DNA from: Comamonas sp. lk | GTDB lineage: Bacteria > Pseudomonadota > Gammaproteobacteria > Burkholderiales > Burkholderiaceae_C | Direction: 5' to 3' | NCBI GenBank assembly: GCA_945925985.1 | Contig: CAMELV010000006.1 | Location: forward strand, 62,001 to 126,000 | Length of the DNA stretch: 64,000 nucleotides | Shown: piece after piece, positions 1-64,000 of the stretch | How the letters are laid out: each line of letters starts with the position of its first letter | Numbering within the stretch: the first letter of the stretch is position 1 | Made by a program: the position numbers and the translations under genes | Notes under the pieces: model-generated | What the model was told of the DNA's origin: nothing | What the model saw: the letters and a program-made list of their open reading frames with translations, nothing else | The model's database searches: none

Positions 1-156
1 GGTAAAGGCACCCCAGGTCAGCCACTCATTGATGGGAAACTGCACCGCTATGTTGGATACCACGATCACCAGGATCATGGCGACCAGCGGGCGCCACAGC
101 TGGCTGAGGGCGGGGGATTCGAATGGGGACGTGTCGGGAGGGAGGGACGGGGTCAT
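1..156 (-). CDS. VUT-family queuosine precursor transporter, N-terminal fragment
   Basis: The first 52 codons of a reverse-strand gene that continues off the left edge. The translation starts MTPSLPPDTSPF and leads into a hydrophobic segment ending VQFPINEWLTWGAFT. This resembles the first membrane helix and following loop of YhhQ/VUT proteins, inner-membrane importers of queuosine precursors used for tRNA modification. No frame break is visible in the part present. The family call rests only on this short segment, so a different small membrane transporter cannot be excluded. Confidence 0.6.
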   Translation of the reverse strand, partial: MTPSLPPDTSPFESPALSQLWRPLVAMILVIVVSNIAVQFPINEWLTWGAFT

Positions 157-243
157 GGATGGAATCTGCCGAAGTCGGTCAGTAGTCGGGCGTTAGAGGC
201 TTGATTATCTCAGCGTCCGCACAGAATCCGGTAGCATCCGCTT

Positions 244-544
244 ATGAAGATCTACTACTCCCCTGGCGCCTGTTCCCTATCCCCCCCATATTACCCTGCA
301 CGAAGCTGGCCTGGCATTCGAGGCAATTGCCGCGCCGACCAAGACCCACAAGCTGGCCGAAAGGCCTTATCTGATGGGGCAACAATTCACGGTGGCCGAC
401 GCTTACCTGTTCACCGTGGTCGGCTGGAGCCGGCTGGTGCGCTTGGACATCTCTGCCCTGCCCCGCCTGGGGGAATTCATGGCGAGGATGCGGGCGCGCC
501 CGGCGGTACAGGCGGCACTGCGCGCTGAAGGGCTGCTGAACTGA
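244..544 (+). pseudogene. Glutathione S-transferase remnant with frameshift and internal deletion
   Basis: The ATG at 244 opens a typical GST N-terminus, MKIYYSPGACSLSP. A run of seven C residues near 283-289 shifts the frame. Removing one C restores HITLHEAGLAFEAI and then runs on to RPYLMGQQFTVADAYLF and a normal GST C-terminus ending at the TGA at 542-544. The repaired product would be about 100 residues, half the usual 200 or so, because the region between the thioredoxin-like N-terminal part and the C-terminal helical domain is missing. The gene is therefore doubly damaged. Its last 68 bases lie antisense to the 3' end of the MFS gene. Confidence 0.85.
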
Positions 545-1748
545 CCAGGGGACGCTGGCGCCAGGCCAAAATGGCGCCCAACCACAGCGCCAGAGCGGAG
601 AACACCATCCCGCGTGGGAGCCCACCCGGCCCATCGGCGATCCAGCCCACCACGGTCGGTCCGACGATCTGGCCAAACGCAAACACGATGGTGAAGGCGC
701 TGATGCCATTGCCCCATGCAGCCGGCAGCAAGTTGTGCCGAACCAACGTAGTGGTGGACGCAACCAAAGACAAAAACACAGCGCCAAACAGCAGTCCAGA
801 CGCCAAAATCACGGCCCAATGGGCGCTCAAGGTTGGCAACAGTGTGGCCAAACCCAGCAAGGCATTGAGCAGTGCCAGCACCTGACCACCCTTGTAACGG
901 TCCAACAGACTGGCCCAAATGCGCGACGAGGCTACCACCGCCAGCCCCAACAGCGCGTAAAACACCGTGATGGACGTCGCCCCGGCACCCTGCTCCCGCA
1001 GCAAAGCAATCACAAAGGTCATATAGCCGATATAACCCACCCCAAACATGCCGTAACCAGCCAGGGCAAAAGCAAACCAACGCCACTGAAATAGGTTTGT
1101 GGGGTTAAAGTCCGCCGTCACCGGGGGCGCCAGGCATTGCAGCACACGGGCCGGCCACAGCAGCAGCAGTGTGGCCACCATGCAAACCAGGGCCAGCACC
1201 CACCAGGCCCAGGCCCAGCTGTGTGCTTGTTGGCCAGCCCAGCCCAGCACCTGTGGCACCAGCAGAGCAGACACCACGATACCAAACCCGGTACCCCCGT
1301 AATACAAACCGATAACCAGCCCGCTGTGCTGTGGCTGTACAGTACCCAGACGCGCCGCCAGCAAGCCTCCCGCTATGAAGACCAGGGCACTGGCCGCACC
1401 TGCCAGCAAGCGTTGCAATAACAAGGCCCATGCGTCGGTGAAAAAACCACTAAAACCCATGAAGCTGCTGGCTAACACCGCCCCCAGCCACAGCAGGCGG
1501 GAGGGGCCGTATATCTGCATCAGGCGCGGCATCAGGAGGGCACCTAACAGGTAGCCCAGCGCATTCACGGTATTCATGGCGCCTGCCAAGGTGTAGGACC
1601 AACCCAGATCAGCCCGCATGGTGGGCAGCAACAGGCCATAGGCAAACCGGGTTATGCCCAAAGACAAGGCAGCGCCGGCAGACAATGCCAACGCCAAGCG
1701 CAGCACCTGCTGCTCAGACCATGGCGGTTGAAAGGGGGGCGATGTCAT
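477..1748 (-). CDS. MFS transporter, YbfB/YjiJ type
   Basis: A protein of about 423 residues with roughly twelve hydrophobic segments and the early motif GITRFAYGLLLPTMR, which is characteristic of YbfB/YjiJ-like major facilitator proteins. Substrate is unknown; it should act in the inner membrane. The ORF track starts at a GTG at 1775. The ATG at 1748 is preferred because GGGGCG lies about seven bases upstream of it. The 3' end runs antisense across the remnant of the GST gene. No operon partner is visible: the gene upstream on this strand is the hemerythrin gene, which reads the same way 105 bases away. Confidence 0.8.
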   Translation of the reverse strand: MTSPPFQPPWSEQQVLRLALALSAGAALSLGITRFAYGLLLPTMRADLGWSYTLAGAMNTVNALGYLLGALLMPRLMQIYGPSRLLWLGAVLASSFMGFSGFFTDAWALLLQRLLAGAASALVFIAGGLLAARLGTVQPQHSGLVIGLYYGGTGFGIVVSALLVPQVLGWAGQQAHSWAWAWWVLALVCMVATLLLLWPARVLQCLAPPVTADFNPTNLFQWRWFAFALAGYGMFGVGYIGYMTFVIALLREQGAGATSITVFYALLGLAVVASSRIWASLLDRYKGGQVLALLNALLGLATLLPTLSAHWAVILASGLLFGAVFLSLVASTTTLVRHNLLPAAWGNGISAFTIVFAFGQIVGPTVVGWIADGPGGLPRGMVFSALALWLGAILAWRQRPLVSSAALQRAVPPVPPGAPASSP

Positions 1749-1832
1749 AAGCGCCCCATTTTGTGTCGTGTCCACGCTCTGTCTAACTTCCCAATCAAAA
1801 CAATTTCAAAACTTGGGCGTGATCACAGCAAC

Positions 1833-1858
1833 TTCACCATCAAGGATTCACCATCAAG
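1833..1858. repeat. Tandem 12-bp direct repeat
   Basis: TTCACCATCAAG occurs at 1833-1844 and again at 1847-1858, separated by GA. The second copy covers the stop codon of the hemerythrin gene on the reverse strand, so the repeat looks like a small duplication at its 3' end. No function is evident. Confidence 0.8.
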
Positions 1859-2438
1859 CATCCGCCAGGCCGATAGGCGAGGGCGCCTGCATCACAATCC
1901 GGCTAAACAGCAAGTCAAAACTTGGATCTCGCATGCTCTTCTGAACCAGAGGATCAGCATTCAACGTAAAGGCTTCATCCAAAGCGTGCCAATCGGCATC
2001 GGTTAACCATTTTTTTGCCGCAGGCAAGATCACTGTTTCTTCCAATCGCATGTGTTCCAGGTAAAACGAACAATAGGTTCGCACAGCGTGATCGAACGCA
2101 AAACGTCGCGATTCACCCAATAATTCCCAAGCCAGCAGCAGGTGTTGCAACTCCCGAACAGATGCTTCCCCTTTGACGTGATCGTGGTCAAGTTGCCGTA
2201 TGGTCTCATGGGTATAAGGTGCCAACAAGGCCACTCTAGGGAACAACAGCGCTGATTCTTTGGGATGGTGCAGGCGTTCTGGAAATTCATCCACATAGAA
2301 CAACATAGCGCGCAACACATCAAAAAATTGATCTCTATCGTCCATGGGCCCTCTGTCTATCATCATGATCAAAGATCGCAACATCGCGCCTAAGGCACTG
2401 TGCTCGTCAACAATTACTCGCATACTTTCATGCAACAT
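1854..2438 (-). CDS. Hemerythrin HHE domain protein
   Basis: About 194 residues, largely helical, with histidine and acidic residues spaced as in a hemerythrin four-helix bundle: IVDEHSALG near the start, LHHPKESALLFP, LDHDHVKGE and FYLEHMRLEET. Such proteins bind a di-iron centre and are used in oxygen, NO or iron sensing and buffering in the cytoplasm. The ORF track starts at 2465, but the ATG at 2438 follows GGAGA at good spacing. An FNR-type box lies about 57 bases upstream, which suggests induction at low oxygen. It is a different, longer protein from the hemerythrin at 16422. Confidence 0.85.
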   Translation of the reverse strand: MLHESMRVIVDEHSALGAMLRSLIMMIDRGPMDDRDQFFDVLRAMLFYVDEFPERLHHPKESALLFPRVALLAPYTHETIRQLDHDHVKGEASVRELQHLLLAWELLGESRRFAFDHAVRTYCSFYLEHMRLEETVILPAAKKWLTDADWHALDEAFTLNADPLVQKSMRDPSFDLLFSRIVMQAPSPIGLADA

Positions 2439-2488
2439 GATGGGTCTCCGGTTGACCCAAAGCATGCGCGTCGCTGGCCATCATCACC

Positions 2489-2502
2489 TTGACTGAAATC
2501 AA
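2489..2502 (-). promoter_or_regulatory. FNR-type box upstream of hemerythrin gene
   Basis: TTGAC-TGAA-ATCAA, nine of ten matches to the FNR/Anr half-sites TTGAT-N4-ATCAA. Reading on the reverse strand, a -10-like CATGCT follows after 22 bases, the layout of a class II FNR-activated promoter, and the gene starts 51 bases past the edge of the box. Similar sites precede the other hemerythrin and the DUF2189 gene in this window. Confidence 0.65.
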
Positions 2503-2549
2503 CCATACCCCGCGCCGATGCTTAAGAAAGAATTCTGTCAAGGCATAAA

Positions 2550-2590
2550 GCTGTGGACAAATAGCGGACAAATGGGCACTTATCCACAGC
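2550..2590. promoter_or_regulatory. Inverted pair of DnaA-box-like sites
   Basis: TTATCCACA at 2580-2588 is a perfect strong DnaA box. The reverse complement of 2552-2560 is TTGTCCACA, one change from it. The two sit in an inverted repeat with 8-bp perfect arms, GCTGTGGA and TCCACAGC. Between them GGACAAATAG and GGACAAATGG form a tandem repeat with an 11-base period. This could be a DnaA-controlled site near minC; there is no evidence of an origin. Confidence 0.4.
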
Positions 2591-2940
2591 ACATGCCAAC
2601 GCCGCCAAGTTGTTCATGGTCAGGATGACGCAATGCAGGGTCGAATGCACATGGTTTTGTCTTCTTTAACTGATTGATTGGTAAGGGTTTGGCAGACTTG
2701 TCAACCGTCTGTCAAGGTCCTTATCTACTACTACTACCTCTTATAAAGATATAGAAAGATTGAATACAGTATGAGCACATCAGTGCTAAAAACATAAAAA
2801 AATTCGGCAGCTTAGCAAAGAAAAAAACTTGAACCGTCAACAGACAGCACGCATCAAGTAAACTTGCTTTAAGTGTTCATCAGTGTTGGTACCGGCCTCC
2901 GCCGCCCCTTGTTGCAGTTACCGACCCTTCATTCAGACGC

Positions 2941-3726
2941 ATGCCTATTTCTTCCTCCAGCGCCGCGGCTGTCGCACCAACCCCAAGCTTTGACATCAAA
3001 AGCACTCGCCTGGCCACGCTGGCTCTGATAGTCAAAACCAGCAGTCTTGAAGATGTGTGTCAAGATTTGCTGCAGCTGTATGGCAAGGCAGGTGACAACC
3101 CTGATTTTTTTGATCAAGACCCAGTGGTCATAGATGTATCGCAATGGCAGCCAGAGGTGCCGATTGGCGACCTGTCTATGCTGTTGGCAGTCATGAAAGA
3201 ATGCCGATTGGCACCTATTGCTCTGCGTGCCACGCATCAAGCTTGGCTTGGCGTAGCGCAAGCCCTGGGGCTGGGATGGGCTGAACCAGAACCTGGTCGC
3301 TCGTCTCTGGAGAAGGCTGTAGAAGTTGTGGTCCCAGTGCAAGCAGAGCCTAACCCGCCGCCGCGCCCAGCGGTCATACCCACGATGGTTGTCGACAAGC
3401 CTTTGCGTTCCGGACAGAAAGTCTATGCCCGGGGTTGTGATCTGGTGGTGTTGGCCATGGTGAACCAAGGTGCCGAGGTAGTGGCCGATGGCAATATTCA
3501 TGTTTACGCACCGCTGCGTGGCAAGGCTATGGCCGGTGCCAGTGGCAACGTGAATGCGCGTATTTTTTCCCTGTCTTTAGAGCCAGAACTGATATCAATC
3601 GCTGGTGTGTACCGAACCAGTGAAAATCCCTTGCCAGCCAATATTCATGGCAAACCGGCGCAAGTCCAATTGAGCAATGACGGGCAGGACAAGTTGTTGA
3701 TCAACGCCCTGACTGTTTCTTATTGA
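2941..3726 (+). CDS. minC: Septum site-determining protein MinC
   Basis: About 261 residues, the usual length. An N-terminal FtsZ-inhibiting domain covers about residues 15-115. A proline-rich linker ([11 protein letters not shown]) leads to the C-terminal beta-helix that binds MinD, with the hallmark segments [31 protein letters not shown] and GNVNARIF. MinC, activated at the membrane by MinD, blocks FtsZ ring assembly near the poles. It is followed closely by minD and minE in the same direction, the standard minCDE operon. The start is the ATG at 2941; the preceding Shine-Dalgarno is weak. Confidence 0.97.
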
Positions 3727-3740
3727 AAGATAACAAATCC

Positions 3741-4556
3741 ATGGCAAAAATTATTGTGATCACTTCCGGTAAGGGTGGCGTCGGAAAAACCACAACCAGT
3801 GCCAGTTTCGCAACCGGCCTGGCCATGCGCGGTCACAAGACAGTGGTGATCGATTTTGACGTTGGCCTGCGTAATCTCGACCTGATCATGGGCTGCGAGC
3901 GCCGGGTGGTTTATGACCTGATCAATGTCATTAACAACGAAGCCAATCTTCACCAGGCGTTGATCAAAGACAAGCAGTGTGAGGGCCTGTATGTGCTGGC
4001 AGCGTCGCAAACCCGTGACAAGGACGCCTTGACACAGGAGGGCGTAGAGAGGGTACTCAACGACCTGGCGGCCATGGACTTTGAGTTCATCGTTTGTGAT
4101 TCACCTGCGGGCATTGAAACCGGTGCTTTGATGGCCATGCATTTTGCTGACGAGGCGCTGGTCGTGACCAACCCGGAAGTCTCATCGGTTCGGGATTCAG
4201 ACCGCATATTGGGCATGTTGGCGAGCAAAACAAAAAGGGCGATTGAAGGCTTGGCGCCCGTCAAAGAGCATTTGCTAATTACCCGATATAACCCGGCGCG
4301 TGTTGACCAGGGGCAGATGCTGTCGCTGGACGACATCAAGGATATCTTGAGAATCAAGCTAATTGGTGTCATTCCTGAAAGTGAATCGGTATTGCAAGCC
4401 TCAAACCAGGGCGTTCCGGCCGTTCATATGCAGGGCAGCGACGTGTCAGAGGCCTACAAAGACGTCGTCGATCGTTTTCTAGGAACAGACAAACCGATGC
4501 GCTTCACCGAAGCACCCAAACAGAGCCTGTTGAAGCGGCTTTTTGGGGGAAAATAA
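3741..4556 (+). CDS. minD: Septum site-determining ATPase MinD
   Basis: About 271 residues. It has the deviant Walker A motif [11 protein letters not shown] at the N-terminus, [17 protein letters not shown] (Walker B region) and [13 protein letters not shown], all typical of MinD. The C-terminus ends in a basic, amphipathic [12 protein letters not shown], the membrane-targeting sequence. The ORF track begins at a TTG at 3723; the ATG at 3741 is the family start and follows 14 bases after minC. MinD binds the membrane in its ATP form, recruits MinC and is released by MinE, which sets up the oscillation that places the division site. Confidence 0.97.
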
Positions 4557-4560
4557 AAAC

Positions 4561-4821
4561 ATGTCATTTCTCTCTTTTTTACTGGGTGAAAAAAAGAAAA
4601 CTGCCAGCGTTGCCAAAGAGCGGCTGCAGATCATTCTGGCTCACGAGCGCAGTGGCCGCAATGCGGCTGAGCCGGATTACCTGCAAGATTTGCAGCGAGA
4701 TTTGATCGCGGTTATCAGTAAATACATCAAGATCAATCCGGCAGACATCAAGGTCAACCTAGAGCGGCAGGACAATCTTGAAGTGCTGGAAGTAAAAATC
4801 GAGCTGCCAGATGCTCGTTAA
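4561..4821 (+). CDS. minE: Cell division topological specificity factor MinE
   Basis: About 86 residues, normal for MinE. The N-terminus [16 protein letters not shown] is the membrane-binding and MinD-contact region; [14 protein letters not shown] is the MinD-stimulating helix/strand; the C-terminal part forms the dimerisation domain. The ATG at 4561 lies 4 bases after the minD stop, and GGGGGAAAA from the end of minD serves as ribosome binding site. It is the last gene of minCDE and is followed at once by a hairpin. Confidence 0.97.
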
Positions 4822-4826
4822 ATCAA

Positions 4827-4849
4827 CCTGAAACCGCTATGGTTTCAGG
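4827..4849. terminator. Hairpin between convergent minE and copA
   Basis: A perfect 9-bp stem, CCTGAAACC / GGTTTCAGG, with the loop GCTAT, lies just after minE. The T tract is short (GTTTCC), so strength is uncertain. The copA stop codon is inside the stem, so it may serve both convergent genes. Confidence 0.65.
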
Positions 4850-7118
4850 GTTTCCAGCGTTTAAGCAAGAGGGCATTGCCCATCACGCTGATAGAACTCA
4901 TGGCCATGGCAGCACCAGCCAACACCGGGTTAAGAAAACCGAGTGCAGCCAAAGGGATGCCAGCCACGTTGTAAACAAAGGCCCAAAACAGGTTTTGACG
5001 TATCTTCCTGACGGTACGGTCTGAAATTGCCAACGCGGCAGCCACCAAGGCAGGGTCACCGCGCATCAGCGTAATGCCAGCAGCATGCATGGCAACATCG
5101 GTACCGTTGCCCATGGCCATACCTACATCAGCTGCTGCCAGGGCTGGCGCATCATTGATACCGTCGCCGACCATGGCCACGGTATGGCCGCCCGCCTTCA
5201 GCGCCTGAACCCGATCGGCTTTTTCACCCGGCAGGACATTGGCCATGACCTCGCCCTCTTCAGGCCGAAGGCCAAGGCGCCGGGCCATCACATCGGCCGC
5301 CCCCTGGTTATCACCAGAAATCATGACGGTGCGTATGCCGCGCTGGCGCAGTGCGGCCAAAGCCTCTTTGGCACCTGGCTTTGGCTCGTCGCCAAAAGCC
5401 AACAGGGCGCGCAGTTGCAAGCCAAAGGGGCTTTCGGTAACCAGTGCTGATACCGTAGCACCCTGCTCTTGCAAGCGGTTTGACAGCTTGGACCAGGGTC
5501 CCAGATCGACACCAAGCGCATCCATCCAGCGCAAGCTGCCAATCTTGTAAGCCTGCCCCTCCACAGTGCCCAGCGTACCGAGCCCAGGCACTGCGCTTAC
5601 TTGGCTGGCGGTGGTGATGCTCAAATCAGCTGCTCGCGCAGCGACCATCACTGCTGCCGCGAGCGGGTGTTCAGACCCACTCTGCAGTGCAGCAGCAATT
5701 TGCAAAAGCTCGCAGTCGGGTGGTGAAGTGGTCTCGAGCAGCGCGTCGGGCTTGATGTAGAGGGCCAGCAGCCGAGGTTGTCCCACTGTCAAGGTACCGG
5801 TTTTGTCAAAAGCGATGATGTCGACTCGATGGGCGATTTCAAGGGACTGGGCATCCTTAATTAAAATGCCATGTTTGGCGGCCACGCCCGTGCCAGCCAT
5901 GATCGCCGCTGGCGTTGCGAGGCCTAGTGCACAGGGGCAGGCAATCACCAGCACCGCCACGGCATGGATCAAAGCCTGCTCAAAGGGATGACCCGTCAGC
6001 CACCAAGCGCACAGCGTTAGCGCTGCCATCAGAATAACCACCGGGACGAACACACTGCTGACCCGATCGACCAGGCGCTGAATAGGTGCCTTGGCGGCTT
6101 GCGCATCCTCCACCAGTCTGATGATGCGCGACAGTACCGTTTCCTGACCCACAGCGGTGACCCGCATCACGACCCGACCATCGCCGTTGATGGAGCCCCC
6201 GGTCAAGTTGGTATCCGGCGTCTTATGGACTGGCAGGGGCTCGCCAGTGAGCATGGATTCATCAACCTCGGTTTCTCCCTCCAACACGAGGCCGTCTGCC
6301 GGAACCCGTTCGCCAGGTTTGATCGCGAGTCGGTCGCCGACCAGTACTTCTCCAATCGGCACATCGACCTCGCCATCGCGACCCAGCAAATGGGCCACGG
6401 CGGGCCGCAGCCCATGGAGGGCGCGGATCGCCGCCGTGGTGTGTTGCTTGGCCCGTGTTTCCAACCACTTGCCCAGCAGCACCAACGTGATGACGACGGC
6501 AGAACTCTCAAAATAGAGATGGACCATGGCACCCGAAGGCGCGCTCAGCCATAACCACATCGACAAAGCCCAACCGGCACTGGTCCCAATGGCCACCAAC
6601 AAATCCATGTTGCCGCTTCCGGCCCGCAGGGCATGCCACCCAGCCCGGTAAAAACGGGCGCCAAGAACGAACTGAACCGGCGTCGCCAGCAGGCATTGCA
6701 ACCAGGCCGGCAACATCAGGTGCATGCCCACTTGGTTCGATAACGCCTCGGGGAGGGCGTCCAGCAGCATCGGCAGCACCAGCGGCAGGGACAGGGCGAT
6801 GCCAACCCCCACCGGTGCAAAACCAGCCCATGCAGAAGTATCGGTGGCTTGCATCACCGTGTCGGCCGCGCGGGGTTCGTAGCCGGCATCCCTAACGGCA
6901 CGGTGCAAGCGTGCCTCAGTGGGCCCGTCGGCAGAGACCAGCACCCGCGCTGACTCAGTGGCCAGGTTGACGCTGGCGGATTTAACGCCAGGCACTTTCA
7001 GCAGGGCTTTTTCTACCCTGGCCACACAGGAGGCACAGGTCATCCCGCCGATGCCAATATCCAGACCGGCAAGGGAAACTGCGGGCTTGTCGGGCACCAA
7101 AGAAGAGAGAAGGGTCAT
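4845..7118 (-). CDS. copA: Copper-exporting P1B-type ATPase
   Basis: About 757 residues. One heavy-metal-binding domain with GMTCASC at 25-31 is followed by eight predicted membrane segments. The ion-path motif CPC is at 394-396, the actuator TGEP at 291-294, the phosphorylation motif DKTGT begins at D438, the HP dipeptide of SEHPL is at 485-486, and GDGINDAP begins at 652. These identify a Cu(I)-exporting P1B-1 ATPase of the inner membrane. It uses ATP to expel copper to the periplasm. A CopZ-like chaperone is divergently encoded upstream. The region between them carries inverted repeats that could be operators. Confidence 0.93.
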
Positions 7119-7134
7119 GGGACCCTAGCCTAAA

Positions 7135-7204
7135 CCCTTTTCCGCAAGGGACGCCACTTCTGCTACAAACGGGCTTGATTCTGCGCAGGGAAGTCGAGGA
7201 CTTC
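7135..7204. promoter_or_regulatory. Inverted repeats between copA and the copZ-like gene
   Basis: Two perfect inverted repeats lie in the 118-bp divergent region: CCCTT-N6-AAGGG at 7135-7150 next to copA, and GAAGTC-GAG-GACTTC at 7190-7204 nearer copZ. The first vaguely resembles the dyads bound by CueR-type MerR regulators. No copper regulator gene is in the window. Confidence 0.4.
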
Positions 7205-7236
7205 TTGGGCGCTAAACCGATAGCGAGGAGCTTATT

Positions 7237-7449
7237 TTGTTACACCAATTCTCTGTCAGCGGGATGACCTGTGGCCATTGTGAAAAAGCCGTCAAGAGCG
7301 CCGTGCTTGCGCTTGATGACAGCGCTACCGTCAGCATTGATCGCCCCTCGGGTCGGGTTGAAGTCAACTCAGAACAGTCCTGGACGGCCTTGGCGGAGGT
7401 CATTGGAGAAGAGGGTTACCCAGTCACTCGGCCACCCGCCAGCCAATAG
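7237..7449 (+). CDS. copZ: CopZ-like heavy-metal-binding chaperone
   Basis: A 70-residue protein consisting of one HMA domain, with the metal-binding loop SGMTCGHCEKAV near the N-terminus and the ferredoxin-like fold pattern of CopZ/Atx1. It should carry Cu(I) in the cytoplasm and hand it to CopA, which is encoded divergently. The start is a TTG at 7237, supported by a strong GAGGAG six bases upstream; no ATG fits. The C-terminus ends in a short proline-rich tail. Confidence 0.85.
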   Translation: MLHQFSVSGMTCGHCEKAVKSAVLALDDSATVSIDRPSGRVEVNSEQSWTALAEVIGEEGYPVTRPPASQ

Positions 7450-7487
7450 CGGCCGGGCCTCGCCCCTCTAACGCCTGGCTTTACGTT

Positions 7488-8234
7488 ATGCGTCACCTCC
7501 TGATCATCAACCCCAACACCTCTGGCTCTGTCAGTGCGCTGCTGCAGACCCATGCGCAGCGCGCCGCCGGGCCCGATGTCCGGGTGCGGACGGTGACCGC
7601 TCGTTTTGGCGCGCCTTACATCGCCTGCGAAGCCAGCTATGCGGTGGCCGGCCATGCGGTATTGGACACCTGGGCTGCGACACTGGCTGATGATGACCAA
7701 GCAGCGCCCGGTGCGGTGCTGATTGGCTGTTTTGGCGATCCGGGTCTGCTGGCCTTGCGCGACAGCAGCGCTGTCGCGGTCACCGGCTTGGCCGAGGCCG
7801 CCTTTGTCGAAGCGGCCGCTTATGGCCGGTTTGCCATCGTCACCGGGGGTGCGCGGTGGCGGCCGATGTTGGCGCGGCTGGCCCAGATGCTGGGTTACGG
7901 CGACCAACTTGCTGGTATTCACACGGTTGCGCCAACGGGCGCCCAGCTCGCTGCTGACCCGGTCGCGGCACAGGCGCTGCTGGCGGCGGCTTGTCAGGCC
8001 GCCGTTCGTGATTTCAGGGCTCAGGCTGTCATTCTCGGTGGCGCCGGCCTGGCCGGTCTGGCGCAGATGATTCAGGCCGACGTCAGCGTGCCGGTGATTG
8101 ACAGCGTGCTGGCGGGCACCCGTCAGGCCCTGTTGGCCGCTGATGCTGGCCCTGGCAACGGTAGTGGCCACTTTGACGTGCGCTGGCAACAGGTGTCGGC
8201 CGAGATGACCGGCCTGGGGTTGCCAGCGGTCTGA
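7488..8234 (+). CDS. Asp/Glu/hydantoin racemase family protein lacking the second catalytic cysteine
   Basis: About 248 residues. The start MRHLLIINPNTSGSV is the signature of the hydantoin racemase branch (HyuE-like). The first catalytic cysteine is present in LIGCFGDPGL (C81). The second, normally in a LGCAGM-like motif, is replaced by glycine in VILGGAGLAGL (G185; the codon is GGC). Racemases of this superfamily use both cysteines, so two-base racemisation is unlikely. A one-cysteine reaction, as in arylmalonate decarboxylase-type members (which keep the opposite cysteine), is possible. It starts 38 bases after copZ but is not obviously related to copper. Confidence 0.75.
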   Translation: MRHLLIINPNTSGSVSALLQTHAQRAAGPDVRVRTVTARFGAPYIACEASYAVAGHAVLDTWAATLADDDQAAPGAVLIGCFGDPGLLALRDSSAVAVTGLAEAAFVEAAAYGRFAIVTGGARWRPMLARLAQMLGYGDQLAGIHTVAPTGAQLAADPVAAQALLAAACQAAVRDFRAQAVILGGAGLAGLAQMIQADVSVPVIDSVLAGTRQALLAADAGPGNGSGHFDVRWQQVSAEMTGLGLPAV

Positions 8235-8242
8235 GGCGGGCC

Positions 8243-9145
8243 TTAGCCGACGACCACCTCGCCCCCCAGCGCTTCCAGCAAATCCGGCAGCAGCTTGCGC
8301 AATTCGCCGGTGGCGATGGCGGTATCGGCGTCAAAGCCGTCGGCCCGCTCGGCGCCAGAGGTTTCAAAAACGCCTTCCAAAAAGGTCAGTTTTTTCAGTT
8401 GCAGGCTCTCCGTCAGAACAAACGACACCCGGCCCTCCCAAGTCAGTGCCAGCCGGGTGGGCAGCTTGCCAGTGGCCACATGCTGACGGACCTCTTCGGT
8501 GTCAAGCGCATGGCGGGCATAGCGCACCACGGCGCGGGACTCATCGGCGGCCTTCAACTCGCACTCGCGGTCGACGCTGAAGCCAGCCGGCGGCTCTTGG
8601 GTGTCCAGCCACTGGGCCATGGCGGCGGTGGGTGAGATTTGGGTGTTGAGCAGGGTGACAGCAAAGCCATCTAACGACGCCACCAGCGCCGCCACGACTT
8701 CTTCGGCCCGACCCTGGCTGGCCGCATCGATCACCAGCCAACGGGCCTCGCGGTCGATCCAGACGGTGATACTGGCCAACTTGGTAAAGGCCATGGGCAG
8801 CAGCGTCAGACGGATGTCGTCCTTGAGGTCGCGCATTTCTTTTTTACCTGGTTTGCGGCCGGTGCTGGCCTCGATCTGCGCCACCCTCTCTTCGGCTTTG
8901 CGGTTCACGACCGAGGCCGGCAGGGCTCGGGTTTCAATCATCATCTTGAGCACCAGTTGCCCAGCCACCGACTCCACCAGCGGCCCCTGTGCCACACCGC
9001 GCGGCTCGACCCAACCCAGCGACTTTTCCTGGCTGGGGCCGCAGGGCACAAAGCGCGTGGCAGCCAGCCGCTCTTCCATGTCCCCCAGCGTGGCGGACCA
9101 GCCGGCCCCGATCCGGTAAGCGATCACATTTTTGAACACAAGCAT
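8243..9145 (-). CDS. rdgC: Recombination-associated protein RdgC
   Basis: About 300 residues matching RdgC in length and in landmarks: the start MLVFKNVIAYRIG, the segment FVPCGPSQEKSLGWVEP, RALPASVVNRKAEERVAQIE with GRKPGKKEMRDLKDD, and the acidic, hydrophobic C-terminus. RdgC forms a ring-shaped dimer on DNA and restrains RecA. The ORF track begins at a TTG four codons earlier (9157); the ATG at 9145 matches the family start, although its AGAAGG sits directly against it, so the TTG start remains possible. The gene converges on the racemase-family gene with 8 bases between stops. Confidence 0.93.
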   Translation of the reverse strand: MLVFKNVIAYRIGAGWSATLGDMEERLAATRFVPCGPSQEKSLGWVEPRGVAQGPLVESVAGQLVLKMMIETRALPASVVNRKAEERVAQIEASTGRKPGKKEMRDLKDDIRLTLLPMAFTKLASITVWIDREARWLVIDAASQGRAEEVVAALVASLDGFAVTLLNTQISPTAAMAQWLDTQEPPAGFSVDRECELKAADESRAVVRYARHALDTEEVRQHVATGKLPTRLALTWEGRVSFVLTESLQLKKLTFLEGVFETSGAERADGFDADTAIATGELRKLLPDLLEALGGEVVVG

Positions 9146-9218
9146 CCTTCTTGACAATTGATTTGAGCGAGCCCGCGCCGATCATCCCACCAATTTGCGC
9201 TGGCTTTTTCATGAAACT

Positions 9219-9258
9219 TTACACAGCCTTAGCGCTGGCGCATGGCGCGCTTACACAG
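9219..9258. promoter_or_regulatory. Direct repeat TTACACAG upstream of the Spy-like gene
   Basis: TTACACAG occurs at 9219-9226 and 9251-9258, a spacing of 32 bases, about three helical turns. It lies 70-110 bases upstream of the Spy-like gene and could bind a response regulator, as Spy genes are often envelope-stress controlled. The family of regulator cannot be told. Confidence 0.25.
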
Positions 9259-9326
9259 ACCGGCCACACTGCCTATCAGCCTGATGCCAATCCCTGAGCA
9301 CAAGGCCCAATCCAAAGGACATCACC

Positions 9327-9812
9327 ATGACTTCACGATTCAAACCCACCTTGTTGGCCGGTCTGCTGGCCCTGTCAAGCTTTGCCGCGCTGGCTCAGAT
9401 GCCCACACCAGGCGGTCACGCTGGCATGATGGCTGCCCCTACCGAGGGCATGCACCACGGCATGCGCCACATGGACCCGGCCCGGATGCAGGCCCGCATG
9501 GACAAACACGCCGCGGAACTCAAGGCCAGGCTCAAGCTCACCCCGGCGCAGGAAGGCGCCTGGACCACGTTTGTTGCCGCACACAAGATGCCGGCTGACT
9601 TGATGGTCAAGAGCGCGGACCGCGCCACCCTGGACAAACTGTCAACACCGGAGCGGCTTGAGCGGATGAAGGCACTGCGTAGCCAACACAGTGCGGCTAT
9701 GGACCAGCGTGACGAGGCGACCAAGGTCTTTTACGCTGCGTTGATGCCTGAGCAACAAAAAGTTTTTGACGACAGCATGACGTCGCGCCATGCCCGAAAA
9801 GCCAAAGCTTAA
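9327..9812 (+). CDS. Spy/CpxP-family periplasmic protein
   Basis: 161 residues with a clear signal peptide (SRFKPTLLAGLLALSSFAALA, cleavage after ALA). A histidine- and methionine-rich stretch follows (GMHHGMRHMDPARMQ), then the LTPAQ and LMPEQQ motifs that mark the LTXXQ family, and a basic C-terminus. Spy and CpxP are periplasmic helical chaperones or envelope stress sensors; the His/Met region might bind copper, in keeping with the copA/copZ locus 2 kb away, but that link is a guess. The ATG at 9327 follows AAAGGA. Confidence 0.85.
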   Translation: MTSRFKPTLLAGLLALSSFAALAQMPTPGGHAGMMAAPTEGMHHGMRHMDPARMQARMDKHAAELKARLKLTPAQEGAWTTFVAAHKMPADLMVKSADRATLDKLSTPERLERMKALRSQHSAAMDQRDEATKVFYAALMPEQQKVFDDSMTSRHARKAKA

Positions 9813-9888
9813 GCGCCTCATCCCCAAGGCTGTGCTATATAAACAATAGCTAACAACCCAATACCGACGGGGCTTAGAGCCACTTTTC

Positions 9889-10257
9889 TTATGAGGCCAG
9901 CAGTTTTTTCAACTCGCCGCTGGCGATCAGTTTGACCAGGTCATTGGCGCCACCAACCAGGGCGCCTTTGACGAACACCATGGGAAAGGTGGGCCAGCCG
10001 GTCCAGAGCTTGAGCGCATTGCGTTGACGCCACATGCTGAAATAGCTGCCGTAGTCGAGGTCATGGTGGGCGACCCCGGCGGCGTCGAGCGCCTTGCGTG
10101 CTTTTTTGGGGTACGGGTTGGAGGCCATGCCGATCACCACCACGGCATGCTGCGATACGGCGGCCTGGACTTCTTTGACGATGGCGTGTTCGTGGCGAGC
10201 GATTTGTTCCCGTATGGCGGGGTGAATCTGGGCTTCGGCAAGAATCGGGCGGGGCAT
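9889..10257 (-). CDS. Glutaredoxin-fold protein without active-site cysteines
   Basis: 122 residues with the glutaredoxin layout: VVVIGMASNPYPKKARKAL at the active-site position, then a DLDYGS segment, WPTFPMVFVKG (the TVP loop counterpart) and VGGANDL (the GG glutathione motif). The active site CPYC is replaced by N47-P48-Y49-P50, and there is no cysteine anywhere in the protein. Redox activity is therefore excluded; glutathione or Fe-S binding by the fold, or a protein contact role, may remain. An N-terminal helical extension of about 35 residues is present. It is divergent from the DUF2189 gene, whose FNR-type box lies between them. Confidence 0.75.
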   Translation of the reverse strand: MPRPILAEAQIHPAIREQIARHEHAIVKEVQAAVSQHAVVVIGMASNPYPKKARKALDAAGVAHHDLDYGSYFSMWRQRNALKLWTGWPTFPMVFVKGALVGGANDLVKLIASGELKKLLAS

Positions 10258-10318
10258 GGTGGGTCCTGACAGCAGTAAAGCGGCTGATTATGCAGCGCGC
10301 CCTCCCGCACTTGCCAGC

Positions 10319-10332
10319 TTGACGTAGATCAA
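10319..10332 (+). promoter_or_regulatory. FNR-type box upstream of the DUF2189 gene
   Basis: TTGAC-GTAG-ATCAA, nine of ten matches to the FNR consensus. TACACT, a -10-like hexamer, begins exactly 22 bases after the box, as in class II FNR promoters. The predicted transcript would start only a few bases before the ATG at 10371, so it may be almost leaderless. GGTC is repeated three times between box and -10. Confidence 0.6.
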
Positions 10333-10370
10333 GCTCGGTCGGTCGGTCGAACTCTACACTTGACCCGGCC

Positions 10371-11186
10371 ATGACCATTTCCCCACCGCGTTTACCGGCG
10401 GTCCGTAGCCTGGACCTGCTTCGCCCCCTGCATTGGCTGGCGCTAGCTTGGCGTGACATGGCGCTTTGCGGCTGGGTCAGCTTTGCCCACGGTCTGGTGC
10501 TCGCCCTGTCCGGCATGGGCATTTTGGCGGTGGCACACGACCGGTTTTGGTTGATGGCGGGTGCGCTGTCGGGGTTTTTGGTGGTTGCGCCGGTGTTGGC
10601 CACCAGTTTGTACGCCATGAGCCGGGCACTGGAGCGCGGTGAGCCAGCCAACGCTGCCTTGGTGCTCAAGACCTGGTTAAATTGGCAGAACAGCCACTTC
10701 AACAAGTGGGGCAACGACTACTGGTGCCTGGTGCAGTTTGGTGCCCTGCTGGCGCTGGCGGGGACCGGCTGGGTGGTCACCTCGGCCGCCTTGATCACCT
10801 TGCTGGCACCACTGCCTATCCATACCCCGATCGACTTTATTCGACACGTGGTGTTGGCGCGCCAGGGCTTTTTGTTTGAGTTGTGGCTGGCGGTCGGCGG
10901 TGTGCTGGCGGCGCCGATCTTTGCCTCAACCGTCATTGCCATGCCCTTGCTGCTGGACCGGCGCGTGACGCTGCTCACGGCGGTGCTGACCAGTTGGCGG
11001 GCGGTACTGGTGAACCCGTTGCCCTTGGCACTCTGGGCCGCCTTGATCATGGGCTTTACCCTCTTGGGCCTGGGCGCCATATTGCTGGGGCTGGTTGCCG
11101 TGGTGCCCATGCTGGGACACGCCAGCTGGCATGCTTACCGTGATCTGGTCGATGTCTCTAGCCTGCCACCGAGAGAGCCCGGTTGA
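10371..11186 (+). CDS. DUF2189-family membrane protein
   Basis: About 271 residues with six hydrophobic segments. The N-terminal LDLLRPLHWLALAWRDMALCGW and the later RGEPANAALVLKTWLNWQ resemble DUF2189 inner-membrane proteins, whose function is not known. An FNR-type box lies 39 bases upstream of the start, which suggests a role under low oxygen. No ribosome binding site is visible, in line with a near-leaderless message. The stop overlaps the start of the DUF2788 gene (TGATG), so the two are translationally coupled. Confidence 0.7.
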   Translation: MTISPPRLPAVRSLDLLRPLHWLALAWRDMALCGWVSFAHGLVLALSGMGILAVAHDRFWLMAGALSGFLVVAPVLATSLYAMSRALERGEPANAALVLKTWLNWQNSHFNKWGNDYWCLVQFGALLALAGTGWVVTSAALITLLAPLPIHTPIDFIRHVVLARQGFLFELWLAVGGVLAAPIFASTVIAMPLLLDRRVTLLTAVLTSWRAVLVNPLPLALWAALIMGFTLLGLGAILLGLVAVVPMLGHASWHAYRDLVDVSSLPPREPG

Positions 11187-11398
11187 TGTGGGGCTATACC
11201 GAGGAGCAGATCACCGGTTTTGGATTGACCTTCGGCGTCGGGGCGTTCATGCTTTATATGCTGTTCATCATTGGTCAGCTGGCATGGGAATCCAAGGCGG
11301 GTAAGTTTGGCACCTTTGTCATTTTTTTAGGCCTGGCCTTTGGCATGACCGGCTTTGTTGCCAAGATGCTGATTCAGTGGGCCATTGGGATCAATTGA
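11186..11398 (+). CDS. DUF2788 small membrane protein
   Basis: 70 residues: MWGYTEEQITGFGLTFGVGAFM then a second hydrophobic segment, KFGTFVIFLGLAFGMTGFVAKMLIQW. This is the pattern of DUF2788, a family of small two-helix membrane proteins of proteobacteria with unknown function. The ATG at 11186 shares its A with the TGA of the DUF2189 gene. Its stop lies in the palindrome TCAATTGA, which also supplies the stop of the convergent gene. Confidence 0.75.
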   Translation: MWGYTEEQITGFGLTFGVGAFMLYMLFIIGQLAWESKAGKFGTFVIFLGLAFGMTGFVAKMLIQWAIGIN

Positions 11399-14063
11399 GT
11401 TTGAGCAGAATGCCGCGTACGCCGTCGCCCGTGGTGCCGATGGCCCCTTCCTCAAAGCCCAGTTCACGGGCCAGCTTGAGCATCCGGTCGTTGTAATCAA
11501 GCACGGTGGCCACCAAGCGCTGTGTGCCCTGGCTGCGCAGGTAGGCGATCATTTTTTGCATCAGCAACAGGCCGAGCCCGCTGCCTTTGAGGTCAGAGCG
11601 GACGATCACGCCAAATTCGGCCTCGATGTTGTCGGGGTCGGTCATGGCGCGCACCACGCCCAGGGTTTGCGCCTGTCCATCCGTGCTGTCGGCCAGAGCC
11701 ACAAAAGCCATTTCGCGCGCGTAGTCAATCTGCACCAAACGCGCCAGCTCGCTGCGCGCCATGCTGCGGCGGCTATAAAACACCCTCATCCGCACGTCTT
11801 CTGGATCAAGCGCTTGCAGAAAGGCCATGTGCTGGGCCTCGTCTTCCGGGCGGATCGGGCGCAGGCAGAGGGAGCGTCCCTGCCAAAGGAGCTGCTCTTC
11901 AAGCTGTGCCGGGTAAGGTCGAATGGCGAAATGATCGGCGCCTGCCGGCCCGGCCGCGCTGACCCGGATGCGTGCATCCAGAGCAATCGCGCCTTCGAAA
12001 TTGACGATCAGCGGGTTGATGTCAAGCTCAGCAATTTCCGGGATCTCGGCCAGCAGCTGCGACACCGCCATCAACACGCCGTGCAAGGCGTCAGCGTCAA
12101 TGGCCGGGGTATCCCGCCAACCCGCCAACAGGCGGGCCACCCGGGTGCGCGCCACCAGCGCCCGGGCCAGCGGCACGTTCAGCGGCGGCAGGGCTACAGC
12201 CCGGTCGGCCATGAGCTCGACCGCGGTGCCGCCCTGTCCGAACAGGATGACCGGCCCAAACACCGGGTCAATGGCGCTGCCCACGATCAGCTCTTGGGCA
12301 TGGCGGCGGCGCACCATGCTCTGCACTGTGAACCCCTGAACCCGTGCCAGTGGCAGTTGCTGTTGCACCCGCGCCAGCATGGCCTGCGCAGCGTGGCGCA
12401 GGGCGGGCTCATCCGCCAGGTTCAGGGCGACACCACCGACGTCGGACTTGTGCGAAATGTCATCGGACAAAATCTTTAGCACCACCGGAAAGCCCAAGGC
12501 CGTGGCGGCCAGCGCGGCGGCGTCAGCGGTGGGCGCCACCCGCTGTGTGGCCACCACCGGGATGCCACAGGCTTGCAACACTGCTTTCGCTTCGGGCTCG
12601 CTCAAAAGGGTGCGACCGGCCGCTAGCGCGGCTTGCACAATGTGCCGGATGCTGGCGCTGTCCGGGCGCTGCTTGGCCAGCATGGCGGGCGGCGCTTGCG
12701 ACAACTCGCTCTGGTTGTGGCGGTAGCGCAGCAGCATAGAGAAGGCGCGCACCGCCTGCTCGGGGGTGTCGTAGCCGGCAACGCCGGCGTCCTGAAAGAC
12801 TTTGCGCGCTTGGGCCACCGCAGCATCACCCAGCCAGCAGCTCATCAGCCGCGGTGCCACGTGGGGGTCGTGCTGCGCCAGTGGCAGCAGGGCCTGTGCA
12901 ATCTCGGCGCTTGGCACGATCGCGGTGGGGGCGTGGATGAACAGCAGCGCACCGGTGTCGGGGTCGTTATTGAGGACGGCCAGGGCCTGCTGGTAGCGGG
13001 CTACCGGGGCGTCACCAATGATGTCCACCGGGTTGCTGTGCGACCAGTTGGCGGGCAGCACGGCATCGAGCTTGAGCCGCGTCGCCTCGCTCAAGATGGC
13101 TAGCGGCACGCCGGCAAAGGCTGCAGCGTCGGCCGCCATGACGCCGGCGCCACCGCCATTGGTCAGGATGGTCAGGCTGTCACTGGTGTTGGTCCGAAAG
13201 CGCGATAGGGTGGTTGCCGCCAGAAACAGCTCTTGCAGTGTGTTGACGCGCAGCATGCCAGCCCGCGCAATGGCTGCATCAAACACCAGGTCTGAACCCG
13301 CCATCGCCCCGGTGTGCGAGGCCGCCGCCAGCTGCCCCAGTGGCGAGCGGCCCGCCTTGACGACGATGACCGGCTTGTTGCGTGCGGCGGCGCGGGCCGC
13401 CGACATGAATTTGCGTGGCGACTCGATGGACTCGGCATAAAGCAGGATGGCGCGGGTTTTTGGGTCGGTGGCCAGGAAGTCCAGCATGTCGCCAAAATCG
13501 ACGTCGGCATGCTCACCCAGCGACACAAAATGCGAGAAGCCGATGGCCTGGCCCCGTGCCCAGTCCAGCATGGCCGTGACCAGCGCGCCCGACTGCGACA
13601 CAAAGGCCAGCTCCCCCGGTTGTGCATTGACGTGGGCAAAGCTGGCGTTCAGGCCCTTGTGCGGCGCCAGCAAACCGATGCAGTTTGGCCCGATGATGCG
13701 CAGCAGGTGCGGCCGTGCTGCATCGAGCATCGCCTGTTTTTGCTGCTCATCCATGCCGGCGGTCATGACCACGGCAGCGCGGGTGCCCAGCCGGGCCAGG
13801 TCATCGATCAGCCCTGCTACTGTGGCTGGCGGGGTGCAGATCACAGCCAGCTCTGGCACCGTGGGCAAATCGGCCGCCCGTGTGTAGGCCACTTGCTCCC
13901 CCAGTGCGCCAGGACGCGAGTTGACGGCGTACAGCGTGCCGGCGTAAGCACCCCCACTCAGGTTGCGCCAGACCGTGGCGCCGACGCTGCCGGGGCGCTT
14001 CGAAGCACCAAACACCGCGATAGAGCTGGGCTCAAACAGCGCGTCAAGGTTGCGAATGCTCAT
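11391..14063 (-). CDS. Acetyl-CoA synthetase (ADP-forming)-like/GNAT fusion protein
   Basis: About 890 residues. The N-terminal CoA-binding domain starts SIRNLDALFEPSSIAVFGAS. A ligase-CoA region follows, with AASHTGAMAGSD, which keeps the histidine that is phosphorylated in ADP-forming ligases. An ATP-grasp-like domain lies at about 490-690 (AVLQACGIPVVATQ, VVLKILSDDISHKSD). A C-terminal GNAT domain covers about 720-890 (RPIRPEDEAQ, GSGLGLLLMQKMI). This is the arrangement of Pat-type protein lysine acetyltransferases, which control acyl-CoA synthetases. The ORF track starts 15 codons too early; the ATG at 14063 is 2 bases after nnrU. Confidence 0.88.
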   Translation of the reverse strand: MSIRNLDALFEPSSIAVFGASKRPGSVGATVWRNLSGGAYAGTLYAVNSRPGALGEQVAYTRAADLPTVPELAVICTPPATVAGLIDDLARLGTRAAVVMTAGMDEQQKQAMLDAARPHLLRIIGPNCIGLLAPHKGLNASFAHVNAQPGELAFVSQSGALVTAMLDWARGQAIGFSHFVSLGEHADVDFGDMLDFLATDPKTRAILLYAESIESPRKFMSAARAAARNKPVIVVKAGRSPLGQLAAASHTGAMAGSDLVFDAAIARAGMLRVNTLQELFLAATTLSRFRTNTSDSLTILTNGGGAGVMAADAAAFAGVPLAILSEATRLKLDAVLPANWSHSNPVDIIGDAPVARYQQALAVLNNDPDTGALLFIHAPTAIVPSAEIAQALLPLAQHDPHVAPRLMSCWLGDAAVAQARKVFQDAGVAGYDTPEQAVRAFSMLLRYRHNQSELSQAPPAMLAKQRPDSASIRHIVQAALAAGRTLLSEPEAKAVLQACGIPVVATQRVAPTADAAALAATALGFPVVLKILSDDISHKSDVGGVALNLADEPALRHAAQAMLARVQQQLPLARVQGFTVQSMVRRRHAQELIVGSAIDPVFGPVILFGQGGTAVELMADRAVALPPLNVPLARALVARTRVARLLAGWRDTPAIDADALHGVLMAVSQLLAEIPEIAELDINPLIVNFEGAIALDARIRVSAAGPAGADHFAIRPYPAQLEEQLLWQGRSLCLRPIRPEDEAQHMAFLQALDPEDVRMRVFYSRRSMARSELARLVQIDYAREMAFVALADSTDGQAQTLGVVRAMTDPDNIEAEFGVIVRSDLKGSGLGLLLMQKMIAYLRSQGTQRLVATVLDYNDRMLKLARELGFEEGAIGTTGDGVRGILLKLN

Positions 14064-14065
14064 GG

Positions 14066-14644
14066 CTAAACCAGCGGGCGGACACCGATCAGCAGACCAT
14101 GCAACCACAGGGTAAAGCCAATCCAGGCCGCCACGCCAATCGCCACCGTGACACCTGTCGCGCCCGTGGTGCCCTCAGGATAGCGAATGTGCTGCTGGCG
14201 GTCGCGTTGCCGGGCGGCCCGGAAAGCCAGTGCGGCCCAGACCAGGGAGGCGCCGAACAGCAGCACATGTGCTGCCGTGCCGTTGGCCAGCAGGTGTGCC
14301 AGCGCCCAGAACTTCGCCCCCAGCACCATGGGATGGCGCAGACGGGCCTTGATTCGGTTGCCTGGGACGTAAGCGGCGGCCAGCAGCACGAAGGACGCGA
14401 GCATCAGCACAGACGCCAGGTGCCGCATGCCAGTAGGTGGGTTCCAAAGCTGCACCGGTTGTTGCCGCGCCTGCCCAAAACCCCAGATCAGCAAGGCCAA
14501 CCCGGCCAGAGAAACCAGGCTGTAAAGCCCTTTCCAGGCCGCTGTGCCAAGCCGCTCCCGGGTTCGGTTGCGCCAGTCCTCGGCAAAAATGCGCACGGAA
14601 TGCACACCCAGAAACACCACAAGGCCAAGCAGTAAATAATACAT
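14066..14644 (-). CDS. nnrU: NnrU family membrane protein
   Basis: 192 residues with about five membrane helices and the NnrU pattern: FLGVHSVRIFAEDWRNR at the start, the central PGNRIKARLRHPMVLGAKFWALAHLLANG, and a short C-terminal helix. NnrU was named from nitrite/NO reductase loci but is widespread; its biochemical role is unclear and resembles that of the isoprenylcysteine methyltransferase/NnrU fold family. The gene is in an apparent operon: GGDEF protein, 27 bases, nnrU, 2 bases, Pat-like protein. Confidence 0.88.
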   Translation of the reverse strand: MYYLLLGLVVFLGVHSVRIFAEDWRNRTRERLGTAAWKGLYSLVSLAGLALLIWGFGQARQQPVQLWNPPTGMRHLASVLMLASFVLLAAAYVPGNRIKARLRHPMVLGAKFWALAHLLANGTAAHVLLFGASLVWAALAFRAARQRDRQQHIRYPEGTTGATGVTVAIGVAAWIGFTLWLHGLLIGVRPLV

Positions 14645-14671
14645 ACAGACAACCCCTTTTTAGTTTGGCGT

Positions 14672-16237
14672 TCAGGCGCCCAAAACACGGTTCTTCCCCG
14701 CCCGTTTGGCCAGGTACATGGCCTGGTCGGCACGCCGGATCGCCTCGCTGCCGCTTTCTTCCTCGCCCAGCTGAGCCACGCCGGCGCTGAAGGTGATCAA
14801 GATCTTTTCACTGCCGGCCATGAAGAACCGCTTGGTCAGTTCGCGTTGCAGCCGGGTCATGGCCTCGATGCCATCGTCAAGCGTGGTGTCGGGCAGCAGC
14901 AGCACGAATTCCTCGCCGCCGTAGCGCGCCAGAGCGTCCTGCGGGCGCATAACCTCGCGGGCCACATTGGCCAAGTGGGTCAGCGCCGAGTCCCCCGAAG
15001 CATGTCCCGGCCGGTCGTTCAGCGATTTAAAGTTGTCAATGTCGAGCATGCCCATGCACAGCGGCAGTCCTTTTCGGCGCACATTCGACACCTCCCGCTC
15101 CAAGGCCTCATCCAGCCCCTTGCGGTTCAGGGCGCCGGTGAGCGGGTCGTGCCGGGCTTGGGCACTGATGCGGTCGAGTTGTTGGTGCAGTTTGGAAAGC
15201 TCGATCTCAGAGGCCGCCACCCGCTCTTGCATGTTGCGCAGTTGATCGCGTGCCGACAGGCTGTCGCTGGCTATGGTTCGGGTGGTGCCAACAATCTCCT
15301 TCAAGACTGGCGTGATTTCGGCGAAGGATTTAGCCTGCTCAATCAGGCGTGCAGTTTCTTCCAGCTTGCCGTGATAGGCGCTGGTGGACTCGGTCATGTG
15401 CGACAAGCGCTCGATAAACATGGCCAGCATGTGTCGCATTTCAGTCTGCGCACCCAGCAGCCGTTCCTTGGCTTCAGACTGCTTGAGGATCACATCTTTG
15501 AGCCGGCGCTCCACATCATCCAGCCGGCGCAGCGTCAGCGGCGGCATGGCCGCCGTCATCAGGGCGTCAGTCTGACCTTTGAGCCAACGGTCATCCACGC
15601 ACAGCGCACCGATGTTCTGGATGATCAGTTGCAACAGCTTGAGCAGGGTGGACTTGACCTCAAGCTGCTCCTCCGCAGCAAATGAGACCCGGTGGCTGAA
15701 GTTGGCCAGCATCAGTTTCACGGCGCCGACGTCGGCCTCAGCAGCCGGGCGACGCATGGCCGCCAGCAGGGTCTGGGTCTGCTCACCAAAGCGCTCGTCC
15801 TCGTCGCCCAGGGCAGGCAGCATGAACTCGATCATGCGGGCGATCTGGCCAAGAAACTCTGCAGTGAGCGCGGGTGCACTCTGCGCTGGGACCAGGGTAA
15901 CTGAGCCGGGGACTAGCGTGGCGCCAGCGCCATGGGGTGGCGCTGCTGGGGTGAAGCCACCATAAGCCACCAGGGCGTTTTTGACCCCTGACCAGCTGAG
16001 TTGCCCGATGGCGGATTCGAACAGCGCACGCTGCTTCAGCTGGCCGGGGGTTTTGGCCGGCAGGGCCCGTGCGATGTCGCGCAGACGCTCCATCGGGAAA
16101 GGGGGGTCATTGGGGGCGCCGGCAATCTCGTTGTAAATCGCCTGGTAATTGGCCGGGGTGGGCAGCATTTTGCGCGCCGAGATCTGTTTTAAGGCATCGC
16201 GCGCAATTTCAAAAGGCTTACGGTCACTCGTGGTCAT
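14672..16237 (-). CDS. Diguanylate cyclase with N-terminal helical domain
   Basis: About 521 residues. An N-terminal helical region (PFEIARDALKQISARKMLPTPANYQAIYNEIAG) and a long coiled-coil part precede a GGDEF domain at about 360-521. The catalytic signature is RYGGEEFVLLL, and five residues before it is RPQD, an intact RxxD inhibitory site, so an active and product-inhibited cyclase making cyclic di-GMP is expected. No membrane segment is seen, so it is probably cytoplasmic. The ORF track start at 16306 is replaced by the ATG at 16237, the point where family similarity begins. Confidence 0.88.
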   Translation of the reverse strand: MTTSDRKPFEIARDALKQISARKMLPTPANYQAIYNEIAGAPNDPPFPMERLRDIARALPAKTPGQLKQRALFESAIGQLSWSGVKNALVAYGGFTPAAPPHGAGATLVPGSVTLVPAQSAPALTAEFLGQIARMIEFMLPALGDEDERFGEQTQTLLAAMRRPAAEADVGAVKLMLANFSHRVSFAAEEQLEVKSTLLKLLQLIIQNIGALCVDDRWLKGQTDALMTAAMPPLTLRRLDDVERRLKDVILKQSEAKERLLGAQTEMRHMLAMFIERLSHMTESTSAYHGKLEETARLIEQAKSFAEITPVLKEIVGTTRTIASDSLSARDQLRNMQERVAASEIELSKLHQQLDRISAQARHDPLTGALNRKGLDEALEREVSNVRRKGLPLCMGMLDIDNFKSLNDRPGHASGDSALTHLANVAREVMRPQDALARYGGEEFVLLLPDTTLDDGIEAMTRLQRELTKRFFMAGSEKILITFSAGVAQLGEEESGSEAIRRADQAMYLAKRAGKNRVLGA

Positions 16238-16306
16238 TAGTAGGCTATCAAATTTGTAGCACAAAAGGTCCGCTGGTAAAGGGCTGGCGACCAAAACCTT
16301 GCCCAA

Positions 16307-16417
16307 CTACAGCGCTGTTAAAGCTTCAGTAAAGGGTTGCACGGCGGGAGCGGCTTCAGGCGCATCCGCAGCCGACGCTGTGCCATGATACCAAGCGAGG
16401 TCGGACGCGAAGCGGCT
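16307..16417 (-). pseudogene. Possible C-terminal coding remnant
   Basis: On the reverse strand 36 codons without a start read SRFASDLAWYHGTASAADAP and on to PFTEALTAL followed by TAG. The composition looks protein-like, and no gene is otherwise assigned to this gap. It could be the tail of a lost gene, or chance. I do not recognise the family. Confidence 0.25.
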
Positions 16418-16421
16418 TGAC

Positions 16422-16844
16422 CTAAGCACCGGGGCTTTGTGACAGCGCTTGTGCCCAAAGGGCCTTAGCCTGTGGATAGATCAGGCGCTCTTCCAGCGCG
16501 ATATGGTCGCGCATCAATGCCGTAAACACGTCGACATAGCTTTGAACCGAGATCCAGTTTTCTTCGATCCAGCCGTGGTCCTGTTGCAAGGTCCGCACGG
16601 CGGTGGCCAGCTCGACGTTGCCACTGGCCAACAAGGCGGGGAATACGTCGCGCTCTTCTTGCGCGTGATGTTGGCGCGAGGTGCTGGAGAAGAAAGCTTC
16701 GATGGCGTGTGCTTCGCGCCGGGCATGGTCGTCAATGCCGTGGTCTTCAATGTGTTTGACCAGGGTGCCCAGCGCGTCAATGTGCTGCGCGATGTCAAGG
16801 TGGCACGCGTCCAGCGCTTCAAAATGCCCAGCGTCGTTGGCCAT
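16422..16844 (-). CDS. Hemerythrin domain protein, short form
   Basis: 140 residues, a single-domain hemerythrin. Its candidate ligands are in the segments DACHLDIAQHIDALG, DHARREAHAIEAFF, RQHHAQEERDVFP, QQDHGWIEENW and RDHIALEERLIYP, spaced as in a four-helix di-iron bundle. Such proteins bind oxygen or NO. The upstream FNR-type box with a good -10 (CATAAT) predicts expression at low oxygen. It differs clearly in length and sequence from the hemerythrin at 1854, so the two are not a recent duplication. Confidence 0.9.
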   Translation of the reverse strand: MANDAGHFEALDACHLDIAQHIDALGTLVKHIEDHGIDDHARREAHAIEAFFSSTSRQHHAQEERDVFPALLASGNVELATAVRTLQQDHGWIEENWISVQSYVDVFTALMRDHIALEERLIYPQAKALWAQALSQSPGA

Positions 16845-16898
16845 GGTCAGATCCTTGAAAAATTCAAGTTCATTATGAACAGCACCCTTCGGTGTCGC

Positions 16899-16912
16899 TT
16901 GATTTATATCAA
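16899..16912 (-). promoter_or_regulatory. Perfect FNR-type box upstream of hemerythrin gene
   Basis: TTGAT-TTAT-ATCAA matches all ten conserved positions of the FNR/Anr site. On the reverse strand CATAAT (16872-16877 on the plus strand) follows 21 bases later, the class II arrangement, and the gene starts 55 bases past the edge of the box. Confidence 0.75.
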
Positions 16913-16964
16913 TGGTATGTGCCGGGATGTGCTTGCCGCAGGCGCCCTCTGGCCGCAGCAGCGC

Positions 16965-18689
16965 CTAGCGCAGGCCAGGGTCGACGCGCAAAATGCGGAT
17001 GTCTTCGGGCGGCTCCGTGCCCCGGGCCAACTGCAGCATGCGCGGCAGCAGGCCGGTCTTGTCGACCACCCAGCGGCCTTGCGCCACGGGCTCCACCTGT
17101 CCCGGCAAAAGGTCCACTTGCGCCAGTTGTGTCGCGCGGATGACCAGGTAGTAGGGCTGCCCCGCCGCAGGCAAGCCCTGCCGGTCACGCACGGAGACGG
17201 TGGGCGCCGGGTTGTAAAGCCCCAGCTCCCGGGCCACCAGGTCCATCTGCCAAACATAAATGTCACCGGGGGGCTGCGTGACCAGCACCCGGTTGGCGTT
17301 GTGGGCAAGCCCGACCGACAGGTAGGTCAGGGTCATCACGACCGTGATAAAGCTGTACAGCAAAGTGACGCTGAATACCGGCAGCAGCAGCAAAGCCCGG
17401 GCCCGCCAGGGCGCACGCAACAGCCTGCCCAGCGCCAGCCCGGTCAGCAGCAGCAGCAGCACCATGCCGGTCACCATCGGTTGGCCCACGTAAAGGGCCA
17501 GGGCCAAGGCCAGTACCGCTGTCAGTGCCGCCGTGCCAAGCTGGGCCAATTCCAGCCCGCGCCGGCCGTCGGGCTGGGCCAGCACCGTGGCCAGATACTG
17601 GCCGCACAGGATGGCCGCAAACGGGAACACGATCACGGTGTAGTAATCCAGCTGGAAGCTGGTCAAGCTGAACAAGCCAAAGGTCACGACAAAGGAAGCG
17701 CCCAGGGTCACCTGCTGGCCCCGCGCGCGCGCACCACTGCTGCGCCAGCCGCGCCAGGCCTGCCCCACGGCGGCAACAGCGACCGCTACCCAGGGCAGAA
17801 ATGCCCACAGGAACACATGCAGAAAGAAGGCCGGGTTGCCGTCTGTGTTGCGGATCGGCCCGGTGTTGAAAAACCGGCCGAATTGGCTGTCCCACACAAA
17901 AAAACGGACTCCCGAGACGCCGGTGCGGCCAAACACCAGTTTGTCGGGCTGGGCATCAAACTGCAGGTACAGGGTCAGTAGCTCGGGCGCGGTGAACAGC
18001 AGGGTCAGCGCCAGCGCCAACCACCAGCGCCTCTGCCACAGCACGCACCAGCGGCCCCGGTACAGCCACAGCGCCACTAGGCCGCTGCTGATGGTGATCA
18101 GGGTGAAGATGCCCTTGGTCATCACCGCCGTGGCACTGAACAAGGCACCCAACAGCAGATACTTAAGCTTGGGGTTGGTGTCGAGGCGCAACCAGTAGTA
18201 GCAGGCGCCCATGATGCTGCCCGTGAGGTAGGTCTCGGCACGCACGTCGGTCGAGGTCAGCATCACCTGGAACGCCGACACAAACACCAGCACCGCCAGC
18301 CACGCGGCCTCACGCCCGTAAAACAAGCGGGCGATGCGGTAGGTGTAGTAGGCCCCGAGCAGGTGGAACAGGAAGCCCGGCAGGTTGTAGCTGATGGCGT
18401 TGACCCCGCCCAGCTTGAAAAACAGTGCCGTGACCCAGAACGGAAAATGCGGTTTGTCCAGCCAGTCCTGCCCGTCCAGCACCAGATTGACCCAGTCGCC
18501 GTGGCGAACCATGTGCTGCGACAGCGCGGCGTAGGTGACGGAGTCCCCGGCGTTGATGATGGGTGTGACCAGGCCGATGGCGTTGACCAATAGCGACAGG
18601 AGGACCAGCCAGCGTATGAGGGGGAGGGTATTCAAGGTGTGAAGGGCACGGGCCTCAGCGGCTGCCGTACCCGCAAGGATAATCGGCAA
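16965..18689 (-). CDS. ArnT/PMT-like glycosyltransferase, GT39 family
   Basis: About 574 residues with around twelve membrane helices. The periplasmic loop after the first helix has the acidic residue pattern INAGDSVTYAALSQHM and LDGQDWLDKPHFPFWVTALFFKLGG. This is the signature of the ArnT/PMT family, which moves sugars from polyprenyl-phosphate carriers onto lipid A, proteins or other acceptors. The acceptor and the sugar are unknown. The gene lies 21 bases after the rhamnose mutarotase gene on the same strand, but its role does not obviously belong to that operon. Confidence 0.85.
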   Translation of the reverse strand: MPIILAGTAAAEARALHTLNTLPLIRWLVLLSLLVNAIGLVTPIINAGDSVTYAALSQHMVRHGDWVNLVLDGQDWLDKPHFPFWVTALFFKLGGVNAISYNLPGFLFHLLGAYYTYRIARLFYGREAAWLAVLVFVSAFQVMLTSTDVRAETYLTGSIMGACYYWLRLDTNPKLKYLLLGALFSATAVMTKGIFTLITISSGLVALWLYRGRWCVLWQRRWWLALALTLLFTAPELLTLYLQFDAQPDKLVFGRTGVSGVRFFVWDSQFGRFFNTGPIRNTDGNPAFFLHVFLWAFLPWVAVAVAAVGQAWRGWRSSGARARGQQVTLGASFVVTFGLFSLTSFQLDYYTVIVFPFAAILCGQYLATVLAQPDGRRGLELAQLGTAALTAVLALALALYVGQPMVTGMVLLLLLTGLALGRLLRAPWRARALLLLPVFSVTLLYSFITVVMTLTYLSVGLAHNANRVLVTQPPGDIYVWQMDLVARELGLYNPAPTVSVRDRQGLPAAGQPYYLVIRATQLAQVDLLPGQVEPVAQGRWVVDKTGLLPRMLQLARGTEPPEDIRILRVDPGLR

Positions 18690-18710
18690 TCTTAGCCGTG
18701 CTTGCCCAGC

Positions 18711-19079
18711 CTATCGCGACAGCGCCTTTGCCTGCAACACGAACATTTTTTGTAAGGGAACGCGCTTGGGTAGGCCGTTGTCCTGGATCAGGATATCGGC
18801 CATGTATTTTTGCCAGCGCTGCCAGGCCGGGTGTTGCGGCAGATGGTCCATGGTGTGGTCTTTGCGGCGAACCATGATCGCCAACAGCAGCAGTGACTGA
18901 GGCTCGAGATGAATCTCGTAGTGCAGGACGCCGGCATCCAGCAGGGCCTGGCGCATGTCTGGCCAGAGTGCTTCATGCCGACGGTGGTATTCGGACGCGT
19001 ACCCTTCACGCAGTTGCAGGCAGAAAGTCACCGACTCACTGTCTGGCAATGGCCCTGGGGTTGGTACGTTACCGCTCAC
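18711..19079 (-). CDS. rhaM: L-rhamnose mutarotase
   Basis: About 122 residues with the RhaM pattern: FCLQLREGYASEYHRRHEALWPDM near the start, where the YHRRH segment includes the catalytic histidine, then the beta strand HYEIHLEP and the C-terminal PLQKMFVL. RhaM interconverts the alpha and beta anomers of L-rhamnose so that the downstream enzymes receive the right form. It starts with GTG, and GTGA overlaps the stop of the oxidoreductase gene, so it is the last gene of the coupled operon. Its presence is the strongest hint that the operon handles L-rhamnose or a close 6-deoxyhexose. Confidence 0.85.
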   Translation of the reverse strand: MSGNVPTPGPLPDSESVTFCLQLREGYASEYHRRHEALWPDMRQALLDAGVLHYEIHLEPQSLLLLAIMVRRKDHTMDHLPQHPAWQRWQKYMADILIQDNGLPKRVPLQKMFVLQAKALSR

Positions 19080-20158
19080 GGCGAAGCACCAGGCGTGGTG
19101 GTGGGTTGAATTACCGCCACGGCATTGCCGCCGTTTTTGGAAGATGCCGCCAGAGCAGCAATGACCGAAACAGTGGCCGCGCCGACGGCGCCTGGGGCCA
19201 GATTGCTGCCGTGGCCCTGAGCCAAATCGACCACGGCATGAATTGGCCCCTCACAGTGGTAATTCCATTGCCCCGGTGAAATGTTCAGAGGCAGCCTATT
19301 TTCGCCGTCATGACGGCTCAAAGATACACGGTCGCGGTCAAGCTCTACTTCCATCACACCCTCGTTGCCGGTGATGAACAGCCTGAGCAGGGCGCGCTGG
19401 CCTTCGGGCAAGGCAGCCGCACCGCTGAGCGACAACACCGAGCCATTGGCACACAGCACGCTGGCAGCATTGCATAAGTCGTTGCCATCCACGTTGAAGT
19501 TGTGCGCGCTGACCGACAGCGCATTCAGGCCCGTCAACCACAAGGTCAAAGCCACAGAGTGCGACAGCTGACCGTACGCGAAGCCGCCCCCATTCGCAGG
19601 GTCTTGCCAGGTGTCGCGGGCCGGGCGGAAAAACATGCTGCTCCATCGGGCCAACCCGACGCTGCCCTCAAACACGGCCCGAGTTGCAGACACAAAACTG
19701 CAGCTGACATGCTCAATACGCCCTACAGCGCCATCTATCAGTGCTTGGCGGACCTGAGCTAGGCCGGGAAGGTAGTGGTAACCGTTTGCCAATACCAGTG
19801 AGAGCCCAGCGCGTTGGGCTTGCGCTACCAGAGCCCAGGCTTGCGCGGGGTCCAGGGTCATGGGCTTTTCGCACAGCACATGAGCACCGCCAGCCAGTGC
19901 CGCCTGGCAATGTTCGAAATGCTTGTTGTGGGGGGACGCCACCACCACAACGTCTGGCTTTCGTGCAAGAACGTCATGGTAATTTTCCGAGCCAAATTCA
20001 AAGCCAAAATGGTCGCGAACCCGTTGCAGTTCGGCGGCACCCAGCCGACACACGCCGTCAAGTACCACGTCAGAGCGCGAAGCCAGTGTTGGGATGTGCG
20101 ATTGGGCGGCATACCATCCGGCGCCAATCACTGTGGCCTTAATACGGGGCGTCGTCAT
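19076..20158 (-). CDS. Gfo/Idh/MocA family oxidoreductase
   Basis: About 360 residues. The N-terminal Rossmann fold has ATVIGAGWYAAQSHIPTL, followed by the cofactor/substrate motif HVLCEKPMTLDPAQA, the catalytic-site region and the C-terminal alpha/beta domain. Family members are NAD(P)-dependent dehydrogenases of sugars and sugar derivatives. In this operon it is the best candidate for the first oxidation, L-rhamnose to rhamnono-lactone, although specificity cannot be read from the sequence. It shares a base with the stop of the lactonase gene (TGATG) and overlaps the mutarotase gene. Confidence 0.8.
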   Translation of the reverse strand: MTTPRIKATVIGAGWYAAQSHIPTLASRSDVVLDGVCRLGAAELQRVRDHFGFEFGSENYHDVLARKPDVVVVASPHNKHFEHCQAALAGGAHVLCEKPMTLDPAQAWALVAQAQRAGLSLVLANGYHYLPGLAQVRQALIDGAVGRIEHVSCSFVSATRAVFEGSVGLARWSSMFFRPARDTWQDPANGGGFAYGQLSHSVALTLWLTGLNALSVSAHNFNVDGNDLCNAASVLCANGSVLSLSGAAALPEGQRALLRLFITGNEGVMEVELDRDRVSLSRHDGENRLPLNISPGQWNYHCEGPIHAVVDLAQGHGSNLAPGAVGAATVSVIAALAASSKNGGNAVAVIQPTTTPGASP

Positions 20159-21024
20159 CAGAGGGTGCTTTCTTGGGGTTGCCGGGATGTGATCAAGGCC
20201 TGCATGTTGCCACCCAGCACCTGTTGCATTTCGTTGTGTGGAATAAAGGCGCAGTGGGTGCGCACAATTTCAAGGGTTTGGCGGTAGGTCATGTAGCGCT
20301 GGGAGACCGGGTAGTCTGAGCCCCATAGCAGGCGCGACGCGCCAAAATGTTCGTACAAGGCCCGAACCAAGGGTTGCGTATCGGCGCAAGGAAAATCCCA
20401 GCCCGCGTCTACGGCATAGCCGAAACCGGACAGTTTGATATGAATGTTGGGCGAAGCTGCAGCAGCGAGCAGCAGGCGAAGCCCATCGTCGTCTAAAGGG
20501 TCGACTTTCACACGCCCAAGGTGATGGATCAGGAACGGAATATCTGGAAACTGGTCTGCCAATCTGGCCACCGTCGGCATTTGTCGCGCGCCGCATGCCA
20601 GACTGACGACAAGGCGCAGTGCGTCAGCAGCTGCAAAAAAAGCCAGGCCATCGTTCGACAACAGCCAAGAGGGGTCGCGGTCTTCAAACAGGTAGTGCGT
20701 AAAGCCGATCGGATTGAGTCGCTGCACAACAGCTTGCAAACGCTGCGCAGCCCCCGCGCTGTGGTAGGCAGGGTGCCAACGGCAATCGACATCTGGAAAT
20801 GCAAGCAACCTGCCCCCGGAAGCCCGAGCACAACTGGCGCTGTCATCGGCATTGTCTGGGTTGTGATCAATAGAAGCTGAAATCAGAATGGCTGACGCGA
20901 CACCGCACTGGTCCATTTCCCAAAGCAAGCGGTCTGCATTGGCGCGGCTCAGCGGGTCTGGAACCGTAGGCTGGTAAGGCCAATGGCGCCAGGCATGGCA
21001 GTGGGCATCGATGATGGGCGTCAT
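20158..21024 (-). CDS. Amidohydrolase (COG3618), probable sugar lactonase
   Basis: About 288 residues. A TIM-barrel metal-dependent hydrolase of the COG3618 type: the N-terminal IIDAHCHAW, the strand-end histidine IPFLIHHLG, and RLLWGSDYPVSQR near the C-terminus. Relatives include L-rhamnono-1,4-lactonase, L-fuconolactonase and 2-pyrone-4,6-dicarboxylate hydrolase. Between the ABC transporter genes and a dehydrogenase, with a rhamnonate dehydratase in the operon, the sugar-lactonase role is most likely. ATGA links it to the ATPase gene before it. Confidence 0.8.
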   Translation of the reverse strand: MTPIIDAHCHAWRHWPYQPTVPDPLSRANADRLLWEMDQCGVASAILISASIDHNPDNADDSASCARASGGRLLAFPDVDCRWHPAYHSAGAAQRLQAVVQRLNPIGFTHYLFEDRDPSWLLSNDGLAFFAAADALRLVVSLACGARQMPTVARLADQFPDIPFLIHHLGRVKVDPLDDDGLRLLLAAAASPNIHIKLSGFGYAVDAGWDFPCADTQPLVRALYEHFGASRLLWGSDYPVSQRYMTYRQTLEIVRTHCAFIPHNEMQQVLGGNMQALITSRQPQESTL

Positions 21025-21848
21025 CTCGGCAGGGCTTTCGCCTCTAGGCCCCAGTCTATGTTTGGGTCGGGTGGCGGTACGGCCGCGACCAGCGCGCGGG
21101 TGTAGGCGTGTTTCGGTGCATGGATGACGCTTTCAGGCTCGCCCTCCTCTACGATCTGACCGTTGTACATCACCACAATGCGGTCGGCAATCTGGTAAGC
21201 GGTCGTCAGATCATGGGTGACGTAGAGCAGTGAGACCTGCTGTTCGGTTTTGAGCCTATATAAGCTCTCCAGAATGGTTGCGCGCAATGACGCATCGACC
21301 ATCGAAACCGGTTCATCTGCAACAATCACACGCGCCTTAAGCGACAGTGCCCGTGCAATCATGACTCGTTGCCGTTGCCCGCCGCTGAGCTGGTGGGGAT
21401 ACCGCCCTAGCGTATCAGCCGGCCGAAGGCCGACGGCTTGTAGGCACTGGTGGATTTGTTCGTAGGCTTCTTCGCGCGTCTTGACCAGTCCGAACCGTTG
21501 TAGCGGCAGAAGCAGGCTGCGGTCAACTTTGTAAAACGGGTTGTAAACACTGTAGGGGTCTTGGAACACGGCCTGAACCTCACGCCGGTACTGCGCAAAG
21601 GCCGCTCGGTCCATCTGTTGCAGATCATGGCCTTGGTACAACACGGCCCCTTGCGTCGGTTTGAGCAAGCCTAACATCAGGCGGGTCATCGTGGTCTTTC
21701 CGCTACCGCTCTCGCCCACAATGGCCGTGATGGAAGGTGTCTGCGGCAACGCCAGCGAAACCGCATTCAAGGCTAACTTGACCGTCTTGTCGCGGTGAGC
21801 GCCGAAAGCCACGGTGGCTGCGCGAATTTCAATCAATGGCGGCTCCAT
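21021..21848 (-). CDS. ABC transporter ATPase, DppF/OppF type
   Basis: About 275 residues from the ATG at 21848. Walker A GESGSGKTTMTRL, the signature LSGGQRQRVMIARAL, Walker B ARVIVADEPVSMVD and the H-loop VTHD are complete. The C-terminal extension PKHAYTRALVAAVP is characteristic of Opp/Dpp ATPases, which drive periplasmic import of peptides and, less often, oligosaccharides. The ORF track start is too early. The chosen start overlaps the preceding ATPase gene by 20 bases. Confidence 0.88.
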   Translation of the reverse strand: MEPPLIEIRAATVAFGAHRDKTVKLALNAVSLALPQTPSITAIVGESGSGKTTMTRLMLGLLKPTQGAVLYQGHDLQQMDRAAFAQYRREVQAVFQDPYSVYNPFYKVDRSLLLPLQRFGLVKTREEAYEQIHQCLQAVGLRPADTLGRYPHQLSGGQRQRVMIARALSLKARVIVADEPVSMVDASLRATILESLYRLKTEQQVSLLYVTHDLTTAYQIADRIVVMYNGQIVEEGEPESVIHAPKHAYTRALVAAVPPPDPNIDWGLEAKALPR

Positions 21849-22860
21849 TGGCAGATGTAGGCGCCACTTCTCGCGCAAGGTGGCAGCGCACTTGGTGGCG
21901 GTGTGCCACCAACTCTTCTGCTGGCACGTCAACAGCGCAGCGATCCACTGCGCTTGGGCAGCGTGGGCGGAACGCGCAGCCGGGGGTTGGGTTAACAATC
22001 GACGGCGCGACGCCCGGGATACCGCGAAACACTTTGCGGGTGGTGAAGGTCGGCAGACTAGAAATCAACATCCGCGTGTAGGGATGTCGTGGATTGGAGA
22101 AAATTTCATGAACCGGCGCTATTTCTACCAGTCGGCCAGCGTACATGACACCCACGACATGGGCAAACTGAGCCATCAGCCCCATGTCGTGCCCAACAAG
22201 GATAATGCCTGCGCCCACCTCTTCTTGCGCATGAATGAGCGTCTGCATGACCTGCTTTTGCACAATCACGTCTAGTGCGCTGGTCGGCTCGTCAGCAATG
22301 ATGACCTGTGGTGATAAGGCAATAGCCATCGCAATGCACACACGTTGCTTCATCCCGCCGCTGAGTTGGTGCGGGTATTGGTCAGCCACAGACTCGGGCA
22401 GGCCAACGCGGTGCAGCAAGCTCCCCACGTGTTGTCGGCGCTTTTCGGGGTCGGCCTTCTCCCAGTGAGCCATCAGCAGATCATCGATTTGTGCGCGTAC
22501 CGAGAGCACGGGGTTGAGGGAGTTCATCGCGCCTTGTGGAATCAAGGCGATACGCGAGAAACGAGTCTGTCGCATCTGCTCGGCAGTCATAGTGAGCAGA
22601 TCGTCCCCAGTCAACAAGGCCCGTCCGCCACTGATTCGGCCTGGTGCTTTGATGAGTTGCATGAGCGCCAGCACGGCGGTGGACTTGCCGGAGCCTGACT
22701 CGCCGACCAAGCCCAGCCGCATGCCCTGCTGCAGCGTGAAGGATATGCCGTTAACGGCTCGCGCAGCGCCCGAGGATGTTGCAAACTCGACGTTTAGATC
22801 GTGCACTTCGAGAAGAGCACCGCCAAAGCTATCCTTGTCCTGAGCGCTCGCCGGCCTCAT
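21829..22860 (-). CDS. ABC transporter ATPase, DppD/OppD type
   Basis: About 343 residues from the ATG at 22860. Walker A GESGSGKSTAVLAL, signature LSGGMKQRVCIAMA, Walker B VIIADEPTSALD and switch VGHD are present. The C-terminal oligopeptide-type extension includes HPYTRMLISSLP and four cysteine-containing segments (FRPRCPSAVDRCAVDVPAE) that in this family may bind an Fe-S cluster. ATGA couples it to the permease gene upstream. Together with the DppF-like protein it forms the nucleotide-binding pair of the importer. Confidence 0.88.
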   Translation of the reverse strand: MRPASAQDKDSFGGALLEVHDLNVEFATSSGAARAVNGISFTLQQGMRLGLVGESGSGKSTAVLALMQLIKAPGRISGGRALLTGDDLLTMTAEQMRQTRFSRIALIPQGAMNSLNPVLSVRAQIDDLLMAHWEKADPEKRRQHVGSLLHRVGLPESVADQYPHQLSGGMKQRVCIAMAIALSPQVIIADEPTSALDVIVQKQVMQTLIHAQEEVGAGIILVGHDMGLMAQFAHVVGVMYAGRLVEIAPVHEIFSNPRHPYTRMLISSLPTFTTRKVFRGIPGVAPSIVNPTPGCAFRPRCPSAVDRCAVDVPAEELVAHRHQVRCHLAREVAPTSANGAAID

Positions 22861-23723
22861 GACTCCACCCGCAATCGCCGGTTCACAAGGCGGTCCATAC
22901 CGGTCGACGTCATCAGCAATCCGATGAAGATAAGGGCCATCATGGCCACTGGCGGAACCCACCACCACCAAAGATTACGCAAGATAGCACCGTAGTACTG
23001 AGCCCAAAAAATCATCATGCCCAGTGTGAGTTCATTTTGCGGACCCAATCCCAGTGCCTCCAGTCCAATCGTGGCGAGCATCGCACTGGAGACCGCGGTG
23101 ACAAAACTGGCTGCGATATAGGGCAGTAGATTCGGGAAAATTTCAGTAAACACCAGCCGTACACCACCCACACCGTTCAGCCGCGCGATGTCCACGTAAG
23201 GCCGCTCACGCATCGAAAGAGTTTGAGCACGTATTGTTCGCGTGGGATACATCCAGGCCAGACCAGCCACGATGACGGCCATCAGCGCCACGGTCATGCT
23301 TCGCACATTGGTGGCTACCAGAACCAGAACTGCGATGCCAGGAATGGTCATCATCACGTCCGCAATGGTTCGGATAACTGTGTCTGTCCAGCCACGGAAA
23401 TACCCTGCCAACAGCCCAAGAGTCGTGCCCAGTCCCAGACCCATGACACCTGCGAAAAAGCCGATCTTGAGCGTTTGTGGCGTAGCCAATACGAGCGCGG
23501 CCAAAATGTCGCGCCCCTGTACATCGGTACCCAGCAAGTATTGCGCACTAGGTCGCTGACGTGGCATTGCCGCGCCGATCTGGGCCAAATCGACATTGAC
23601 GACCAAGGGGCCAAGCATCGCGAATAGCGCGATCAATACCAGCAGCCCAACACCGGCCGTCAGCAGGGGCTCCTTGCCCACAAGGCGCAGGATGCGCGGC
23701 AATCGTGCTGGCGCGTGACTCAT
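22857..23723 (-). CDS. ABC transporter permease, DppC/OppC type
   Basis: About 288 residues with six membrane helices. LLGTDVQGRDILAALV is the usual N-terminal loop of the DppC group, and the ATPase-contacting EAA loop runs through ARLNGVGGVRLVFTEIFPNLLPY. It is the second membrane subunit of the Opp/Dpp-type importer and is coupled by ATGA to both neighbours. Confidence 0.88.
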   Translation of the reverse strand: MSHAPARLPRILRLVGKEPLLTAGVGLLVLIALFAMLGPLVVNVDLAQIGAAMPRQRPSAQYLLGTDVQGRDILAALVLATPQTLKIGFFAGVMGLGLGTTLGLLAGYFRGWTDTVIRTIADVMMTIPGIAVLVLVATNVRSMTVALMAVIVAGLAWMYPTRTIRAQTLSMRERPYVDIARLNGVGGVRLVFTEIFPNLLPYIAASFVTAVSSAMLATIGLEALGLGPQNELTLGMMIFWAQYYGAILRNLWWWWVPPVAMMALIFIGLLMTSTGMDRLVNRRLRVES

Positions 23724-24724
23724 GGTGGTTTGGTCGACTTGATGCGGGGGTCAATCATCGGGTAGATCAAGTCCAGTACCAGCATGGTGAAGGCGATGGA
23801 CACTGACAGCAGCAGCACAATGCCTTGAATCACGAAATAGTCTTTGGCATGAATGGCCTGGTACAACCGGTAACCTATGCCCGGATAGGCAAAAATCACC
23901 TCCACCAGGATCGCCCCGGAAATAATGTGGCTCAAAGTCAGCGCCAGGTGAGTGAGCTGCGGCAGCATGGCGTTGCGTAAGCCGTAGGTGAAGAAAATGC
24001 GCCGCGCCGACAATCCTTTGGCCTCAGCCAACATGATGTAGTCCTCGCCTCGAATGCTGATCACCATGCCGCGCATGGCAATGGCCCAACTGCCGATGGA
24101 CGCCAGAATGATCGACAGCGCCGGCAGCACTGCGTGGTGCGCCACCTGCACAGCGGTCGCCCAGTTCCATGCCGGCATGAAGCCGAAAGAATAACCACCG
24201 GCGACCGGTAGCAATGGATAGGTCAGGGCAAAGACGAACATCAGCACGATGCCTAATATGAAGTAAGGCACGGCTGACAGCAGGATGACCGGAACGCCCA
24301 CGACTTTTACCCAAGGCTTGCAGCCAGGCCACGCCAATACGCCGCCTAATAGGGTGCCTATGGCGAAACTGATGAGCGTGGACATTCCCAGCAAAGCGAG
24401 CGTCCATGGCAGGCCCGCAAGAATGATGTCGGACACCCGTTCAGGGTAGTTGACCAGCGAGAAGCCAAAGTCCCCTCTCATCACGTCGGTCAGGTAGTTC
24501 AGGTATTGACGCCACAATGGTTTGTCCAAGCCGAATCGTTCGCGGTACGACTGCACCATGGCGCTAATGTCGCCAATATTCCCGCCAGAACTTGCCGAGA
24601 GTTGGCTCAGTTGCTGTTCGATCGGGTCACCGGGCATGGCCCGGGGTATCAGAAAATTGATGGTGATCGCGAGCAATGCGACCAGCAATGTCATCCCCAG
24701 GCGTTTAGAAAAATGCGCCAACAC
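23720..24724 (-). CDS. ABC transporter permease, DppB/OppB type
   Basis: About 334 residues with six membrane helices. The N-terminus MLAHFSKRLGMTLLVALLAITINFLIPRAMPGDPI and the segment SIRGEDYIMLAEAKGLSARRIFFTYGLRNAMLP (EAA loop) are characteristic of DppB. It is the first membrane subunit of the importer. It lies 12 bases after the rhamnonate dehydratase gene, unusual in that an enzyme gene separates the binding protein from the permeases. Confidence 0.88.
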   Translation of the reverse strand: MLAHFSKRLGMTLLVALLAITINFLIPRAMPGDPIEQQLSQLSASSGGNIGDISAMVQSYRERFGLDKPLWRQYLNYLTDVMRGDFGFSLVNYPERVSDIILAGLPWTLALLGMSTLISFAIGTLLGGVLAWPGCKPWVKVVGVPVILLSAVPYFILGIVLMFVFALTYPLLPVAGGYSFGFMPAWNWATAVQVAHHAVLPALSIILASIGSWAIAMRGMVISIRGEDYIMLAEAKGLSARRIFFTYGLRNAMLPQLTHLALTLSHIISGAILVEVIFAYPGIGYRLYQAIHAKDYFVIQGIVLLLSVSIAFTMLVLDLIYPMIDPRIKSTKPP

Positions 24725-24736
24725 CGCGTTATCCCA

Positions 24737-25903
24737 TCAAACACACATGGCAGTGATGTCTTCGAGCGTCAGTCCCATCCCGAATCCTGGGGAGTCATCT
24801 GGTCGAACGATGCCATTTTTTGGGGTTTGCATATTGGGCGTTAGCCGGACTTCATTGAGCGGCACGCCTGGGGCTGACGCGACAAAGTATTCGCCATAGG
24901 GGCTGTTTGGGATCGCCATGCCGAAATGCTGGCCATAGGGTGTATTCACACCAGCATGTGGGATCACCGTGATCCCTGCCCCTTCAGCTATGTGCGCGAT
25001 CTTGAGACATCCGGTCAGGCCGCCAGCCCAGCCGATGTCTGGCTGGAAGACGTCAGCGCTGTGCCGTGCCGCTGCATTTGCAAACGGCCCGAGCGTGTAC
25101 CAGTGTTCGCCGGTTGCCAAACCTTCCATGGGCAGGCGACGCCGCAGCTCCGCCTGACCGTCGAGGTCGTCGGGCATCAGGCAATCCTCAATCCAGCGTA
25201 GTTTGTAGGCGCGAAGACGCTCGGCAAGGCGAACCGTGTAGTCGACGTCAAATGCCATCCAGCAGTCGAGCATCAGTTCAACAGAGTCTCCAATGAGCTT
25301 GCGCCTGCCTGCCACGAACTCCTCGTTCATAGCGAGGCCGCGCACGCCATCTGCCGGACCATAGGGGCAGGCGAGCTTGGTAGCGTTAAAGCCTTGCTCC
25401 ATATGCCAGTCGGTGTCATTGCCAGTGGCATAGCACTCGATGTGCTCGCGCGCCGGACCGCCGATGAGTTCATAGACTGGCCGTTTGAGCAACTTGCCTT
25501 TCAGGTCCCAGAGGGCCAGATCTACCGCACTCATCGCATAGGACGCCAGCCCGCCCCCATAGGGGGAGGTGATACGCAGCATCATGTCCCACATTTTCTC
25601 TGTCGCCATGCAGGGCTCGTCAAGCAACAGCGGACCCATGTGCTCGTTGATGATGTCGATCACAGGGGATCCGTAGCGGGTCATGCCGAAGCCCCAGCTA
25701 CCGTCGGTTGCGGTGACCAAGCACCCGACAGACGGCCACTGCGGACGCCAAGTCGATCGCAGTCGCTTGTACCGGGGATACCGCGACATGGGGTTCGCAA
25801 CCTCGGCGTCGTTGGTCCATGATGGCCGCGTTTGCGGCGTAGTCGCCCCGCTACCAACCAAATCGCTCCGGATCGCGAACGCTCGAACTGACTTGACTCT
25901 CAT
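24737..25903 (-). CDS. rhmD: Enolase-superfamily dehydratase, probable L-rhamnonate dehydratase
   Basis: About 388 residues, the usual size. ANPMSRYPRYKRLRSTW in the capping domain, LMLDCWMAFDVDY, GEHWYT and QPDIGWAGGLT resemble L-rhamnonate dehydratase (E. coli YfaW). Metal ligands are likely D213, E239 and E266; the catalytic base is H316 in VIPHAG. It would convert L-rhamnonate to 2-keto-3-deoxy-L-rhamnonate. The single lysine K176 in ATKLACP instead of a KxK pair also fits RhmD. A fuconate or lyxonate dehydratase is the alternative. It sits between the binding-protein and permease genes. Confidence 0.8.
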   Translation of the reverse strand: MRVKSVRAFAIRSDLVGSGATTPQTRPSWTNDAEVANPMSRYPRYKRLRSTWRPQWPSVGCLVTATDGSWGFGMTRYGSPVIDIINEHMGPLLLDEPCMATEKMWDMMLRITSPYGGGLASYAMSAVDLALWDLKGKLLKRPVYELIGGPAREHIECYATGNDTDWHMEQGFNATKLACPYGPADGVRGLAMNEEFVAGRRKLIGDSVELMLDCWMAFDVDYTVRLAERLRAYKLRWIEDCLMPDDLDGQAELRRRLPMEGLATGEHWYTLGPFANAAARHSADVFQPDIGWAGGLTGCLKIAHIAEGAGITVIPHAGVNTPYGQHFGMAIPNSPYGEYFVASAPGVPLNEVRLTPNMQTPKNGIVRPDDSPGFGMGLTLEDITAMCV

Positions 25904-25923
25904 GCAGGCCTCTTCGTCGCTGG

Positions 25924-27678
25924 CTACTTGCGTTGCTTGAGCCGGTTGACGACCTGGTTAAAGCCTTCCCAGGGCAGGGGTGCGGCGATGTACGGGTCTT
26001 GCGCGTTCGGGTAGCCAGTCCAGTAGTTGCTATTGAAGACCACTACTTGCACCTCTTCGGCCAACGTGACCTGTGGCATGTCCGTCAAAATAATGCGCGT
26101 AGCCTCTTTGACGAGCTTCATGTACTCCGCATCTTGCGGCGATGGGCGGCTGGCCTCCATCTTGTCCAACAAGGTGTTAAAAGCGGGATTGTTGTAACGT
26201 GTCAGCGCTCTGATGTTCGATTGTTTCTGGCCAGACGCAGCAACGTATTTACCGTGCATGTGTTCCAGCGTCTGCCAAGGGTCGTACAGGCTACCGCAAT
26301 GAAAGCTGATGGCCGCCTCGAAGTTGCCCGTGCTGACGGCGTCCCAATAGGCCGCATCCTGCATATTGCGGAATATCGTGTCGATGCCAGCGGCCTGCAG
26401 TTGTCTCGCCAGCACGGGGCCGAGCGCGTCGCCAGGAGGGGTCAATATCGTCAAGGACCAAGGCTGACCACCTGGCTGTGCCCACTTGCCATCAGCCCCT
26501 TTCTTGTAGCCTTTTCCTGTTAGCAAGGCTTCAGTCTTGCGAATATCAAGCTTGTCCACGGCTGCGGCGATCATCACGTCCTGCATTTGTGCCGTGTAGG
26601 CTTTGAGCGTACCGTAGGATGAAAATGGCGCGCTGGCTTTGGGCATTGAGCCTTCGAAGGCCAGGCTCACCAGTTGGTCGCGATTGATGGCGCTGTTAAC
26701 GGCCTGGCGCACCTCGGTCACGTTGAAAGGCGCCTTTTGGTTGTTGAACACCAATCGGAATGTGCAGCCATTTGGACTACCCCATACCGGGCCCGAAGCG
26801 TTCCAGGATTGCAGGCGCGGATTGCGCGCCTTGGCAGCTTCAAAGTTGCCCACTGAGAGATTGCGGCCTACGTCGATCTCATTGTTGGTGAACAACTGCG
26901 CAAGCGCCTCGACACTGGAGGGGCGATAGATGATCCGTTCAGGCACCGGCATGGCAGGTGCTACCTTTGCCCCGACAGCCCACCAAGCGGCACGGCGGTC
27001 GAAAACTAGGCTACCAGAATCAGCCTTGACGAGTTTGTAAGGCCCTGTGCCGACCGGCCACCCTTTGGCCAGGTCCAAGAACCCAAAGGTGCGGGGGTTC
27101 TGGTCTTTCCAGATGTGTTTGGGTACCACCACGAAACGACCGGCCTGGCCAGTGGCAAGGAAATCAGAGACCCAGCGCGGTCCGGGCTTGTTGAGCTTGA
27201 TTTTGACGGTCAGCTTGTCAGGAGCCGATTCCGACGCGACCCACTCCTTGATGGCACCTGACATGATGATGTCCGGTGCTGCAGCACGGAGCATAGCCAG
27301 CGTAAAAACAACGTCTTCCGACGTAAAGGGCTGGCCATCACTCCACATCACGTTGTCATGGAGCTTGATCGTGATTTCAGTAAAGTCTTTGTTGTATTCG
27401 AAGCTGTTCGCTTGCCACGGGATGATCTTGTTGTCATTGTGGTTGGTGTAGAACAACATCTCATTCACGGTGTAGTGCAAGTTATTGCGCTGGTGCAGCA
27501 GCACACCTGAATACGGACTGAAATTGGTTGGCGACGGAACCTGGTTGTAGAAATCCCAGCCCTGGCTGATGAGGGTCCTATCGCGTGGTACTTCTGGCAG
27601 GCTTTGCGCTAGCGCGCTGCCCAGCGCCAGATGAGCAAATACTCCAATGATTGAGTAGGTCAAATTACGCAGTTTCAT
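25924..27678 (-). CDS. ABC transporter solute-binding protein, SBP_bac_5 family
   Basis: About 584 residues. A signal peptide (KLRNLTYSIIGVFAHLALGSALAQ) is followed by a family-5 binding protein fold with ITIKLHDNVMWSDGQPFTSEDVVFTL, the common N-terminal signature of peptide, nickel and some oligosaccharide binders. It is the first gene of the operon and would capture the substrate in the periplasm. A family-5 protein with rhamnose enzymes suggests a rhamnose-containing oligosaccharide or glycoside rather than a peptide. The promoter region contains a 32-bp palindrome. Confidence 0.87.
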   Translation of the reverse strand: MKLRNLTYSIIGVFAHLALGSALAQSLPEVPRDRTLISQGWDFYNQVPSPTNFSPYSGVLLHQRNNLHYTVNEMLFYTNHNDNKIIPWQANSFEYNKDFTEITIKLHDNVMWSDGQPFTSEDVVFTLAMLRAAAPDIIMSGAIKEWVASESAPDKLTVKIKLNKPGPRWVSDFLATGQAGRFVVVPKHIWKDQNPRTFGFLDLAKGWPVGTGPYKLVKADSGSLVFDRRAAWWAVGAKVAPAMPVPERIIYRPSSVEALAQLFTNNEIDVGRNLSVGNFEAAKARNPRLQSWNASGPVWGSPNGCTFRLVFNNQKAPFNVTEVRQAVNSAINRDQLVSLAFEGSMPKASAPFSSYGTLKAYTAQMQDVMIAAAVDKLDIRKTEALLTGKGYKKGADGKWAQPGGQPWSLTILTPPGDALGPVLARQLQAAGIDTIFRNMQDAAYWDAVSTGNFEAAISFHCGSLYDPWQTLEHMHGKYVAASGQKQSNIRALTRYNNPAFNTLLDKMEASRPSPQDAEYMKLVKEATRIILTDMPQVTLAEEVQVVVFNSNYWTGYPNAQDPYIAAPLPWEGFNQVVNRLKQRK

Positions 27679-27736
27679 GACGGTCTCCGTTCCAGAGGTT
27701 TGTGCCGCCGATGGCGGCTGAAAGGGTTCATAGCGG

Positions 27737-27768
27737 CGTTAACTTTGAACTTGATTTCAATGTTAACG
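27737..27768. promoter_or_regulatory. 32-bp hyphenated palindrome, probable operator
   Basis: Outer arms CGTTAAC (27737-27743) and GTTAACG (27762-27768) enclose inner arms TTGAA and TTCAA, so almost the whole 32 bp reads the same on both strands. It lies 59 bases upstream of the binding-protein gene and 100 bases upstream of the divergent lacI-type gene, where it could control both. Confidence 0.6.
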
Positions 27769-27867
27769 ATCACATTTCATCACGTTCTGCGAGTTCGGCT
27801 TCTACGTGTTTTCCCTAGGCTTTCGGCGCAGCGGGTACGATAGTTCCCTTCATAAAGGTCCAGCTTG

Positions 27868-28878
27868 ATGGCAAGAAGCTCAATAAGAATGAGTGATGTG
27901 GCGCGACAAGTCGGTGTCTCCACCATGACTGTGTCACGCGCGCTGAGCCAGCCGCAAAATGTGGCGCCGGAAACGCGAGAGCGCATTCTGCAGGCCATTG
28001 GCACGCAGGGATACGTGCCCAACGGCGTGGCTGGCAGCCTGCGCGCACGGCGGGGCCGCGGTGTGGTGTGCATCGTGCCGCATATTGCCAACTCGGTTTT
28101 CAGCGATACCTTGCAAGGCCTCAATGATGCCCTGCGCCCGGCCAGCATGCACGTCATGCTCGGCACCTCGGGGTACTCTTCGATGGAGGAGGCGCAGGTA
28201 CTAGAGGAGTTTGTTCGCATGAGGCCGGAGGCGGTCGTCTTGTGGGGAACCCGCCGACACCCCAAGAGTCGCGCACTTTTAAGGCGCCTCGGCGTTTGCG
28301 TGATAGAGCTTTTCGACCTTGTGCCCGATCCGTTTGACCAGGTGATCGGGTTTTCCAATGAATTGGCGATGCGTGCGTTGGTGGACCATCTGCTGTCCCA
28401 AGGGCGCAGGCGTATCGCATTCGTTGGCAGCACCAATGAACGGGATATGAGCAATACGCAGCGCGCTGACGGTTGGCGCACGGCCTTGCGTCATGCTGGA
28501 TTGGCGTCGGATGGCCTGATGGTTGAGGCAGACGGCACCACGGCGGGCGGCGAGCAGGCCTTTCGGCAGCTGGTAGCCACTGGCGTGGCATTTGACGCAG
28601 TTTGTTGTGTGAGCGACTTGATGGCGGTTGGTGTCTTGATTGAATGCCGCCGCATGGGCATCAACGTGCCGCAGCAATTGTCTGTGTGCGGCTTTGGCGA
28701 TAACCCGCTGGCCCAGGCCTTTGACCCGCCCTTGAGTACGGTGCGCCTGCCCCGCTATGCCATTGGCAAGGTGGCGGGCGAACAAGTGCTCCAGCGCATG
28801 GCCGGCGAGCCGGTGCTTCAACGGACGATTGATTTGGGCTTTGAACTGATTGTTCGTGCCACTAGTGCCGTGCTATGA
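27868..28878 (+). CDS. LacI-family transcriptional regulator
   Basis: About 336 residues. The N-terminal helix-turn-helix MSDVARQVGVSTMTVSRALSQP and hinge helix GVAGSLRAR are typical, followed by a periplasmic-binding-protein-like effector domain. It is divergent from the nine-gene deoxyhexose operon and probably represses it until an intermediate binds. The ATG at 27868 has AAAGG upstream; an ATG seven codons later would still keep the whole DNA-binding helix. Its 3' end overlaps the convergent hydrolase gene by 17 bases. Confidence 0.9.
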   Translation: MARSSIRMSDVARQVGVSTMTVSRALSQPQNVAPETRERILQAIGTQGYVPNGVAGSLRARRGRGVVCIVPHIANSVFSDTLQGLNDALRPASMHVMLGTSGYSSMEEAQVLEEFVRMRPEAVVLWGTRRHPKSRALLRRLGVCVIELFDLVPDPFDQVIGFSNELAMRALVDHLLSQGRRRIAFVGSTNERDMSNTQRADGWRTALRHAGLASDGLMVEADGTTAGGEQAFRQLVATGVAFDAVCCVSDLMAVGVLIECRRMGINVPQQLSVCGFGDNPLAQAFDPPLSTVRLPRYAIGKVAGEQVLQRMAGEPVLQRTIDLGFELIVRATSAVL

Positions 28879-29662
28879 ACGCGCTAGCCGCGCTGATCAG
28901 CGCTTGCGGCTGGTCCCGCTGCGGCGAGTGGCCGCAGTCGGGTAGCGCCAGCAGCTCGGTGCCGGGCAGGGCGGCTGCAATGCCCTCGATCTGGGCCAGT
29001 GTGCCGTATTCGTCGTCCAGTCCCTGCACCGCCAGCACCGGGCAGCGAATGGCGCTCAGTTCGGTATCAATGCGCCAGTTTCTAAAGGCGGTGATGAGCC
29101 AGACGTCGTTCCAGCCCCAAAAGGCCGAGTCGGGGTGGTCGTGGTAGCGCGCCAGCCGCTGACGCAGGTCGGCGTGCAGGTAGGCCTCGCGGGCCTGGGC
29201 GATGCTGCGGACGGACAGGTCTTCTACAAAAATGTGAGGCGCCAGCACGATGGCGCCGGCCACCCGCTCAGGAAAGGCGGCGGCGTGCAACAGGGCAATT
29301 GAGCCGCCGTCACTGTGGCCGAACAGCCAGGGCGGGGTCGCCAGCGTGTCTATGCCCAGTGCCAACAGCAGCGTCGGCAGCACCTCATGGGCTTGCCTGT
29401 GCAAAAAATCGGGGCCCCAGTGTTCGTCGGGCGCGCGTGGGGTGGAGCGACCGTAGCCGGGGCGCGAATAGATGAGGCCACGGCAGCCCGTGGCAGCGCA
29501 AAGCGCCGCTGGAAAGTCGCGCCACATCGCCACAGAGCCCAGGCCTTCATGCAAAAGCACCACCAGTGGTGCGTCGGGCCCGTCTGCGCCCACCCACAGG
29601 TACTCTATTTGAACCGGCTGGCCGCGCCAGACGATATTGGCCCAGGCGGGCGCCGGGCTCAT
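28862..29662 (-). CDS. Alpha/beta hydrolase linked to benzoate-CoA ligase
   Basis: About 266 residues. An alpha/beta hydrolase with nucleophile elbow GHSDGG, an oxyanion-hole region LLHEGLGSVAMW, the acid in QGLDDEYG and the histidine in DCGHSPQ. The substrate is not known. It overlaps the stop/start of the benzoate-CoA ligase gene (ATGA), so it belongs to that operon; similar hydrolases accompany other benzoate-CoA clusters, where they might release an aromatic acid from an ester or thioester. Confidence 0.8.
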   Translation of the reverse strand: MSPAPAWANIVWRGQPVQIEYLWVGADGPDAPLVVLLHEGLGSVAMWRDFPAALCAATGCRGLIYSRPGYGRSTPRAPDEHWGPDFLHRQAHEVLPTLLLALGIDTLATPPWLFGHSDGGSIALLHAAAFPERVAGAIVLAPHIFVEDLSVRSIAQAREAYLHADLRQRLARYHDHPDSAFWGWNDVWLITAFRNWRIDTELSAIRCPVLAVQGLDDEYGTLAQIEGIAAALPGTELLALPDCGHSPQRDQPQALISAASAFIARH

Positions 29663-31242
29663 GGCTGGCCGCGCTCCAGGTCGCGCAGCTTGAAGCGCTG
29701 AATCTTGCCGGTGGCGGTCTTGGGCAGCTCGGCCAGAAAAGCGATGCTGCGCGGGTATTTGTAGGGGGCCAGCCGTGTTTTCACAAAGGCCTGCAAGGCC
29801 TCTTCGCTCACCTGTTGCCCGGGTTTGAGCACCACAAACGCCTTGGTTTTGGTCAGGCCCTGTGCGTCGGGCATACCGATGACGGCGGCCTCCAGCACGG
29901 CCTCGTGCTGAACCAGGGTGGATTCGACCTCGAACGGCGACACATAAATGCCGCTGACCTTGAGCATGTCGTCGCTGCGGCCGGCGTAGGTGTAGCTGCC
30001 ATCGCTGTTGCGCACGTACTTGTCGCCGCTTTGGGTCCAGGCGCCCTGAAAGGTCTCGCGCGATTTGGCCCGGTTGCCCCAGTACATCAGCGCAGCGCTG
30101 GGGCCCTGGATGCAGAGGTCGCCAGTCTCCCCGTCGGCCACCGGGGCGCCGTTGTCACCGCGCAGCTCAATCAGGTATCCCAGCACCGGCCAGCCGGTGC
30201 TGCCGTAGCGCACCCGCCCGGGCTGGTTGGAGAGGTAGATGTGGAGCATTTCGGTCGAGCCGATGCCGTCAATCACGTCAACGCCCATCCTTGCCTTGAA
30301 GCGCTCACCCAGCTCGGCAGGCAGTGCCTCGCCGGCGGACGAGGCCAGCCGCAAGGCCACGGCCGAGCGCTCGGGCAGAGCGGGCGACGCCAGCATGCCG
30401 GCAAAGCCGGTCGGCGCGCCGAAAAACACCGTGGGCTTGATGCCACCGACCTCACCGCGCCAGCGCCGGAACGTGGCCTCGGGCGTGGGCCGCTCGGCCA
30501 TCAGCAGGGTGGTGGCGCCGACGCTTAAAGGAAAGCTAAGCGAGTTGCCCAGTCCGTAGGCAAAAAACAGCTTGGCGGCAGAAAAGCAAACGTCCTGTTC
30601 GGTTAGGCCGAGCACGGCTGTGCCGTAAAGCTCGGCCGTCCAGTAGGGGTTAGCCTGGCTGTGCAGCGTGCCCTTGGGCCTGCCCGTGGAGCCCGAGGAA
30701 TACAGCCAGAAGCCCGGGTCATCGGGGCCGGTGCCGGCCGGCGATGCCATTGGCGCGTGCAGCAGCAGCAGCGGTCCAAGGGCCTGCTCGCCGGCTTGAA
30801 GCGGCTGCGTCGGGCGCGACACCAGCACCTGCTTGACCTCGTGCGGTGCCAGCGCCAAGGCCTGGCGCAGCAGGGGCAGCAGCGCGGCGGAGACCAGCAC
30901 CGCCTGCGCCCGGCTGTGGCCCAGCATGTAGGCGTAGTCATCGGCGGTCAGCAGGGTGTTGACGGCCACCGGCACGATGCCAGCGTACAGCGCGCCCAGA
31001 AAACTCACCGGCCAGTCGCAGCAGTCGTGCATCAGCAGCAGCACCCGCTCTTCGCGGCGCAAGCCCAGCGCCAGCAGGGCGGCGGCCAGCTGGCGCTGCT
31101 GCTTGATCAGTTCACCGTAGCTCAAGGGCCCCTGGTCGTCGATGAAGGCGGCCTTGTCCGGCCGCGCGGCATTGCGCGCGATCAGGTGCTGGGCAAAGTT
31201 GAAGGGCGTACCTGGCTCGGCTGCTTTGGGTGATGTTTTCAT
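29659..31242 (-). CDS. bclA: Benzoate-CoA ligase
   Basis: About 527 residues. AMP-forming acyl-CoA synthetase with the P-loop-like YSSGSTGRPKGTLHSQ, then FFAYGLGNSLSFPLSVGATT, the domain-hinge region YTYAGRSDDMLKVSGIYVSPFEVE, and the acyl-adenylation lysine in PKTATGKIQRFKLR. This string is close to benzoate-CoA ligases of the aerobic box and anaerobic pathways. It activates benzoate with ATP and CoA in the cytoplasm. It is transcribed away from boxR, with two 14-bp motif copies in the shared promoter region. Confidence 0.9.
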   Translation of the reverse strand: MKTSPKAAEPGTPFNFAQHLIARNAARPDKAAFIDDQGPLSYGELIKQQRQLAAALLALGLRREERVLLLMHDCCDWPVSFLGALYAGIVPVAVNTLLTADDYAYMLGHSRAQAVLVSAALLPLLRQALALAPHEVKQVLVSRPTQPLQAGEQALGPLLLLHAPMASPAGTGPDDPGFWLYSSGSTGRPKGTLHSQANPYWTAELYGTAVLGLTEQDVCFSAAKLFFAYGLGNSLSFPLSVGATTLLMAERPTPEATFRRWRGEVGGIKPTVFFGAPTGFAGMLASPALPERSAVALRLASSAGEALPAELGERFKARMGVDVIDGIGSTEMLHIYLSNQPGRVRYGSTGWPVLGYLIELRGDNGAPVADGETGDLCIQGPSAALMYWGNRAKSRETFQGAWTQSGDKYVRNSDGSYTYAGRSDDMLKVSGIYVSPFEVESTLVQHEAVLEAAVIGMPDAQGLTKTKAFVVLKPGQQVSEEALQAFVKTRLAPYKYPRSIAFLAELPKTATGKIQRFKLRDLERGQP

Positions 31243-31320
31243 ACGCTAGCCCTTGTCGTCATTGAGGGACGGCTCGAGTCTGGGGTTGATTTGATGAACC
31301 GGCTTGTTGTTCTGACGAAT

Positions 31321-31334
31321 ATGCATTATTGTGC
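31321..31334 (+). promoter_or_regulatory. Putative BoxR site 1
   Basis: ATGCATTATTGTGC. One of three copies of ATGCAWTAWWGTGC around the box genes, lying in the bclA-boxR divergent region. TGCA-core repeats have been reported for the operators of BoxR/BzdR regulators, from memory. Confidence 0.6.
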
Positions 31335-31370
31335 GCGTGAAAGCTTAATCGTCGCCCCAAGCGCTGTCAA

Positions 31371-31384
31371 GCACTATATTGCAT
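31371..31384 (-). promoter_or_regulatory. Putative BoxR site 2
   Basis: ATGCAATATAGTGC read on the reverse strand, in inverted orientation to site 1 and 13 bases before the boxR start. It would allow autoregulation of boxR together with control of bclA. Confidence 0.6.
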
Positions 31385-31396
31385 AAAATAGAGCCT

Positions 31397-32302
31397 ATGA
31401 ACCCAACTGCCATCGACGCGTCCAAGCCAGAAGGGGTGCCTAAAAACCCTTTCCTCGTCGCGCTCGGCGAGCGAACCCGTGCCCTGCGGGCCCGCCGCGG
31501 CATGACGCGCAAGGCGGTCGCGGTGGCGGCCGGTGTGTCGGAGCGGCACCTGGCCAACCTGGAATATGGTGAAGGCAATGCGTCTATTTTGGTGCTGCTG
31601 CAGGTGGCCGGCGCTTTGCAGTGCGCCCTGGCCGAGTTGATTGGTGATGTCACCACGCTGTCCCCCGAATGGCTGCTGATTCGCGACCTGCTGGGTCAGC
31701 AAGAGGAGGCGGCCTTGCGCCGGGTGCGCGTTGGCCTCGCCGCTATGTTGGGTGTTGGCCATGGCGCTGGTACCCAGGCCAGTGCGCGGGTGGCGCTGAT
31801 CGGCTTGCGTGGCGCCGGCAAGTCCACCCTGGGTCAGATGCTGGCGGCTGACCTCGGATTTCCCTTTGTCGAGCTCAGCCGCGAGATCGAAAAGCTCGCC
31901 GGTTGCAGCGTGGCTGAAATCCAGGCCCTGTACGGCGCCAACGCCTACCGCCGCTATGAGCGGCGCGCCTTGGAGGAGGCGATCCAGATTTACCCGGAGG
32001 CGGTGATCGCCACGCCGGGCGGGCTGGTGTCTGACCCCACCAATTTCAATGCACTGCTAGCCCATTGCAGCACGGTCTGGTTGCAGGCAGCGCCAGAGGA
32101 CCATATGAATCGCGTGGTGGCGCAGGGTGACACCCGGCCCATGGCAGCCAGCCGTGAAGCCATGGAAGACCTGAAGGGCATTCTTGCCGGGCGAGCGCCC
32201 TTTTATTCGAAAGCACAGCTGCTGATCGACACCAGCGCCCAACCGCTGGACGCTACCTTCTTGCTGTTGCGCGACAGGGTGCGGCAACTGCTGATGCCGT
32301 AA
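31397..32302 (+). CDS. boxR: BoxR, benzoyl-CoA-responsive regulator
   Basis: About 301 residues. An N-terminal XRE-type helix-turn-helix (MTRKAVAVAAGVSERHLANLE) is joined to a shikimate-kinase-like domain with the P-loop GLRGAGKSTLGQ. This fusion is the hallmark of BzdR/BoxR regulators, which repress benzoate genes and are released by benzoyl-CoA. The ATG at 31397 is used; the ORF track begins six codons earlier at a TTG that would overlap site 2. The gene lies between the divergent bclA and the boxCBA genes, with candidate operators on both sides. Confidence 0.92.
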   Translation: MNPTAIDASKPEGVPKNPFLVALGERTRALRARRGMTRKAVAVAAGVSERHLANLEYGEGNASILVLLQVAGALQCALAELIGDVTTLSPEWLLIRDLLGQQEEAALRRVRVGLAAMLGVGHGAGTQASARVALIGLRGAGKSTLGQMLAADLGFPFVELSREIEKLAGCSVAEIQALYGANAYRRYERRALEEAIQIYPEAVIATPGGLVSDPTNFNALLAHCSTVWLQAAPEDHMNRVVAQGDTRPMAASREAMEDLKGILAGRAPFYSKAQLLIDTSAQPLDATFLLLRDRVRQLLMP

Positions 32303-32304
32303 AA

Positions 32305-32318
32305 ATGCATTAAAGTGC
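32305..32318 (+). promoter_or_regulatory. Putative BoxR site 3
   Basis: ATGCATTAAAGTGC, 12 of 14 positions as site 1, placed directly after the boxR stop and about 97 bases upstream of boxC, where it could control the boxCBA-thiolase transcript. Confidence 0.6.
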
Positions 32319-32414
32319 CGGGCGACGAGATGATAAGCAATATAATTCAAATTCGCCCACCCTCCCCACCGACCTTGCATGCGATTGGCTATGCCCCATT
32401 AAAGTGACCAGACC

Positions 32415-34073
32415 ATGACCCATCCCAGCCGTGTCGAGTACCAGACCAACCCTTCCCAGTACAAGCACTGGCAGCTGAGCTTTGCCGGCCCAGTTGCCAC
32501 CCTGAAAGCTGACTTCGACGAAAACGCCGGCTTGCGTCCGGGGTACAAGCTCAAGCTCAACAGCTATGACCTGGGCGTGGACATTGAACTTAACGACGCC
32601 ATTCAGCGCATCCGCTTTGAGCACCCCGAGGTTCGCACTGTGGTGGTGGCCAGCGCCAAAGACAAAGTGTTCTGCTCAGGCGCCAACATCTTCATGCTGG
32701 GCGTCAGCAGCCATGCCTGGAAAGTGAACTTTTGCAAGTTCACCAATGAAACCCGCAACGGCCTGGAAGACTCCTCCCTACACAGTGGCCTCAAATTTCT
32801 GGCTGCCGTGAACGGCGCCTGCGCCGGAGGTGGCTACGAGCTGGCGCTGGCCTGCGACGAAATCATTCTGGTGGACGACCGCGCCAGTGCTGTCAGCCTG
32901 CCCGAGGTACCGCTGCTGGGCGTGCTGCCGGGTACCGGCGGCCTGACCCGGGTGACCGACAAAAAGCACGTGCGCCATGACCTGGCCGACATGTTCTGCA
33001 CCAGCGTTGAGGGGGTGCGTGGCCAGAAGGCCAAGGACTGGCGCCTGGTCGATCACATCGCCAAACCCCAGGTGTTTGCACAGACCGTGCAGCAGCGCGC
33101 CCTTGAACTGGCCGCGCAGAGCGACCGCCCCACTGACGGCCTTGGCGTGGCGCTGACCCCGCTCCAGCGCGTGACCGAGGCCGACGCCTTGCACTACACC
33201 CATGTGTCGGTGCAGATCGACCGCGCCAAGCGCACCGCCACCTGGACTGTGAAGGCGCCTGCAGCGCCTCAGCCCAGTGACATTGCCGGCATTGAGGCCG
33301 CTGGCGCTGCCTGGTACCCGCTGGCCATGGCGCGTGAACTCGAAGACGCTATTTTGCAGATGCGCACCAATGAGCTTGATATTGGCGTTTGGCTGATCAA
33401 GACCAAAGGCGATGCCGCCGCCGTGCTGGCGATGGACGGCACTCTGGTGGCGCACCAGAAGCACTGGCTGGTGCGCGAAACCATTGGCCTGCTGCGCCGC
33501 ACCTTCTCGCGGCTGGATGTGTCCTCGCGCAGCCTGTTCGCGCTGATCGAATCCGGCTCTTGTTTTGCCGGCACCCTGCTGGAGCTGTCGCTGGCCTGTG
33601 ACCGCAGCTACCACCTGGCGCTGCCGGACGATGCCGCGGCCGCCCCCAAGATCGCTGTGGGCGAGACCAATTTCGGCCTGTACCCGATGATCACCGGCCA
33701 AAGCCGCTTGCAACGTCGCTTTTACGACGAGCAGCCCGCGCTGGAGGCGGTGCGTGCCCAAGCCGGCCAGCCGCTGGACGCCGATGCCGCCTGGGCACTG
33801 GGCTTAGTCACCGCCAACCCGGACGATATCGACTGGGCTGACGAAATTCGTATCGCCGTTGAGGAGCGGGTGGCGATGTCGCCCGACGCCCTGACGGGGC
33901 TGGAAGCCAACCTGCGCTTCAATGGCCCCGAGAACATGTTCACCCGCATCTTTGGCCGCCTGAGCGCCTGGCAAAACTGGATCTTCCAGCGGCCCAACGC
34001 CGTGGGCGAGAAGGGTGCACTCAAGGTCTACGGCAAGGGCGACAAGGCCCAGTTCGACTGGCACCGCGTCTAA
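32415..34073 (+). CDS. boxC: 2,3-epoxybenzoyl-CoA dihydrolase BoxC
   Basis: About 552 residues, the normal BoxC size. It has two crotonase-like parts, with NGACAGGGYELALACDEI in the first and GSCFAGTLLELSLACDRSY in the second. BoxC opens the non-aromatic ring of 2,3-epoxybenzoyl-CoA with two waters, giving 3,4-dehydroadipyl-CoA semialdehyde and formate. It is the first of four co-directional genes, boxC-boxB-boxA-thiolase. No clear Shine-Dalgarno precedes the ATG at 32415. Confidence 0.93.
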   Translation: MTHPSRVEYQTNPSQYKHWQLSFAGPVATLKADFDENAGLRPGYKLKLNSYDLGVDIELNDAIQRIRFEHPEVRTVVVASAKDKVFCSGANIFMLGVSSHAWKVNFCKFTNETRNGLEDSSLHSGLKFLAAVNGACAGGGYELALACDEIILVDDRASAVSLPEVPLLGVLPGTGGLTRVTDKKHVRHDLADMFCTSVEGVRGQKAKDWRLVDHIAKPQVFAQTVQQRALELAAQSDRPTDGLGVALTPLQRVTEADALHYTHVSVQIDRAKRTATWTVKAPAAPQPSDIAGIEAAGAAWYPLAMARELEDAILQMRTNELDIGVWLIKTKGDAAAVLAMDGTLVAHQKHWLVRETIGLLRRTFSRLDVSSRSLFALIESGSCFAGTLLELSLACDRSYHLALPDDAAAAPKIAVGETNFGLYPMITGQSRLQRRFYDEQPALEAVRAQAGQPLDADAAWALGLVTANPDDIDWADEIRIAVEERVAMSPDALTGLEANLRFNGPENMFTRIFGRLSAWQNWIFQRPNAVGEKGALKVYGKGDKAQFDWHRV

Positions 34074-34118
34074 GCCCCTGCACCACAGCAGTCCGTTTGT
34101 TTTTAATTGGAGTTCCCC

Positions 34119-35546
34119 ATGTCCGGCATCAACTACAGCGAAAAAATCCCCAACAACGTCAACCTCAGCGACGACCGCACCCTGCAGCGGGCGCTGGAGC
34201 AGTGGCAGCCCAACTTCATCAACTGGTGGGACGACGTCGGCCCTGAAGGCTCGACCGACATGGATGTTTACCTGCGCACAGCGGTCAGCGTGGACCCGCA
34301 GGGATGGGCGCAATTCGGCCACGTCAAGATGCGCGACTACCGCTGGGGCATCTTCCTCAACCCCGGCGACGCCGAGCGCACCATCCACTTTGGCGACCAC
34401 AAGGGCGAAAAGGCCTGGCAGGACGTGCCCGGCGAGCACCGCGCCAACCTGCGCCGCATCATCGTCACACAAGGCGACACCGAGCCAGCCTCGGTGGAGC
34501 AGCAGCGTCACCTGGGCCTGACCGCGCCCAGCATGTACGACCTGCGCAACCTGTTTCAGATCAATGTGGAAGAAGGCCGCCACCTATGGGCCATGGTTTA
34601 CCTGTTGCACAAGCATTTTGGGCGTGATGGCCGCGAAGAGGCCGATGCCCTGCTCGAGCGGCGCAGCGGCGACCAGAACAACCCGCGCATTCTGGGCGCC
34701 TTCAACGAGGCCACACCCGACTGGCTGAGCTTCTTTATGTTCACCTACTTCACCGACCGTGACGGCAAGTACCAGCTGTGCGCGCTGGCCGAGAGCGCCT
34801 TTGACCCTTTGGCCCGCACCACCAAGTTCATGTTGACCGAGGAGGCCCACCACATGTTTGTGGGCGAATCCGGCATTTCCCGCATCATCTCCCGCACGGC
34901 GCAGAAGATGAACGAGCTCAAAACCGACGATGTCGGTAAGTTGCGTGCGGCTGGTGTGATCGATCTGCCCACCATCCAGCGTTACATCAACTTCCACTTC
35001 AGCGTCACCATTGACCTGTTTGGCTCCGACGAGTCCAGCAACGCCGCCATCTTTTACAGCTCTGGCCTCAAGGGCCGGTACGAGGAAGGCAAGCGCCTAG
35101 ACGACCACGTGCTCAAGGGCCAAACCTACAAGGTGCTGGAGTCGCGCGGCGGCCAGCTGGTGGACAAAGAAGTCCCCATGCTCAACGCCCTGAACGAGGT
35201 GCTGCGCGACGACTACATCAAGGATTCGGTGGCCGGCGTGGAGCGCTGGAACCGTGTGCTCGACAAGGCCGGCATCCCGGTCAAGCTCAAGGTGCCGCAC
35301 AAGGCCTTCCACCGCAATATTGGCGCCTTGTCGGGCATCAAGGTGTCGCCCGACGGGCGTGTGTTGTCCGAGGCCGAGTGGCAGGCCCGCGTCAACGAGT
35401 GGCTGCCCACCGGTGATGACCGCGCCTACGTGGCCAGCTTGATGGGTCGGGTGGTCGAACCCGGCAAGTTTGCCAACTGGATCGCGCCGCCGGTGATGGG
35501 CATCAACCGCCAGCCGGCGGACTTTGACTACGTCCGCTTCAACTGA
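34119..35546 (+). CDS. boxB: Benzoyl-CoA 2,3-epoxidase subunit BoxB
   Basis: About 475 residues. The di-iron ligands come from [10 protein letters not shown] (E-x-x-H) and [12 protein letters not shown], as in BoxB. The protein epoxidises benzoyl-CoA with O2 using electrons from BoxA. The start is the ATG at 34119 (GGAG six bases upstream); the ORF track begins four codons earlier. The stop at 35546 is one base from the boxA start. Confidence 0.95.
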
Positions 35547-35547
35547 C

Positions 35548-36759
35548 ATGAGCGCTGCGGCCGTGATCAGGCAGCACCTGATCGACCCCGAAATCTGCAT
35601 CCGCTGCAACACCTGCGAAGCCACCTGCCCGGTGGGTGCCGTCACGCATGACGACCGCAACTACGTGGTCGATGCCGACAAATGCAACTTCTGCATGGCC
35701 TGCATCCCGCCCTGTCCTACGGGGTCGATCGACAACTGGCGCGTCATGCCGCGGGTGCAGGCCTACAGCACCGCAGAGCAGCTGACCTGGGACGAGTTGC
35801 CGGTCGAGTTAAGCACCGACAACCTGGCTTCCACCCCTCAGGGCGGAGCCATCAGCAGCGCCCAGCACGGCGCCAGCCTGCCGCCCTGGTCGGCGGCGCA
35901 CGCCTACACCAACCTGTATGGCCCCAAAGCGGCGCAAACCAGCATCACCGGCACGGTGACCGGCAATGTGCGGGTGACCGATGCCGGCCACCAGTACGAC
36001 ACCCACCACATCGTGCTGGACTTTGGCCAGATGCCGATCCCGGTGCTGGAGGGCCAGTCGGTGGGCATCATCCCGCCTGGCACCGACGCCAGCGGGCGCA
36101 CCCACCATGCGCGCCAGTACTCGATCGCCAGCCCGCGCAACGGCGAGCGGCCTGGCTACAACAACCTGTCACTGACCATCAAGCGCGTGTTGGAAGACCA
36201 CCAGGGCCAGCCAGTGCGCGGTGTCGGCTCCAACTACATGTGCGACCTGAAGGTGGGTGACCAGGTGCAGGTGATCGGCCCGTTTGGCGCCAGCTTCCTG
36301 ATGCCGAACCACCCGCGCAGCCACATCGTGATGATCTGCACCGGCACCGGCAGTGCGCCGATGCGTGCCATGACAGAGTGGCGCCGGCGCCAGCGTGGCT
36401 CGGGCAAGTTCGAGGGCGGCCGGCTCATGCTTTTTTTTGGCGCTCGCACCCAACAGGAGCTGCCCTACTTTGGCCCCTTGCAGAACCTTCCCAAGGACTT
36501 TATCGACATCAACCTGGCTTTTTCGCGCACGCCGGGCGCGCCCAAACGCTATGTGCAGGACCTGATGCGCGAGCGCGCTGCTGACCTGGCCGCCCTGTTG
36601 GCTGACGGCAACGGCTACTTTTACGTGTGCGGCCTCAAAAGCATGGAAGAAGGCGTGATGATGGCCCTGCGCGATGTGGCCCAGGTGGCGGGGCTGAACT
36701 GGGACGCGCTGTCCGACGCCCTGCGCACCGAAGGTCGCCTGCACCTGGAAACCTATTGA
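35548..36759 (+). CDS. boxA: Benzoyl-CoA 2,3-epoxidase reductase subunit BoxA
   Basis: About 403 residues. Two 4Fe-4S motifs near the N-terminus ([12 protein letters not shown] and [12 protein letters not shown]) are followed by a ferredoxin-NADP reductase-like FAD/NADPH module with [12 protein letters not shown] and [12 protein letters not shown], then a C-terminal [13 protein letters not shown]. It passes electrons from NADPH to BoxB. The ATG at 35548 begins one base after the boxB stop, so the two are cotranslated; the ORF track start lies inside boxB. Confidence 0.95.
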
Positions 36760-36799
36760 CCCTGCCCGGTCCCCACCTCAACTGCGCAAGCCCTCCGCC

Positions 36800-38002
36800 A
36801 TGAACCACGCTTACATCTGCGACGCGATACGTACCCCCATCGGCCGCTACGGTGGCGCCCTCAGCAGCGTGCGCACCGACGACCTGGGGGCCATCCCCAT
36901 CAAGGCCTTGATGGCGCGCAACCCGCAGGTGGACTGGGCCGCCGTCAGTGATGTGCTGTTCGGCTGCGCCAACCAGGCCGGGGAAGACAACCGCAACGTG
37001 GCCCACATGAGCAGCCTGCTGGCTGGCCTGCCGGTCGGTGTGCCGGGCGCCACCATCAACCGCCTTTGCGGTTCTGGTTTGGACGCAGTGGGCACAGCGG
37101 CGCGCGCCATCCGCTCGGGAGAGGCCAGTCTGATGATCGCCGGCGGCGTGGAGAGCATGAGCCGTGCCCCTTTTGTCATGCCCAAGATGGACAGCGCCTT
37201 TGGCCGTACCAACGCCGTCTACGACACCACCATTGGCTGGCGCTTTATCAACAAACTGATGAAAGACAAGTATGGCGTGGATGCCATGCCTGAGACTGCC
37301 GAGAACGTCGCCACGGATTTCGGAATTGGGCGTGAGGCACAAGACCTCATGGCGCTACGCTCGCAACTCAACGCCATCAAGGCCCAGCAAAGCGGCTGTT
37401 TTGAGACCGAGATCACGCCGGTCAGCATCCCCCAGAAAAAGGGCGATGCCATCCTGGTCAGCCGCGACGAACACCCGCGCGAGACCAGCCTGGAGGCGCT
37501 GGCCCGGCTCAAGGGCATCGTCCGGCCCGATGGCACAGTGACGGCGGGTAATGCCAGCGGCGTGAATGACGGCGCCTGCGCGCTGCTGCTGGCCGGGAAG
37601 GCCAGCGCCGCCCGGCATGGCTTGACCCCTCGGGCCCGGGTGGTCGGCATGGCCACAGCCGGCGTTCCGCCCCGCATCATGGGCATCGGCCCTGCGCCGG
37701 CCACGCAAAAGGTGCTGGCCCTGACCGGCCTTGGCTTGGCCCAGCTCGATGTGATTGAGCTCAACGAAGCCTTCGCCGCGCAGGGGCTGGCTGTGCTGCG
37801 TGAGCTTGGCCTGCCGGACGACGACCCGCGCGTCAACCCCTGGGGCGGCGCCATTGCGCTGGGTCACCCGCTGGGCGCCAGCGGCGCCCGTTTGGTGACG
37901 ACAGCGGTGAACCAGCTGCAGCGCAGCGGCGGCCGCTACGCGCTGTGCACCATGTGCATTGGTGTGGGCCAGGGCATTGCGCTGATCATTGAGCGGGTGT
38001 GA
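36800..38002 (+). CDS. pcaF: 3-Oxoadipyl-CoA thiolase
   Basis: About 400 residues of thiolase with the acylated cysteine in RLCGSGLDAVG, the histidine in NEAFAAQGL and GHPLGASGAR, and the second cysteine near the C-terminus (CTMCIGVGQG). Placed after boxA it would cleave 3-oxoadipyl-CoA to acetyl-CoA and succinyl-CoA, finishing benzoate degradation. The catalytic motifs alone do not exclude a general acetyl-CoA acetyltransferase. The boxD aldehyde dehydrogenase and the enoyl-CoA hydratase/dehydrogenase steps between BoxC and this thiolase are not encoded nearby. Confidence 0.85.
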   Translation: MNHAYICDAIRTPIGRYGGALSSVRTDDLGAIPIKALMARNPQVDWAAVSDVLFGCANQAGEDNRNVAHMSSLLAGLPVGVPGATINRLCGSGLDAVGTAARAIRSGEASLMIAGGVESMSRAPFVMPKMDSAFGRTNAVYDTTIGWRFINKLMKDKYGVDAMPETAENVATDFGIGREAQDLMALRSQLNAIKAQQSGCFETEITPVSIPQKKGDAILVSRDEHPRETSLEALARLKGIVRPDGTVTAGNASGVNDGACALLLAGKASAARHGLTPRARVVGMATAGVPPRIMGIGPAPATQKVLALTGLGLAQLDVIELNEAFAAQGLAVLRELGLPDDDPRVNPWGGAIALGHPLGASGARLVTTAVNQLQRSGGRYALCTMCIGVGQGIALIIERV

Positions 38003-38100
38003 CAACAATCGCCCTCTAGGCCACGTCCCTATTGGGTTTCTAGCTCCCGTTTTTGTAGCACTGTGTCATATGGCCTCCCGGTGCTTGGCAGCTGGGTGAC

Positions 38101-38140
38101 CTGACATGGAAACTTCATCGGGTTTTCATATCTCCGTCAT
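38101..38140 (+). promoter_or_regulatory. Four tandem PhoB-like 7-mers upstream of plcP
   Basis: CTGACAT, ACTTCAT, TTTTCAT and CCGTCAT begin at 38101, 38112, 38123 and 38134: exactly 11 bases apart with 4-base spacers, the geometry of Pho boxes (half-site CTGTCAT). A -10-like TAGCAT starts 11 bases after the last one, and the plcP start is 44 bases downstream. Confidence 0.7.
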
Positions 38141-38183
38141 GGACCGTGTCTAGCATCTCCGGAATTCTACGGAGAGGCGAACC

Positions 38184-39047
38184 GTGACATTTGATAACCT
38201 GACCACTGACCGAAATCTGCGCACCGTCTGGATCTCCGACATCCACCTGGGTACACCGGGTTGCCAAGCCGAAGCGCTGCTGGCGTTTCTGAAGAGCACC
38301 GAATGCGAAACGCTTTACCTGGTGGGTGACATCATTGACGGCTGGCAGCTGCGACGCACTTGGTACTGGCCGCAGGAGCACAACGATATAGTTCAAAAAA
38401 TTCTGCGCAAGGCCCGCAAGGGAACGCGGGTGGTGTTTGTTCCAGGCAACCACGACGAGTTTGCCCGCAAATACCTGCAGCACAATTTCGGTGGCGTGGA
38501 TGTGGTGGAGGACTGCGTCCACACTCTGGCAGACGGCCGGCGCCTATGGGTAACCCACGGTGATTTGTACGATGGCGTGATCCAGTGCGCCAAGTGGCTG
38601 GCCTACGCCGGTGATATTGCCTATGAGTTCATCCTCAAGTTGAATCGCCGCTTTAACGCGCTGCGGGCGCACCTGGGCTTGCCCTACTGGAGTCTGTCCA
38701 AATACCTTAAGCTCAAGGTCAAGCGAGCGGTCAGCTACGTTAGCGACTTTGAAACCGCCGTGGCGCACGAAGCCCGACGGCGCGGTTTGGACGGCGTGGT
38801 CTGCGGACACATCCACCATGCAGAGATGCGCCAGATCGAGGGCGTGCTTTACTGTAACGACGGCGACTGGGTTGAAAGCCTGACGGCCTTGGTGGAGCAC
38901 CACGACGGTCGCCTAGAAATCCTGGACTTTGGGACGCAGGTCGCCTCGGCGAAGCAGCCGGTGCCGTTGCCGGTCCCGGTGACGGGCCTTGCCAGTGCGG
39001 CGCTGGAACAAGCCACGCATGGTACGCCCAGTGCGTCAAAAAGTTAG
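38184..39047 (+). CDS. plcP: PlcP-type metallophosphoesterase (phospholipase C)
   Basis: About 287 residues of calcineurin-like phosphoesterase. Metal-site motifs are SDIHLG (D19, H21), GDIIDGW (D49), GNHDE (N89-H90), THGD (H125) and CGHIHH. The segment GWQLRRTWYWPQEHNDIVQKILRKARKG is characteristic of the PlcP/UDP-2,3-diacylglucosamine hydrolase-like group rather than LpxH, which has GDLFEAW. In Sinorhizobium, PhoB-controlled PlcP cuts phosphatidylcholine and related lipids into diacylglycerol during phosphate starvation. The four tandem Pho-like repeats upstream support that role. If wrong, a UDP-2,3-diacylglucosamine diphosphatase is the alternative. Confidence 0.75.
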   Translation: MTFDNLTTDRNLRTVWISDIHLGTPGCQAEALLAFLKSTECETLYLVGDIIDGWQLRRTWYWPQEHNDIVQKILRKARKGTRVVFVPGNHDEFARKYLQHNFGGVDVVEDCVHTLADGRRLWVTHGDLYDGVIQCAKWLAYAGDIAYEFILKLNRRFNALRAHLGLPYWSLSKYLKLKVKRAVSYVSDFETAVAHEARRRGLDGVVCGHIHHAEMRQIEGVLYCNDGDWVESLTALVEHHDGRLEILDFGTQVASAKQPVPLPVPVTGLASAALEQATHGTPSASKS

Positions 39048-39076
39048 CGACTGGTCGGACGTGACGCTGGTTGGGC

Positions 39077-40279
39077 ATGTCGAGTCAACCGCTCATCTTG
39101 CAAATCGACTGCTCCCCGACAGGCGCTGACACCGGGTTTTCGGTTGCCGGCCTGCAACGCATCCGGGATGACCTAGACGCTGAAGTCGCGGCAGCGAACC
39201 TCCCCGGGGCCGTGGTGATGTTGGTGCGCAATGACCGGCCAGCCTTTGCCTACGCGACGGGCTACCTGGACCCAGTGGCTCGCTCACCGATGTGTCTTGA
39301 CGCGCTCTTTCGCATCTATTCGATGACCAAACCGTTAACCTCGGTTGCGGCAATGATGCTGGTCGAACAAGGGGTGCTGGCTTTGGGCGACCGCATTGCA
39401 GACCATCTGCCCCAGATGCGCGGTGCCAGAGGCGAGACCACCGTTTTGCATCTGCTGTTGCACGCCAGTGGTCTGACGTATGGCACTCGCAGCAAAGACG
39501 CCACCCTCCGTCAAGCCTACGAAGACCTTGGCCTCGTCGTCAACCCGCGGGGCTTGGATGCCCAGCGCCTGTTGTATGGGCTGGCCCGTGTCCCCTTGCT
39601 GCAGATGCCGGGCACAAGCTGGGAGTACGGACTGTCGACAGATTTACTGGGACTGATGGTTGAATCCGTCACCGGTCAGCGGCTAGGCGCTTGGCTCCAA
39701 CAGCATGTATTCGGACCGCTGGGCATGGTCGATACCGCCTTCCAAGTCATGCCCGATCAGCTCGCTCGGCTCGCGCAGCCCTTTGCCCGCGACCCGGTCG
39801 ATGGAATGCCCATTGCGGCGCCCGACCATACTTTCGACGCCGCCTCCCAACCGCTGCTGGACAGTGGTGGCGCTGGCGCTATTTCAACTGCCGGCGACTA
39901 TCTGCAGTTTGCTCTCATGTTGCGCGGCGGTGGCCTGCACGGTGGCGCTCAAATGCTGCAGGCCGATACGGTTCAGTGCATGACCCGCGACCACATCGCC
40001 GGTCGGTTGGCGGCACGCGTCGCGCCAGGAATCGCTGCAATGTTGTCACCTGGCTACGGATTTGGACTTGGTTTTGGCGTTCGGCTGAAAGACGGAGCGG
40101 CTGATCTGCCAGGCAGTCCTGGGTTTTATTTCTGGTCGGGTACCTGCGGCACCATGTTCTGGGTCGATCCTGTACTTCAGGTGGCCGCCGTCTTCATGAC
40201 CCAAGCTCCAGGACTCAGCCGCCAATCTTATCGGCGCTGGTTCGTGCGCCGGGTCTACGAGGCCCTAGAGAGCCCATGA
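39077..40279 (+). CDS. Serine hydrolase, class C beta-lactamase-like
   Basis: About 400 residues with the beta-lactamase/DD-peptidase fold. The nucleophile motif SMTK is in RIYSMTKPLTSV, a Tyr-containing second motif is in SWEYGLSTD, and the C-terminal part has the usual GYGFGLGFGVR and HGG-like region. No signal peptide is visible, so it is likely cytoplasmic and an esterase or aminopeptidase. The TTG at 39071 in the ORF track is replaced by the ATG at 39077. It lies 29 bases after plcP and converges on the fused-ATPase ABC gene. Confidence 0.8.
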   Translation: MSSQPLILQIDCSPTGADTGFSVAGLQRIRDDLDAEVAAANLPGAVVMLVRNDRPAFAYATGYLDPVARSPMCLDALFRIYSMTKPLTSVAAMMLVEQGVLALGDRIADHLPQMRGARGETTVLHLLLHASGLTYGTRSKDATLRQAYEDLGLVVNPRGLDAQRLLYGLARVPLLQMPGTSWEYGLSTDLLGLMVESVTGQRLGAWLQQHVFGPLGMVDTAFQVMPDQLARLAQPFARDPVDGMPIAAPDHTFDAASQPLLDSGGAGAISTAGDYLQFALMLRGGGLHGGAQMLQADTVQCMTRDHIAGRLAARVAPGIAAMLSPGYGFGLGFGVRLKDGAADLPGSPGFYFWSGTCGTMFWVDPVLQVAAVFMTQAPGLSRQSYRRWFVRRVYEALESP

Positions 40280-40429
40280 CGATGGCGGGCCGCGCACCTG
40301 CAGTGCGTGTCCAACCTGCTCACCTAAAACCAAGGTGCCAAAGGCAGCGAAGAATCTCTTGATCGCTGCCTGCGGTGAGGCGTTTACTGGGGCGCCTCAT
40401 GTCAGTATTGAGGTAGAACCAGAGCAGTT

Positions 40430-42061
40430 TCACGCGGCAAAAGTGTGTGCTTCTGTGGCCGCGCCAACCAGCGCCGCGGTGTAAGCGTTGCGAGGACGGG
40501 CGAACACCTCAGCAGTCTCACCAGACTCGACCACCTGACCATCTTTAAGGACCACCACGCGTGGCGCCATCTTCCAGATCACCGACAGGTCATGGGTAAT
40601 CATCAGCATCGCGGTGGCGCGACGTTGCTGCATGGTTTGCAATTGCTCAAGCACCTGAGACTGGATTGACGCATCCAGCGCAGATGTGATTTCGTCGCAG
40701 ACCAGCAGGTCTGGCTCGGCAGCAAAGGCCCGCGCGATGGCGACCCGTTGTTGTTGGCCACCCGACAGGCTGCGCGGGTAGCGGTCCATGTAGCCCGACT
40801 CCATGCCCAGTTCCTGCAGCAGCGCAATCGCCCGCACCCGCGCTGCGGTCAGTGTCATGCCATGAAAAACCTGTAGCGGTCTGATGACCGCGTCACCCAC
40901 GGTCTTGCGCGGGTTAAGCGACGACAGCGGGTCCTGAAAGATCATTTGGATCCGTCGCAGCAGATCGGCCGGCCGCTGCGCGAGGGCCGCTGGCATCGGT
41001 TCTCCTTCCCAGCGCAGGTGGCGTCCGGTGTCGGGCAGTATCCCTGCTACCACCATGCCAAGGGTGCTTTTGCCCGAGCCTGACTCGCCAATCACGCCCA
41101 GAACCTCACCGCGAGTCAACTGCAAGCTGACGTCGCGCAGCGCGGCAGAGCGCGCGTTTCGCCGGAAAAGCCAGCCACCGCTGGGGTAGCTGAAGTGCAG
41201 GTGATCCACTCGAAGCAGGTCCGATCCAACGGGCTGTGCGGCAGGTGCGTGAGCCGGGTCAATTCGCAATGTGGCGGCCATCAGCAACTGCGCATAGGCG
41301 GTCTTGGGTGCTCTGAACACCTCACGGACCGCGCCGTGCTCTTCGATGCGGCCGTCCTTCATCACCAGCACACGGTCGCAAACCCGGGCCACGACGTTCA
41401 AGTCATGGGTAACCAGGACCAATGCTGCCTTGCTGTCCCGTCTCACGTCTCGCACAAGCTCCAGCACCTGCGATTCAGTTGCCTTGTCCAGTGCGGTGGT
41501 CGGTTCGTCGAGCACCAGGAGAGCGGGCTGGCAAGCCAGTGCCGCCGCAATCACGACACGTTGGCGCTGACCGCCGGAGAGCTGGTGTGGAAAACGTGAT
41601 GCGATAGCGGGGGGGTCCTGGAGGCCGGTTCGTGCCAATAACTCAAGCATCCGCACTCGCGCAGCGGTCCGGTCAAGTCGGGCGCGGGTCTGAAGAACCT
41701 CCATGATCTGCGCCCCGACACGCTGGTGGAAGGTCAGTGAGGAGAGTGGGTTCTGGGGCACCATGGCTACGGCGCGTCCGCGCAGCGCCTGCAGCGCTTG
41801 TGGCGCTGCGGTGGTGAGCTCCTGCCCCTGGAACCGCAAACTACCCCCCATGAACATGCCGCCGGCGGGCCGGTATCCCAGCAAGGCACGGGCCAGGGTG
41901 GACTTGCCTGACCCGGACTCCCCGACAAATCCGACAGACTCACCCGGCGAGATGTGAAAGGACGCGTCGCTGACAACCTGGCTCAGCGACCCGTCCACCG
42001 CCTGGTAGCCCATACCAAGCCGGTCGGCCACGACAAGCGGATCAGTGACCGGCGACACCAC
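40430..42061 (-). CDS. ABC transporter ATPase, fused DppD-DppF type
   Basis: About 543 residues with two complete nucleotide-binding domains in tandem. Each has Walker A (GESGSGKST), a signature motif (LSGGQRQRV and LSGGQQQRV) and a Walker B DEPTT or CDEITS site; the linker and C-terminus carry oligopeptide-type YAQLLMAAT and YTAALVGAA. This fusion replaces separate DppD and DppF subunits. It starts with GTG, overlapping the permease gene by 20 bases. It is the last gene of a four-gene importer operon. Confidence 0.88.
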   Translation of the reverse strand: MVSPVTDPLVVADRLGMGYQAVDGSLSQVVSDASFHISPGESVGFVGESGSGKSTLARALLGYRPAGGMFMGGSLRFQGQELTTAAPQALQALRGRAVAMVPQNPLSSLTFHQRVGAQIMEVLQTRARLDRTAARVRMLELLARTGLQDPPAIASRFPHQLSGGQRQRVVIAAALACQPALLVLDEPTTALDKATESQVLELVRDVRRDSKAALVLVTHDLNVVARVCDRVLVMKDGRIEEHGAVREVFRAPKTAYAQLLMAATLRIDPAHAPAAQPVGSDLLRVDHLHFSYPSGGWLFRRNARSAALRDVSLQLTRGEVLGVIGESGSGKSTLGMVVAGILPDTGRHLRWEGEPMPAALAQRPADLLRRIQMIFQDPLSSLNPRKTVGDAVIRPLQVFHGMTLTAARVRAIALLQELGMESGYMDRYPRSLSGGQQQRVAIARAFAAEPDLLVCDEITSALDASIQSQVLEQLQTMQQRRATAMLMITHDLSVIWKMAPRVVVLKDGQVVESGETAEVFARPRNAYTAALVGAATEAHTFAA

Positions 42062-42884
42062 GGGCGTGCTCCATGCCGAAAGCGTCGACGACGCCCTCGG
42101 TTGCGAAATTGATGCCTACCACGAGGCTGGAGATGCATCCAGCGGGCACCAGAATGAGCCAGGGTTGGGACCGAATTGACTGCAGTCCGTCATGGACCAT
42201 CAAACCCCAGTCGGGCGTGGGTGGCGATAGACCCAAGCCAAGAAAGGACAGGGTAGAGACCAGCAGCAGCGCGCTGGAGGTGCGCAGCGCAAATTCAACC
42301 CCCAGCAGGTCCAGAATATTGGGCAACATCTCGCGCACGATGATCCGGCTCGCGGATTCGCCCCGCAGCTTGGCGGCGATGATGAAACCTTGCGACATCA
42401 GCACCAGGCCCTGTGCCCTGGCAGTGCGGATCACCCCCATCATCTTGATCAGCATGATCACCACCACAAGCACCACCACCGACTGTCCAAACCCGGTCAC
42501 GAAAAGAGACACAAAGAGGATGGAGGGTATGGCAATCTTCATCTCAACAACACGGGAAATCACCTCGTCCCACAGGCCGCCACGGTAGGCCGCAAACAGA
42601 CCAAGCAGGCCGCCTCCAAGCGCGGCAAGGGCACCCGAGACCAGGGCCACTAAGAGGCAGGAACGGCCTCCCATCAACACTCTTGAAAGGAAATCCCGTC
42701 CGATTTCGTCGGTGCCAAGAAGGTACGTGGCGTCGGGTGGCGCAAAAGGCATGTCCTTCAACTGGTAAGGGTCGTGAGGGATTAACCATGGCGCAGCCAG
42801 CGCAACCACCAGGTGGAGCCCGACAAGCGCTATCCCGACGCCAGACATCGGATTGCGGAGCAGGTGGCGATAAAACGTACTCAT
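42042..42884 (-). CDS. ABC transporter permease, DppC type
   Basis: About 280 residues and six helices with LLGTDEIGRDFLSRVLMGGRSCL and the EAA loop AKLRGESASRIIVREMLPNILD. The ORF track begins far upstream in the previous gene; the ATG at 42884 is chosen because it overlaps the upstream stop (ATGA) and begins the family N-terminus STFYRHLLRNP. Confidence 0.88.
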   Translation of the reverse strand: MSTFYRHLLRNPMSGVGIALVGLHLVVALAAPWLIPHDPYQLKDMPFAPPDATYLLGTDEIGRDFLSRVLMGGRSCLLVALVSGALAALGGGLLGLFAAYRGGLWDEVISRVVEMKIAIPSILFVSLFVTGFGQSVVVLVVVIMLIKMMGVIRTARAQGLVLMSQGFIIAAKLRGESASRIIVREMLPNILDLLGVEFALRTSSALLLVSTLSFLGLGLSPPTPDWGLMVHDGLQSIRSQPWLILVPAGCISSLVVGINFATEGVVDAFGMEHARGVAGH

Positions 42885-43837
42885 GATTGTCTCGTGCGCG
42901 GATCCAGCGCAAGGATGGCTATGTCTGCCAAGAAGTTCATAGCCACCACGATGGCGGCCGAGGTAATGGCTATCGCCTGGATCACATGAACCTCGCGCTT
43001 GGAAATGGCGCGTACCAGTTCCTGGCCGACGCCTGGGTATGAAAACACCAGTTCTACGACGACGATGCCTGACACCAGGGCAGCCGCATAAAGCGCCATG
43101 GCGCTTAAAGTCGGGATCGCGGCTGCCGGCAATGCATGTCGCCAGACGATACGCCACTCGGGTATGCCAGTGAGTCGTAATCGTTCTACAAAGTCACTTG
43201 ACAGCGCGTCGACCATGCCGACGCGCAGCAGCCGGGTCAGGTAAGCGATGGAGCCGATCAGCAAGGTCAACACCACCAGCGGCGACGCCTGGAGAAGTGT
43301 CATGGCCGTGCCGCGTGTATCGGCTGTGATGGTGGCCGGGAACCAGGCCCAAGACACCGCCAACCACATCACCAGAAAGGTGCCCGTCACAAATTCGGGA
43401 ATCGAGTAGCCAATCAGGCTTAAGGTGGACACCCATTTGTCAGTGGAGCGCCGATGCGCATAAGCGGCGCATACACCAAGCAACACCGCCATTGGCAATG
43501 CAAACAACAGTGTGGTTGCCGCGAGCAACAAGGAATTGCGCATCGGGTAAGCGATGATTTGGCTGACTGCCACCTTAGAAATCAAGGTTCTGCCCAGATC
43601 GAAATGAGCCAGTCCCCACAAGAACTCCCCGAGCCGGACGGCCACCGGCCGGTCCAGCCCGAGTTCGGTCTTCATTGCTGCAAGCCTTTGCGGCGGCATC
43701 GCGGACATCTCGTCTGCCGACAAGGTCACGTCCAGCGCGTCGCCTGGCAATACCTCGGTGGCCAGAAATACGAAAGTCGCCAGCATGACCAAGGTCAGCA
43801 GCGACAACACTACCCGACGAAGAAGTGCTTTTAGCAT
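42881..43837 (-). CDS. ABC transporter permease, DppB type
   Basis: About 318 residues with LKALLRRVVLSLLTLVMLATFVFLATEVLPGDA at the N-terminus and the EAA loop DFVERLRLTGIPEWRIVWRHALPAA. First membrane subunit of the importer. It is separated from the binding-protein gene by 49 bases that form a strong hairpin. Confidence 0.88.
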   Translation of the reverse strand: MLKALLRRVVLSLLTLVMLATFVFLATEVLPGDALDVTLSADEMSAMPPQRLAAMKTELGLDRPVAVRLGEFLWGLAHFDLGRTLISKVAVSQIIAYPMRNSLLLAATTLLFALPMAVLLGVCAAYAHRRSTDKWVSTLSLIGYSIPEFVTGTFLVMWLAVSWAWFPATITADTRGTAMTLLQASPLVVLTLLIGSIAYLTRLLRVGMVDALSSDFVERLRLTGIPEWRIVWRHALPAAAIPTLSAMALYAAALVSGIVVVELVFSYPGVGQELVRAISKREVHVIQAIAITSAAIVVAMNFLADIAILALDPRTRQS

Positions 43838-43842
43838 GTTGG

Positions 43843-43869
43843 ACTTGGCATGCTAAAAGCATGCCAAGT
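43843..43869. other. Intercistronic hairpin between binding-protein and permease genes
   Basis: ACTTGGCATGC and GCATGCCAAGT form a perfect 11-bp stem around TAAAA. The message runs on the reverse strand from the binding-protein gene into the permease gene, so this hairpin probably stabilises the upstream segment or terminates part of the transcription, giving more binding protein than permease. Confidence 0.75.
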
Positions 43870-43886
43870 TGTCCCGTCAATACCCC

Positions 43887-45452
43887 TCAAGCTTTCCACA
43901 CTTTGTCGAATTGAATGGACCAGATTTGCGGGTGGAAGGTCAGATTGCGTATGTTTTTCTTGCGGATCATGAAGTTGTCGCCACCTGCTGGCAACACGGC
44001 TGGCACTTCCTCGTGCAGGATGGCTTGCATCTGGGTGTACAGGGCCTTGCGCTTGTCCGCCTCACGCGTCACCATCGCCTGTGCATACAAAGCCATGTAG
44101 CGATCATGTTCCGGGCCCGTCCAGTGGCCGCTTTCCACGAATTCGTGGCGCATGCGATACAGAGATATGCCGGCGTTTCTGGAGCCCACTGCTGTCATCG
44201 CAAATTTGTGGTACTTGCCCTTGGCAATGTCGTTATCGCCCGTCCGGAACTGGATGTAGCCATCATTGGGCCGCTCTTCGATCGCCATCGTGAAGCCGGC
44301 TTCCTTGACGGATTGCTGCAGCACCTGAAAGTAGCGCGGCACTTCCGGCAGTTGCGGGCTGTAGTACAGCGTCGGCAGGGTAATGCCGTTGGGGTATCCT
44401 GCTTCAGACAGCAGGCGCTTGGCCTTGGCCAAGTCTCGCCCCCCAGGACGCGGTACAAAGTTGGGGTCTGTAACAACCAGATGGCTGTCGTTACCGACCC
44501 AACCAAATTTGCCCCCGTAGGCGATCCGCACAATTGCCTCGCGGTCGATGGCCGCCGCGAAGGCCTGCCGGATGCGTTTGTCGAGGAATGGCGAACCTGG
44601 GTGCTTGGGCAACTGGACGACAAAACTGTAACCGCCCTTGGCTGACTCAATGTCGTAAGCCGAGTCGGACTGGAATTGCGCCAATGCCCGTGGGTCGATG
44701 CTCATGACGGCATCGAACTGACCCGCACGTAAACCGTTGAGCGCTGCTTCCTGTTGACCTTCTCGGTTGTACAGCTCTACCCGGTCCAGATAAGGGAAGC
44801 CCTTGCGCCAATAGCCCTCATGACGCTCCATGATGAGAGAGCGATTGGGATCCGTGGAGACGATCTTGAACGGCCCGCTACCAATACCACTGAATCCGAT
44901 AGTCTCCAGTGGACTAGCCGGCATGATCACGCTGTTGTACTCGGCCAGAATGTATGGAAATTCGGCGTTGCCGCTGTCCAGCGTGAAGCGGGTGACGTAT
45001 TTGCCAATGGTTTCGAGCTTTATGATCTGACGCGCGAACGGGGCATTTCTCCGGTGGTACTCAAACGAGGACGCTACGTCCTTGGCGGTCATCTCGGTGC
45101 CGTTGTGAAACATCACCCCTTCGCGCAGCGTGACGTCCCACACATTGAGCTTGTTGTCTGTGGGCTCGACCTTGCTTGCCAACTCAAGTTCCCACCCAAG
45201 CTGCTCGTTGACCCAAGTCAGGCAGTTCCACTGCAGTCGTGTATTCGAGTCGACCACAAAGTAAGGATGCCGCGCATTGCTGGCATCTGCAGCGCGGCGG
45301 TTGGCCGACAGTTGGGCGTAGATCAGGGTTCCACCGCGCTTGGGTGTTTCCTGGGCGAAGGCTTTTCCCAACAAGCTTGAATCAAGCGACGCAATCAGCA
45401 TGCCGGCACCGGCACCACCGCGCAAAATATCTCTGCGAAGAATCTTTGACAT
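43887..45452 (-). CDS. ABC transporter solute-binding protein, SBP_bac_5 family, Tat-exported
   Basis: About 521 residues. The N-terminus SKILRRDILRGGAGAGMLIASLDSSLLGKAFA has the RRDIL twin-arginine motif, so export is probably through Tat. The family-5 fold is shown by VWDVTLREGVMFHNGTEMTAKDVASSFEYHRR and a hydrophobic segment YGGKFGWVGNDSHLV. It is the binding protein of the downstream permeases and fused ATPase. The substrate may be a peptide or similar. A LysR gene starts 33 bases away on the other strand. Confidence 0.87.
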   Translation of the reverse strand: MSKILRRDILRGGAGAGMLIASLDSSLLGKAFAQETPKRGGTLIYAQLSANRRAADASNARHPYFVVDSNTRLQWNCLTWVNEQLGWELELASKVEPTDNKLNVWDVTLREGVMFHNGTEMTAKDVASSFEYHRRNAPFARQIIKLETIGKYVTRFTLDSGNAEFPYILAEYNSVIMPASPLETIGFSGIGSGPFKIVSTDPNRSLIMERHEGYWRKGFPYLDRVELYNREGQQEAALNGLRAGQFDAVMSIDPRALAQFQSDSAYDIESAKGGYSFVVQLPKHPGSPFLDKRIRQAFAAAIDREAIVRIAYGGKFGWVGNDSHLVVTDPNFVPRPGGRDLAKAKRLLSEAGYPNGITLPTLYYSPQLPEVPRYFQVLQQSVKEAGFTMAIEERPNDGYIQFRTGDNDIAKGKYHKFAMTAVGSRNAGISLYRMRHEFVESGHWTGPEHDRYMALYAQAMVTREADKRKALYTQMQAILHEEVPAVLPAGGDNFMIRKKNIRNLTFHPQIWSIQFDKVWKA

Positions 45453-45477
45453 GGGCTACTCCATAAAAAAATATAAT

Positions 45478-45497
45478 TTGATAGATGAACGCATCAA
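45478..45497. promoter_or_regulatory. Inverted repeat TTGAT-N10-ATCAA in the LysR/ABC divergent region
   Basis: TTGAT at 45478-45482 and ATCAA at 45493-45497 surround the annotated ATG of the LysR gene. LysR sites are often of T-N11-A form, so this is a plausible operator and an argument that the true LysR start is later. Confidence 0.35.
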
Positions 45498-46441
45498 CAA
45501 ATGTAATTTCGACGCATGTCAAAAATGTGACCGCAACGCCACTTGACGTTGAAGTCGTGAGGCGCGACGGCGGCATCACGCTCGCCTCGTTGCGAGCGTT
45601 CGTTGCGGTTGTAGAAGAGAAGAGTTTTTCGCTCGCAGCGCAGCGCCTCGAGGTGACCCAACCCGGCATCTCATTGCAATTGGCAGCGCTTGAACGCGCC
45701 TGTGGATTCCTGGTTTGTCACCGAAAGCCGCAGGTTGCCCTGACAGAACAAGGGCGCGCGTTATTCCTCAAGGCGCGCCTGATCATCAGCCAGATGAGCG
45801 AGTTCGAAGCAAGCGTGCGCGACCTGCAGGACACCGCCGGCGGACGCATCAGAGTTGGCATGTCCGCGCCCTATGTCGCGATGCCCCTGGTTGCACGCTA
45901 CAGGGCGCAATTTCCCCATGTGCTGCTGCACACACAAATGGGCAATACGTCGTCACTACTGGAAGACGTCCAGCAATTGCGTATCGACGTCGGCGTGATG
46001 TCGTTGCTGGAGCCGCTCTCGTCATTGGCGTGCACCTTGATTGCGGCACCGCGGTTGATGCTCTGTGTGCGAGCGGATGACCCGATGGCCAAATTACAAC
46101 AGGTACGGGTGAATGACCTGGCAGGGCGTGACATCATTCTGCGTGAAAAAGGCTCATTGACACGGCAGGTGCTGGAAGCGGCGTTTGCGGCGGAGGGACT
46201 GCCGCTGCGCAGTAACTTTGAGTTGGCCTCGCGTGAAGCGATCAAAGAGGCTGTAGCCGCAGGGCTGGGTGCCACCGCGCTCTTCGAAGGCGAGTTGGGA
46301 GGCGATCGTCGCCTGGTTATGGTCCCTTTCGTGGGACTGCCCCGCTCCTCGGGGGTTTATGCAGTAGCGCTGCGGGAGTCCCTCGACCTGCCCCATGTTG
46401 GCGCGTTCATGGCCTGTGCCGTCCAAGGCCTCGTGTCATGA
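45485..46441 (+). CDS. LysR-family transcriptional regulator
   Basis: About 318 residues from the ATG. The winged helix ITLASLRAFVAVVEEKSFSLAAQRLEVTQPGISLQLAALE and the LysR effector-binding domain are clear. The helix begins about 30 residues into the protein, which is longer than usual, and no Shine-Dalgarno precedes the ATG. A GTG at 45557 would shorten it to a more usual size and free the operator region. Likely regulator of the divergent ABC operon. Confidence 0.88.
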   Translation: MNASTNVISTHVKNVTATPLDVEVVRRDGGITLASLRAFVAVVEEKSFSLAAQRLEVTQPGISLQLAALERACGFLVCHRKPQVALTEQGRALFLKARLIISQMSEFEASVRDLQDTAGGRIRVGMSAPYVAMPLVARYRAQFPHVLLHTQMGNTSSLLEDVQQLRIDVGVMSLLEPLSSLACTLIAAPRLMLCVRADDPMAKLQQVRVNDLAGRDIILREKGSLTRQVLEAAFAAEGLPLRSNFELASREAIKEAVAAGLGATALFEGELGGDRRLVMVPFVGLPRSSGVYAVALRESLDLPHVGAFMACAVQGLVS

Positions 46442-46498
46442 ACGCGTCACATGGCTTGCCTAACCTGAAAATTTATTATCGGTTTTCAAAGGATCAAA

Positions 46499-47401
46499 AT
46501 GACAGCTTGTTCCGCATTCAATCAGCCCGGGCGCTTTTTCAAGGGCAACCTCCATACCCACTCGACGATGTCGGATGGGCGCTATGCCCCTGAGGAGGTC
46601 TGCCGGCGCTACCGCGAAGCAGGGTATGACTTCCTGACCTTGAGCGACCACTTTCTGCCGGTCTATGATTTTCCGGTGACCGACACCACGGCCTATCGCA
46701 GTGAGGGGTTCACCACCTTGCTCGGCGCCGAAGTGCATGTTCGGGCAACGTCCATGGGAGAGGCTTGGCACCTGCTCGCAGTGGGGTTGCCACGCGATTT
46801 TCTAGCAACTCAGCCCGGTGAGTCCGGGCCACAGTTGGCGCAGCGTTGCCGCGACGCTGGCGCATTTGTCGGCATCGTCCATCCGGCCTGGTATGGGCTG
46901 TCATTGGAAGACGCCCGCAGCATTGAAAGCGCACACGCGGTAGAGATTTATAACCACACCAGCGCCGTGAAAACCGACCGTGGCGACAGCTCCGCGCTGT
47001 ATGACCAATTGTTGGCAGAAGGTCTGCGGTTGAGCGCGTTTGCATCGGATGATGCACACTTTCACTTCGACGATGCTTTCGGTGCCTGGGTAATGGTGAA
47101 GGCAGATAGCAACCAGCCAGAATTGCTTTTGGAGTCCCTCAAGCAGGGTCACTACTACTCTACGCAGGGGCCGTTGATCCACGATATCAGCATTGATGCC
47201 GGGCAGTTACATGTGAAATGCAGTGCTGCACGCGCTGTGATGTTGTTGGGCCGTGCTTCCAAAGCGGTTAGCGAGCTAGGTGTCAGCATAGAGTCTGCGA
47301 CATTGGCAACCGAGGGTGTTGCCAAGGGAGGCTACGGCCGCGTCGTTGTGATTTCTGACGACGGCCGCCGGGCCTGGAGCAACCCGATCTGGTTTGCCTG
47401 A
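46499..47401 (+). CDS. PHP-domain metallohydrolase, CehA/McbA type
   Basis: About 300 residues. The PHP motifs are GNLHTHSTMSDG (H-x-H), LSDHFLP, VGIVHPAW and FASDDAH, ending with a small beta-rich domain. PHP proteins are metal-dependent phosphatases, nucleases or carboxylester hydrolases; CehA-like members act on carbaryl esters, and others are histidinol phosphatases. It follows the LysR gene on the same strand after 57 bases. Substrate cannot be given. Confidence 0.8.
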   Translation: MTACSAFNQPGRFFKGNLHTHSTMSDGRYAPEEVCRRYREAGYDFLTLSDHFLPVYDFPVTDTTAYRSEGFTTLLGAEVHVRATSMGEAWHLLAVGLPRDFLATQPGESGPQLAQRCRDAGAFVGIVHPAWYGLSLEDARSIESAHAVEIYNHTSAVKTDRGDSSALYDQLLAEGLRLSAFASDDAHFHFDDAFGAWVMVKADSNQPELLLESLKQGHYYSTQGPLIHDISIDAGQLHVKCSAARAVMLLGRASKAVSELGVSIESATLATEGVAKGGYGRVVVISDDGRRAWSNPIWFA

Positions 47402-47421
47402 CGCTGGGCGGCTTCAGACCG

Positions 47422-48783
47422 CTAATAAGGCGGTAGAGAAACCGCCTCAGCCCCTTTGGGTTTGGCCCGACCAATGCCGGTGTAGTCAAACCCCAGCTCG
47501 GCCATCTGTTCCGGGTCGTACAGGTTGCGCCCGTCGATGATGACCGGCTGGCGCAGGCGCTGGCGCAGTTCGGCGTAGTCGGGGCTGCGGAACTCACGCC
47601 ACTCGGTGACCACAATCAGGGCGTCTGCGCCGTTAGTTGCCGCGAGCGGGTCTTTGCAGGCCACAAAGCCAGGCTGAGCTTGCCAACGAACGCTTGCACC
47701 GACCATTGCCGCGGGGTCAAAGGCTTGGACGCGGGCGCCGCGCTGCAGCAGCTCTTCAATCAGGTTCACACTCGGCGCTTCGCGCATGTCGTCAGTGCCC
47801 GGCTTGAAGGCCAGCCCCCACACCGCAAACTGCAGGCCACTCAGGTCTTCGCCAAAGCGTGCCACCACGCGCCGCCCCAACAGGCCGCGTTGCCGGTCGT
47901 TGATGGCTTGGGTGGCATGCAGCATGCTCAGCTCAGTGCCGGCCTCGGTGGCCATGTGCGCCAGGGCCCGCACGTCCTTAGGAAAACAGGAACCGCCCCA
48001 GCCACAGCCGGCATAGAGAAAATGGCTGCCGATGCGGGAGTCGCTGCCAATGCCAAGCCGCACTTGCTCGATATCAGCGCCTACCTTCTCCGACAACAGC
48101 GCCATCTCATTCATAAAGCTGATGCGTGTTGCCAGCATGGCATTAGCCACGTACTTGGTGAGCTCGGCGCTGCGCACGTCCATCATCATCAGGCGGTCGC
48201 GGTTGCGGAGAAACGGGGCATAGAGCGCACGCATCAACAATGCCGCCTGGTCGTCGTCGCAGCCCACGATCACCCGGTCCGGCCGCATGAAGTCGTCAAT
48301 CGCCACGCCTTCCTTGAGGAACTCCGGGTTGGACACCACGGCGTAGGGCAGCACCGCAGCGCGTTGGCGCAGGGCGGCTTCCATGGTGCTGCGGACCCGG
48401 TCGGCCGTGCCCACCGGCACCGTGCTCTTATTGACCACCAGCTTGTAGTCGGTCATGTGATCGCCGATGGTATGCGCCACTGCCAGCACATGTTGCAAGT
48501 CGGCAGAGCCATCCTCAGCAGCAGGCGTGCCCACGGCGATGAACACAATGGTCCCATGGTTCACGGCCACGGCCACATCGTTGGTAAAGGTCAGTCGGCC
48601 GGCCGCAGCATTGCGCTGCAATAGCGGCTCCAGGCCTTGCTCATGGATGGGGGAGATACCGCGCTGCAAATCAGCCACCCGCTTTGCATCGACGTCCACG
48701 CAGACCACGCTGTTGCCCATTTCTGCCAGGCAGGCCGCTGTCACCAGGCCGACGTAACCGGCGCCAAACACACTGACTTTCAT
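47422..48783 (-). CDS. ugd: UDP-glucose 6-dehydrogenase
   Basis: About 453 residues. N-terminal Rossmann motif KVSVFGAGYVGLVTAACLAEMG, the catalytic cysteine in CGWGGSCFPKD, and the C-terminal dinucleotide-fold domain with GLAFKPGTDDMREAP are diagnostic. It converts UDP-glucose to UDP-glucuronate with two NAD+. The ORF track start is 20 codons early; the ATG at 48783 is used. UDP-glucuronate could serve polysaccharides or, in principle, the GT4 lipid glycosyltransferase encoded 13 kb away. Confidence 0.93.
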   Translation of the reverse strand: MKVSVFGAGYVGLVTAACLAEMGNSVVCVDVDAKRVADLQRGISPIHEQGLEPLLQRNAAAGRLTFTNDVAVAVNHGTIVFIAVGTPAAEDGSADLQHVLAVAHTIGDHMTDYKLVVNKSTVPVGTADRVRSTMEAALRQRAAVLPYAVVSNPEFLKEGVAIDDFMRPDRVIVGCDDDQAALLMRALYAPFLRNRDRLMMMDVRSAELTKYVANAMLATRISFMNEMALLSEKVGADIEQVRLGIGSDSRIGSHFLYAGCGWGGSCFPKDVRALAHMATEAGTELSMLHATQAINDRQRGLLGRRVVARFGEDLSGLQFAVWGLAFKPGTDDMREAPSVNLIEELLQRGARVQAFDPAAMVGASVRWQAQPGFVACKDPLAATNGADALIVVTEWREFRSPDYAELRQRLRQPVIIDGRNLYDPEQMAELGFDYTGIGRAKPKGAEAVSLPPY

Positions 48784-48929
48784 GTACTTCTCCAGAGGGT
48801 TGTTCTGGAGCAAGATCGTCGCGAACCGACGTGACCATGGCATGACGTTAGCGCGTCAAATCTGTGACAAGCGCAACCTTTTCAACTCAAACACCTCAAA
48901 AGTAAAACCATGATTGTGCGGTAGATCAC

Positions 48930-50078
48930 TCACCACCACCTCCCTGCCAAAACCAGGCCTTGGGCCTCAAAGCGGAGATTGCCGACCAGCGACTCTCCGG
49001 CAGCATCTTTGTAGAGGGTGGACCGATTGACCACTTTGAAAATACTGGCGTCAACACCAACGCCGGGCTTGAGGGTGCCCAGGGCGGGGCGGCGGATTGC
49101 CCGGGCTGCGTTGACCGTGGCGCAGGCGACCACGTCATTGAGCGACATGCCCAACACATGAAATTTTGCCAAGGTATGAAGCAGATCAATCGCTGGGCCA
49201 TTGGCAGACAGCAGGTGTACATCTGAAGAAATGACATCAGGTTGAATGCCCGCCTTGAGCATGGCGCGTGACGTTGCGAAGCTGCAGGACCCGCCCCCGT
49301 GACCAATGTCAAAAATGACGCCGCGGTTCAACGCATCCAGAACCTCTGCTCGGACGGCACCTTCGGGCGTGGTGGGCGCATTAGGTGGTGGTTTGAAGCA
49401 GTGCGTGAGGATGTCACCCTTGCGAAGGCGCGACAGCACTTCGACTCGGGTGGGTGGGATGTAGTCGATGTGCGCCATCACAGGTAAGCCCAAGGTCTCA
49501 GCGACCTCAATGGCGATATCCAGTGGCGCGAAGCCACGCGTGCCGCTGGAGCCACGGCCCACGCGAACCTTGATGCCAACCACCAGGTCGGCATGTTCGC
49601 GGGCCACGCTGATGCACGAATTCATGTCGAGCAGGCGCAGATCCTCGCACTCGCCCATGCGCACGGTGCGAGAGAAGGCGAAGATGCCAGGAAACGAGAT
49701 ATTCAGCAAGGGCAGGATGCGCAAGGGCGCAGAGGGCTCAATCACATGCTTACGAAAACCCAATAAATTCCCCGCGCCAGAGGTGCCTGCATCGACCAGG
49801 GTGGCTGTTGAGCTCTGGCGAGCCAAAGCAACCGGATCAACGCCGATTGAGGTACCGCCCCAGTACACATGCGTGTGCAAGTCGATAAGCCCCGGTGTAA
49901 CGATCATTCCCGTGACATCGCGTACATCGGCAGTAACCCCGGCGCGCAGATTTAGACCGATTTCAGCAACGACCCCATTCAAAAATCGCACATCGCAAAT
50001 CTGATCAAGTCCCTGTGAGGGATCGATTACCCGGCCTTGGCGCAACAGGACTTCGTGCGGTGCATTATGAAGAGACAC
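48930..50078 (-). CDS. Amidohydrolase/deacetylase family metallohydrolase
   Basis: About 382 residues of a metal-dependent TIM barrel. TPGLIDLHTHVYWGGTSIGVDP gives the first metal site, ATLVDAGTSGAGNLLGFRKHV follows, MAHIDYIPP and SSDVH give further ligands. This is close to the Atu3266/EF0837 group, for which activity on acetyl-(R)-mandelate and N-acetyl-D-amino acids has been reported. A deacylase or lactonase for the substrate imported by this operon is likely. Last gene of the operon, 16 bases after the M14 gene. Confidence 0.78.
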   Translation of the reverse strand: MSLHNAPHEVLLRQGRVIDPSQGLDQICDVRFLNGVVAEIGLNLRAGVTADVRDVTGMIVTPGLIDLHTHVYWGGTSIGVDPVALARQSSTATLVDAGTSGAGNLLGFRKHVIEPSAPLRILPLLNISFPGIFAFSRTVRMGECEDLRLLDMNSCISVAREHADLVVGIKVRVGRGSSGTRGFAPLDIAIEVAETLGLPVMAHIDYIPPTRVEVLSRLRKGDILTHCFKPPPNAPTTPEGAVRAEVLDALNRGVIFDIGHGGGSCSFATSRAMLKAGIQPDVISSDVHLLSANGPAIDLLHTLAKFHVLGMSLNDVVACATVNAARAIRRPALGTLKPGVGVDASIFKVVNRSTLYKDAAGESLVGNLRFEAQGLVLAGRWW

Positions 50079-50094
50079 GGACAGTTACTTTCTT

Positions 50095-51057
50095 TCAGGC
50101 AACCCTGCGGCCCCAAGCAAACGCCTGTTGACCTTTGGCGGGCGAGGGTCGGGGTGCGATCACAATAGCTTCATCAAAGGGCGCCAGAACCGGTTTTTGA
50201 CCGTCCATGGCAGCGCATGCCCCCAATGGGTACGCGTCAAAGCCCGCATAGCTGCCCACAATTTCTAGGTGATCGCTTTCAGCGATGACGGGCTGCACAA
50301 TCTCAAAACGTTCTATGGCTGAGTCGGCAGGGACAACCGCGGCGGCAAGCAAGTTGACTGCAACGGCCGTTTCGATCATGCCGCAAACCTGCAGCATGCG
50401 AACCGCTGTCTGCCAGGCGTTGTCCACGCTAGAGCGTGCAAAGTGTTGACCGCACTCGACAATCAGGGCTACCGCGCCCGCGTCGTCCTGGCCAAAGGCG
50501 TTGTAATCAATGAGGTGATAACCCTCGTGCCGGATCCCCGGCAAAAACAGCTGGCGTCTTGGATGTCCCAGTGCGTCGGCGAGAGCCCGTGTCTTGGCAA
50601 GTTTGGGTAAAACGAAAAAGGGTTTGAGTGCGTGCCAGGTCGAGTGCAGGTCCAGCAGGCGGTCCACTGTGCGAACAATGGGGAGCATCTCATGGGCGCG
50701 GCGCGCCTCAATGGTCTGCGCATCCTCTTGTAGCAGGTCGTCGTGCCACAGTCGATTGAAGTCTCTGTCTAAAAACCGTGCGTCGAGCCGTTTTGGGCCG
50801 AAGCACTGGTAGGCGGACACATTGGCAAAGGACAGGGTTAATGCCCCGCAAACCGGACGAATATTGAGGTCCAACAACCGCTTGACGACACGCATGCCAC
50901 ACAATTCGTTGCCGTGCGTTAGCGCATTGATCATGACGTGCGGGCCAGCACGTGGGCTACGAAACGAGTGGACGTAGTCCACACCCGACGTGCCCCGCCG
51001 GTAGGGCGACAGGTCTTCCGGCTCGAGCTCTAGGGGATAGTCAGGTGCCTGACTCAT
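50095..51057 (-). CDS. Succinylglutamate desuccinylase/aspartoacylase family protein
   Basis: About 320 residues of the M14-like AstE/AspA family. Zinc ligands come from ALTHGNELCG (H and E) and LLDLHST (H), and the catalytic acid is expected in the VALIVECGQH region. These enzymes hydrolyse N-acyl amino acids such as N-acetylaspartate or N-succinylglutamate. Its substrate here should be an amide, possibly released by the same operon that encodes the amidohydrolase. Confidence 0.82.
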   Translation of the reverse strand: MSQAPDYPLELEPEDLSPYRRGTSGVDYVHSFRSPRAGPHVMINALTHGNELCGMRVVKRLLDLNIRPVCGALTLSFANVSAYQCFGPKRLDARFLDRDFNRLWHDDLLQEDAQTIEARRAHEMLPIVRTVDRLLDLHSTWHALKPFFVLPKLAKTRALADALGHPRRQLFLPGIRHEGYHLIDYNAFGQDDAGAVALIVECGQHFARSSVDNAWQTAVRMLQVCGMIETAVAVNLLAAAVVPADSAIERFEIVQPVIAESDHLEIVGSYAGFDAYPLGACAAMDGQKPVLAPFDEAIVIAPRPSPAKGQQAFAWGRRVA

Positions 51058-51066
51058 CAGGGCGAC

Positions 51067-51414
51067 TTAGGCCTTCAGCGACAAAGTGGCAACCACCTTG
51101 AATTCACAGGAATTAGGCACGGCTACCGCCAATCTAAGCCAGCCACCAAAGTTCAAGACTCTGCCGAAGCTGACCGTATCTGGCACCGTAGGCAGCTCGA
51201 ACTCTGTACCTTCGTTCACCCAATGCAGGCCATCCGGCGAAATCTGAACACGCGCCACAGCTGTCCCCAAGTGTGGCGTCGACTCGGGCATGAGGTGAAT
51301 GAAGAAAACAGCTTCGCTGGCCCAAGCGGCTTCATAGGGTTCGGTGTAGACCTGCCCGGTCCAGCGCTCGCCTCTGGCAATGACCGCAGTATAGGTGTTG
51401 CGTAAAGTGGTCAC
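51067..51414 (-). CDS. Small unknown protein of the catabolic operon
   Basis: About 115 residues from a GTG at 51414, placed one base after the stop of the neighbouring unknown gene and served by GGAG upstream. It is rich in beta-strand-like segments (AVFFIHLMPE, RVQISPDGLHWVNEG, FGGWLRLAVAV). I do not recognise the family. The longer ORF in the track begins inside the upstream gene. Conservation with the DUF neighbour suggests the two act together. Confidence 0.6.
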   Translation of the reverse strand: MTTLRNTYTAVIARGERWTGQVYTEPYEAAWASEAVFFIHLMPESTPHLGTAVARVQISPDGLHWVNEGTEFELPTVPDTVSFGRVLNFGGWLRLAVAVPNSCEFKVVATLSLKA

Positions 51415-51415
51415 G

Positions 51416-52270
51416 TTAAAAATCTCCTGACAAAAGCACGCTGTCCAGATAAAAGAAAGTCCGTTTAGCGGTATCACTTTCGCAAAAAAAGGCCAAGTTC
51501 AGCATGCAATCTAGATTGGCCATAGCGGGCATTTTGATCGACTCCAAACCTGAGGGGTCCATAACAAGGTCATTGCACTGGAACCCGAGCCAACACATGT
51601 TGACCAAGTCGAAATCAAAGCGCAGGTAGTGCCAGTTGATCTTGGTGGGGATCTCGTTATAGCAAAGGTTTTGGTGCCCCCCGGGGACATCTTCCCAGTC
51701 TTCTGGACTCAGGTGATCGTGGGTGACGATCTCGCTGCCGCCAATCGCCCGAAAAGGTGTGGTGCGTTGCTTGAACTGCCATTGGTGTCGACGCTCGCCG
51801 TTCAGGGTGTTGAGGTAACGCAGATGGGGCATCACGCGTTGCTCTCGGTCTTGCAGGTCAAACAAGACACCGAACGCGCGGACGTCTTTGTCTGACAACT
51901 TCAACTCATTGGCCTCTGGCTTGCAAGCGAAATAAGTCTCGACCCGAATACGAGAGGCTTTTCGAAACGTCACTCGTTTGATGGCTGTGTTCCTCTCGCC
52001 AGCGACGGGGCGCGTGGCGATCTTTAAGGCATAGGTGCCATCGAATGAGCCGTGGGTGCCGCTGTCCCAGTGGGTGATCTGACTCAACATCGGCTGGGTG
52101 TGACGGGCATAGGATGTCGTCATGGTGTCGAGGGAATCCTGGTAGTTGCCGACAAGGCAGGTCCAGCCGTTCATGCCCTGATCGAAGTCGTCAAAGTAGA
52201 TGACCCGCTCCATCGGGTCAAAACGCGATAAACGCGGATCGCCATGAACAGGGTGACTATCAGAATGCAT
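51416..52270 (-). CDS. Unknown protein, possible jelly-roll domain (DUF6772-like)
   Basis: About 284 residues. No signal peptide. Short beta-strands and many aromatic residues (DDFDQGMNGWTCLVGNY, HWDSGTHGSFDGTYALKIAT, WHYLRFDFDLVNMCWLGFQ, FFYLDSVLLSGDF) are typical of beta-sandwich carbohydrate-binding-like folds. It resembles uncharacterised DUF6772-type proteins found with sugar ABC operons. Function unknown; sugar binding or a hydrolase accessory role would fit. Confidence 0.55.
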   Translation of the reverse strand: MHSDSHPVHGDPRLSRFDPMERVIYFDDFDQGMNGWTCLVGNYQDSLDTMTTSYARHTQPMLSQITHWDSGTHGSFDGTYALKIATRPVAGERNTAIKRVTFRKASRIRVETYFACKPEANELKLSDKDVRAFGVLFDLQDREQRVMPHLRYLNTLNGERRHQWQFKQRTTPFRAIGGSEIVTHDHLSPEDWEDVPGGHQNLCYNEIPTKINWHYLRFDFDLVNMCWLGFQCNDLVMDPSGLESIKMPAMANLDCMLNLAFFCESDTAKRTFFYLDSVLLSGDF

Positions 52271-52274
52271 GAGA

Positions 52275-53138
52275 TCATCCTTTCACTGAGCCAGCGGTCA
52301 GACCGGCAATTAGGTACTTCTGCACTATCCAAACGAAGGCCAAGATGGGCAGCAGCTGCAGGGTAGCGGCAGCAAACAAAATGCCCCAGTCCACCCCATC
52401 AATCGCTCCCACCATTTCGGAAATCACTAGTGGTGCTGTCTTTGCATCCACCGTGGTGAATATAAAGGCGAACAGGAAGTCATTCCAAGCGAAGACCATG
52501 ACGAATACGGCGGTGGAGATCAAGCCTGCATACGACAGCGGCAAGATGATTCGCCTCAGGGTTTGCCAAAGACCGGCGCCGTCCATTGACGCGGACTCTT
52601 CCAGCTCCCGTGGCAACTGATCAATAAATGCCTTCATGATCCATACGCCCAGGCTAACAAAAAATGAGCAGTACAAGACCACGAGCAGAAACTTGGTGTC
52701 ATTCAGGTGTAGCCAGTTAACAGCAGGAAACAAGGGCAAAGTGAGCACAATGGGCGGCAACAGGCGCACCATGATCATGAAGAACGCGCTTGCCGTTAAG
52801 GCTTTGCTGGAGCGACGCGAGTAAGCGTAGCCCGCCAGGAAAGAAACGACCAGAGTCAAGGCTGTCGCCAACAAGGCAACCCACAGACTGTTGGTCAGGT
52901 TGGTGAAAAAATCAGGCCAACGCTTCCATAGATTTTGGTAGTTTTGGAAAGTAAAGGAGAAGCCCCACAAAGAACCGTGAGAGAGAATATCGCGCGGTGC
53001 GCGCAATGACATTGAGACGATCAACGCGATCGGAAAGATCGACCACAGCAATACCGCAGCCAATGCCAGCATTCGAAGCATGCCGATGCCCCACTTCTTT
53101 AGCCGGCGCGGGTTCAGCAAAGGCTTAGGAGGCGTCAT
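52275..53138 (-). CDS. ABC sugar permease, MalG/UgpE type
   Basis: About 287 residues with six helices. The EAA loop is PRELEESASMDGAGLWQTLRRIILPLSYAG, and the C-terminus ends in the typical GLTAGSVKG. Second membrane subunit of a maltose-type importer. It overlaps the MalF-type gene by 14 bases. Confidence 0.9.
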   Translation of the reverse strand: MTPPKPLLNPRRLKKWGIGMLRMLALAAVLLWSIFPIALIVSMSLRAPRDILSHGSLWGFSFTFQNYQNLWKRWPDFFTNLTNSLWVALLATALTLVVSFLAGYAYSRRSSKALTASAFFMIMVRLLPPIVLTLPLFPAVNWLHLNDTKFLLVVLYCSFFVSLGVWIMKAFIDQLPRELEESASMDGAGLWQTLRRIILPLSYAGLISTAVFVMVFAWNDFLFAFIFTTVDAKTAPLVISEMVGAIDGVDWGILFAAATLQLLPILAFVWIVQKYLIAGLTAGSVKG

Positions 53139-53997
53139 GGCGAAACATCTTCTTGTACATGAGGTGGATGTACCAGGCGCCCATCAGCAATGAGGCCAGC
53201 AGCATCAGCCAGCCTGTGGCGGCGGCAGCGCCAAAGTCCGCGTAACGAAATGCATGACGGTACAAATAAACAGCCAGAACCTCGGTGGTTCGTGCCGGGC
53301 CACCACCCGTCAATAGCCACACCTCGGAGAAGATTCGGAAAGCAAAAATGTACCTAAAAACCAGGGCTACCAGCATCGCAGGTACCAACAAGGGGATTGT
53401 TATGCGAATGAATTGCTTCCAAGCGCTGGCGCCGTCGACTTGGGCCGCTTCATACAGATCACGCGGAATACCCAAAAGAGCGGTGTATAGCAGGATGAAC
53501 GTGAAGGGAAGGTGATGCCAAACCGACAGCACGATCACAAGGGCCAGACCATGGCTTGGCTCCACCGACCAATCCAGCGGTGGCAAGCCCAGGGTAGCCA
53601 ATGCGTTGGTGATGGGGCCACCATAGGGATCCATCATGAACTTCCAAATCACAACCGACACCACCTCGGTGATCGCATAGGGTGCAAGTACCATGGCGAT
53701 CATCCATTTGCGCCATGGAATCCAACCAGCGAATAGGACCGCCACGCCTAGGGCCAGAGCAAACTCCATGAACACGATGGTGTTCACCACGATGGCGGTG
53801 TTCCATAACGCTCGCCAGAAATAGGGGTCGCCCAGCACGGTGGCGTAATTGGCAAGCCCAGCCCACTCTGGTGACTTGCCATAGGTGGATCGCGTCAGGC
53901 TTAACCAGAAAACGTAGAGCGCCGGCACAAACAAAACCAGCACCAGCAGTGCCTGGGCAGGGCTGACCATGAGCCAATGGCGACGGTCCGGTTTCAT
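53125..53997 (-). CDS. ABC sugar permease, MalF/UgpA type
   Basis: About 290 residues with six helices and the EAA loop PRDLYEAAQVDGASAWKQFIRITIPLLVPA. First membrane subunit of the maltose-type importer; ATGA joins it to the dehydratase gene upstream. Confidence 0.9.
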   Translation of the reverse strand: MKPDRRHWLMVSPAQALLVLVLFVPALYVFWLSLTRSTYGKSPEWAGLANYATVLGDPYFWRALWNTAIVVNTIVFMEFALALGVAVLFAGWIPWRKWMIAMVLAPYAITEVVSVVIWKFMMDPYGGPITNALATLGLPPLDWSVEPSHGLALVIVLSVWHHLPFTFILLYTALLGIPRDLYEAAQVDGASAWKQFIRITIPLLVPAMLVALVFRYIFAFRIFSEVWLLTGGGPARTTEVLAVYLYRHAFRYADFGAAAATGWLMLLASLLMGAWYIHLMYKKMFRHDAS

Positions 53998-55121
53998 CGG
54001 TCTACACGGTAACGTTCAACCGCATCCCAGTTGATCTCCACCCCTAAGCCCGGCAGCTTGGGCACGGGCATTTGGCCGTTCACCAACTGTGATGGCGAAC
54101 CGGTCGGCGTTAGCGTCAATTCATCCCGCAGCGGGTTGTCAATGCACATGCATTCAAAGGTGACAAATGCCGGCATGGCGGCCGCCAGTTGCAGACTGGC
54201 CGCGACACAAATTGCACCCGACCAACCGACATGCGGGGCGTAACCCACATGAAAAGCATGCGCCAGCGTGGCAATGTCGCGTGTCTCACTGATGCCGCCC
54301 GATCGAGCGACATCAGGCTGGATCAAGCCGACGGCACGCTGCTCGATCAGTTCGCGCGCATGCGCGACCGTGAAATCACTTTCACCACCGGCCAGCATGA
54401 TGGGGAGTTTTTGACGCAACAGGCCATAACCGGCCACGTCTTCGGGGACGATGGGCTCCTCGAAGAACCAGTAATTCAGGCGATCCAGAGCCGCCCCAAC
54501 TTTCACCGCATCGTCCAGGCTGTAGGCCCAATTCGCGTCCACGCCCAGAACCATGTGCGGTCCCACGGCCTGACGAACCGCCGCGGCTGCTTCGATGGCG
54601 CGCCCGACGGGTTGCCCCAGCTTGACCTTGATGGTCTTGAAGCCCATGGCTGTGACGGCATGGGCCTGTTTGATCATGGCGTCTATCGGAGCCCAATTGA
54701 GTGAGGAGGCATAGCAGTCCACCACATCACGACCCATGCCACCCAGCAAGCGGTGAACAGGCTGGCCGGTGCCTTTGCCTACGACGTCCCACAAAGCTAT
54801 GTCGATGCCCGCCATGCATTCGAGCATCATGCCGCCTGCCCGACCCGACAATGAGGCACGCATTAGCTTCCAGAGCCGGCGAATGTCAAATGCTGACTGC
54901 CCAATGAGTTTGGGCGCCAGCACGTCCTGAATGAATCGGGCGTAAGCGGCGGGGCCAAAACGCCCCAGGCATTCTCCATAGCCGACCACACCATCGGCAG
55001 TCTCGACCTGGACCAAGACCATGGACACGGCCCCAAAATCGCCTTGCGACGTACGGGTGCCGTCTGGCATGCGAGCGGTCAGGGGGATGGCCGTGACGCG
55101 TTGAATAATTAAATTTTTCAT
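53994..55121 (-). CDS. Enolase-superfamily enzyme, mandelate racemase subgroup
   Basis: About 375 residues from the ATG at 55121. The KxK pair K165-V-K167 (IKVKLG), metal ligands D195 (VDANWAY), E221 (FEEP) and E247 (GGESDF), and the D270/H297 dyad (QPDVARSGG, APHVGWSG) are all intact, so a racemase or acid-sugar dehydratase of the MR subgroup is likely. The substrate is probably a sugar acid or related hydroxy acid. ATGA overlap to the PLP gene fixes the start. Confidence 0.82.
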   Translation of the reverse strand: MKNLIIQRVTAIPLTARMPDGTRTSQGDFGAVSMVLVQVETADGVVGYGECLGRFGPAAYARFIQDVLAPKLIGQSAFDIRRLWKLMRASLSGRAGGMMLECMAGIDIALWDVVGKGTGQPVHRLLGGMGRDVVDCYASSLNWAPIDAMIKQAHAVTAMGFKTIKVKLGQPVGRAIEAAAAVRQAVGPHMVLGVDANWAYSLDDAVKVGAALDRLNYWFFEEPIVPEDVAGYGLLRQKLPIMLAGGESDFTVAHARELIEQRAVGLIQPDVARSGGISETRDIATLAHAFHVGYAPHVGWSGAICVAASLQLAAAMPAFVTFECMCIDNPLRDELTLTPTGSPSQLVNGQMPVPKLPGLGVEINWDAVERYRVDR

Positions 55122-56137
55122 GTCGTCAACCAAGGTGCGATGAGCGAAGCGTTGGCAAATATTCCTGGCGTGCCGCCGGTATGTACAAACACGATGGGCT
55201 TGCCCGATGGCTCGCCAAGGTGGCGCTCACGGTGGAGCAGACCCGCTAACGCCTTGCCTGAGTACACCGGGTCAAGCAGCAAGCCCTCGGTGCGCCCCGC
55301 CAATTGCATAGCCTCTACGCCCGCTTGGGAGGGCACGCCATATTCCGGACCTCTGAAATCATCGATGAAATCAAAATCATCTGGCCTCAAAGTGGTCTGC
55401 AAGCCCAGCATTTCGGCCGCCTGACGAGCGCGCTCCACAATCAGCGGAACCATCTTTTCGCCAGTTTGCTGGACCGAAATGCCGACCACGCGAGTTGCGA
55501 GGCCCAAGGTCTTAAATGCCAATGTCAGACCAGCGACAGTGAGCCCTGAGCCGGCCGCGGTGTAAACAGCCCGGGGCGCAAGTCCCTGTTCCTTGAACTG
55601 CCCGGCCATTTCTTCACCCAAGTCCACCATGGCAGCTGCGCCCAATGCACCGGTTTTGCCTGGCATGTGCAGGGTCTCTGTCTTCAGCCCCTGCGATTCG
55701 AAGTCTTGGTGAAAAGCCTGAAGCCAGCCAGGAATCCTGGCGTCATAAGGGTCTTTGGTGTCAATGAAGCGAATGTCGGCCCCGAACAACGCGTCTAAGA
55801 GGTAGTTCCCTTGAAGCGGCTCGTCTGCCTGACCACGAAGCAGCAAGCCTAAACGGATACCTAATTGTGCACAAGCTGCCGCACAGGCCCGACAAAAATT
55901 AGATTGAGCCGCCGCCGTGGTGACGATGGCTTGCGCTCCACGCGCCAGCGCATCTCCAAGCAAAAACTCGAGCTGCCTCGGTTTATTTCCTCCCAGGGCG
56001 AGTCCACTGAGATCCTCTCTCTTGACCCAGAGCGCAGGGGAGCCAGCGGCCTGGCTCAGCCTGGCCTTGTGCTCCAGCGGTGTCGGCCCGTAGGCCAGCG
56101 CTATGCGTTGAAGCGAGGCCGTCAGACGACGCGTCAC
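55118..56137 (-). CDS. PLP enzyme of the D-cysteine desulfhydrase/ACC deaminase family
   Basis: About 339 residues. The cofactor lysine is in LALGGNKPRQLEFLLGDAL, with SNFCRACAAAC as the active-site strand, and the glycine-rich PLP phosphate site in YTAAGSGLTVAGL. Relatives include D-cysteine desulfhydrase, ACC deaminase and L-cysteate sulfo-lyase, all alpha,beta-eliminating enzymes on small amino acids. The substrate cannot be told. In this operon it would follow the hydrolytic release of an amino acid. Confidence 0.82.
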   Translation of the reverse strand: MTRRLTASLQRIALAYGPTPLEHKARLSQAAGSPALWVKREDLSGLALGGNKPRQLEFLLGDALARGAQAIVTTAAAQSNFCRACAAACAQLGIRLGLLLRGQADEPLQGNYLLDALFGADIRFIDTKDPYDARIPGWLQAFHQDFESQGLKTETLHMPGKTGALGAAAMVDLGEEMAGQFKEQGLAPRAVYTAAGSGLTVAGLTLAFKTLGLATRVVGISVQQTGEKMVPLIVERARQAAEMLGLQTTLRPDDFDFIDDFRGPEYGVPSQAGVEAMQLAGRTEGLLLDPVYSGKALAGLLHRERHLGEPSGKPIVFVHTGGTPGIFANASLIAPWLTT

Positions 56138-56139
56138 GG

Positions 56140-57423
56140 TCAGGGCAACAAGGGCTTGACCCTACGTTCAGCATCTTGCATGGCGATTTGCACGGGTTTT
56201 CTTCCCAGGACTGCTGATTGCAACTCTTCTACAAAAATGTCCCCAGCTTTGGCGGCGTTGTCAAATGCCGGTAGTGGCACACGAGCGACTTTGAGCGTGG
56301 CTGCTTCAGCAGCAGCGTATGGCAGCGTTGAGGTGTAACGGGCATCGGAATAAGAACTGGACCGCACCGGTCCGTTGCCATTGAGACCCGCCCTGATGGT
56401 GTTCTCTTTGCTGGACAACTCCTTGATGAGGCTCCATGCGTAGGCTTTGTTGACCGCATTTTTGGGTATGCACATCGACCAGAACTCTGTTTTAGCAGGT
56501 GCTGACTCAGGGTATTTGCCTTGCAACTCCTTGGAGGCGGGTATGGCCATGACCTTGACATCGCCGGGGTGTTTTGCCTTGTCTTTGTCGTTATAGAACT
56601 GGGTGCGCCCGAACGACGTGATGGTCATGGCAGCTCGGCCAGACTGCATCCACGTATTGACCTCTTCACCCTTGATCGCGGTCCAATTGCGCGGGATCAC
56701 TCCTGCCGCATAGAAGTCGCGCATGGTCTGCACCGCGCGCAGCATCGGCGGCTGGTTGACGCCGAGCTTAAAGTCGCTGGTGATGAAGTCGCCGTCGTAG
56801 GCTCGCGCCATATCGATCATATTAGGGTAGTTGTCCCCCTCGATCAGGAAGCCAAACACCTGGGACCCATCGGGCCGGGTGAAAGTCAGCTTTTTTGCCG
56901 CTTCAATCACGTCCTCGAAGGTCTTCGGGATGGCTACCCCGCGCTCTTTGAAGATCGCCTCGTTGTAGTGGAAGCCCGTCGTGGCATGACGGTGCGGAAC
57001 GGCATAGTGCTTGCCACCAAACCGCATGGCATTGACCAAACCAGGGAAGAGGTCAGCAGGATCTTCCAATGGGCTCGATTGCATCCAACTGTCCAGCGGC
57101 TCGAACAAATTGGCGACGACCGGTGTGGCGCGCGTATTGACGATGAACGCAAGATCAATAGAGGTTGAACCCAGGCTCGCTTCACGGAACAAGCGCTCGT
57201 GCAGCGGTCCTGTATCTAAGGTCACCCACTCAACGGCGATACCGTTTTTCTTTGACCACTCGGCAGTCAGGTCGCCAGTCTTGCCTTGACTGATCACTGA
57301 CATGTGGACTCGGTGCGACAGTATGGTTAACTTTGCTGGCTTACTCTGCGCGCTTGCATCGATGCCGGTCAAGGTTATTGGCAGCAGCGCTCCAGATTTT
57401 AACAAGTGACGACGACTAAACAT
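56140..57423 (-). CDS. ABC sugar solute-binding protein, family 1, Tat-exported
   Basis: About 427 residues starting at the ATG at 57423, which has GGAG six bases upstream. The N-terminus FSRRHLLKSGALLPITLTGIDASAQ has a twin-arginine motif and suggests Tat export. The mature part is a family-1 extracellular binding protein, usually for sugars and polyols. It is the first gene of the nine-gene operon, and its permeases are MalF/MalG-like. Confidence 0.87.
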   Translation of the reverse strand: MFSRRHLLKSGALLPITLTGIDASAQSKPAKLTILSHRVHMSVISQGKTGDLTAEWSKKNGIAVEWVTLDTGPLHERLFREASLGSTSIDLAFIVNTRATPVVANLFEPLDSWMQSSPLEDPADLFPGLVNAMRFGGKHYAVPHRHATTGFHYNEAIFKERGVAIPKTFEDVIEAAKKLTFTRPDGSQVFGFLIEGDNYPNMIDMARAYDGDFITSDFKLGVNQPPMLRAVQTMRDFYAAGVIPRNWTAIKGEEVNTWMQSGRAAMTITSFGRTQFYNDKDKAKHPGDVKVMAIPASKELQGKYPESAPAKTEFWSMCIPKNAVNKAYAWSLIKELSSKENTIRAGLNGNGPVRSSSYSDARYTSTLPYAAAEAATLKVARVPLPAFDNAAKAGDIFVEELQSAVLGRKPVQIAMQDAERRVKPLLP

Positions 57424-57473
57424 AACCATCTCCAAAGGGGCGCTCGCCAGGCGAAGTACGACAAAGCGCATGT

Positions 57474-57488
57474 CAACATATTATGTTG
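57474..57488. promoter_or_regulatory. 15-bp perfect palindrome upstream of the binding-protein gene
   Basis: CAACATA-T-TATGTTG, 51 bases upstream of the binding-protein start. Its length and symmetry fit a GntR- or similar winged-helix regulator site. No regulator gene is present in the operon. Confidence 0.5.
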
Positions 57489-57516
57489 TTGGATTTCCTG
57501 GATATTCAGTATGAAT

Positions 57517-57533
57517 GTTTCGTACGGCGAAAC
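57517..57533. promoter_or_regulatory. Second inverted repeat in the same intergenic region
   Basis: GTTTCG-TACGG-CGAAAC, perfect 6-bp arms, about 115 bases upstream of the MalK-type ATPase gene. It may be a second operator for the divergent ATPase promoter. Confidence 0.4.
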
Positions 57534-57649
57534 TTTGAGAAATCCATTCGTATTTGAGTGCCTTCAGTCAGTTACCATGAAAAGCTGGCTTTTGCTTTTG
57601 GTCGAAGCGCGAAAGGGTCATCTGTAAATTTCTACGAGGGGGACAGGCC

Positions 57650-58720
57650 ATGGCTTCAGTGACCGTTGATAACGTGAAGAAGTCGTTTGATCGTCAAGCT
57701 GTCATCAAAGGGGTGTCTCTAAAGGTTGAAGAAGGTGAGTTCTGCGTCTTGGTAGGCCCCTCCGGCTGCGGCAAATCAACGCTGCTTCGCATGATCGCGG
57801 GGCTGGAAGAAGTGTCTGATGGCACGATTGCCATTGGTGACAAGGTCGTCAATGACACGCCATCCAAAGAGCGTGATATCGCCATGGTGTTTCAAAGCTA
57901 CGCGCTTTACCCCCACATGAATGTACGGGACAACATGTCCTTTTCGCTGCAGATGGCCAATATGGCAAAGCCGCAAATCCGGGCCAAGGTGGAAGCAGCA
58001 GCCAGCACTCTTGGGCTCGAGGACCTGTTGGACCGCTTCCCACGGCAATTGTCCGGCGGCCAGCGGCAGCGGGTCGCGATGGGTCGCTGCATGGTGCGAG
58101 ATCCGTCAGTATTCTTGTTCGACGAGCCACTGTCTAATCTGGACGCCAAATTGCGAGTAGCCATGCGAACCGAAATTCGCGGCTTGCACCAGCGTTTGGG
58201 GGCCACCTCAATTTATGTCACCCATGACCAAATCGAGGCCATGACAATGGCTGACAAAATTGTGGTGATGCGTGACGGCTTGGTGGAGCAAGTTGGATCG
58301 CCCCTGACTTTGTACGACTGCCCAGCGAACCAATTTGTCGCAGGCTTCATCGGCTCCCCCGCCATGAATTTTCTCTCGGGGCGAGTTTTAGACGGGCGCC
58401 TGGTACTTGCGGATGGACAGACCGTAATACGACCAGCCCATATTAATTGTCAGGAAGGCCAATCCGTCACCATTGGCATACGGCCCGAACATGTGTCTCT
58501 GTCCGCAGGGGATTGCAAAATGACCACGACCATAAAATCCATTGAGCCCACTGGCGCCGATACATTGGTTCATGCCGAGGTCGCTGGTGAGCCGATGACA
58601 GGCATGTTTCGTGAACGGGTTCAGTTGATGACTGGGCAGGCCCTTGAACTTTTCACAGAGGCCCGGGCCCTCCATGTTTTTGACGCCGGCACAGGCCAGA
58701 GCCTACGCAAGGCGACTTGA
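57650..58720 (+). CDS. ABC sugar transporter ATPase, MalK/UgpC type
   Basis: About 356 residues. Walker A GPSGCGKSTLLRMIAG, the D-loop and signature QLSGGQRQRVAMGR, Walker B PSVFLFDEPLSNLDAKL, and a C-terminal OB-fold TOBE domain (IRPEHVSLS). It should power the divergent family-1 importer, whose operon lacks an ATPase. The start ATG at 57650 follows GGGGGA. The 3' end overlaps the convergent decarboxylase gene by 18 bases. Confidence 0.9.
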   Translation: MASVTVDNVKKSFDRQAVIKGVSLKVEEGEFCVLVGPSGCGKSTLLRMIAGLEEVSDGTIAIGDKVVNDTPSKERDIAMVFQSYALYPHMNVRDNMSFSLQMANMAKPQIRAKVEAAASTLGLEDLLDRFPRQLSGGQRQRVAMGRCMVRDPSVFLFDEPLSNLDAKLRVAMRTEIRGLHQRLGATSIYVTHDQIEAMTMADKIVVMRDGLVEQVGSPLTLYDCPANQFVAGFIGSPAMNFLSGRVLDGRLVLADGQTVIRPAHINCQEGQSVTIGIRPEHVSLSAGDCKMTTTIKSIEPTGADTLVHAEVAGEPMTGMFRERVQLMTGQALELFTEARALHVFDAGTGQSLRKAT

Positions 58721-59587
58721 CACACCAATCACACGCAACAAAGCCTGCCCCATCCGGACCTGCCGACCCGTCTCGATACCTTCACACAGCTCAAAACCAG
58801 GCGGGGTAAACACGATGATGGTGGAGCCATGCTCAAACCAGCCGAGCTCCTCGCCCTTGACACAGCGGGCAGTGCAGGGCATCTCGTTGGCGCCGCGGTA
58901 GCGCAGGTGCAGCAGCACATCAAGGAAGTGCAGTCGGATGCTGGCGACCAAAATAGCAGCCACCGGCACCAGTGCGATGGGCTGGCCGCCCTCGGTCAGG
59001 CGGGCGCGAAGCACGGCCCGCTCGTTGCGGCAGAACAGACGCTCAACCCGCGCCAGAGCGATCGGGTTTACATTCCAGGTATCGCCGCTGAGGTAGGTCA
59101 CATGCTCAACCGTCATGTTCTGCGGCGCATGAAACCGGTGGTACATGCTTGATGTCAGACGCAGGGTGATGTAGCTGCCATTCATAAATACGCTGGGATC
59201 CTGGCTGGGGCCAAACAGCTCGCCGATCGAGTACGGAAAGCCCTTGGCCTGCAGCACCATGCCATCCACCACGCGACCGCAAGCCCCCACGATGCCGTCG
59301 CTGGGGCTGCACAGCACCGCCGGGTCTGTGTCAATGACACGCGCGCCTGGCCGCAGCTCACGGGTGAAGCAGTCATGCAGGCTGTCAAAGTGCTGTTGTC
59401 GGGCATCGCTTAAGTCAACGTCTGTGAACAGTCGCCAAACGCGAATGGACAGCCGCGCTAGAAGTGGGCTGCGCAGGTGGCTGAACCAGCCCATCCAGCG
59501 TGTCAGTAGCAGCCGGGGCACCCGGTTGGTGAGCAGGAAATTCAGATCTTCCTGGAGGAAAAAGCGTCGCAGTAGATTGGTTTTCAT
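58703..59587 (-). CDS. Phosphatidylserine decarboxylase-like protein
   Basis: About 294 residues from the ATG at 59587. Family landmarks are SPSDGIV (D97), the histidine pair in MYHRFHAP, and FEHGSTIIVF near the C-terminus, where G254-S255 is the self-cleavage point that makes the pyruvoyl group. The usual LGST is HGST here, but the D, H and GS residues are kept, so activity is likely. A membrane enzyme that turns phosphatidylserine, or a similar amino-acid-headed lipid, into the decarboxylated form is expected. It is divergent from the aminotransferase gene, with Pho-like repeats between them. Confidence 0.78.
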   Translation of the reverse strand: MKTNLLRRFFLQEDLNFLLTNRVPRLLLTRWMGWFSHLRSPLLARLSIRVWRLFTDVDLSDARQQHFDSLHDCFTRELRPGARVIDTDPAVLCSPSDGIVGACGRVVDGMVLQAKGFPYSIGELFGPSQDPSVFMNGSYITLRLTSSMYHRFHAPQNMTVEHVTYLSGDTWNVNPIALARVERLFCRNERAVLRARLTEGGQPIALVPVAAILVASIRLHFLDVLLHLRYRGANEMPCTARCVKGEELGWFEHGSTIIVFTPPGFELCEGIETGRQVRMGQALLRVIGVSSRLA

Positions 59588-59620
59588 ATGGCTGTCAAAT
59601 AAGTTGGATAAGTTTGTCAT
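59581..59620 (+). promoter_or_regulatory. PhoB-like 11-bp-spaced repeats in the decarboxylase/aminotransferase divergent promoter
   Basis: TTTTCAT, CTGTCAA, GTTGGAT and TTGTCAT begin at 59581, 59592, 59603 and 59614, each 11 bases apart. CTGTCAA and TTGTCAT match the PhoB half-site CTGTCAT in six of seven bases; GTTGGAT is poor. They point towards the aminotransferase gene; a -10-like CATATT lies at about 59619. Confidence 0.6.
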
Positions 59621-59640
59621 ATTTCTAACTGGAGCAATTG

Positions 59641-61287
59641 ATGGACAACAGCATGGCCCTTCCCTTATTGGCCCTGGGCGTCCTGGCATGGGCCCTACCC
59701 AAAGCCAAACGCCGGCTTGAGCTCTCGCGGGCCAAGCACCGTTCGCTGGCAGGTCATTCGCGCATCGCCAAACGCATCGCTGGGCTGCTGCCCGGCTATG
59801 CCTATGACGAAGCCACCTTCTTCAACTCTGACCATGCCGACGGCCCGGTGGTGCAGCGGCGGCGTGATGGCTTTACCCGCTTGGCAGCCTTGTATGACAC
59901 CCGTTATGCCAAGAGTGCCGCGATGACGGCCAGCGCCCGAGCCATCATCTCGGACATGCAGTTCACCGGGCGCTACCGCGTGCCCTACCAATTCACCGAC
60001 TACCTGGGCCGTCATATCAAAAGCGGTAGTTTTCTGCAGTCGTCGCAAGGGGTCACAGTGACCGACCTTGACGGTAATGTGTTTTACGACCTGACGGGCT
60101 CTTACGGCGTGAACCTGCTTGGCTATGACTTTTACAAGCAAAGCATCGAGGCCGGCCAGCGGACGGTGCAAGCGTTGGGTCCGGTGCTTGGGGCCTATCA
60201 CCCCTGTGTGCTCGACAACGTGACCCGGCTCAAACGAATCTCTGGGCTGGACGAGGTGTCGTTTCACATGTCGGGCACCGAGGCCGTGATGCAGGCCGTG
60301 CGCTTGGCCCGCTACCACACCGGGCGCAGTCATTTGGTGCGGTTTTGCGGCGCGTACCACGGCTGGTGGGAAGACGTACAACCCGGCCCCGGCAACCCCC
60401 TGCCGCCGCGGGAAACGCATACCTTGAAGGACATGGATGAACGCAGCCTCCACGTGCTGCGAACCCGCAAGGACATCGCCTGTGTGTTGATCAACCCTTT
60501 GCAGGCCCTGCACCCCAATGCGCCAGCGCCGGGCGACTCGTCCCTGGTGGACAGCAGCCGCAAGGTGGGCTACGACCGAGCCGCCTACACCGCATGGTTG
60601 CATCGCCTGCGCGAAGTTTGTACGCAGCGTGGCATTGTGCTGATCTTCGACGAGGTGTTTCTTGGGTTCAGGCTGGCACCGGGCGGTGCGCAGGCCTATT
60701 TTGGCGTGCAGGCAGACATGGTGACCTATGGCAAGACACTGGGCGGTGGCCTGCCGGTGGGTGTGGTTTGTGGCCGGGCCGCCCTGATGAAGCGCTACCG
60801 TGAGCGCCGGCCGGCCGACATCTGCTTTGCCCGAGGCACCTTCAATGCGCACCCCTATGTGATGGGCGCCATGCAGGCCTTCCTGGATGCCATCGAGACG
60901 CCGGAGATCCTCGCGCTCTACGACGGTCTCGACGAGCGCTGGGATGGCCGTGCCCGCCAACTGAACGACCGGCTTGAGCAGAATGGCTTGCCGGTGCGAG
61001 TGGCGAACATGTCGACGGTCTGGACAGTGTTGTATACCAAACCCTCCCGGTACAACTGGATGCTTCAGTTTTATCTGCGGGCACATGGCCTGGCCTTGAG
61101 CTGGGTGGGCAGTGCTCGACTGATCTTCAGCCTGAACTACACCGACCATGACTTCGAGGCCGTGGTTCAAGCCTTTGTCGGGGCCGCCCAGGCCATGCAG
61201 GATGATGGTTGGTGGGACGGCCCAGCGCAAAGCAACCAGGCCATCCGCAAAGGCATCTTCAGGGAGATGCTGCGCCAACCGCGCTGA
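59641..61287 (+). CDS. Membrane-anchored class III PLP aminotransferase
   Basis: About 548 residues. The N-terminal ALPLLALGVLAWALPKAKRR looks like a membrane anchor, unusual for this family. The class III core has MSGTEAVMQAVRLAR, LIFDEVFLGFRLAPGG and the cofactor lysine in VTYGKTLGGGLPVG, close to glutamate-1-semialdehyde aminomutase-like enzymes. It would transfer or shift an amino group on a membrane-bound or lipid-linked substrate. The ATG at 59641 follows GGAG; the TTG one codon earlier is the ORF-track start. Expression is likely PhoB-linked given the repeats upstream. Confidence 0.8.
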   Translation: MDNSMALPLLALGVLAWALPKAKRRLELSRAKHRSLAGHSRIAKRIAGLLPGYAYDEATFFNSDHADGPVVQRRRDGFTRLAALYDTRYAKSAAMTASARAIISDMQFTGRYRVPYQFTDYLGRHIKSGSFLQSSQGVTVTDLDGNVFYDLTGSYGVNLLGYDFYKQSIEAGQRTVQALGPVLGAYHPCVLDNVTRLKRISGLDEVSFHMSGTEAVMQAVRLARYHTGRSHLVRFCGAYHGWWEDVQPGPGNPLPPRETHTLKDMDERSLHVLRTRKDIACVLINPLQALHPNAPAPGDSSLVDSSRKVGYDRAAYTAWLHRLREVCTQRGIVLIFDEVFLGFRLAPGGAQAYFGVQADMVTYGKTLGGGLPVGVVCGRAALMKRYRERRPADICFARGTFNAHPYVMGAMQAFLDAIETPEILALYDGLDERWDGRARQLNDRLEQNGLPVRVANMSTVWTVLYTKPSRYNWMLQFYLRAHGLALSWVGSARLIFSLNYTDHDFEAVVQAFVGAAQAMQDDGWWDGPAQSNQAIRKGIFREMLRQPR

Positions 61288-61310
61288 GCGACGACCGATC
61301 AGCGCAACAG

Positions 61311-61919
61311 TCACCGATGACGCGCATGCGTCATCGGGTCGATCAACTCACCACGCAACAGAGCCAAAGGCGCCTTGTAGTACAGCATGATGTCATGGAA
61401 CGGATCGGTGATGATCTTGCTGGCCCAAACCAAGCCGGTCCACATGTCTTGCTGAATCCAGAGCTGGCCGACACGGAAAAGCAGTCCCGCCACGCCCAGG
61501 GCAAGCCAGGATATGCCTACATCGTGCAAAAACTCAAGCCAGTTTCCGGCAGCCGCAATTTGCCCAAAAAGCGTCGGCTCCAACCACAGCACCACCGGCG
61601 CGGCAGCCCAGACGCCCAAAAGAACAATTTTGCGCCGAATGTTGTAGCCGATCTTGATCGCTTCTTTGTGCTCATCGGTCGCCTGGTTGACTTCGTCGTA
61701 GCCCCGTGGCTCAAAGAAAAAGTGACCGGCTTGACGGCTGGTCATGGAAACTGACCATGCCAGCAATGCCGCCCAGGCTGGCTCAATAAACAACAAGCCG
61801 TAGGAGATCACAAAGAAGATCGCGCTCAGCAGGTGCAAACTCTGGTTGATGCGGCTGTGGTGGTAGTAACGATGGTCATCCCAACGTTGCGTCTTGAGCT
61901 CTTGCAAATAACGGTTCAT
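61311..61919 (-). CDS. Small membrane protein with histidine motifs, Mpo1/DUF962-like
   Basis: About 202 residues with four hydrophobic segments. Conserved-looking polar motifs face each other: HHSRINQSLH, RQAGHFFFEPR, TDEHKEAIKIGYN and DPFHDI. Multiple histidines in a membrane protein recall metal-dependent lipid oxygenases, and the first two motifs resemble DUF962/Mpo1 proteins (2-hydroxy fatty acid oxidation). Function remains unproved. It is divergent from the GT4 gene, and Pho-like boxes lie in the shared region. Confidence 0.6.
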   Translation of the reverse strand: MNRYLQELKTQRWDDHRYYHHSRINQSLHLLSAIFFVISYGLLFIEPAWAALLAWSVSMTSRQAGHFFFEPRGYDEVNQATDEHKEAIKIGYNIRRKIVLLGVWAAAPVVLWLEPTLFGQIAAAGNWLEFLHDVGISWLALGVAGLLFRVGQLWIQQDMWTGLVWASKIITDPFHDIMLYYKAPLALLRGELIDPMTHARHR

Positions 61920-62000
61920 ATCGACCTCGAAAATAACGGGCTTGAAGCCCAGGGTAATGAGATAAGCGGTCTGACTCTAGCGAGCCAATATGAAAATGGC

Positions 62001-62050
62001 GTGACATAAGAGTTTCATATCCGAGAACAGCCTTGTCATCATTTTGTTAT
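62001..62050 (+). promoter_or_regulatory. Two PhoB-like boxes upstream of the GT4 gene
   Basis: GTGACAT-AAGA-GTTTCAT at 62001-62018 and TTGTCAT-CATT-TTGTTAT at 62033-62050; in each the two 7-mers are 11 bases apart as in Pho boxes. They lie 23-72 bases upstream of the GT4 start and between it and the divergent small membrane protein gene. Confidence 0.65.
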
Positions 62051-62072
62051 CAAAAGCTGCAAAGATTGAAAA

Positions 62073-63317
62073 ATGGACACTGACACTAGCCACGAGTTCG
62101 AGGTTGATAATTTTCCTGCAAAGCAGCGGTCGTTGCGAGTTGCCGTGGTGTCGGAAACATATCCCCCTGAGGTGAATGGCGTGGCCTTGACGCTGGCCCG
62201 TCTGGTTGAGGGCCTGCGCGGCAACAACCATGACGTGCAACTGATCAGGCCGCGTCAAGGTGGAGCCGACCAGGGGACCCAAGAGGCCCTGATACCGGGG
62301 TTTCATGAGGTATTGATGCGGGGACTGCCGATCCCCCGCTACCCCGAGCTTAGGATGGGATTGCCCTCCAAGGCCGCTCTGGTTAAATTATGGCAACTCC
62401 GCCGCCCTGATGTGGTTCACATCGCGACGGAGGGCCCTCTTGGCTGGTCTGCGCTGCGGGCGGCTCTGTACCTAAAGCTACCCATCTCCACCGACTACCG
62501 GACTAATTTTCAGAGCTACAGTACTCACTACGGCGTTGGCTTTCTGAATAAGCCCATCATGGGGTACCTGCGAAAGTTCCATAATCGGGCCCACTGCACC
62601 ATGGTTCCCACCAAAGCATTGCAGACTGCGTTGGCTGCGGCAGGCTTCCACAAGCTCAAGGTGGTGAGCCGGGGCGTTGACACCAGTGCGTTTGACCCCG
62701 CGCACCGCCAACCGGCGCTTCGGACCCAGTGGGGACTTAGCGACGATGACTTGGCGGTTCTGTGTGTCGGTCGACTTGCCCCGGAAAAAAACCTGAAGTT
62801 GCTGGTCCAGGCCTATCAGGAGATCAAGCAACGGGTACCGCACGCCCGATTGGTGCTGGTGGGGCACGGCCCAATGCGCCAGGCGCTGCAGGAGCAGTGT
62901 CCCGACGCCATCTTTACTGGACAGCTGCGAGGTAGCGTGCTGGCTGAACACTACGCCAGCGCCGATCTGTTCCTGATGCCCAGTATGACCGAGACCTTCG
63001 GTAACGTTACCACCGAAGCCATGGCCAGTGGTTTGCCAGTGGTTGCCTTCAATGACGCTGCTGCCGCAGAATGGTTGGTCGATCAGGTCAACGGCAGCGT
63101 GGTGGCGCTGGCTGATTCCAAAGGGTTCGTGTCAGCCGCCTTGGCGTTAGCGGAGCAGCCCGCCCTCAGGGCCCAGTTGGGGCAGGCGGCCCGCCAAACG
63201 GCCTTGCTGTTGGACTGGTCCCGGATCGTGCAACAATTTGAAGATGTGCTTCAAACAGTGATGCACCAAGCCAGCATCAACGGGGCTGGTGCGGCAGGTT
63301 CTGATCGACCTCAGTAG
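62073..63317 (+). CDS. GT4 glycosyltransferase, Agt/SqdX-like
   Basis: About 414 residues of GT-B fold. VAVVSETYPPEVNGVALTL, STDYRTNFQSYSTHY, VVSRGVDTSAFDP, CVGRLAPEKNL and the nucleotide-sugar site PSMTETFGNVTTEAMASG are found in lipid glycosyltransferases such as SqdX and Agt, which add sugars to diacylglycerol. With PhoB-like boxes upstream, the likely role is glycolipid synthesis under phosphate starvation, using diacylglycerol from PlcP. Mannosyltransferases of the same group are the alternative. Its 3' end overlaps lplT by 41 bases. Confidence 0.8.
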   Translation: MDTDTSHEFEVDNFPAKQRSLRVAVVSETYPPEVNGVALTLARLVEGLRGNNHDVQLIRPRQGGADQGTQEALIPGFHEVLMRGLPIPRYPELRMGLPSKAALVKLWQLRRPDVVHIATEGPLGWSALRAALYLKLPISTDYRTNFQSYSTHYGVGFLNKPIMGYLRKFHNRAHCTMVPTKALQTALAAAGFHKLKVVSRGVDTSAFDPAHRQPALRTQWGLSDDDLAVLCVGRLAPEKNLKLLVQAYQEIKQRVPHARLVLVGHGPMRQALQEQCPDAIFTGQLRGSVLAEHYASADLFLMPSMTETFGNVTTEAMASGLPVVAFNDAAAAEWLVDQVNGSVVALADSKGFVSAALALAEQPALRAQLGQAARQTALLLDWSRIVQQFEDVLQTVMHQASINGAGAAGSDRPQ

Positions 63318-64000
63318 CTGACCGTAACGCCGCCCTGGTAAGCACCGCCATAGCCACAGCGATGCACCCGCCAAACAGGGTCATCAGAGGAACGATCGGC
63401 ACCTCGGCGGCGACCAGGGCCGCATACAGCCCCAGCATGCACAACACGCTCAAGTTTTCATTGAAACCTTGAACGGCCACAGACCGCCCGGCACTCAAGA
63501 GGGTGTAGCCGCGGTGCTGGAGCAGGGCATTGAGGGGAACCACCAGGAACCCACCCACCATCCCGACAAAGGCCAGTAGGGCTATCGCAACCCAGAGTAC
63601 CGAAACTTGGGCTACCACCGGCATCATCAGACCCAACAACACGCCGGCCGGTAAGACGCGTCTGGCTTGGTCCAACTCCACCCAGCGGCCTGCTGCCGCC
63701 GCCCCGAGGACCACCCCTACAGCGACCGCCGCTTGCAAGTAAGCGGATTGGTCCAGTGGCAGGAGCAGCACATCGCCTGCCCACTTCAACACAACAAATT
63801 GAAGCGTCGCGCCCAGACCCCAAAAAATGGTGGTGACCGCCAGGGACAGGCCACCCTCCCGGTCGCGCCAAAGCGTGCGGTTAGCCCGAATGAAATCATT
63901 AATCAGAACCGAAGGGTCAAGCGACGCAGCTGGGTAACGCGCGCCGCTGTGCGGTATCCCGATATTGAGTAACCCTGCCAAGGTGTAGACCAGCAACAAC
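63277..64000 (-). CDS. lplT: Lysophospholipid transporter LplT, C-terminal part
   Basis: A reverse-strand MFS protein whose N-terminus lies beyond the right edge. The visible 240 residues include GYTLLSAGRSVAVQGFNENLSVL, which is characteristic of LplT, plus six hydrophobic segments. LplT flips lysophospholipids across the inner membrane for re-acylation by Aas. Next to the lipid-remodelling genes it fits a lipid theme, although it may be independent of them. Confidence 0.85.
   Translation of the reverse strand, partial: LLLVYTLAGLLNIGIPHSGARYPAASLDPSVLINDFIRANRTLWRDREGGLSLAVTTIFWGLGATLQFVVLKWAGDVLLLPLDQSAYLQAAVAVGVVLGAAAAGRWVELDQARRVLPAGVLLGLMMPVVAQVSVLWVAIALLAFVGMVGGFLVVPLNALLQHRGYTLLSAGRSVAVQGFNENLSVLCMLGLYAALVAAEVPIVPLMTLFGGCIAVAMAVLTRAALRSATEVDQNLPHQPR

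Follow-up and report, generated by a model that had tools for sequence, protein, structure and literature searches.

The gene at positions 38184–39047 of the window, that is, of the whole 64-kb stretch of DNA analyzed here, which comes from a freshwater bacterium resembling Rhodoferax, is on the evidence of its sequence a plcP and not an lpxH, coding for a predicted intracellular phospholipase C of the calcineurin fold (+ strand, GTG start, 287 amino acids). Very probably, this gene is switched by PhoB, the diacylglycerol released by its product is re-headed to glycolipid by a glycosyltransferase of family GT4, and the module to which both genes belong has been split by two insertions. There is nothing unusual about the plcP gene and its promoter, which belong to a known kind, plcP being expected in the Pho regulon; what is new is a conserved locus of Burkholderiales from lakes and soils, under predicted Pho-box control, that apparently remodels membranes. 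Family membership, the 11-bp array with its conservation, gene order and insertions can be read directly in the DNA.

We envisage that upon exhaustion of phosphate, phosphorylated PhoB would bind two head-to-tail Pho boxes at 38101–38140 and bring sigma-70 RNA polymerase to the -10-like hexamer TAGCAT, turning plcP on. PlcP would then cleave the cell's own phospholipids, chiefly PE and PG, to diacylglycerol and phospho-alcohols, with recycling of phosphate, and the GT4 enzyme would put a sugar on the diacylglycerol from UDP-glucose or UDP-glucuronate, the latter supplied by the co-regulated ugd. Hence plcP would be one member of a PhoB module also comprising ugd, psd2, a PLP enzyme, an Mpo1-like protein, GT4 and LplT. 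We infer PhoB binding and induction, the enzyme activities releasing and re-heading diacylglycerol, and the glycolipid products from precedent in other bacteria (PMC4796936, PMC8528852, PMC9239053, PMC3972451).

The ugd gene (47422–48783, - strand), encoding UDP-glucose 6-dehydrogenase, probably starts at ATG 48783 and not at 48843. It is preceded by a four-slot Pho array (TTGTCAC/TTGACGC/ACGTCAT/TGGTCAC, 48831–48870, - strand), which scores 26.5 bits versus a shuffle maximum of 20.1, overlaps the start of the naive ugd ORF and is also present in the closely related locus L219 (CAJAXU010000276.1). The gene psd2 (58703–59689, - strand; ORF start probably over-long) encodes a second homolog of phosphatidylserine decarboxylase, the main copy of which lies on contig C7. 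A partial Pho array, TTTTCAT/CTGTCAA/(GTTGGAT)/TTGTCAT (59581–59620, + strand), is kept in L218 and L219 and partly in L220 and L222; it stands before the gene for a class-III PLP enzyme (59641–61287, + strand), which resembles GSA aminomutase and mycosubtilin aminotransferase and carries Lys366. Its conserved N-terminal stretch, some 90 residues long (LSRAKHRSLAGHSRMAKR..PGYAYDE), matched no Pfam family, and the ORF at 59695–61314 (- strand), antisense to the real PLP-enzyme gene, was discarded. Then follow the gene for an Mpo1-like/DUF962 membrane protein (61311–61919, - strand; Pfam match below cut-off), the predicted agt-like lipid glycosyltransferase (GT4, 62073–63317, + strand) and an LplT-like lysophospholipid transporter (63331–63999, - strand) that runs past the window edge. 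Facing the Mpo1-like gene is a Pho box, ATGTCAC/TTTTCAT (61990–62007, - strand), which overlaps on the other strand the one facing GT4, GTGACAT/GTTTCAT (62001–62018, + strand), with an extra TTGTCAT at 62033–62039.

Relatives carry between plcP and GT4 the genes ugd, sometimes a GT28 resembling diglucosyl-DAG synthase, the second psd, the PLP enzyme and DUF962, with LplT after GT4; this GT28 was not found in the present genome, the assembly of which is 95% complete. When the upstream regions of each gene were tested for half-sites at a spacing of 11 bp (12–92 regions per gene), the signal was found to be enriched before plcP, ugd, GT28, DUF962, LplT, GT4 and the PLP enzyme. The enrichment before GT4 came from the weight matrix test, the strict TCAY test giving none, and the upstream regions of psd2 had no signal in either test, thereby providing a built-in negative. 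From these sequence comparisons, the module recurs across Burkholderiales and is predicted to be under the control of Pho boxes.

It is possible, if considerably less probable, that glucosyl- or glucuronosyl-diacylglycerol is not the main product, or not the only one, and that the PLP enzyme, psd2 and the Mpo1-like protein make another phosphorus-free amino- or hydroxy-lipid, or free the phosphate from the phospho-alcohol left by PlcP. Among 44 genome loci with full flanks, chosen by the presence of the PLP enzyme, DUF962 and psd2 occur in all 44 and GT4 in 43, and only 16 have plcP and 13 ugd within 10 kb. Pho boxes stand before DUF962 and the PLP enzyme, and the phosphatases for the phospho-alcohols produced by PlcP have been described as unknown (PMC3972451). 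The PLP enzyme might conceivably aminate a lipid precursor of the keto-acyl or aldehyde type, its best solved relative being the aminotransferase domain of mycosubtilin synthase; breakdown of phosphoethanolamine is an alternative idea. However, the substrate of the PLP enzyme is unreadable from sequence, psd2 has no Pho box of its own, and plain glycolipid synthesis needs none of these genes to account for plcP, ugd and GT4. We propose only tentatively that in Burkholderiales, including abundant freshwater plankton, a PhoB-switched module may make an undescribed phosphorus-free lipid or recover head-group phosphate. No place is assigned to the PLP enzyme, psd2 or DUF962 in the remodelling pathways of the literature we searched, in which no paper on the module was found either; the locus makes it testable which phosphorus-free lipids are formed and how the phosphate of released head groups is regained.

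The control of plcP by PhoB is predicted from four tandem half-sites on the + strand, CTGACAT (38101–38107), ACTTCAT (38112–38118), TTTTCAT (38123–38129) and CCGTCAT (38134–38140), whose starts at 38101, 38112, 38123 and 38134 advance in exact steps of 11 bp and thus form two adjacent Pho boxes. This array fits the definition of the Pho box as two 11-nt direct repeats, each with seven conserved and four less conserved positions, as in the CTGTCAT of E. coli (PMC4415409). The -10-like TAGCAT (38151–38156, + strand) follows 10 bp 3′ of the last half-site, and the GTG start codon at 38184 lies 27 bases past it, preceded by GGAGAGG; TAGCAT is a weak match to the sigma-70 -10 element, a point against the promoter reading. 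The pstSCAB-phoU-phoB-phoR locus is present in the genome, with PhoB above its curated cut-off, and its own pstS promoter (TTGTCAC-N4-TTGACAC-N10-TAGAAT) has the same N10 spacer as CCGTCAT-N10-TAGCAT before plcP. Using a four-slot weight matrix trained solely on plcP promoters of other genomes, and 100 first-order shuffles of the whole 64-kb window on both strands as control, the array at 38101 scored 28.7 bits versus a shuffle maximum of 20.1. The exact pattern TCAT-N7-TCAT-N7-TCAT has three matches in the 4.29-Mb genome, including the plcP site; of the other two, one lies across a coding overlap and one is a short tandem repeat. TCAT arrays elsewhere in the genome (contigs C20, C42, C2, C4 and C38) are coding or unrelated and were rejected.

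The phasing of the half-sites is maintained among orthologs. We compared the upstream regions of 72 plcP orthologs from the family at every spacing between 6 and 17: 37 have two or more TCAY at a distance of exactly 11, versus 0–6 at the eleven other spacings; at least three phased TCAY were present in 11 and four phased HCAY in 13, each versus 0–1 at other spacings. About half of the family orthologs have no pair by the strict TCAY test. Outside the family, 11 of 22 plcP genes show a TCAY pair at spacing 11, versus four or fewer at the six other spacings tested. In L219, CAC replaces the terminal CAT of the window in all four plcP heptamers, spacing and TAGCAT being unchanged. From this phasing and the L219 array, the doubled Pho box before plcP is therefore regarded as common to much of the family and not as a peculiarity of this genome.

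These data bear upon the idea that the tandem repeats arose by chance or are the site of another regulator, with plcP outside the Pho regulon. Single half-site pairs are indeed non-significant in the 64-kb window when matrix scores are compared with shuffles, but the four-slot array exceeds every shuffle, the genome's own pstS has the same geometry, the 11-bp phase is kept over 72 genera and beyond the family, and the half-sites of L219 have changed together, which makes this idea very improbable. A previous, sequence-only reading had recognized four half-sites 11 bases apart with TAGCAT at the expected distance, and had called the gene a probable member of the Pho regulon. The same coordinates were found on re-reading, and the predicted PhoB-type promoter is now supported by the matrix score, the pstS geometry, the ortholog phasing and the conservation in L219.

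As to the partner of plcP, the product of the GT4 gene at 62073 has GT4 domains but is only 33% identical (E 1.7e-43) to the presumed Agt1 of P. aeruginosa, encoded beside a PA3219-like plcP, so that UDP-glucose and UDP-glucuronate are both candidate donors. It has relatives among lipid glycosyltransferases, namely PimA in the PDB and, below cut-off, the models of GlcN-PG synthase and alpha-MGlcDAG synthase. Of 121 family genomes, 39 carry an ortholog of this GT4, and plcP accompanies it in 38 of the 39 (hypergeometric p about 3e-6). In 16 other family genomes the two genes are 0.9–10.7 kb apart, and in four cases on a single contig the distance exceeds 1 Mb; about half of the family genomes bearing GT4 have them on separate contigs or over 1 Mb from each other. 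Such co-occurrence and close linkage support GT4 as a functionally linked partner of plcP, as had been surmised earlier from the sequence. The accompanying claim that known plcP and agt genes lie together, so that a distance of 23 kb would be odd, is in contrast not borne out by published systems: agt2 (PA0842) of P. aeruginosa lies far from plcP (PA3219) (PMC8528852), plcP (atu1649) and agt (atu2297) of A. tumefaciens are encoded apart (PMC3972451), and among marine plcP loci six arrangements have been described, agt being nearby in slightly more than 25% of isolates (PMC4796936). The distance between plcP and agt is thus a poor criterion of partnership.

In the present genome, the separation of 23 kb appears to be derived, because two blocks of transporter and catabolic genes have been inserted into a locus that is compact, with the same order and orientation, in L219. 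There plcP, ugd and psd2 adjoin and the PLP enzyme is 96% identical. The order and strands of the window, plcP(+) ugd(-) psd2(-) PLP(+) DUF962(-) GT4(+) LplT(-), are identical for all seven genes in L219 and in genome G092. Window segments 38007–38940, 47471–48870 and 58730–63999 align with L219 6551–7485, 7624–9023 and 9093–14358, respectively, and the alignment breaks at the edges of the two inserts. The first insertion, of about 8.4 kb (39071–47401) between plcP and ugd, is not present in L219 and L222 and carries genes for a beta-lactamase-fold esterase, an Opp/Nik-type ABC transporter, a LysR regulator and a PHP-domain protein; the second, of about 9.9 kb (48930–58720) between ugd and psd2, was delimited by the alignment to L219 and carries genes for an amidohydrolase, an AstE/AspA-type protein, DUF6772, an ABC transporter, and MR/MLE and PALP proteins. 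Its right end is common to L218 (CAMCZF010000109.1, 92% DNA identity). At the insertion edges we found no tRNA and no repeat mark of a mobile element, apart from a direct repeat of 9 bp, TGACGCTGG, at the edges of the first (39062/47399), which is within chance. That the gap might be an independent, original arrangement of genes merely sharing a region would accord with the separation of the two genes in about half of the GT4-bearing family genomes, but the seven-gene order and orientation common to L219 and G092, together with the breaks at the insert edges, leave this little likelihood. On the 5′ side of plcP lie boxCBA and a gene for 3-oxoadipyl-CoA thiolase, which are unrelated. Within the first insertion, Pho-box-like pairs occur at 45516–45533 (- strand), before a gene for a family-5 solute-binding protein (43887–45452), and at 46433–46450 (+ strand), before the PHP-domain gene (46499–47401), both within the shuffle range.

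The assignment of the phospholipase itself is based upon residues typical of PlcP, all of which are present in the window protein: GDIxDGW (here GDIIDGW), WPQxHND (within WYWPQEHND), GNHDE, CGHIHHA and NxGDWVES. GNHDE stands where LpxH has invariant GNRDF. In a tree of 64 proteins (39 PlcP and 25 LpxH rows), PlcP and LpxH split with a support of 100/100, the bootstrap being nearly, not fully, settled, and PA3219-like and SMc00171-like proteins fall with the window protein on the PlcP side. The latter is 55.9% identical to a P. aeruginosa protein encoded beside an agt1-type gene (NZ_CP137508), these two genes presumably being PA3219 and PA3218 from the arrangement described in PMC8528852. It is 48.9% identical to an S. 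meliloti protein whose gene adjoins those of an AHL synthase and LuxR (CP090106) and which from this neighborhood is presumably SMc00171, and 20–29% identical to LpxH proteins over longer alignments. The genome has one copy of PlcP. The window protein matched Metallophos families only and not the Pfam family of LpxI, and a phmmer search of the PDB with PlcP gave zero matches.

The name 'UDP-2,3-diacylglucosamine diphosphatase' frequently given by public automatic annotation to relatives of plcP, including plasmid-borne homologs, and the common calcineurin-like superfamily with its weak matches to LpxH models might suggest an LpxH-type enzyme of lipid A synthesis, an identity hardly credible and rejected here on account of scores far under both model cut-offs (41.9 vs 134 bits and 34.7 vs 190 bits), a separate LpxH-type gene in the genome (C3:195734; 180.6 bits, just under the model cut-off), the tree split, the missing GNRDF and the predicted phosphate-starvation promoter. 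PlcP rather than LpxH had also been judged probable in the sequence-only reading, which the phylogeny, model scores and separate LpxH bear out.

Compared with known systems, the locus resembles most closely that of P. aeruginosa (PlcP PA3219, Agt1 PA3218 and Agt2 PA0842; PMC8528852) in its PlcP (56% identity), the Pho box in front, the GT4-type transferases and the presence there too of a transferase away from plcP. It differs in having no adjacent agt and a doubled Pho box, and the P. aeruginosa plcP is accompanied, in the stretch that we read, by neither psd2 nor a class-III PLP enzyme, and by neither ugd nor LplT. The plcP of S. meliloti (SMc00171 type, CP090106; 49% identity), encoding a phospholipase C that acts inside the cell in phosphate starvation (PMC3972451), has quorum-sensing neighbors and no glycosyltransferase within 5 kb. 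Methylosinus trichosporium also remodels its lipids to glycolipids under phosphate limitation with PlcP and Agt, but from an adjacent plcP-agt operon unlike the present arrangement, the neighborhood being variable in type I methanotrophs (PMC9239053). In A. tumefaciens, PlcP (atu1649) and a bifunctional Agt (atu2297) using UDP-glucose and UDP-glucuronate are encoded apart as here, and no module with a PLP enzyme, psd2 and Mpo1-like protein is described (PMC3972451). LpxH shares with PlcP the metallophosphoesterase fold and metal-binding motifs, differing in GNRDF versus GNHDE and in its separate clade and gene. An Mpo1-like gene (L216 8459–8776) lies close to plcP-agt1 of P. aeruginosa, which hints that this family is tied more widely to lipid remodelling in phosphate starvation.

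Beyond the right end of the window, about 1.3 kb further, lies phnCDE (L159 1299–4000, contig C6), coding for a phosphonate ABC transporter, with PhnC and PhnD above curated cut-offs, a box-like ATGTCAC/TCGTCAT before phnC and PhnN- and PhnF-like genes after phnCDE; the region including phnCDE reads, from its predicted gene content, as a phosphorus-scarcity island. A cysteine-rich gene, YkgJ-like by eye though with no Pfam match (L159 545–1018, - strand), adjoins LplT in L218–L222; it stands behind three phased half-sites, ACGTCAT/TTTTCAT/TCGACAC (about L159 1068–1099, - strand). Elsewhere, on contig C31, the array GGGTCAT/TCTTCAT/AGTTCAC/GTTTCAT (L160 10556–10595, + strand) precedes a gene for a family-5 solute-binding protein, with a metallophosphoesterase and a UgpC-like ATPase beside it, likely representing another transporter of the Pho regulon.
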